From: a virus
Virus record (IMG/VR): IMGVR_UViG_3300042691_043753
Coordinates: 1 to 27,532 of that record
Reading direction: 5' to 3' (one strand)
Length of the DNA stretch: 27,532 bases
The position numbers were made by a program, and so were the translations under genes. The notes under the pieces were generated by a model. That model was not told where the DNA came from, searched no databases, and saw only the letters and a program-made list of their open reading frames with translations. Numbering within the stretch: position 1 is the stretch's first letter; every line of letters starts with the position of its first letter. Below, in pieces: positions 1 to 27,532 of this stretch.

Positions 1-1768
1 CTAAAGAATATAAACCTGAAGTGATTGTTGTATTAGGTAGTTCGGTAAATATAAGATTATTGCTACCACTATAATATAACGTTCCTGTTGTTAAACTATC
101 TGAATCAGAAAACACAGGTATATAACCACTAACACCTGATCCATCAATAACTTTTTTACCACTTAATGGAGATAAATCAATTATACTATTTATATATTCT
201 GAAGTTATATATATTGTATCAGAGAATTCTGAAACAACTTCATCAGTATTAATTGCGCGTACTTTAACAAAATAATTATTATCTTGATTTACTGGAAATA
301 TAAAACTTGGATCTATTGTACAATAAGTAAAATCAGCAAATCCAGTTATTCTTTTTGCTATTTGTATACCTGTTGCAAAAGATTCAAAATTATTAAAACC
401 TGTATTATTGATAGAGTATGTTGGAATATATCTACTATCAGAATAAGTTCCAGTATAAATAGTCTCACTATAATATCCGCCCGAAGGCAAAAACTGGAAT
501 TGATTATCACCAGTATAATTGTAGCATAAGAATATTTCATTATTATTTGATTGACCTGAAGGTATTCTTATTTCAGTTATATAATTTAAACCACTATTAT
601 ATTGTGGATACAAACCAGTTGGATACGATCCAAAATTATCTACATAAATTGTATGATCCGGCCATTGAATTCCAGAAGCACCATAATTAGAAAAAATTGA
701 ACCCGTAGTAAATAAACCCGTTCCAGTTCCTGCAACTAAAGATATTATCTTTTCTAAAGATCTATTTTGTAAGAAGTAATCATATTTTATTTTATTCTTA
801 CCACTTTGCTCTACTAAAATATGAAAATTACAATCTTGCGCTTCTGTTGTTTTATTCCATTTGATAAAAGCGTTTAAGCATAAATCTTTTGATGAAATAT
901 CATACTCATATAAAACATAACCTGTAATATTTTCGATTTTTTCTGGCAATAAATCAATATCATATGACGGCGACTTAATACCTGAAGATGTTATTATTTG
1001 ACCTGTTGAAAAATGAGTATAGGGTAAAATATGAACATAATAAGGCTGTCTAACAGCATTATCTGTTTGCAAGCTTGAATTATTATCAAGATTGAATAAA
1101 TCTGGAATTATGACAGAATCAAAATTTGGATATAGATATGTATTTGTATATAAATAATTACCACTAGCTAAATTAAAATTTCCTTCATGCGTGACAAAAA
1201 TATCAATATTTTTTAAAGAATCTCTATCACCTATAGCAAGAGAAATAATTGTATCTGTATCAATTATGATATCTGAAATATTTAGAGAAGAAGAGGCAAA
1301 ATTTATCAAAGCAATACCTGTATCAAAAAGACCGCTTTTACTAATTGAAACAATATCTATAAAAAAAGTATTTAAATTACCAATATTTGATTGACCAGTT
1401 ATTGATGAAAATATCCCAGATATTTCATTAACAGTTTTAGAATATTTAGTTGTAGATAATACAATAGGATCTTGATATATAAAATTTCTATCGCTATCAT
1501 AATAATTTATCAAAAAACCAGAAAATCCATCATCAAGAATATTTCCTGAAAGCAAATTATTGTTTATTGGTTTTTGTATTTGCCAAGATAAAGATATACT
1601 ATCTTGTTTTATATTTCCACTAACTAAATTTATATTTGGATTTAATCCAAAAATAGATGCATTGTTAGAATAATCAGCAGAAGATAATGAATTATTAAAA
1701 ACTAATGAAACGTTCTTTATCAAGAACGGGTCAGCATAGTTCACTTCAATATTATCGATAAAAGCCAT
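1..1768 (-). CDS. Tail fibre / tip protein, 3' end outside window
   Basis: Open from an ATG at 1768 to the window edge without a stop (589 residues seen, frame intact at position 2). It starts 8 nt after the stop of the J-like gene and has the GTGTAAA leader motif. The protein is rich in Ser, Asn, Ile, Thr and Gly and looks all-beta. Residues about 460-515 end in a fibronectin-III-like pattern (YFVKVRAINTDEVVSEFSD). Residues about 535-575 (GSGVSGYIPVFSDSDSL...) resemble the phrase that opens the shaft of many phage fibres, usually followed by GIG-type repeats. This suggests the shaft and C-terminal head lie outside the window. Because it directly follows J and repeats fibronectin-like folds, it may take over the role of the J C-terminus in receptor binding. 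The exact receptor role is inferred. Confidence 0.75.
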   Translation of the reverse strand, partial: MAFIDNIEVNYADPFLIKNVSLVFNNSLSSADYSNNASIFGLNPNINLVSGNIKQDSISLSWQIQKPINNNLLSGNILDDGFSGFLINYYDSDRNFIYQDPIVLSTTKYSKTVNEISGIFSSITGQSNIGNLNTFFIDIVSISKSGLFDTGIALINFASSSLNISDIIIDTDTIISLAIGDRDSLKNIDIFVTHEGNFNLASGNYLYTNTYLYPNFDSVIIPDLFNLDNNSSLQTDNAVRQPYYVHILPYTHFSTGQIITSSGIKSPSYDIDLLPEKIENITGYVLYEYDISSKDLCLNAFIKWNKTTEAQDCNFHILVEQSGKNKIKYDYFLQNRSLEKIISLVAGTGTGLFTTGSIFSNYGASGIQWPDHTIYVDNFGSYPTGLYPQYNSGLNYITEIRIPSGQSNNNEIFLCYNYTGDNQFQFLPSGGYYSETIYTGTYSDSRYIPTYSINNTGFNNFESFATGIQIAKRITGFADFTYCTIDPSFIFPVNQDNNYFVKVRAINTDEVVSEFSDTIYITSEYINSIIDLSPLSGKKVIDGSGVSGYIPVFSDSDSLTTGTLYYSGSNNLIFTELPNTTITSGLYSL

Positions 1769-1782
1769 AAATTATTTTACAC
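1769..1782 (-). promoter_or_regulatory. GTGTAAA leader motif before the terminal fibre gene
   Basis: GTGTAAA, then ATAATTT, then the ATG at 1768. It overlaps the end of the J-like gene, whose last codons plus stop (ATT AAT GTG TAA) form part of the motif. Confidence 0.45.
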
Positions 1783-4700
1783 ATTAATTATTTTATCGTT
1801 AGAATCAAATGCATAAAAATCAACTGTAGTTTTATAACTAGCGTTTCCTAATTGAGTCTCACCCAAAAAGACTGTTATAGTTTGTTGTTTATTATTATAA
1901 ACATTGAAAGTGAGAGATTTGCCATTTCTATTTATAATACACATTAGACCAGAAAGAAAAGCAATACCCCTTGAAATCAATAAAATATCAAACAAAGATT
2001 CAAAATCAATTGTCATATATTCATATTTATTATTCAAATAATCTCCATTTAATGTTTCTCCTTCTATCAGAAAACTAAAATCAAAATCTCTAGAAACAGC
2101 ACCGACATAATTTATTGTACTTATAGAAAGGCAACTAGATATCTCGGAACTAGAAAAAAGTTCATTTATATTTTTCTCAGAAGAAAATACAATTTGTTTT
2201 TCTTTATTTTGATTCTTATCAATATATTGATTTTTTTCTATTATATCAAATTTTTCCTGTTGATATCTCATTGCTGAAACAGCATATTCATTTGAAGAAA
2301 CTTCATTTATACTTATTATTTTGAACAAATCATATTCAGAATCAGTATCATTTATATAAATTGAAAAAGTTGATCCTGATCTTAATTTTGAATATTGACC
2401 ATATATATTATCTGGAAAATGAGTCAAATATAAATCAGTAATAGAAGCGTAAGCTCCATTCAAAGCAACAACACCATACAATTTATCACCAACTGTTCTT
2501 TGTGTAGAAGCTAATAACTCATTATTTCTATAATATCTTATATACTGAGAATCATAAGTTATCTTAAAAATATCTGAAATACTCACTACACCAGTAGCTG
2601 AATAAACACTAGAACCATTGCTTTCTATAACAAAATCAGAACCATTAAATCTAAAACGATATGTTATATCCGTATAACTAGTATTTATATCATTTACCTC
2701 AGATAAACCAATTGATGTTTGACTTGAAACATCGCCAACTTTGAATGAAATTTGACAATTATCTATAAAATATTGATTCGAAAATGCTTTTTTATTCCAA
2801 GCAGCTGATAAAGATGAATCGGCTGATAAAATTTTATTATTATTTGAACTAATAATACCCGCAACAATCTGCCAAGAAAAATATCTTTCACTAATGATTT
2901 TTAATCTTAAATTAGCATTATCGATTTCATAAATAGAAAAATTCAGTTCAGAAGGCTTGTTATTAATAACAGAAAATATTTTTATATTTTTACCCAAATA
3001 GTTCTCAGGAACTTCCCTATCAATATAAATATAATTATCTTTGAAATCTAAATTAATTATTTTACCATAAATAACAGAAGCGTTTTTAAGAGTATCAGAT
3101 ATTCTTATAACATTTCCAATTTGTAATAATGTCGCTTCTATACCTGTAGAAAAACCAACAACTTCAGATTCTAATTTACCCGTAGCCAAATACCATTTAC
3201 CAATTCTTTGCGCTTCTGATCTGCTTGTTGTACCAAAACTCAAAACCTCTTTTTCAATGATACCAAATTTTCTTATCAATTCCTGATCTTCAACATAAAC
3301 TATTTTATCTTTAAATTTATCATATTTATCTAAATAAGGAACTTTAACTACAGAAAAACTTGTATTTAAGTCTGAAGAAGCATATGTAAACAAACCATCT
3401 TTCACATTTGAATTAGAAAAAATATAAACAGGACTCTGCAAAACATCAGAAGTCAAACTAAGTAAACCATTTTTAAAATAAAAAATTCCTCTGAAAATAG
3501 AAGATAAATCAGTCAAAGTTTTTAAACCTTCGTTTTGGTTATTTATAATAACATTACAGGAAAAACGAGGTTCTAAAAATTCTGAAAAATCATCATGTTT
3601 AGCTACACAATAACCACTTTCGACGTTCAACGAAGCCGGAAATATTTTTCTACTCATATACAATCTACTAATTTCAGTATCATTAGAAAAATACGATAAA
3701 CCCAAAGATGGATCACCGATAAAATATTTTAAAATATACAGTTTTATTTTATTTTCAACATTTGCATTTGGATTTATTTGCAAATAATCATTCAACGCTA
3801 AAAAAAGATCGCCCTGCAAATCTTGCTCCAAAACTTTCCTAGGTCCAAAATCATTACATAATTTTATCTTAACTATATTTCCAAAAAAGCTAACTGAGCA
3901 AATAACTTTTTTATAATTATAAGCGATTTCTTCCCCCAAATTATTTTTTATATCATATAAATAGATTATAGAACCAATTGGATATCTTTCTTGTATTTCT
4001 GAAATACTCAATGAAGTAGTAAAACTAATTGTATTATAATCCGCTTGACCATATTGCAATGTATTATCAAAAGTAAATGAAACTGAAGAAAATTTTGTTC
4101 TTGAGTTTGTTTTTATTAATTCGTCACAATATTTTGATAAAGTCAAAAACTGCCATTTATCTAAATCCGTTTCATTTATTTGACCCCTAGCCATTCCATA
4201 CCGACCATTCGAACATAAATCATAAAAAATCCAAGCTGGATTATTAGTCCATTTTAAACTTTTATTAAAATTTCCTGACCAATTATCAATATATTCTCTA
4301 GCTTCTGCATCATAATTATCAGGAACTCGAATTTTTAATAATTTGCAATCATATGATCTAGTTGGAATAGAATTAAAATGTCTAGAACTAATTGTATTAT
4401 AAGTAACAGCTGAATACGGAAAAGAAAAAGGATATTTTATATATTCTACGACAGAATCTAAAGAAATACTTCTGAATTGATTCGTTGATGAAAGCACAGA
4501 TCCCCTTACACTATAAACATTTATTATAATAGAAGGAAATGGATCAACAGTTTTGTCTATTGATTCAACTTCTATTTTAAATGGAAGTATAATTGCTCCA
4601 CCTTTAGCTACAAATACACCATTGAAATATAAATAATAGTCAACACCTGTTGACAAATTTTGAGCTTGAATAACAAAACTTACCGCACCGCCAACAACGT

Positions 4701-5292
4701 TATTATTATCAATATTATATAAATTATCCAAACTAATATTAAAATCAAATTCTTCTGAGTACTTATTGCTAATAGGATGACTTACTACTGTTGAAAAATT
4801 TTTCTTTTTTTTGTTTATCTCGTTTATAGAACCAGCAATATTAGATAAAGAAGAAAATGTCGAAATATCAAAGCCTATTTTTCCTCCAGAATAGATAGTG
4901 GGATCGTTTAATTTATTTTGTTGAACGATAGCAGATGGAATATCATATATTCTTGTTTTATATTCATAAATAGCTTGAGAATAAAGAGAAACATTTTTAG
5001 TTTGTTCGCCAAACGAAGCTAAAAAAGAGTTTTGAGAAAAATTATATAAATTACTTTTCGGATCTATAACTGGTGTATCATTATAATATACGCCTTGACC
5101 TATAGTTGTAGCATTATTTATATTAACATAATTAACTGTTTGACCATCATAATTCACAAATCCTTCAATTGGTCCTTCACATAAAACATCAATTGAATTG
5201 TAAAAAGATTCCGTTTCAAAAGACGGATCATTTTGTCCTTGTGAATTTGATTTTAAAAAATCACTAATATTAGTATCAAGATAAATTCTCAT
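1777..5292 (-). CDS. Tail tip host-specificity protein, lambda gpJ-like
   Basis: A 1171-residue protein, about the length of lambda gpJ. Near residues 30-50 it has the J-type opening (SIDVLCEGPIEGFV). Around residues 300-400 it has the conserved block with RVPDNYDAEAREYIDNWSG, then NNPAWIFYDLCSNGRYGM and DKWQFLTLSKYCDELI, which is diagnostic for the family. The tail-tip hub region continues to about residue 790 (LQIGNVIRISDTLKNASV). Residues about 822-960 hold an inserted jelly-roll/SPRY-like lectin domain (AWNKKAF...ITYDSQYIRYYRNNELLAS). After that only about 200 residues remain, so the long fibre part typical of J is short here and probably supplied by the next gene. It starts 9 nt after the I gene; no Shine-Dalgarno is visible (TTATTTAAA before ATG). 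Confidence 0.9.
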   Translation of the reverse strand: MRIYLDTNISDFLKSNSQGQNDPSFETESFYNSIDVLCEGPIEGFVNYDGQTVNYVNINNATTIGQGVYYNDTPVIDPKSNLYNFSQNSFLASFGEQTKNVSLYSQAIYEYKTRIYDIPSAIVQQNKLNDPTIYSGGKIGFDISTFSSLSNIAGSINEINKKKKNFSTVVSHPISNKYSEEFDFNISLDNLYNIDNNNVVGGAVSFVIQAQNLSTGVDYYLYFNGVFVAKGGAIILPFKIEVESIDKTVDPFPSIIINVYSVRGSVLSSTNQFRSISLDSVVEYIKYPFSFPYSAVTYNTISSRHFNSIPTRSYDCKLLKIRVPDNYDAEAREYIDNWSGNFNKSLKWTNNPAWIFYDLCSNGRYGMARGQINETDLDKWQFLTLSKYCDELIKTNSRTKFSSVSFTFDNTLQYGQADYNTISFTTSLSISEIQERYPIGSIIYLYDIKNNLGEEIAYNYKKVICSVSFFGNIVKIKLCNDFGPRKVLEQDLQGDLFLALNDYLQINPNANVENKIKLYILKYFIGDPSLGLSYFSNDTEISRLYMSRKIFPASLNVESGYCVAKHDDFSEFLEPRFSCNVIINNQNEGLKTLTDLSSIFRGIFYFKNGLLSLTSDVLQSPVYIFSNSNVKDGLFTYASSDLNTSFSVVKVPYLDKYDKFKDKIVYVEDQELIRKFGIIEKEVLSFGTTSRSEAQRIGKWYLATGKLESEVVGFSTGIEATLLQIGNVIRISDTLKNASVIYGKIINLDFKDNYIYIDREVPENYLGKNIKIFSVINNKPSELNFSIYEIDNANLRLKIISERYFSWQIVAGIISSNNNKILSADSSLSAAWNKKAFSNQYFIDNCQISFKVGDVSSQTSIGLSEVNDINTSYTDITYRFRFNGSDFVIESNGSSVYSATGVVSISDIFKITYDSQYIRYYRNNELLASTQRTVGDKLYGVVALNGAYASITDLYLTHFPDNIYGQYSKLRSGSTFSIYINDTDSEYDLFKIISINEVSSNEYAVSAMRYQQEKFDIIEKNQYIDKNQNKEKQIVFSSEKNINELFSSSEISSCLSISTINYVGAVSRDFDFSFLIEGETLNGDYLNNKYEYMTIDFESLFDILLISRGIAFLSGLMCIINRNGKSLTFNVYNNKQQTITVFLGETQLGNASYKTTVDFYAFDSNDKIINV

Positions 5293-5301
5293 TTTAAATA
5301 A

Positions 5302-5862
5302 TTATGGAGCACCTTCAGCTAAGATTTTTTCTCGTAAAATTAGATTTTCTTGAGCAGTTCTTTTATCATTTGCATACATTGCAAAAGAAATTGAATTTCC
5401 AACTACAACTGAGCCTATTCTTAATCGACCATAAGCTAAAGGAACAGGAACATTTCTAAAAGTTACGTTTTCATAATTACTAAATAATCTCGATACTGTT
5501 TTTATATCTATAGGAGACTGAGGAGACAATAGCTTAGTTATCAACATTTGAATTCCAGTAGATATAGCTAATAAAACTAAACCTATTAATATTTGTTCAG
5601 CAGCGCCGATTACTAAAGGAGCTACAACTACTTTTGAATTTTTCTTTAATATTGGAGAGTTCAAATACTCTGGAGCCACAATAACATCATCTACATATAT
5701 AATAAAATGACTAATATATTCATTAAGCAAACCTAATGTTGAAACTAATTTATTACTATTAGCTTCGATAGCTTGAAAAATTTCAATAACAGAAGAAACA
5801 TTTAAATTCCATTCTGTATCGATAAAATTTTCAAAGACTCCATGTAATTTTACATTAACCAT
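5302..5862 (-). CDS. Tail tip assembly protein, lambda gpI-like
   Basis: 186 residues. The N-terminal half reads like the small ubiquitin-like fold of the lambda gpI family (VKLHGVFENFIDTEWNLNV, then a Val-Val-Ala-Pro-Leu-Val-Ile-Gly-Ala-Ala segment at about 78-90). A hydrophobic helix follows at about 88-112 (ILIGLVLLAISTGIQMLI), and then the family's NVPVPLAYGRLRIGSVVVG near residues 138-156. In lambda, gpI acts in tip assembly with K, L and J, and the same gene order holds here (L, K, I, J). It starts 4 nt after the stop of the K gene and is preceded by the GTGTAAA motif instead of a Shine-Dalgarno. Confidence 0.85.
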   Translation of the reverse strand: MVNVKLHGVFENFIDTEWNLNVSSVIEIFQAIEANSNKLVSTLGLLNEYISHFIIYVDDVIVAPEYLNSPILKKNSKVVVAPLVIGAAEQILIGLVLLAISTGIQMLITKLLSPQSPIDIKTVSRLFSNYENVTFRNVPVPLAYGRLRIGSVVVGNSISFAMYANDKRTAQENLILREKILAEGAP

Positions 5863-5876
5863 ATTTTTATTTACAC
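5863..5876 (-). promoter_or_regulatory. GTGTAAA leader motif before the I gene
   Basis: GTGTAAA, then TAAAAAT, then the ATG at 5862. It overlaps the last codons and stop of the K gene. No Shine-Dalgarno is present. Confidence 0.4.
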
Positions 5877-6199
5877 TTCATTTCAAGCATTTCATCTGTA
5901 TCTAAATTATAAAGCAACATATTCATATTATGATATTTCTGATGGAAAACATCTAAATCAGAAAAAGAGGAATTAGAAAAATGACTATGAAAAAAGTATA
6001 ATATTTTATATTTATTTTTAATCTTTAGATAATCAAGCGGAGAAACTAAAAAATAATTTTTTTTATCTGGATGTTTATTTTCAACAGGCAAAAAAAGTAA
6101 AGAATGATCTGATTCTACTATAAAACCACAGCTTTCAGAATCTAAATTACTGTTCGAATATTTTTTTATATCAGAAATAATTTTATTGTTTATTATCAT
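5867..6199 (-). CDS. JAB/MPN metalloprotease-like tail protein, gpK N-domain only
   Basis: About 110 residues from the ATG at 6199. The frame is open up to an ATG at 6250, but that would overlap the L gene by 68 nt, whereas 6199 overlaps by 17 nt and begins just before the JAB fold. Metal and catalytic residues of the JAMM motif are visible, numbered from 6199: E22 (ESCGF), H71-S-H73, S80 and D83. The loop is H73-x6-S-x2-D, one residue shorter than the usual x7. In lambda, gpK joins this domain to an NlpC/P60 peptidoglycan peptidase. Here the protein ends right after the JAB domain, and no NlpC/P60 gene is seen in the window. Its position between L and I supports the assignment. The likely role is tail tip maturation or assembly. 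Confidence 0.8.
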   Translation of the reverse strand: MIINNKIISDIKKYSNSNLDSESCGFIVESDHSLLFLPVENKHPDKKNYFLVSPLDYLKIKNKYKILYFFHSHFSNSSFSDLDVFHQKYHNMNMLLYNLDTDEMLEMKCK

Positions 6200-7295
6200 A
6201 TGGATATGTAGATGGAAAAGCTCCAAACGGAAGAGCTTTATTCTCTTCATTTAATACAACATAATCTTCGAATCTCAATAAGCAACCGCGCAATGTTTTT
6301 GAGCATTGATCTTGTTTCCAAACATCTGTATTTAAATCTGGCTTTTTATTTATAGAATGAGAGTCTACACAAACATAAAAAGTTTTTTGTTTATTATTAG
6401 TACTTAATATAAAATTATTCTTTAAATCGCTCGGAACATTTGGAATATAATCTAAATATACAAAATCTCCAGAAACATAGACACCAGTTTTATTCCATCT
6501 TCCTTTATAATTCAAACCAGTTAATCCATAAGTTTCACTACGTAATGTTGATTTATAATTAGCTAAAAATACTTTATCATTTTCATCTGCTATAGGTACT
6601 CCAACATCATAATAATCCCCCCATACTTTTTCGAACCACCAAGAACTATTTAATAAACCTTTATTGTTTTTCATAAAATTACTTGCATCATTTTTTAGGC
6701 TTGCCGAAAGCGTATCTAAACCATCAGTAATTGATGGACCTAAATAATCTGGAGTACTACCATAATTACAGCCGCAACCTCTATAACACCAAGAACAAGT
6801 ATCATTTGTTACTTTTCTAGCTGGTATATTGATATTTTGAATATCTACTTTTGTAGCTAGTTCTAACTCGATAAATTCTTTATTCTCAGATTTTTTTAAA
6901 TTTATCAAAAATTTATCATATGCAATATAAGTTCTAAAATTAGATGCACCATATGGATTTATACCATCTGTAAAATTAGAAGAGTCTAAATCTTTACCTA
7001 AAACTTTTTTACGAATAAAACTCTTTCCAATTAAATCATTTCGATCTTTAAGTACATAAGATAAATAATTATTAATATTGGCTATTTTTAAAGTAGGTTT
7101 TGACTGCTTTCCATCAGATGAAGATTGTAGATTTGAAAGTTCAGAAGGAATAAAAATATATTCTTGATTTTGGAAAAATATATTTTTTGAAAAATTTTTA
7201 GAACCATGAAATCGTAAATAACCTTCTGTAGATTCTAATTCTAATTCATACAAATCAAAAATAACATAATTATCTAATTTAAAAAAAGTGTTCAT
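6183..7295 (-). CDS. Minor tail protein, lambda gpL-like, with Fe-S cysteines and an insertion
   Basis: 370 residues, well above the roughly 230 of lambda gpL. Family features in order: an N-terminal FDLYELEL strand; PTLKIANINNYLSYVLKDRN (residues about 69-88); LIGKSFIRKKVLGKDLD (about 89-105); NIPARKVTNDTCSWCYRGCG (about 156-175); and a C-terminal CSKTLRGC block. The four cysteines expected to bind the gpL iron-sulfur cluster are C167, C176, C331 and C338, with spacings C-x8-C and C-x6-C. The about 150 residues between the pairs are an insertion. Its second half (about 262-329: YKGRW...GVYVSGDFVYLDY...TFYVCVDSH...W) looks like a small CBM5/12-type carbohydrate-binding module. It follows the 996-residue gene after 1 nt. 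AGGA lies 10 nt before the ATG, a weak Shine-Dalgarno at best. Confidence 0.85.
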   Translation of the reverse strand: MNTFFKLDNYVIFDLYELELESTEGYLRFHGSKNFSKNIFFQNQEYIFIPSELSNLQSSSDGKQSKPTLKIANINNYLSYVLKDRNDLIGKSFIRKKVLGKDLDSSNFTDGINPYGASNFRTYIAYDKFLINLKKSENKEFIELELATKVDIQNINIPARKVTNDTCSWCYRGCGCNYGSTPDYLGPSITDGLDTLSASLKNDASNFMKNNKGLLNSSWWFEKVWGDYYDVGVPIADENDKVFLANYKSTLRSETYGLTGLNYKGRWNKTGVYVSGDFVYLDYIPNVPSDLKNNFILSTNNKQKTFYVCVDSHSINKKPDLNTDVWKQDQCSKTLRGCLLRFEDYVVLNEENKALPFGAFPSTYPYDNKQ

Positions 7296-7296
7296 A

Positions 7297-10287
7297 TTAT
7301 GATTTTCCTGCTAAACGAAATATATTCGGTAATCTAAAACTAAATAAATTTGATTTCAAATTAATAGACGATGAACTAGGTTCACCTGAAAATAAACTGA
7401 AATACTCATTAACTAAATAAGAATAAGTTGATTGCAATTCTGAAGTAGATAAATTTCGTTTATAAAAAATAAAATCAAAATAATTTATACCAATTGTAGG
7501 ATTTCTATTTATTAATTTTAATGTTGTATTTTTTAAATCTTCTATTTTTCCTGCGCTTGTAATAAATTGAGCATTCTCTGGAAGAAGATTGTTATTAATA
7601 AAATAATAATAATAAGTACCTTTTCTTCTTATATTTAATATAAATGGTCTATATAAATTTTGTGAGTTTAATTTATGTATGGTGCCGCTTCCTGAAGATA
7701 AAGTTATTTCAGAACCACCAGATGAATTAGATATTTTAAATGTATTCACACCAGCACTAATAATATAATAAACTTTTTTATCTTCACTATATGGACTTGC
7801 AGCGTCATATTGTGTTATTTGAGTTGGTAAACTATCTCCTGTAAAAGCAATTATATCACCATTATTCAAATTATGATTTGTAGTTGTGGTAATTATATTT
7901 GAACTTATGCTTGATATCTGCAATAAAGAATATAATTGCTTTGAAATTATCAATCCATCTGTATAAGATTCATTATTATTTTGTCTATTCCATAAACAAG
8001 CGTTATTATAATAAAATAGTATATCATCTTTTTGCGTTGGTGCATACAAAGGATCACCTTTACTAATATAAAATTGATTTTTTACTCTTGATGTTGATAT
8101 TGAATTAGAATAGTTCCAATCAAATAAAGATGCATAAATACGTTCATCATTGGCTAATGAAAAATCATCAAAGGAACAAATGAGAAAAAGATCAAAGTCG
8201 CCAAATGAAGTTGAATTAGAAAAATTTACTTGTAAATATTGATTATTTTTTAAGTTTATTGTTTTATAACTAGAAGCTCCTAAATTTTTATAATTAGCAA
8301 CATAATTTCCTATATTTGAACCAGAAGAATTAGTTAATTGAATGGTATTAGAAACGTCATTCCAAGTTGTATTATTCACTATATCGCTATTTTTGAATCT
8401 AAAAACATAATCTGATGGTAAAATATTATTATATAGAGAAAAATTAATAGAAGCATTAGTGAATGAATCTATCAAATAACCTGGTTGACGATTATTCAAA
8501 TTAGTATTGATAGGCATCCAGTTACCATATTTATAAAAAGATGTGTTATCAACTCCTGCATTTATTACATTAGCTGCATTACTGTCTCTAGTTTTTAATT
8601 TTGGAGTATATTTTAATTTACCATCAGGATATCTTACAACCAAATTAGAAATACCTATATCCCCATCTTGTGCATACGGAATGTACATTTCAGAAGCAAA
8701 ATCTGTGGCTGTAAGCGGCTTTAGTGTATCAAGATCAACAAGAACCCTACTTCTAGCAAAACGATAAACCTCCCAAACCCAAAAATTTCTATTTAATCTT
8801 CTATTCAATAAATAATCTTTTGTTAATGCAGCGTTTACTGGAATAACATCAAAATATAATTTATTACTAGTTCCAACTGTATCATAAAAATAAAAATACG
8901 ATGGTACAAGTGCAAAATATGGAGGATAAAAAAATCCACCTTTGCCTCCTCCAGATCCAGATGAAATTGAAGGATTACATACAATTAATCCATTTAAAAA
9001 ATTAGTTTGAAGTTTAGGATCTGATAATTTACTATAAATGTTATATTTTATATCAGTAACTATACCCTGATTATTAACATTTGTAGAAGCTTTCAAAGAT
9101 AAAGCTGGACCGCCATTTGTTGAATCTGAATAACCATTAGTAGAAACTACAGTATTTATAAAGTTCTGTCCGCCTTGGAAACCATCTTTTGTCCAATTAT
9201 TTTGCCACGGAATATTAGTTCCATTACCAATTCGACCAATAATTTGAGTAGAAGATGGAACATAGATATTTATATTTGTTCCTATGCTATTATTACCTGT
9301 TAAATTTAAAAAAGTTCCATTTAGATCGATAGCTCCTTTAGATAAATCCGTCGATTCAAACCTACTATTTTCAGGCAAATAAATATTTATTCCAGAATAC
9401 TGTTTAAAATCATTACTACCATTATTTTTTTCAACTAATTTAGCATACAAATCATATGTATAATTATACCAAGTACTATAATCAATATATAAATCAAATG
9501 CTTTTTTTTCTATTTTTATATTTATTGGAGTTCCAGAATAACCTAAAAAAACTTCTTCAGAGACCGATTGAGAAACTGAATCAACACCACTCGCATAAAT
9601 TGAAACTCCTGAATTATTATTTACTAAAGAATGCAATCTTGCATAATAATTTTGATTTACTGTTAAAGAAGGAAATTCATTTGACGTTAATCTATAAAAA
9701 ACGTCTTCATCGCTAAAACCATAAAAAGTAGAATACGATGGATCAATATTATTATTTTTCGCAACATTGATATATTTCGTAAAATCTGGTGAACTAAAAT
9801 TTGTTGTGGTTGAAAGATCGAGTCTATACCCAGTTATAAAATAATTATGTAAATTATCTCCAGTGATTCCAGTTGGCGCTTTCCAATAGAAATCATATAT
9901 CGGACCCGCATAATTAGACACAACTCTAAATGATCTTGGATTTCCGCCTGTTATATCGATTATTTTTGTACCAGTTATATATAAAGATATATTCCCACTT
10001 GGATCAGAAGAACCATCTTCAATAGATGTCGATGCTATAGTTATTATAGTTTGTTCATCAGATGATGGACTTGATATTGTCGGGCTATAGAATATATCAA
10101 AGATTGCATAATCACTTGGACTAATTGTAAAAGAATTTTTTGATAAACTAAAATTAGTTATATTTGAGTTATCTAAATCATAAAAGATTTCTGAATTTCC
10201 GCTATTACTTATTGTAACAGGAAAATGAATACCGAATCCAGTTAAGCAATTACCGATATTAATCCCAGTAACATTTACATAACTCAT
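7297..10287 (-). CDS. Large multi-domain tail protein (Ig-like, FN3-like, lectin, FCCH-like)
   Basis: 996 residues, all-beta, with no lambda counterpart. Residues about 1-110 resemble an ASPM/SPD-2/Hydin-type immunoglobulin fold (VTISNSGNSEIFY...FDIFYSP...). About 115-230 is fibronectin-III-like (FYWKAPTGITGD...YFITGYRLDL). About 255-440 is a beta-rich domain with NIYLPENSRFESTDLSKGAI and IYVPSSTQIIGRIGNGT, followed by a Gly-rich patch (SSGSGGGKGGFFYPP). About 610-775 and 875-965 appear to be two halves of a LamG/ConA-like lectin (FGDFDLFLICSFDDFS; ending YKRNLSTSELQSTYSYLVNEY). About 785-870 match the E1-FCCH-like phage module (NIITTTTNHNLNNGDIIAF...NTFKISNSSGG) that seems to interrupt the lectin. 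The start overlaps the upstream stop as ATGA. Role inferred: tail decoration or surface attachment. Confidence 0.75.
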   Translation of the reverse strand: MSYVNVTGINIGNCLTGFGIHFPVTISNSGNSEIFYDLDNSNITNFSLSKNSFTISPSDYAIFDIFYSPTISSPSSDEQTIITIASTSIEDGSSDPSGNISLYITGTKIIDITGGNPRSFRVVSNYAGPIYDFYWKAPTGITGDNLHNYFITGYRLDLSTTTNFSSPDFTKYINVAKNNNIDPSYSTFYGFSDEDVFYRLTSNEFPSLTVNQNYYARLHSLVNNNSGVSIYASGVDSVSQSVSEEVFLGYSGTPINIKIEKKAFDLYIDYSTWYNYTYDLYAKLVEKNNGSNDFKQYSGINIYLPENSRFESTDLSKGAIDLNGTFLNLTGNNSIGTNINIYVPSSTQIIGRIGNGTNIPWQNNWTKDGFQGGQNFINTVVSTNGYSDSTNGGPALSLKASTNVNNQGIVTDIKYNIYSKLSDPKLQTNFLNGLIVCNPSISSGSGGGKGGFFYPPYFALVPSYFYFYDTVGTSNKLYFDVIPVNAALTKDYLLNRRLNRNFWVWEVYRFARSRVLVDLDTLKPLTATDFASEMYIPYAQDGDIGISNLVVRYPDGKLKYTPKLKTRDSNAANVINAGVDNTSFYKYGNWMPINTNLNNRQPGYLIDSFTNASINFSLYNNILPSDYVFRFKNSDIVNNTTWNDVSNTIQLTNSSGSNIGNYVANYKNLGASSYKTINLKNNQYLQVNFSNSTSFGDFDLFLICSFDDFSLANDERIYASLFDWNYSNSISTSRVKNQFYISKGDPLYAPTQKDDILFYYNNACLWNRQNNNESYTDGLIISKQLYSLLQISSISSNIITTTTNHNLNNGDIIAFTGDSLPTQITQYDAASPYSEDKKVYYIISAGVNTFKISNSSGGSEITLSSGSGTIHKLNSQNLYRPFILNIRRKGTYYYYFINNNLLPENAQFITSAGKIEDLKNTTLKLINRNPTIGINYFDFIFYKRNLSTSELQSTYSYLVNEYFSLFSGEPSSSSINLKSNLFSFRLPNIFRLAGKS

Positions 10288-12290
10288 AATTTTACGATAG
10301 TATTAAAATAAACATCAGAAGATAAATTACCCTTAAATTCTAAAAATTTTACATTTATATCATGATTATCTTTAAATTTATAAGAATGATTCCATTCTGG
10401 ACAATAAAAAGTCAATTGTTTATTGTAAGGTTCAGGTAATATAAATTCAAATAATTTAAATCCACATCTGTCATCTAAAAATTTTAATATTGCAAAAGCT
10501 TCTTTATCAGATCGATTTGTGAAAGATAATGATAAATCAAGTATATTTTTATTTATACCATCTTGTTCATAAGCAATAGAAGTCATCTCATATTCATTTT
10601 TCATAAATCTAGGATTCAAAGGTATTTTAAAATCAAGATCGGGCTTAAAATAAAATTTTCTTGTAAATAAACTATTTGCGCCAGTTGGACCTTGGCTTAA
10701 ATTTAAGACAACGGAATTTTCTCCAGTATACCAATAATAGCCACCAGCAGATGAAATAGAATCATAATAAACTATATCATTTTTTTCATATTTTTTACCG
10801 TCAACGAAAGGTCTAATAGAAGATTCATCGGAAACTATATATCCTTTATAATCTAAATTTGAATCATAAGCTGTTGTGCAATTTATAATTATATTATTAA
10901 CATTTGAATCGACAGAAGCGTAATCTAAATTTTGAAAGTATATTTTTGCATCATCCTTATATGGATAAAACAAACTCATTGAAACATTTTCATATGAATC
11001 TGTTGGAGTCAAAGGTTCATATTCAAAAGAATTCTGGAAAAAACCAATTAATGAAAAAGCTTGTTTATCTGTCAAACCATCATATTTCAAAGAAAAATTT
11101 GTAATCAAATTATTAACATTTGGTATAACATTCAAAAAATAACCATCACCATAATTAGTTTTAATTGCTTTTGTACTGAAATTAGCAGAACAACCATAAG
11201 TTTTTTTGAAAAGACTATCTACATCTTTAGTAAGATATTGAGAACCTGTTAAGTTTATTGGTGCATAAGCATAACTATCAGACATGAAGTTTTGATTAGC
11301 GATATATAAATTATCATCATTAGTAAAATATTTTTTAAATAAATATTTTTCTAATTTTATAATCTCTTCATCTGTTGGGGTTTTAGAATAACCCAAGATT
11401 TCATAATACGAAATGTTGCTTGCATCATAATTATATGGTTCGCTTGCAGCAGCGTTTCCATGACCATTTCCAGCAGTTCCAATTCTTAAACTTGCACAAC
11501 CGCTTGCAAAATAATTAGCGTTATTTGTGTTCAATAATTCACAGCCATTATTTCTAAGTCTTAAATTTGTTGTTGTATTATTTTTGATTATAGATACTAT
11601 ATTTTTATTTAATAAGTTAGAAGCGGAAAAAGCAGAATTTAATGTTGATGGTGTTGGATATAATTGATTGGCTTGATCTGGAACAATTATAAATTCTTGA
11701 GATCCAGCTAAAACATTAGGATTTAAAGAATTGTCGATATTATTACCATAAACACCTAAAAACCCCGTAGATGCAACAGAAATATTTAAATTATCTGTAT
11801 TTATTATTGTTGAATAGTTTGCAAAATAATTTTCAGGAGTTTGCAAATTGCCTTTTCTTAAAGAATTGAATTCGTAAACTATGAACCAACATCTATCGCC
11901 AGTTATAAAACCGCTAAAATTCGGAGAACCCGGACTTGGATATAATTGATTAAAAGTTTTTTCATCTGCATTTGCTTCACATTTTACGCTATTTTCATTG
12001 AAATCATAAATAGGCTTTGTCGATGCTCCGTCATAATTATATAAATTTTCTGTAGAATGACCTGGAGCAGAGTTGTACCAAACAGAAATTCTACCTGATG
12101 AATCAAAGTCAAAATAATTTAAATTATCAGTTCTGAACCACGCAAACAAACCGGAAACATCAGCAGGAAATATACTATTACCAGTATAATATTGATAATC
12201 AACTAAATCATATTTGATATAAGATTGAGAATTTATATTAAAATCCTTTATACCAGTAATTGAAAATTGTGTATCTAAAAATTTACTCAT
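10284..12290 (-). CDS. Lectin-gpM-like minor tail fusion protein
   Basis: 668 residues. Residues about 43-335 form a LamG/ConA-like lectin domain: an opening DVSGLFAWFRTDNLNYFD, a GRISVWYN strand, and the typical ending YYEILGYSKTPTDEEIIKLE plus KYLFKKYF. From about 337 the sequence resembles the lambda gpM minor-tail family: NYGDGYFLNVIPNVNNL near 380, FSLKYDGLTDKQAFSLIGFF, and a second similar half DLSLSFTNRSDKEAFAILKF near 580 followed by FYCPEWNHSYKF. A short module at about 497-540 (YEKNDIVYYDS...GGYYWYTGEN) resembles CBM5/12 and sits between the halves. It overlaps both neighbours as ATGA. AAGGA lies 7 nt before the ATG, possibly a functional ribosome binding site. In lambda, M follows H (tape measure) and precedes L, consistent with this position. 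Confidence 0.75.
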   Translation of the reverse strand: MSKFLDTQFSITGIKDFNINSQSYIKYDLVDYQYYTGNSIFPADVSGLFAWFRTDNLNYFDFDSSGRISVWYNSAPGHSTENLYNYDGASTKPIYDFNENSVKCEANADEKTFNQLYPSPGSPNFSGFITGDRCWFIVYEFNSLRKGNLQTPENYFANYSTIINTDNLNISVASTGFLGVYGNNIDNSLNPNVLAGSQEFIIVPDQANQLYPTPSTLNSAFSASNLLNKNIVSIIKNNTTTNLRLRNNGCELLNTNNANYFASGCASLRIGTAGNGHGNAAASEPYNYDASNISYYEILGYSKTPTDEEIIKLEKYLFKKYFTNDDNLYIANQNFMSDSYAYAPINLTGSQYLTKDVDSLFKKTYGCSANFSTKAIKTNYGDGYFLNVIPNVNNLITNFSLKYDGLTDKQAFSLIGFFQNSFEYEPLTPTDSYENVSMSLFYPYKDDAKIYFQNLDYASVDSNVNNIIINCTTAYDSNLDYKGYIVSDESSIRPFVDGKKYEKNDIVYYDSISSAGGYYWYTGENSVVLNLSQGPTGANSLFTRKFYFKPDLDFKIPLNPRFMKNEYEMTSIAYEQDGINKNILDLSLSFTNRSDKEAFAILKFLDDRCGFKLFEFILPEPYNKQLTFYCPEWNHSYKFKDNHDINVKFLEFKGNLSSDVYFNTIVKL

Positions 12291-13096
12291 AGACTATTCC
12301 TTGCTACTCCAATTCTTTGATTCATCGCTAAAGCGCTTTGCAAAATTCCATCACTAGAAACATTTAAAGAACGTGACTCTATTTTGCCTGAGATATTAAA
12401 TATTTTTAATAATGTATTGTTATAATTTTTCAGATATAAATCGCAATTTGTTGATTGACCTTCAATATTAGCTATATCATTTTTCTTGAAATAATTACCT
12501 TCAACTGAAGCTGATTTAATTTTATTTGTTTTAGCAACTCTAAATGGAATTATTTCTCCATTAGCAAAAAATGGCAATAAATCAACTTTTTCTGAATAAC
12601 TAAATGAAAAAATTTCATCAAAACCAAAAACTTTATCAACGTCCATTAAAAACGTATAATTAGAATGTGAAATATTCGATAATGCAGTATTTCTTGCAGA
12701 TGAAGAAAAAGGTTTTAAATTATTTGTGCTATTAACTGCATTTATTTTACCGTACCAATCAAATTCTGCTGTAATGAGTATAGGTTGAAAATTTTGAGCA
12801 TTAAAAGATAAAGATTTAATATAACAATTATCGATTTGTATACCTGCAAACTGACTTGTTATAGAAGTTTCCGTATTCGAAACCACATTTAAATAAGTTG
12901 GAAAACTATTTGTAAGATAAAATTCCGAGGTCAAAGAACCTATAACTGTATTATCAGGCGCATATCGTAATAATGTTCCATCAGATAATAAAACAGGAGA
13001 AATATTAGATTGCAAAGAAATAGAGATTGAATTAGAATAAAAAACATCATCATTTATTCTAAAATCAATATTCTCATATTTTATAAATTTGCTCAT
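12287..13096 (-). CDS. Structural tail protein, probable tail-tube fold
   Basis: 269 residues, beta-rich, not assigned to a named family with certainty. Residues about 30-125 have a tube-protein-like pattern: SPVLLSDGTLLRYAPDNTVI, GSLTSEFYLT, then CYIKSLSFNAQNFQPILITA followed by EFDWYGKI. Residues about 150-265 seem to repeat it with another strand-rich half (FSFSYSEKVDLLPFFANGEI...IKSASVEGNYF...). The 320-residue protein upstream shows a similar two-half layout and an equivalent strand (GYLNSFSLSCSV...VDIIVYGDV), so the two may be paralogues. The ATG overlaps the upstream stop by 1 nt (TAATG). Possible roles are a distal-tail or tube-terminating ring; the placement after the tape measure gene favours a distal tail component. 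Confidence 0.6.
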   Translation of the reverse strand: MSKFIKYENIDFRINDDVFYSNSISISLQSNISPVLLSDGTLLRYAPDNTVIGSLTSEFYLTNSFPTYLNVVSNTETSITSQFAGIQIDNCYIKSLSFNAQNFQPILITAEFDWYGKINAVNSTNNLKPFSSSARNTALSNISHSNYTFLMDVDKVFGFDEIFSFSYSEKVDLLPFFANGEIIPFRVAKTNKIKSASVEGNYFKKNDIANIEGQSTNCDLYLKNYNNTLLKIFNISGKIESRSLNVSSDGILQSALAMNQRIGVARNSL

Positions 13097-14895
13097 TAAT
13101 TTATGTTATATGCAATTGTAGATACTATTGTGAAATCAACCGCTGTGGGCTTGGTTCCATCAGATTTACATAATCTGTATTGTATCAATCTTCCCGAAGG
13201 AAACGCCGTTGAACCGCTTATATTTGCTTTATTTTTTATATATAGAATATTCGGATTGATATTATCAAAGTAAGTTGCTCCTATAATTCCGCTCGTTGGA
13301 TACGAAGTTGGATCTGATGGAGGGCTTATAAAAAATCCTGTAACAAAATCTGTTGGAACCGCTGCATTATAAGTTGGAGTTATTGATGATATTTCAAATC
13401 TAAATGGAGTACCAATTGCATCAGTATCAGATGTGAATAATACAATTCTTTCTATAGATCCACTAAATGCAGCTAATGCAAATGGCGCATGTTGAGAATT
13501 ATGACCGCTTGGATTAGAATTTGAATCTGGAGTAATTGGATTAAAATAAATATCAGTTCCAGTAACTCTGGTTTGATATGTTTGAATAAACTTACCTTTA
13601 CAATAATTACTATTAGTACTATAACTACCATCAATATCTAAATCTCCCTCTGTTGAAACTTTAGCAACAACATTAGGAACAGATCCGAAATAACCATTTT
13701 TTACAAACACAAAACAATCATTTTCTAAAATTCCTAAAGCCGAATCATTATATAAATTACCTATCGACCATTTAGGAGTATCAGCGACTCCATCAAAACG
13801 AGAAAAAGTAACCAAACTATTTCTATTTGCTATTGGATCTAGCGATGTATCTTTATTTGCTGCAATTACAATTTGCGTTGTACCTTGAACATTTGTAGTT
13901 TGAAAAGATGCTGGAGTATATTGAGTTGAACCATCTGTTGATACATCTAGTTTATAAGTTGGATTTGTATTACCAAAACCAAATAAACCATTATTAGATA
14001 TAGTTATATTTTTATTGTCTAAAACATTGAAACAACCTAAGTACATTTTGTTAGAAGAAATTCCAGCGTAAGCTGTATTTGTTGAATTTCTTATACCTAA
14101 CGAACATCTGACTTGATTATTTTGAATTCTTGTTGTTTCCCCAATGGTTGTACCACTTACATGCAATGTATATGATGGAATAGAGTGACCAATTGCTATT
14201 TTAGGTGCTGTAATATTATTATCAACAAAAACACCTTTATAACCAATCATTACATCGCCAATATTATTATAATTCAATAACAAAGTTTCATCAGTTGCAC
14301 TTGTTTTTATCTCTGTATTATAAGGATCAAAATATATTGCATTACCCGAATTCTGAAATTGGATCGAATCTCCACTTACTAAAAATTTATCACTTAAAGA
14401 TCCAGTAGTCGGATGCAAAGCAAAATTTCCACTTTGATCTACAACAAATAAATTAGAAAAAGTTGATCCACTATTTACTGAAGATTCTAGATATAGTTTT
14501 GTATCATTTGATTTTTTACTTAATTGATAATATGTATTTGGATCTGACAGAGAAATGCCAATTTTTCGTCCTGAATTATAAGTAAATATTCTTATCTGTC
14601 CTGATCCATTACTTGAAGTCAGATTGTCAACAATATCTAAAGAAGTAGAAGGAGTTCTATTATTAATTCCAACGAATCCATTTGCTCCACTTATAGATAA
14701 TCCATATGTTTGAGTATTTTCAAAAATAGTAAAACCTCTAGAATCTTGAGCGTAAAAACCAGTAAAAGCTTTACTAAATTCATCTCTACTTATTTTATTA
14801 TCAGATGTTGAATCGAAACTAGATATAAGAAATATGTCTGAATCAACAACAGTTGAACCTAGTTTAGGCGATAATGATGAAAGAGGTAAGCCCAT
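13096..14895 (-). CDS. Tail fibre with GIG-type shaft repeats
   Basis: 599 residues. The N-terminal about 50 residues (SDIFLISSFDSTSDNKISRDEFSKAF, split by turns) look like the virion-anchoring segment found in many phage fibres. Three shaft-type repeats are visible: GFVGINNRTPSTSLDIV near 73, IAIGHSIPSYTLHVSG near 231, and LFGFGNTNPTYKLDVS near 303. These match the recurring phage-fibre pattern V-G-I-G-x-x-x-P-x-x-x-L-x-V. Residues about 425-599 form a separate beta-rich head (FALAAFSGSIERIVLF...GTPFRFEISSI) that could bind the receptor. No intramolecular chaperone (S74) motif with a catalytic Ser-Asp is evident, and the protein ends directly after the head. The gene sits 1 nt after the 320-residue gene. 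A fibre gene between the tape measure and M genes is not the lambda layout. Confidence 0.75.
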   Translation of the reverse strand: MGLPLSSLSPKLGSTVVDSDIFLISSFDSTSDNKISRDEFSKAFTGFYAQDSRGFTIFENTQTYGLSISGANGFVGINNRTPSTSLDIVDNLTSSNGSGQIRIFTYNSGRKIGISLSDPNTYYQLSKKSNDTKLYLESSVNSGSTFSNLFVVDQSGNFALHPTTGSLSDKFLVSGDSIQFQNSGNAIYFDPYNTEIKTSATDETLLLNYNNIGDVMIGYKGVFVDNNITAPKIAIGHSIPSYTLHVSGTTIGETTRIQNNQVRCSLGIRNSTNTAYAGISSNKMYLGCFNVLDNKNITISNNGLFGFGNTNPTYKLDVSTDGSTQYTPASFQTTNVQGTTQIVIAANKDTSLDPIANRNSLVTFSRFDGVADTPKWSIGNLYNDSALGILENDCFVFVKNGYFGSVPNVVAKVSTEGDLDIDGSYSTNSNYCKGKFIQTYQTRVTGTDIYFNPITPDSNSNPSGHNSQHAPFALAAFSGSIERIVLFTSDTDAIGTPFRFEISSITPTYNAAVPTDFVTGFFISPPSDPTSYPTSGIIGATYFDNINPNILYIKNKANISGSTAFPSGRLIQYRLCKSDGTKPTAVDFTIVSTIAYNIN

Positions 14896-14896
14896 G

Positions 14897-15859
14897 TTAG
14901 TTGTTTAAATAACCTTTATAATTTAATTTTACACTTAAAACATCATCAGCAGTTGAATTATATTCTTGTGATACAAGTTTTGCATTTGAAATAGTCTGAG
15001 TAAACATTTTTACTCCAATAGCTTTTTTATAGATTAATAAACTATTACTACTATTAATAAAAAGCTCTTGATTATTGACAAAAAGCGGAACGTCTTCAAA
15101 AACTGTTCCGAAAATAGATATTGAAAAGCTAGTTTCATTATCGTTATTCAATATTTCATATAAACTTCTTGAAGAATAATCATCAACTTCCAATGTAAAA
15201 GACGCATCTATTTCTATAGGTAACCTTAATAATACTTCTGAAGGTATATAATTTCTTGTTGGGGAAATTGGTCCTGTAGGACCAGATGGTCCACTTGGCG
15301 ATCCATTTGCATAACCACTTTGATATAAAAGATAAATAGGTTCTTTCGGGCAGTTTATATTATAATCAAAATTAACTACTCGATTTGAACTTGAACCGCT
15401 ACATGTGATTATTATATCTTTGACTTGTGGAACAGTAATATAAGGAGACCTTAGTGATCCCGAACTATTATAATTAGGACCAACATCACCATAAACTATT
15501 ATATCAACATCTGTTGTTGGAACATCTCCAACAGAACAAGACAAGCTAAAACTATTCAGATAACCAGACTGAAAGCCAAATCTTTTATTATTATAATTCA
15601 AACTACCGTTAAAGAATTTTGCAGTTCTATCATAATTTTCACCAGTAAAATTCAAAAAAGGTTCATCATATAATAAATATTTACTAATAGAAAAATTAGC
15701 TACAGGAACTTCAGCAATAATTTGTTTATTATAACCAACTCCGACAGTCTTAATTGGAGCATAATTTATATTATAACTACCATTTACTGATGTAATTCCA
15801 GAAATAGTAGAACCATTTAAGAAAAAATGATTTTCATAATTTAATGTAGCATTTTTCAT
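14897..15859 (-). CDS. Structural tail protein, probable tail-tube fold, with collagen-like turn
   Basis: 320 residues, beta-rich, first gene after the tape measure gene (1-nt gap). The N-half contains NINYAPIKTVGVGYNKQII, ISKYLLYDEPFLNFTG and GYLNSFSLSCSV followed by VDIIVYGDV. The C-half contains LPIEIDASFTLEVDDYSSRS, VFEDVPLFVNNQELFINSS and a closing LSVKLNYKGYLN, again a tube-like barrel. The halves are joined by a Gly-Pro stretch (SPSGPSGPTGP, about residues 188-198), a very short collagen-like repeat. The overall layout resembles the 269-residue protein two genes downstream. The function is not certain: the position suggests a distal tail (Dit-like) or tube-related ring. Confidence 0.6.
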   Translation of the reverse strand: MKNATLNYENHFFLNGSTISGITSVNGSYNINYAPIKTVGVGYNKQIIAEVPVANFSISKYLLYDEPFLNFTGENYDRTAKFFNGSLNYNNKRFGFQSGYLNSFSLSCSVGDVPTTDVDIIVYGDVGPNYNSSGSLRSPYITVPQVKDIIITCSGSSSNRVVNFDYNINCPKEPIYLLYQSGYANGSPSGPSGPTGPISPTRNYIPSEVLLRLPIEIDASFTLEVDDYSSRSLYEILNNDNETSFSISIFGTVFEDVPLFVNNQELFINSSNSLLIYKKAIGVKMFTQTISNAKLVSQEYNSTADDVLSVKLNYKGYLNN

Positions 15860-15860
15860 C

Positions 15861-18800
15861 TTATGAATTTCTTATTGCAGCTAATGAACCGCCAAATTGT
15901 TTTTCTTTTCTTATGACTTCTCCAACAGCAGCATATATTCTATTATTTAGATTCTTAGATAATTCAATATCTTGTTGTTCATAACTTGTTGTATTACTAC
16001 CCATCTTAATAGTACCATTTCTTTCAACTGTTGTATTGAAATTGAAAGAGTTATTAGCACTTGTATTATTATTTATAGTTGACGAACTATTTCCAGCAGC
16101 CATTAATGATGAACCGCCAGATTGTAAACCTGCACTATATTTTTTGATTAATGGAGTATTATATAAACCGCCTTCCATATAACCAGGAACTGTATCTGAT
16201 AAGCGAGAACCAATTAAACCACCTGTTTGTCTTCTGAATGGCTTGCTTAATGTATTACCAGTTTTTTGATACCATGTTTCACCATATGTTGGTTTAGATA
16301 ATAAAGATCTAAATCCTGTAAATGTGTTTCCACCTATATACGATCCACCAGAACTTATTAATCCACTAGCTTGAAATTTTTGTAATTGAGCAAATTCTTT
16401 ACCACTCATCATTAATGGATTAGCTCCTTGACCAGATAGTTTACCAGATAACGCTTGAGCTTGTCGCGCTTGTGCATTTTGCGACATATTTGATAATCCC
16501 GCGCCAATAGCAACTGTTGCTGCCGCAGCTACTAAACTTCCAATCATTGCTGCTCTTTGTTGTTTATCTGCAAGTCTTTTTCTTCTATCTTCTTCAGCTT
16601 TTTGTTTTGCAGCGTCTGTCATTTCTTTATACAATGGGCTATTTTCTAATCCCATTTCTGTCATATTAGCCTCCATAGCTGCAATAGTATCGAATTGTTT
16701 ATTAAATTGACCTCCCGTAGCAAAACGTGGAGCAGCAGAAAAATTCAAAGCATCAAGCGCAGCAGGTCCACCCATTGCCATAACTGCATTTCTATTTAAA
16801 ACATACTCACCATTCTCAAGTAAAGCTGGATATTTATCTCCAGAACCAGTTCCAGAAATATACATACCGGATTGTGCGCGTATCAATCCACCTTTTTGTT
16901 TTTGACCAAATGAAAAAGCGCCTCCACCTCCTCCAAATCCAAAACTACCTAATATCTGATATATTCCCGCTCTCATCATGATTGTACTGACTTCATCAAG
17001 AAATTTAGAAGCAATTCCCATTAATGCATCTCCAAGATTATCCGATTCACGAATAGCTGCTTTTATACCATCAACTAAACCATCACCAAACATCCTAGGT
17101 AAATTTTCTCCTAAATTTAATATCAAATCATTTCCTTCTGATTTAAGATTTCCCCAACCTTTTTTAAATCTACCTGCAAAAGTATTATTTACTCTTTCTA
17201 CCTCAACATTAAGTCTTACTTGGGCATCAATATCATCTCTTGTTATTTGCAAAGCTTCTTTTTTAGTTTTTATTTGATCTTGATATCTTCTTATAGTTCC
17301 TGCTAAAACAACATTACCAGCACTTCTTGCGGCAGTTTCTTCTTTTTCTAAGAAAGTTAATTGTTCAGCTTGGGTCATTTTTTCATTAAAACCTTTGCTT
17401 TGTATATTAGATTCAAAAGTGCTAGTATTATAACCAGTATTGCTTGCAGCAGAAGCTACGCGAGACTCTTGAATGCGTTGAAGAGCTGCATACTGAGATC
17501 TTTTTTCAGACGTAATAGATCTTGCTTTTTCTATTTGTTGTATCTTTTCGGCAGCAGCTACACGATCCTCTGCTCTAGTAGATATACTTGACATTTGTAA
17601 ATCAGCAATATCTTTTTCTTTAGATAATTGTTCGTTACTCATTGCAAAATATGGATTATTTTGTATTTCCTTTATAGCTTCAGAACCACCTAAAGCTCCC
17701 TGTAATTGAGTTTCTACTAAAGTCATTATAGTATCATTCAATTTTATTAATGCAGCAGTATTTTCCTGTTCAGCCGCCATCTCCAATATTCTTTGTTGAA
17801 TTTCAGCATTAATTGCCGCATCTTCTGCTGCTCTTTGTTCTTTTAAGATATCAGCTTGTATACCAAATTTTCTTTCAGAAATTTGGGTTCTACTCATTCC
17901 AAATGTTTCTCTTTGATCTTCCAAGCGTCTTTGCATTGCATTTACAGCAGCAGTACTGCGAGCTTTAGAGATTTCTAAAGCGTTACCAATATTTGCAGAA
18001 AGATCTTTCATTTTCTCCATACGCATTAAATTTTCTTTATCAACTGCAGCTTTTTTGACAGCTATATCTTTTTCAACAGCAATGCGAGCTTCATTTAGTT
18101 GTTTATTAATTTCTAGCTCTTTTTTAGCGTTAGCTTGTTTAGTTTCAAATAATTCCTTCTCTCGCGCAGCAGTATCTATAACACCTTGCAACTTTGTCAT
18201 ATCATTTTGATTTTGAAATAAAGCTGTTTGATTTTGTAAATCTATTAGAGCTTGTTGAGCTGCTTGAAGTTTTTTATAAGTTTCTGTATTTGTTTCGTTA
18301 GTTTGATTAAAAATTTCCATTTGTGCATTTATGGTCTGCAAAACTTGTGGAGCTTCATTTACAGAAGAAAGATCAAAACCAGTTTGTGCCACTTGTGCTT
18401 TGGCTTTTTCAAAACTTGCTGATTTGAATTGTTCCGCTAAGGATACAGCATTTCCCGTGAAAGTGCCTTGTTGAATCTGAGGTAATACATTTGATTGATA
18501 AAATTGAGCAGCAGCTTGAGATGGTAAAAACGAAGATTTAAATTCTTTTGTTAAATTTTCAGCATTCTTACTCAAAAAATTAGATCTATCATTAGCTTGT
18601 TCAGCTAAAGCTTTATCATAATCTTGTTGAGATTTTTGTAATTGAAGTTGAGCTTTTTGAGCAGCAGTATTAGCAGTAAAATCAAATTTTCTAGCGTCTG
18701 GAAGATTATTTGATAAAAAGGAATTTATGCTATCTTGAAAATTTGTAGAAAAATCAAGAATAGCAGATTGTATTCTTCTTGAACCAGAATCTTTTTCAAA

Positions 18801-21800
18801 ACTCAAAGCTGTTTCAAATGCTGTTTTAGCAATTTGCTGTTCCATATCTAAAAATATTTGATTAAAAGATCTTGTAGCAGCTTGTTTGAAATTGACAGCG
18901 GCTTTATTAGCTTCTGAAACAATATTGCTTTTTTCTAAATAATTAATAACTTCATCAAAATTTTTATTCAATATATTTTCAGTTAAAGATTTTAATTTTG
19001 ATTCTCTTTCTGATTCGTTTTGTGGAACTATGGATTCGGCTAAAGATTTAATTTGTTCTGATCTTGCAAAACTTAATTGTTCTTCATAAGACGATGTGTT
19101 TGAAAATTGCTTATAATAAAAATTAGCTTGTTCGTCTGCTTTTTTTATAGCGTCTTTATATTTTTTTATAAAATCTGAAGATCCTTTTCCACCTAAACCA
19201 ATAGATAAAGCTGATGCTCTTTCTTCAGGTTTTAGATTTGCACCATATAGTCCAGATTGTCTAGCAGATTCTCTTGTGACTTGATTAGTATAATCTTGCA
19301 ATTGTTTAGTCATTAACGCTACGTCTCCACCAGTAGCATTAAATATTTCTTGCAATTTAACATCTTTAATTTCATTAAAATTATTAGATAATTTTTTAGT
19401 AGCAATTTCTATATCAGAAGATGAAGCTCCAGAAGCTATCATTTGAGTCAAAGATTTTTGAGCTTCAATATATGAAGACGCAGCTGAAATATTTGCTTGA
19501 GATTTTTGAACTTGTTCTTGATTTAAGTCGGCAAGCTCTTCTGCACTCAACTTTGTAGCGTTTAGTGCTGAAGTTAACCCTACTAAAGCACCAGCAGCAG
19601 CACCAATTCCAGCCCCTAATGGACCAAATGCTGCTCCGATACCAGCACCAGTAGATATAGCACTTAAACCAGTACTTAAAATGGATTGTCCTGCTCTTTC
19701 ACCAGAAGTCATTTCCGTACGTTTTCTATTTGCAAAAACAGCTTGTTCAGCAAATCCAGCCAACATTGGACCAGCTATAGATATAGCAGTACCAGCTTTT
19801 GATAAATTTTCAGAAAATTTAGCAAATCTATTACCACTATTAGATATGTTTGATATAGAAGATGTTAAATTTGTTGATAAAGAACCTATAGATGATTGAA
19901 CACTTGAAGAAGCTGATTTAATTTTATTTACAGAAGCTTTTGAAGCATTTTCTATCACATCTGCAAATGCGGCACCAAATACAGCAATATATTGATAAGC
20001 ATTATTAATCTGAGTCAATGCATCTTGAGCAAATTTTTCTGCACTTGATTGTATTTGAGAAGGATTAAAACCAGTTTGATTATTTGCATTTTGATTTCTT
20101 TGTATTCTTCTTCTAGCAGATCTATTATTAGCAAAATTAGGAATAAATCCTTTATTCATTAATCCAGCAGATTTTTGCCCTCTCATTGAATCACTCAATG
20201 CATTACTCAAACCACCATGATCAGATATTGCGGAACTAAATGTTGGTTGACTGCTGTTTCTAATGTGTGGAAAAGGTTTGGTATCAAAGATAGCTTTATT
20301 ACCGCTCATGCTTTCTTCCAAACTCATTACTGATTGTTTATATGCAAAATTAGGTATAAAACCGTTAGCAAAAGATTTTAAAGTAAGAACCGCAGGATCA
20401 ACCATTTTCAATATTTGATCTTGATATTTAATAAGATCTTGCATTGTTGAAGCCTTAACAATATTTTGTCCATAATCCCCAGAAATAAATGTTTCTCCAC
20501 CTAAACCTATGCGTTTAGCGATTTGAGGATATTTAGCTTTTAATCTAGCCAACGGATCTTTAACTTTTGATGAATCAATCGATCTATTCTGGGCAAGGGC
20601 ATAACCAAATATTCCACCTTTACCTTTGATACTATTTGCAATGTCACCATATAAATTAGAAGCATTTCCTTTTCCTTTAGTTGTCAAGTCTTCGATAGAA
20701 ACGATATCCGAAGGTTTGATTTTTCTACCTAGAGTTTTACCAAAAAATTCAAGATCTATAGGATCTGTTTTTCCTAATGTTGCCGTTCCAAAACGAGATT
20801 TAAATTTTGCAAAATTAGGTATACAACCATTTGCAAAAGATTCCCATTTTTGAACTCCATGAACTCTTTCGCGATACGCTAGGAATCTATCAACACCTCC
20901 AAACATTTTTAATTCATCTGGAGTTATACCTCCTAAAATTCTCAAAGATTTATTATCTTTTACAAATGTTGTATATCTACCATTTTCATAAATAGCTTTT
21001 ATTCCTTCAGATAATTGAACCGCACCAAGTTGACTTGATTTATCTTGTATTTCTTTTATATTTCCAGAACGTAAAGCGGCGTCAACATCTTGAACAGGCG
21101 AAAACGATGATGCAGACGCTCCTCTAGAAATGAAAGCTTGTTTTAGTTTTTCAGAAATATTTTTAGCTTGATATACTAATTTACCATTATAATTAGCATA
21201 TTTGATAGCTCCAGTACGTGGACCTTCAATAGAGTCCCAAGCATCAGAATGATAAACATCATTATATATTCTACCATCATTGAATGCATAACCTTTCATC
21301 AATTGAGAAAAATTAGGTATAAAACCTTTATTTTTTGTAAATAAAAACTTCTTATCAGCATGATCTGGAAAATCAACACCAAGCGCACCATCTAAATAAC
21401 CACTTGCAGATAAGAATTTATTAAGCTTTTCTACACTAGTAGCATTCAAATATCTAATAGCATCACCATCCAAAGTTTTACCAAATAATTGTTTTGATTG
21501 TATTGTGCGAGATTTACTGATTGGTTGTAAAATTGCATCAATTTCTGTTGGTATTAAATCTGCAAAATTAGGTATAAAACCTCTAGCAGCAGACATCGCT
21601 AAAAATGCAGGATCTTTAACATATCTTTGGAGCAACATGTTTGTTTCTGCCGATAATCCTTTTACAAGATCAGGATTATTTTTGACCATTTCTGAATAAC
21701 TTGTTCCAGCTAATTGAATGAAATTTTTACCAAATTCTGAAACTAGTTGATTTTTATCTCCAATTTCATTGAAAGCTATTATAGATTCTTTTATTTTAGC

Positions 21801-24701
21801 TGCGCCTGCTGGATTAGCTTTAACGTATCTTTCATATTTATCATTTAAATTTTTAGAAATAGAACCTGTCAAATTAGTTTTTGGATAACCTTTAAATTCT
21901 AAACCAACATCACCTAAGAACGCATCAAATGCAGATTGTTTTTGATCGGTTCCGGGCTGATTAACATATCCTCTAATTAATTGATCTTTTATTTTTGGTT
22001 GTGAAACTAATTGCAAAGCCTTGAAAATAAAATCTTCATATAATGGAGCAAAAATATTAGGATCACCATCTGTAGCAGCTTTTTCAAAAGCCTTGCTTCT
22101 AAATTGACTTGATCGGAAAGTATCAGTATCACTAGCTCTAGATATACCCAATGTAGGTTGAATAGAATCAAAAGCAGGATTGCCAAATTTTCTAAACCAA
22201 GGAACTCTAATTGCGCTAGTAGGAGGAGCAAAATTAGGAATAAAACCATTAAAACTTTTTCTTTTTTGAGATAAATAATATTTTATATTACTAGATACTA
22301 TATCTGCTGTATCATTGTTTTTATATTTAATTCCAGATCCTATTCCTATAGCAGTTAAAGCCTTTATTTTTAAAATTCTATCTGCAATATTTTTGCTTAA
22401 AACTTTTACTTCTGCAAAACCCCCTCCTGGAATTGAAAAATCGGCTGCTTCATAATCTTTTAATTTTTTATATCCGTATTTCATTGCAACATCTCTTTCC
22501 GCCAAAGCTCCAACAATTGGATTTATTGTTGAGCTTGTTTTTTTTGTAAAATATTTTTCATTTAAATCTTTGCCATAACCATTTGTGATATCTTTAATAT
22601 AAGCATTTGCCGCTGATAAACCTTTAGAATCAAATATTTGTTTAGCTAAAAGGTAAATATTTTCTCCCTCATCTCTATATTCATTATAACCTTTTTCTAA
22701 AGAAAGATTTTCAATATCTATTGCTTGTAAATCAAAAATCCCACCGGCTCCCATATCATAATATTTATTTAAATTTGGAGCATTAAGAGATTTTATTGTC
22801 TTTCCAAAATTAGGAATAAATCCACTAGCCATATATGGATCAACACCCGTTCTTTTTATAGCATTTTGTCTGTGTGCGCGGCCAGCTTTTGATCCAGCAG
22901 GAGGATTTATAAAAGGTTGAGCAAAACCAGGAATATATTTTACATCTTCAGCTGTATTCATTACTCCACCAACGGGCGAAGGAACAACTCGACCTGGACT
23001 ATAACCACCAGCTTTTGCCCCAACTACTTCTGCTAATTTTGTTGCAGTAGGAACATAACCACCAGAACGAGTAACTTGTAAACCGCGAGCGCCAGCAACT
23101 TTAACTCCTTGACCCGCTAATTGAGCGGCTAATTGTTTAGCTAATGCAGATTGTTGTTGATATTCAGCTGTTTGTTGTCTAGCTAATTGCAATAATAATT
23201 GAGCTTGCGCAGCTTGATTACCCATTGTTCCAGCAAGTGCCTGAGATATTGGCCCTTGTTGTTGCATAATTTGCAGAATAGATTGTTCAATATTTTTTCT
23301 ATTCTGCGTCTCAGTAGTAATACCAGCAATCTGTGGTAAAGCTTGAGTAAGAAATGAAAACGAATTTTGTATTAGCTTGAAAAGCGTAAAGAAAGCGGCA
23401 ATAGCGCCGGGGCCAGCTAATATATTGCGTATACCTTTTAATAAACCATTTGCGAATGTAGAACCAACACCTTCTCCTTCAAGAATTTCATTCATACTCT
23501 CAACAAGAGATTTTAACTGCTCTGTGCCATATCTAGCTAAAGGTTCAAAAGTAACTTTACCAATATTATTCGCTAGTTGTTGTGCAGATGTTGCAGTTTG
23601 ACTTAGTAAAGCATCAAGAGTTTTATTTAATTTAGCTGTTGCTATTTCAGCTTCATTTGTAGCTGATGCGCCTCTTTGTAATGCTCCCGCATATACTCCT
23701 TGAGATTGGTTCAAATCATTAACAATAGCTTTTAAAATGTTAACCTGATAAACACCCGCGACTTGTTCAGATAATTGCGCTCTTTGTGCATCGGCAAGAT
23801 TTTTATAAGCTCCAGCAAAATTTTGGAGAATCGTTACCGCTGGTAAAATATTACCTTGAACATCTCTTACAGCAATATTAAACATTTCTAATTGATCAAG
23901 AGTTTCAGTACGTTGTAAACGAGTAAAAATTGTTTTTAATGCGTTACCGATGACAGCACCACCTCTTGCAGTACTTTGTTGAGCTGAAGTTACTAATGCA
24001 TTCAATTGATCAAGACTAACACCCGCCTCTTGCGCTGCCTGACCTGTACGAGATAGAGCTTCGGCAAGATCTCCAGCACCAACAGCGAAATCCTGTTCAA
24101 CAGCAATCAACTTATTAAGAATTTGGGAAGTTGTTACTCCAGTTGCAGCAAAACCGTTTACAGTTGAAGTAAGCGCATCAACTGCATTGGCAGTACCTAT
24201 TCCAGCTAATCTAGTCAAAGTAAGCGCATCTTTTGTTCTTTGTAGCGTTTCTTCAGCCTTTAAACCTTGACGAGAGAATTCAAGAGCAGCTTTTGATGCA
24301 TTATCAAATGTAGATGCGGTTTGCTTACTTACGTTGAACAATTCAGTACTAAATTTCTGTAGTTGACTTGTAGATAAACCAAAAACACGATTTATATCAG
24401 CAAGATTTTTTTCTACATCAATAGTAACACTAGCCAATTCTTTAAAACTGCGAATCACACCACCAAGTACCGCAGTAGAAGCCCCGAATGCGATAACGCG
24501 AGCGTTAGATGCAGCAAGCGCAGCTTCAAAATCTTTAACGTCGCCAGTTATTCTACCAAGAGGCTGAGAAAAAGCTCTTGCATTTATATTCAAATTGATT
24601 TGATTATTATTGGCGAACCTTTGATTGTACGCTTGAACACCAGCTTGAATGGAAGATATCAAAGCTGCTTGATTAGCCGCGACATTAATTTGTACTGCCA
24701 T
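15861..24701 (-). CDS. Tail tape measure protein with modular cargo region
   Basis: 2946 residues. Residues about 55-340 are the conserved tape-measure core (FGLSTSQLQKFSTELF, KAALEFSRQGLKAEETLQRT, TGQAAQEAGVSLDQLNALVT, ARGGAVIGNALKTIFTRLQR). A hydrophobic helix region lies near 425-460. Residues about 588-1524 hold modules bounded by G-F-I-P-N-F-A motifs, two of them with PD-(D/E)xK-like signatures. A Gly/Ala-rich membrane-like segment (TGAGIGAAFGPLGAGIGAAA) lies near 1690. A long coiled coil covers about 1900-2500. The tape-measure C-terminal signature is near 2590-2660 (Gly-rich patch, GGLIRAQSGM, ALLENGEYVLNRNAV), with another hydrophobic helix near 2720. The protein would set tail length, plug the tube and be ejected with the DNA. 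The cargo role is inferred. It starts at GTGTAAATAAATAATATG with no Shine-Dalgarno. Confidence 0.95.
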   Translation of the reverse strand: MAVQINVAANQAALISSIQAGVQAYNQRFANNNQINLNINARAFSQPLGRITGDVKDFEAALAASNARVIAFGASTAVLGGVIRSFKELASVTIDVEKNLADINRVFGLSTSQLQKFSTELFNVSKQTASTFDNASKAALEFSRQGLKAEETLQRTKDALTLTRLAGIGTANAVDALTSTVNGFAATGVTTSQILNKLIAVEQDFAVGAGDLAEALSRTGQAAQEAGVSLDQLNALVTSAQQSTARGGAVIGNALKTIFTRLQRTETLDQLEMFNIAVRDVQGNILPAVTILQNFAGAYKNLADAQRAQLSEQVAGVYQVNILKAIVNDLNQSQGVYAGALQRGASATNEAEIATAKLNKTLDALLSQTATSAQQLANNIGKVTFEPLARYGTEQLKSLVESMNEILEGEGVGSTFANGLLKGIRNILAGPGAIAAFFTLFKLIQNSFSFLTQALPQIAGITTETQNRKNIEQSILQIMQQQGPISQALAGTMGNQAAQAQLLLQLARQQTAEYQQQSALAKQLAAQLAGQGVKVAGARGLQVTRSGGYVPTATKLAEVVGAKAGGYSPGRVVPSPVGGVMNTAEDVKYIPGFAQPFINPPAGSKAGRAHRQNAIKRTGVDPYMASGFIPNFGKTIKSLNAPNLNKYYDMGAGGIFDLQAIDIENLSLEKGYNEYRDEGENIYLLAKQIFDSKGLSAANAYIKDITNGYGKDLNEKYFTKKTSSTINPIVGALAERDVAMKYGYKKLKDYEAADFSIPGGGFAEVKVLSKNIADRILKIKALTAIGIGSGIKYKNNDTADIVSSNIKYYLSQKRKSFNGFIPNFAPPTSAIRVPWFRKFGNPAFDSIQPTLGISRASDTDTFRSSQFRSKAFEKAATDGDPNIFAPLYEDFIFKALQLVSQPKIKDQLIRGYVNQPGTDQKQSAFDAFLGDVGLEFKGYPKTNLTGSISKNLNDKYERYVKANPAGAAKIKESIIAFNEIGDKNQLVSEFGKNFIQLAGTSYSEMVKNNPDLVKGLSAETNMLLQRYVKDPAFLAMSAARGFIPNFADLIPTEIDAILQPISKSRTIQSKQLFGKTLDGDAIRYLNATSVEKLNKFLSASGYLDGALGVDFPDHADKKFLFTKNKGFIPNFSQLMKGYAFNDGRIYNDVYHSDAWDSIEGPRTGAIKYANYNGKLVYQAKNISEKLKQAFISRGASASSFSPVQDVDAALRSGNIKEIQDKSSQLGAVQLSEGIKAIYENGRYTTFVKDNKSLRILGGITPDELKMFGGVDRFLAYRERVHGVQKWESFANGCIPNFAKFKSRFGTATLGKTDPIDLEFFGKTLGRKIKPSDIVSIEDLTTKGKGNASNLYGDIANSIKGKGGIFGYALAQNRSIDSSKVKDPLARLKAKYPQIAKRIGLGGETFISGDYGQNIVKASTMQDLIKYQDQILKMVDPAVLTLKSFANGFIPNFAYKQSVMSLEESMSGNKAIFDTKPFPHIRNSSQPTFSSAISDHGGLSNALSDSMRGQKSAGLMNKGFIPNFANNRSARRRIQRNQNANNQTGFNPSQIQSSAEKFAQDALTQINNAYQYIAVFGAAFADVIENASKASVNKIKSASSSVQSSIGSLSTNLTSSISNISNSGNRFAKFSENLSKAGTAISIAGPMLAGFAEQAVFANRKRTEMTSGERAGQSILSTGLSAISTGAGIGAAFGPLGAGIGAAAGALVGLTSALNATKLSAEELADLNQEQVQKSQANISAASSYIEAQKSLTQMIASGASSSDIEIATKKLSNNFNEIKDVKLQEIFNATGGDVALMTKQLQDYTNQVTRESARQSGLYGANLKPEERASALSIGLGGKGSSDFIKKYKDAIKKADEQANFYYKQFSNTSSYEEQLSFARSEQIKSLAESIVPQNESERESKLKSLTENILNKNFDEVINYLEKSNIVSEANKAAVNFKQAATRSFNQIFLDMEQQIAKTAFETALSFEKDSGSRRIQSAILDFSTNFQDSINSFLSNNLPDARKFDFTANTAAQKAQLQLQKSQQDYDKALAEQANDRSNFLSKNAENLTKEFKSSFLPSQAAAQFYQSNVLPQIQQGTFTGNAVSLAEQFKSASFEKAKAQVAQTGFDLSSVNEAPQVLQTINAQMEIFNQTNETNTETYKKLQAAQQALIDLQNQTALFQNQNDMTKLQGVIDTAAREKELFETKQANAKKELEINKQLNEARIAVEKDIAVKKAAVDKENLMRMEKMKDLSANIGNALEISKARSTAAVNAMQRRLEDQRETFGMSRTQISERKFGIQADILKEQRAAEDAAINAEIQQRILEMAAEQENTAALIKLNDTIMTLVETQLQGALGGSEAIKEIQNNPYFAMSNEQLSKEKDIADLQMSSISTRAEDRVAAAEKIQQIEKARSITSEKRSQYAALQRIQESRVASAASNTGYNTSTFESNIQSKGFNEKMTQAEQLTFLEKEETAARSAGNVVLAGTIRRYQDQIKTKKEALQITRDDIDAQVRLNVEVERVNNTFAGRFKKGWGNLKSEGNDLILNLGENLPRMFGDGLVDGIKAAIRESDNLGDALMGIASKFLDEVSTIMMRAGIYQILGSFGFGGGGGAFSFGQKQKGGLIRAQSGMYISGTGSGDKYPALLENGEYVLNRNAVMAMGGPAALDALNFSAAPRFATGGQFNKQFDTIAAMEANMTEMGLENSPLYKEMTDAAKQKAEEDRRKRLADKQQRAAMIGSLVAAAATVAIGAGLSNMSQNAQARQAQALSGKLSGQGANPLMMSGKEFAQLQKFQASGLISSGGSYIGGNTFTGFRSLLSKPTYGETWYQKTGNTLSKPFRRQTGGLIGSRLSDTVPGYMEGGLYNTPLIKKYSAGLQSGGSSLMAAGNSSSTINNNTSANNSFNFNTTVERNGTIKMGSNTTSYEQQDIELSKNLNNRIYAAVGEVIRKEKQFGGSLAAIRNS
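21582..22247 (-). other. Tape-measure module with PD-(D/E)xK-like nuclease signature (second)
   Basis: Residues 819-1040. A helix PLYEDFIFKALQLV (E889) precedes QSAFDAFLGDVGLEFKGYPK, giving D926 - eight residues - E935-F-K937, followed by helices with many Lys residues. The order matches the PD-(D/E)xK core seen in the neighbouring module, but the two share no obvious sequence identity outside the bordering motif. They look like separately acquired domains rather than a duplication. Assignment rests on motif only. Confidence 0.45.
22248..22823 (-). other. Tape-measure module with PD-(D/E)xK-like nuclease signature (first)
   Basis: Residues 627-818 of the tape measure protein, between two G-F-I-P-N-F motifs. 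A predicted helix ALAERDVAMKYGYKKL (E735) is followed by strands AADFSIPGGGFAEVKV, giving D754 - nine residues - E764-V-K766. This is the helix-strand-strand order and spacing of the PD-(D/E)xK nuclease core. After the motif come helices and a basic C-terminus. No named nuclease family is recognised, and the fold call rests on these motifs only. Confidence 0.5.
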
Positions 24702-24716
24702 ATTATTTATTTACAC
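24702..24716 (-). promoter_or_regulatory. GTGTAAA leader motif before the tape measure gene
   Basis: GTGTAAA followed by TAAATAAT and the ATG at 24701. The 13-nt stretch ATTAATGTGTAAA is identical to that before the terminal fibre gene. There is no Shine-Dalgarno, so it could be a short-leader late promoter (compare TATAAATA) or a translation-start signal. Confidence 0.5.
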
Positions 24717-24729
24717 ATTAATTTATTCG

Positions 24730-25725
24730 TTAACTGAATAATTTCATCATGTCATCCATATTCAAAGAACCGCCCTTCTTTTTAGCTTCATCAGCCAAAG
24801 ATAGCGTTTTTTGACCTTTAGCCTTAAGACCTACATACTCTAAATCTTCTGAAGTTGCCCCAACAATTGAAGTCGCTTGATTTTCCTTATTGTTTTTATT
24901 TTCAATTGCTTTTTTAGCATTTTCATTGGCATTTACATAATCAATAATCTTATCAGGATCATTTTTGATTTCTTGTGGCATTTTGTCGTTCTGCTGAAAC
25001 ACGTTCTTAAAAAATCTAGCATAAATTAATAATTTTACTTGATTATATGTAAGATCGCAAACAGATTTACCATAAAATTCAGTTGGATTTTCTGCAAATG
25101 GCATATATAAGTTAAAAAAATCCTGCAAAACAAGATATTGAATAGTATTGTCGTTTATGTTTTTATAAATTTCTGAGTATTGTCTTATTATTATTCCCAA
25201 TACTTCAGCATCTATTTCATCAAATTCTTCTTCCCTAAAAGCCGGAATAGATAATAATCGATCTTTATATAAACATTTTAGAATATAATAATCATTTACT
25301 CTTTCTTCTGCATAACTTTCGGCGGTACGTTGAAAAAATGAAGCTCGCGTATTTTTCAGATCGTTTAGTCGTTTTTGCGCCGATTCTATATCAGCGTTGA
25401 CGCGCATGATTTCTGATTTAAGAAACAGACATTTTTTTTGCTTATGAAAATTTTCTATCAAATCTTCTTCTTGTTTTATTAAAGATTCTTGGCTTTTTGT
25501 CCATTGCTTTTCTTCAATCAAGCGTTTTAGGGTTTCATCATTAGTAGGAACTCCTCTATTTTTTGCTTGTTCAAAATAATGATCATATATTTGATCAATA
25601 TCAACTTGATCCTCTAAAGATAAATGTTTCAAATAAAAAAGATTCTCCAAGACTTTTATCTCAGAGAATCCATTTTTGATATCCCTAAAAGCTTTTTTAA
25701 ATTTACTCTGTTGGGATTGTTCCAT
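24730..25725 (-). CDS. Putative tail assembly chaperone or tail accessory protein (second of pair)
   Basis: 331 residues, almost all helical and charged, with a coiled-coil-like stretch at about 85-130 (EEDLIENFHKQKK...ADIESAQKRLNDLKN). No domain is recognised. The C-terminus (about 270-331) is Lys/Asn-rich and ends NMDDMMKLFS. The gene lies immediately before the tape measure gene, where siphophages place the tail assembly chaperones (lambda G and GT). It overlaps the upstream gene by 23 nt in another frame. A clear Shine-Dalgarno GGAG lies 6 nt before its ATG, so it is probably translated independently or by coupling, not by frameshift. At 331 residues it is long for a chaperone. Confidence 0.5.
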   Translation of the reverse strand: MEQSQQSKFKKAFRDIKNGFSEIKVLENLFYLKHLSLEDQVDIDQIYDHYFEQAKNRGVPTNDETLKRLIEEKQWTKSQESLIKQEEDLIENFHKQKKCLFLKSEIMRVNADIESAQKRLNDLKNTRASFFQRTAESYAEERVNDYYILKCLYKDRLLSIPAFREEEFDEIDAEVLGIIIRQYSEIYKNINDNTIQYLVLQDFFNLYMPFAENPTEFYGKSVCDLTYNQVKLLIYARFFKNVFQQNDKMPQEIKNDPDKIIDYVNANENAKKAIENKNNKENQATSIVGATSEDLEYVGLKAKGQKTLSLADEAKKKGGSLNMDDMMKLFS

Positions 25726-26482
25726 CTATTTCTCCAATAATTCTATCGAATTCTTCTTTTTCTGTATTGCTTGTGAAAAACCAATAACTAATTATACTAG
25801 CTAATTTACTATAGCATTTCTCATATATTTCATTCTTATTCTCCTCATAATCAAACATCGTACTTTCCTTTTGTTCAAAGGTCTTACCTGGAAACAACCA
25901 TTCAAACTCGGCATTCTTTTTGCTATTATCTTTAAATTGAGTTAGATTTAGAACATACCATAGAATGGCTCTATTCTGAGCTTTTATATCGGCAGTATGA
26001 TTGAACAATGTCATATAACTAGTTTCTTTTTCAATAAGTGTCTTACGTCTCTGCAATATTTCAGAAGTCACTTTTTCGATCTTTTGCCTATAATCTTCAT
26101 CTCTTTCTGATTCGGGTTTTAGATTAAGAATTGTCAATCTACTTTGAAGATCTCCAATTTCATTCGCCGCTGACACCATAATCTTAGCATCAGCATCACT
26201 AATTAGACCACCAGTATCGCTATATTTATTGAGCAACATTGCTTTTGTTAAAATGCCATTTCTAATACATTTGCTCATTTCAATACTAAACTCCATATCA
26301 GCTTCTTGCATCTGTTTTCTATTTGGTAGTAAAATATTTATTTCTACAGGAATCTGCTTCTTGACTTTTTCCTTGTATGTGCGCGTAACCTGTTCGCCCT
26401 GTTCATTTGTTACTGTTTCATTTTTATCTTCCTCAATTTCGGCGGTTTTAAAAATATTGAAACTGTATAGTGACTTTGACAT
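25703..26482 (-). CDS. Putative tail assembly chaperone (first of pair)
   Basis: 259 residues, charged and largely helical. The N-terminus has a short strand region with a repeated Glu/Lys/Thr pattern (EQGEQVTRTYKEKVKK), followed by a helical body with a coiled-coil-like part at about 105-150. A more hydrophobic C-terminal helix follows (CYSKLASIISYWFF, about 218-231). No family is recognised from sequence. It is the first gene of the leftward tail block, and its position two genes before the tape measure gene suggests a chaperone that coats the tape measure during tube assembly. The start at 26482 follows a GTATAAA variant of the recurring leader motif. Confidence 0.5.
   Translation of the reverse strand: MSKSLYSFNIFKTAEIEEDKNETVTNEQGEQVTRTYKEKVKKQIPVEINILLPNRKQMQEADMEFSIEMSKCIRNGILTKAMLLNKYSDTGGLISDADAKIMVSAANEIGDLQSRLTILNLKPESERDEDYRQKIEKVTSEILQRRKTLIEKETSYMTLFNHTADIKAQNRAILWYVLNLTQFKDNSKKNAEFEWLFPGKTFEQKESTMFDYEENKNEIYEKCYSKLASIISYWFFTSNTEKEEFDRIIGEIDGTIPTE
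25732..25735 (-). promoter_or_regulatory. Shine-Dalgarno GGAG of the 331-residue gene
   Basis: GGAG, 6 nt before the ATG at 25725, inside the end of the upstream gene. It is the clearest Shine-Dalgarno in the window and fixes this start. An in-frame TAG directly before the ATG rules out a longer reading. Confidence 0.6.
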
Positions 26483-26506
26483 AATTTATTTATACTAATA
26501 TATATT
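26476..26506 (+). promoter_or_regulatory. Possible sigma70-type promoter for the plus-strand neck genes
   Basis: A perfect -35 hexamer TTGACA at 26476-26481 is followed by TATATA after 17 nt (26499-26504) or TATATT after 19 nt (26501-26506). The AT-rich background makes the -10 element weak evidence. Transcription would start about 25 nt before the ATG at 26538. Confidence 0.3.
26483..26495 (-). promoter_or_regulatory. GTATAAA motif variant before the first chaperone gene
   Basis: GTATAAA, then TAAATT, then the ATG at 26482. It contains TATAAATA (26487-26494), the same octamer as the T4-type late promoter consensus. A weaker sigma70-like pair TTGAAA (26515-26520) and TAGTAT (26492-26497), 17 nt apart, overlaps it. 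Confidence 0.4.
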
Positions 26507-26523
26507 CTATAGTTTTTCAACCA

Positions 26524-26537
26524 GTGTAAAGTAATAT
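26524..26537 (+). promoter_or_regulatory. GTGTAAA leader motif before the plus-strand neck gene
   Basis: GTGTAAA, then GTAATAT, then the ATG at 26538. This copy is in non-coding DNA and on the opposite strand, so coding constraints cannot explain it. Confidence 0.5.
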
Positions 26538-26993
26538 ATGGCTACAAATCTTATTTCTGCTTCCGAAAGAACTGCCCTTAATGCAGTTATTGACGATATT
26601 CATGAGACTTTTGCCCGTGAAATCACTGTTTATAAAGAAGCTTCACAAGTTGTAATAATAACTGATCCTAATTATAATCCATTGTATAATACCGCTGGTC
26701 AAACAACTTCAATAGTTAATACACCCGTTTACAAGACATTTAAAGCAAGAATTCATTATAATGACGATATTGGTAAAAAATATTGGAGCGAAAGTGGGTT
26801 AGCTTCTCAGATAAAACTAGAAGCAGTTGTAGGATCAATAAGATTAAAAATCAAAGCTACTGATTACGATTATATCAAGGACGCCAGAAGATTTGATGTA
26901 GATGGCAAAAGATACGTTCTTAATTCAACTTTTAGACCTCATGGTCTTTTTGATAATCAATATTATACATTATATTTAAAACCCGATCCCTAA
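26538..26993 (+). CDS. Putative head-tail joining (neck) protein
   Basis: 151 residues on the opposite strand from the tail block. The N-terminal about 40 residues form a helix (SERTALNAVIDDIHETFARE, ITVYKEA). The rest is beta-rich with KARIHYNDDIGKKYW and VDGKRYVLNSTFRPHGLFD near the C-terminus, a pattern reminiscent of small head-closure or stopper proteins whose last strands contain 'v-x-G-x-x-Y-x-V'. The family assignment is not secure. It starts with GTGTAAA, 7 nt, ATG, like several minus-strand genes. The stop is followed after 3 nt by the next start. Confidence 0.5.
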   Translation: MATNLISASERTALNAVIDDIHETFAREITVYKEASQVVIITDPNYNPLYNTAGQTTSIVNTPVYKTFKARIHYNDDIGKKYWSESGLASQIKLEAVVGSIRLKIKATDYDYIKDARRFDVDGKRYVLNSTFRPHGLFDNQYYTLYLKPDP

Positions 26994-26996
26994 AAT

Positions 26997-27532
26997 ATGA
27001 ATCCAGAATGGATAAAAATGTTTCGCGACTTGCAAGCGGACAAAGAATATCAAAAATTAGTAAGATCTTCTATTAACGATGAATTCGAAAAGATAAAACA
27101 AAAATATATCGAAGAATTTAATAATCATCCGATTACGCAAGAAATAAAAGGAGGAATTTCTGCTAATAATATATCAGGAACGCTAAATGGCATAACAAAT
27201 CTATATTCTTTTATAGGTTTTGACGAAGGAACTGATCCAATAAAACCAATAGAAGATTTATTACAAAAATCTAATTACAGAATAGTGTTCAACCCAAACG
27301 GTATTGATAGCACGGTAATATTTGATATTCCAACTGCTGCCCAAATATTTGAAATAACGCCTATGCCTTGGGCAATCGGTAGAAGTTGGGCTAGAGGAAT
27401 TGAAACTGGTATATCAGGTTTAGGCTATTATTTGAAAAAAAAGAAAAATAGCAGATCTGGATTCGGTATTCAAAGCTCCACAAGCCAAGTAAGAATTGGC
27501 GCTTCTTTTAAAAATACCAGATATATATCAGA
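26997..27532 (+). CDS. Putative neck or tail completion protein, 3' end outside window
   Basis: Open from the ATG at 26997 to the window edge (178 residues seen). It begins MNPEWIKMFRDLQADKEYQK, a charged helix of about 45 residues. This is followed by HPITQEIKGG, SANNISGTLNGITNLYSFIG, then DIPTAAQIFEITPMPWAIGR, SWARGIETGISGLGYYLKKK and a basic GFGIQSSTSQVRIG stretch. I do not recognise a named family with confidence. The position next to the preceding gene suggests a head-tail connector or tail-terminator role. The 3-nt spacing suggests translational coupling. Confidence 0.45.
   Translation, partial: MNPEWIKMFRDLQADKEYQKLVRSSINDEFEKIKQKYIEEFNNHPITQEIKGGISANNISGTLNGITNLYSFIGFDEGTDPIKPIEDLLQKSNYRIVFNPNGIDSTVIFDIPTAAQIFEITPMPWAIGRSWARGIETGISGLGYYLKKKKNSRSGFGIQSSTSQVRIGASFKNTRYIS

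Follow-up and report, generated by a model that had tools for sequence, protein, structure and literature searches.

How a lambda-type tail tip protein can carry a folded domain between the two cysteine pairs of its iron-sulfur (Fe-S) region, and what such a domain would be doing there, is the question raised by the minus-strand reading frame 7295–6183 of the viral record IMGVR_UViG_3300042691_043753, analysed here at its full length of 27,532 bases (the window), which may be a fragment. This frame is a homologue of lambda gpL, as the first-pass annotation had proposed: its 370-residue product exceeds the cut-offs of Pfam PF05100 (E 1.8e-34, 119.3 bits, cut-off 25) and of NCBIfam TIGR01600 (111.8 bits, cut-off 70.75), PHROGs also assign it to gpL, and in a PDB search lambda gpL was found second-best (E 4.6e-14), after the F2 pyocin hub. 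Residues 5–159 of the AlphaFold model, moreover, superpose by VIA-align on lambda gpL 8iyk_L (Z 16.8, rmsd 3.0, 150 aligned). The protein shares with lambda gpL (PF05100; 8iyk, 8k35) the HDI domain, the C-x8-C and C-x6-C pairs, the ADE-D motif and the gene order M-L-K-I-J, its neighbours matching the gpM, gpK, gpI and gpJ families (Table 1), while the gene block differs from that of lambda by an additional ORF of 996 aa between the gpM-like gene and gpL, where lambda has no extra gene.

Table 1. Features of the gpL-like protein and of its gene block, in positions of the window.
Feature	Coordinates	Strand	Evidence
gpJ-like central fibre/hub protein	1777..5292	-	phrog_31 E 4e-96, PF13550 E 4.5e-14
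gpI-like protein	5302..5862	-	phrog_32 E 1.2e-14
gpK-like protein, JAB type, 127 aa	5867..6250	-	phrog_30 E 4.7e-16, Prok-JAB E 0.024
gpL-like tail tip (hub) protein, 370 aa + stop	6183..7295	-	PF05100, TIGR01600, lambda gpL in PDB
HDI (tube-like) domain, residues 1-150	6846..7295	-	VIA-align to lambda gpL 8iyk_L
First Fe-S cysteine pair, C167-x8-C176	6768..6797	-	aligned to lambda C173/C182; pLDDT under 50
First insertion: variable-length linker, residues about 180-231	6603..6758	-	alignments, model helices
gpL core motif GVPIADENDK, residues 232-241, between both insertions	6573..6602	-	alignment
Second insertion: CBM5/12-like domain, residues 242-329, 88 residues	6309..6572	-	profile, structure match, pLDDT
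Long variable loop in CBM-like domain, residues 284-303	6387..6446	-	mean pairwise identity 0.30; pLDDT under 50 at 285-302
Second Fe-S cysteine pair, C331-x6-C338	6282..6305	-	aligned to lambda C205/C212
996-aa protein, possible side fibre or adhesin	7297..10287	-	homologue directly upstream of gpL in 25/25 loci
gpM-like distal tail protein, 668 aa	10284..12290	-	PF05939 E 1.4e-10

The cysteines of the protein lie at positions 167, 170, 174, 176, 309, 331 and 338, and C167, C176, C331 and C338 align with C173, C182, C205 and C212 of lambda gpL, the residues placed around the cluster density of the lambda structure (PMC10721106). All four stay unchanged in 68/68 sequences of an alignment made of 44 gpL with the insert and 24 without it, and the C-x8-C...C-x6-C pattern, with 120–158 residues between the pairs, is kept in 55/55 distinct full-length insert-bearing relatives from IMG/VR, a set obtained from 279 partly redundant loci by way of 64 distinct sequences including fragments; such constancy means that the four-cysteine pattern is not a chance arrangement. 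Four insert-bearing loci that fail the pattern encode only 168–183 aa, and the first pair is missing from them. The first-pass annotation had therefore read both spacings correctly, and also the long stretch that replaces the usual short loop, with 154 residues between the pairs against 21–22 in ordinary gpL and 22 in lambda itself by its residue numbers (PMC10721106). Among the insert-free loci, 213 of 216 fit the short-loop pattern with 21–22 residues, two of the three misses look short-loop by eye and the other is without the last cysteine pair; these loci came from queries without the insert and give no measure of its frequency. Unlike the four Fe-S cysteines, C51 (present in most relatives and a serine in the window protein), C170 and C174 vary. 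This tail-tip protein probably holds an iron-sulfur cluster. Within the insert, C309 does not vary across the insert-bearing family, and C173 hardly does, but stands at 174 in the window protein; a clamp made of C309 and C173/C174 was considered and dropped, since C309 has its counterpart in tail-fibre CBM5/12-like sequences too. One relative (locus L022, 8001–9062) has a gpL gene with a single internal stop codon.

According to the alignment, the 154-residue loop is made of two insertions flanking a piece of the gpL core, so that the inserted element announced by the first-pass annotation does exist as a discrete domain, but it is not the only addition between the pairs, the core motif having an insertion on each side. 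The first of them is a linker that begins after CNYG, is very variable in length, has a mean pairwise identity of 0.36, and forms helices at 198–210 and 217–224 in the model. The core motif that follows it, GVPIADENDK, aligns with lambda GPAVADEYDQ, and its D237 is invariant in the 68 sequences. The second insertion replaces fewer than ten residues of lambda with its 88 and stops one residue short of the third cysteine, and the CBM-like domain is thus cleanly inserted beside the second pair; lambda has neither this domain nor the linker. The YKGRW...W segment, which had called attention to the domain, is present, with YKGRW at 263–267 and its distant tryptophan at W326. Mean pairwise identity is 0.72 for the HDI domain, 0.50 for the CBM-like domain and 0.30 for the loop of the latter, and this faster divergence of the insert and its loop fits surface exposure, without being a proof of function.

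A first AlphaFold model, built from 19 close sequences (mean pLDDT 57.8), was replaced by one built from the 68 sequences, with a mean pLDDT of 76.0 and a pTM of 0.51. In ten-residue blocks, the pLDDT of the latter is 79–96 over residues 181–280 and 77–91 over 301–340, with 77–94 for the CBM-like domain 242–329 outside its loop, and it falls under 50 at 1–8, 152–177, 285–302 and 358–370, the first pair C167/C176 being within 152–177. Save for the loop 285–302, the insert is therefore ordered in the model and not disordered, the latter being the outcome that the first-pass annotation had named as speaking against its reading.

The CBM5/12-like nature of the second insertion, another proposal of the first-pass annotation, is upheld by profiles and by structure. 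From the PF02839 matches of 100 genomes, a pattern picked fifteen segments, ten of which made the profiles; profile positions 24–41 fall on residues 307–326 of the window insert with 10.6 bits, and positions 2–18 fall on residues 264–280 of the insert of a relative (L001) with 14.5 bits. Both halves occur in order, with a best family score of 20.2 against 7.0 for the best of 1,360 shuffles and 7.7 for the best insert-free protein. When the ORFs of the window were scanned, the 370-aa gpL-like protein scored highest with both half-profiles, and there were only weak hints of other CBM5/12-like domains. Comparison of the insert with CBM5/12 by hhalign gave a middling probability of 58 over 20 columns. 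The Pfam CBM_5_12 cut-off was not reached, one of 19 members matching at E 0.061 alongside four unrelated weak matches, and the window insert alone did not match this Pfam family; against the PDB, the insert profile gave weak matches to Anabaena All3316 (E 0.069) and to the deacetylase DA1 (E 2.5).

Residues 262–330 of the model match residues 137–184 of the A-1(L) chain 8kec_a with Z 8.7 and rmsd 0.9 A over 47 aligned residues, and Anabaena All3316/Cis13 (7b5h) with Z 5.8 and rmsd 4.9 over 58. From its length and its matching sequence around 139–184 we infer that chain 8kec_a is gp33, of which residues 139–184 themselves weakly match the CBM5/12 profile. The insert thus has the same fold as the joint domain of the A-1(L) short tail fibre gp33 (8kec) and as Anabaena Cis13 (7b5h), where it belongs to a fibre or a baseplate protein, whereas in the window it is inserted in gpL; for the gp33 joint domain, residues 111–215, binding at the wedge periphery is reported (PMC10966104). 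No chitinase CBM chain is among the structure matches listed, which cover mainly residues 6–158, so that absences for the insert mean little. With the chitinase CBM5/12 (PF02839) the insert shares W-x5-Y-x2-GD-x-V in the first half followed by P...W in the second, and it differs by a middle loop longer by about 20 residues, by the missing tryptophan pair and by its score below the Pfam cut-off. In the alignment the closest PF02839 sequence shares 41% identity with the window insert, and we read this sequence and four kin of it as lying in putative tail fibres of prophages, collagen-like repeats occurring in some of them. The gpL fold and the four conserved cysteines are shown, and between the pairs a CBM5/12-like domain of the tail-fibre type that is fixed across this virus group; we are highly confident of the architecture as a whole, namely a lambda-type gpL with a CBM5/12-like domain inserted in its Fe-S loop.

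Chitin or cellulose is bound in CBM5/12 domains by an exposed pair of tryptophans, which occurs in the second half of 5/10 PF02839 sequences. At the position of this pair (310–313), none of the 44 insert-bearing gpL sequences has an aromatic residue, and the sugar binding ascribed to the domain at first pass finds no direct support: the tryptophan pair is absent (0/44), and the structure most like the insert is part of a docking (“joint”) domain. Aromatic residues stand at 263, 267, 273, 278, 280, 306, 307 and 326 in 43 or all 44 sequences, and these conserved aromatics of the insert probably belong mostly to the core; a sugar site elsewhere than at the tryptophan-pair position is possible. 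As for the place of the domain, by analogy with the lambda structure (PMC10721106) it would face outwards from the tip.

That a hub can have a sugar-binding-like domain between its Fe-S cysteine pairs is already published, for RcGTA and R4C. In the RcGTA hub g13 (6tba/6teh), ion-binding segments 143–167 and 250–263 are described with an oligosaccharide-binding domain, 168–249, between them, and four cysteines hold the cluster (PMC7296036); in the R4C hub (8gtc), whose sequence has cysteines at 147, 157, 244 and 251, the ion-binding segments are 142–161 and 244–266 and the oligosaccharide-binding domain is 162–243 (PMC10276861). By the cryo-EM accounts in both papers the cluster is held across the inserted domain, and the “oligosaccharide-binding” names rest there on structural likeness (PMC7296036, PMC10276861). 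These hubs therefore share with the window protein a folded domain between two Fe-S cysteine pairs; the carriers are distant relatives of PF05100, and their inserted domain gave no match to the window insert in a comparison at the level of sequence profiles (hhalign probability 0.1, E 0.64). CBM insertions are also described in Dit, Tal and tube proteins, with binding shown for some (PMC7291167), and the evolved Dit/Tal of siphophages of Gram-positive hosts likewise carry a carbohydrate-binding-like module, set into a loop of one of the core proteins of the tail tip (PMC7291167), but here the carrier is gpL and not the distal tail protein, a different type of module occupies the Fe-S loop, and binding is putative. 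Listings of open-licence literature brought up no report of a gpL with a CBM5/12 insert.

The insert is a family trait, being present in all 55 distinct full-length IMG/VR relatives, and its gene belongs to a conserved block. Among isolated phages it was not found by tblastn, even at E 10, the full protein matching 936 phage records and none across more than 80% of its length, and a DNA search of phages gave no matches; a lambda-like gpL used as scan query returned only near-identical lambda-like copies. PF05100 occurs in 18 of 398 genomes of one phylum (28 rows, 26 genes), and 0/26 of these genes have an insertion in the Fe-S loop, while 2/26 are split at profile positions 91–94 by an insert of about 190 residues. 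These two gpL of bacterial genomes, L502 (80–1351) and L503 (84–1334), carry their insert in the HDI domain, and by eye it looks like a jelly-roll module in both and has no Pfam match at E 10. BFVD has larger gpL-like proteins by entry name, for instance A0A218MK99 (“minor tail protein L”, 522 aa) and A0A6J5N8N2 (“ChiA1_BD domain containing”).

Directly upstream of gpL, a homologue of the 996-aa protein is found in 25/25 loci with at least 2.5 kb upstream, several of which are near-identical, and on longer contigs the gpM-like gene and others follow in the same order. This protein has no PHROG match and a weak Ig-like match at the N terminus, its ends are conserved (about 420 residues in the N-terminal part) and its middle is variable in relatives, and it is the fastest-changing upstream gene, with 32–52% identity to that of the window vs. 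59–81% for the gpM-like protein. It is a candidate for the side fibre or the main adhesin.

The overall explanation that we propose, and to which we grant an even chance, is that this siphophage group has a lambda-type gpL (hub) whose Fe-S loop is used as an insertion site, with the inserted knobs as accessory adhesins. Three copies of gpL would stand on the tail tip, the [4Fe-4S] cluster would still form across the insert as in the RcGTA and R4C hubs, and the outer surface would bear three CBM-like knobs. Like the CBMs of “evolved Dit”, these knobs might touch the cell surface as accessory contacts of low affinity, probably at glycans, and might so help the tip to settle, with specificity coming perhaps from gpJ and the 996-aa protein. 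Several results speak against this explanation, namely the tryptophan-pair site being non-aromatic in 44/44, the nearest structure binding a baseplate, the weak Pfam and hhalign results, and the pLDDT under 50 of C167/C176. Regarding the role of the CBM-like domain taken by itself, we lean to accessory surface adhesion, at somewhat less than an even chance, ahead of a docking joint and, well behind, of a spacer.

The docking joint is a serious competitor, though we hold it for the less probable of the two: the inserted domain would not be an adhesin but the place where a side fibre docks on the outer face of the tip, the simplest candidate for that fibre being the 996-aa protein. The best structural match of the insert points this way, being to the segment 137–184 of 8kec_a, which presumably belongs to the wedge-binding joint domain of gp33 (PMC10966104), and so do the constant place of the 996-aa homologue directly before gpL and its conserved N-terminal part; in JBD30 the upper baseplate protein is described as helping to form the fibre attachment site (PMC11445458), and the HDI domain of our model matches 8rk3_O, which would be that protein. 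A fixed interface, however, is less expected to diverge faster than the gpL core, as this domain does, although the 996-aa protein is also fast-changing. That the domain binds no ligand at all, being a structural spacer that widens or stiffens the Fe-S part, or a neutral graft, we regard as unlikely; it offers no recognisable ligand platform, and the adjoining linker varies in length while the domain is never lost, but some relatives should have shed a neutral graft, and this domain is kept in 55/55 with a conserved core.

The insert could also have separated the pairs to the point that the cysteines no longer hold a cluster and serve in disulfides or other roles, which would agree with the low-confidence placing of the first pair in the model and with the extra cysteines nearby (C170, C174, C309). 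We find this improbable, because the four Fe-S cysteines are invariant while C51, C170 and C174 vary, because C309 needs no cluster role when the tail-fibre CBM5/12-like sequences have it too, and because RcGTA and R4C, as published, keep the cluster across their insert. Less probable still is a trigger in which the knob across the loop of the cluster lets the Fe-S domain sense contact with the cell: binding of a ligand or movement of a fibre would strain or release the cysteine clamp and so help to open the gpL-gpJ cone. According to the lambda structure paper, what the gpL cluster does has yet to be worked out (PMC10721106).

A second, apparently unrelated type of domain at the site used in RcGTA and R4C would make of the Fe-S clamp, by suggestion, a rigid, surface-exposed scaffold for grafted adhesion or docking modules, an idea that would extend the “evolved Dit” concept to lambda-type tips, and the inserts of L502 and L503, at another site of gpL, point the same way. 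The insert is, then, a variant on additions already known from other phages and not a wholly new kind.

Some features of the neighbouring genes are also worth recording. The gpM-like protein is far longer than lambda gpM, which has 109 residues (PMC10721106), and seems to hold two gpM-like domains, the two PF05939 stretches being seen at a lax limit alone; two such domains are described in the distal tail protein of JBD30 (PMC11445458). A segment with a weak likeness to CBM5/12 seems to lie between the two domains, at 10647–10814. The gpK-like protein has its JAB-type match and no cell-wall peptidase part, and its frame shares 68 bases with the end of gpL. Finally, a tape-measure-like protein of 2,946 aa, at 15861–24701 on the minus strand, has in its middle a motif close to GFIPNFA, repeated several times as judged by eye.
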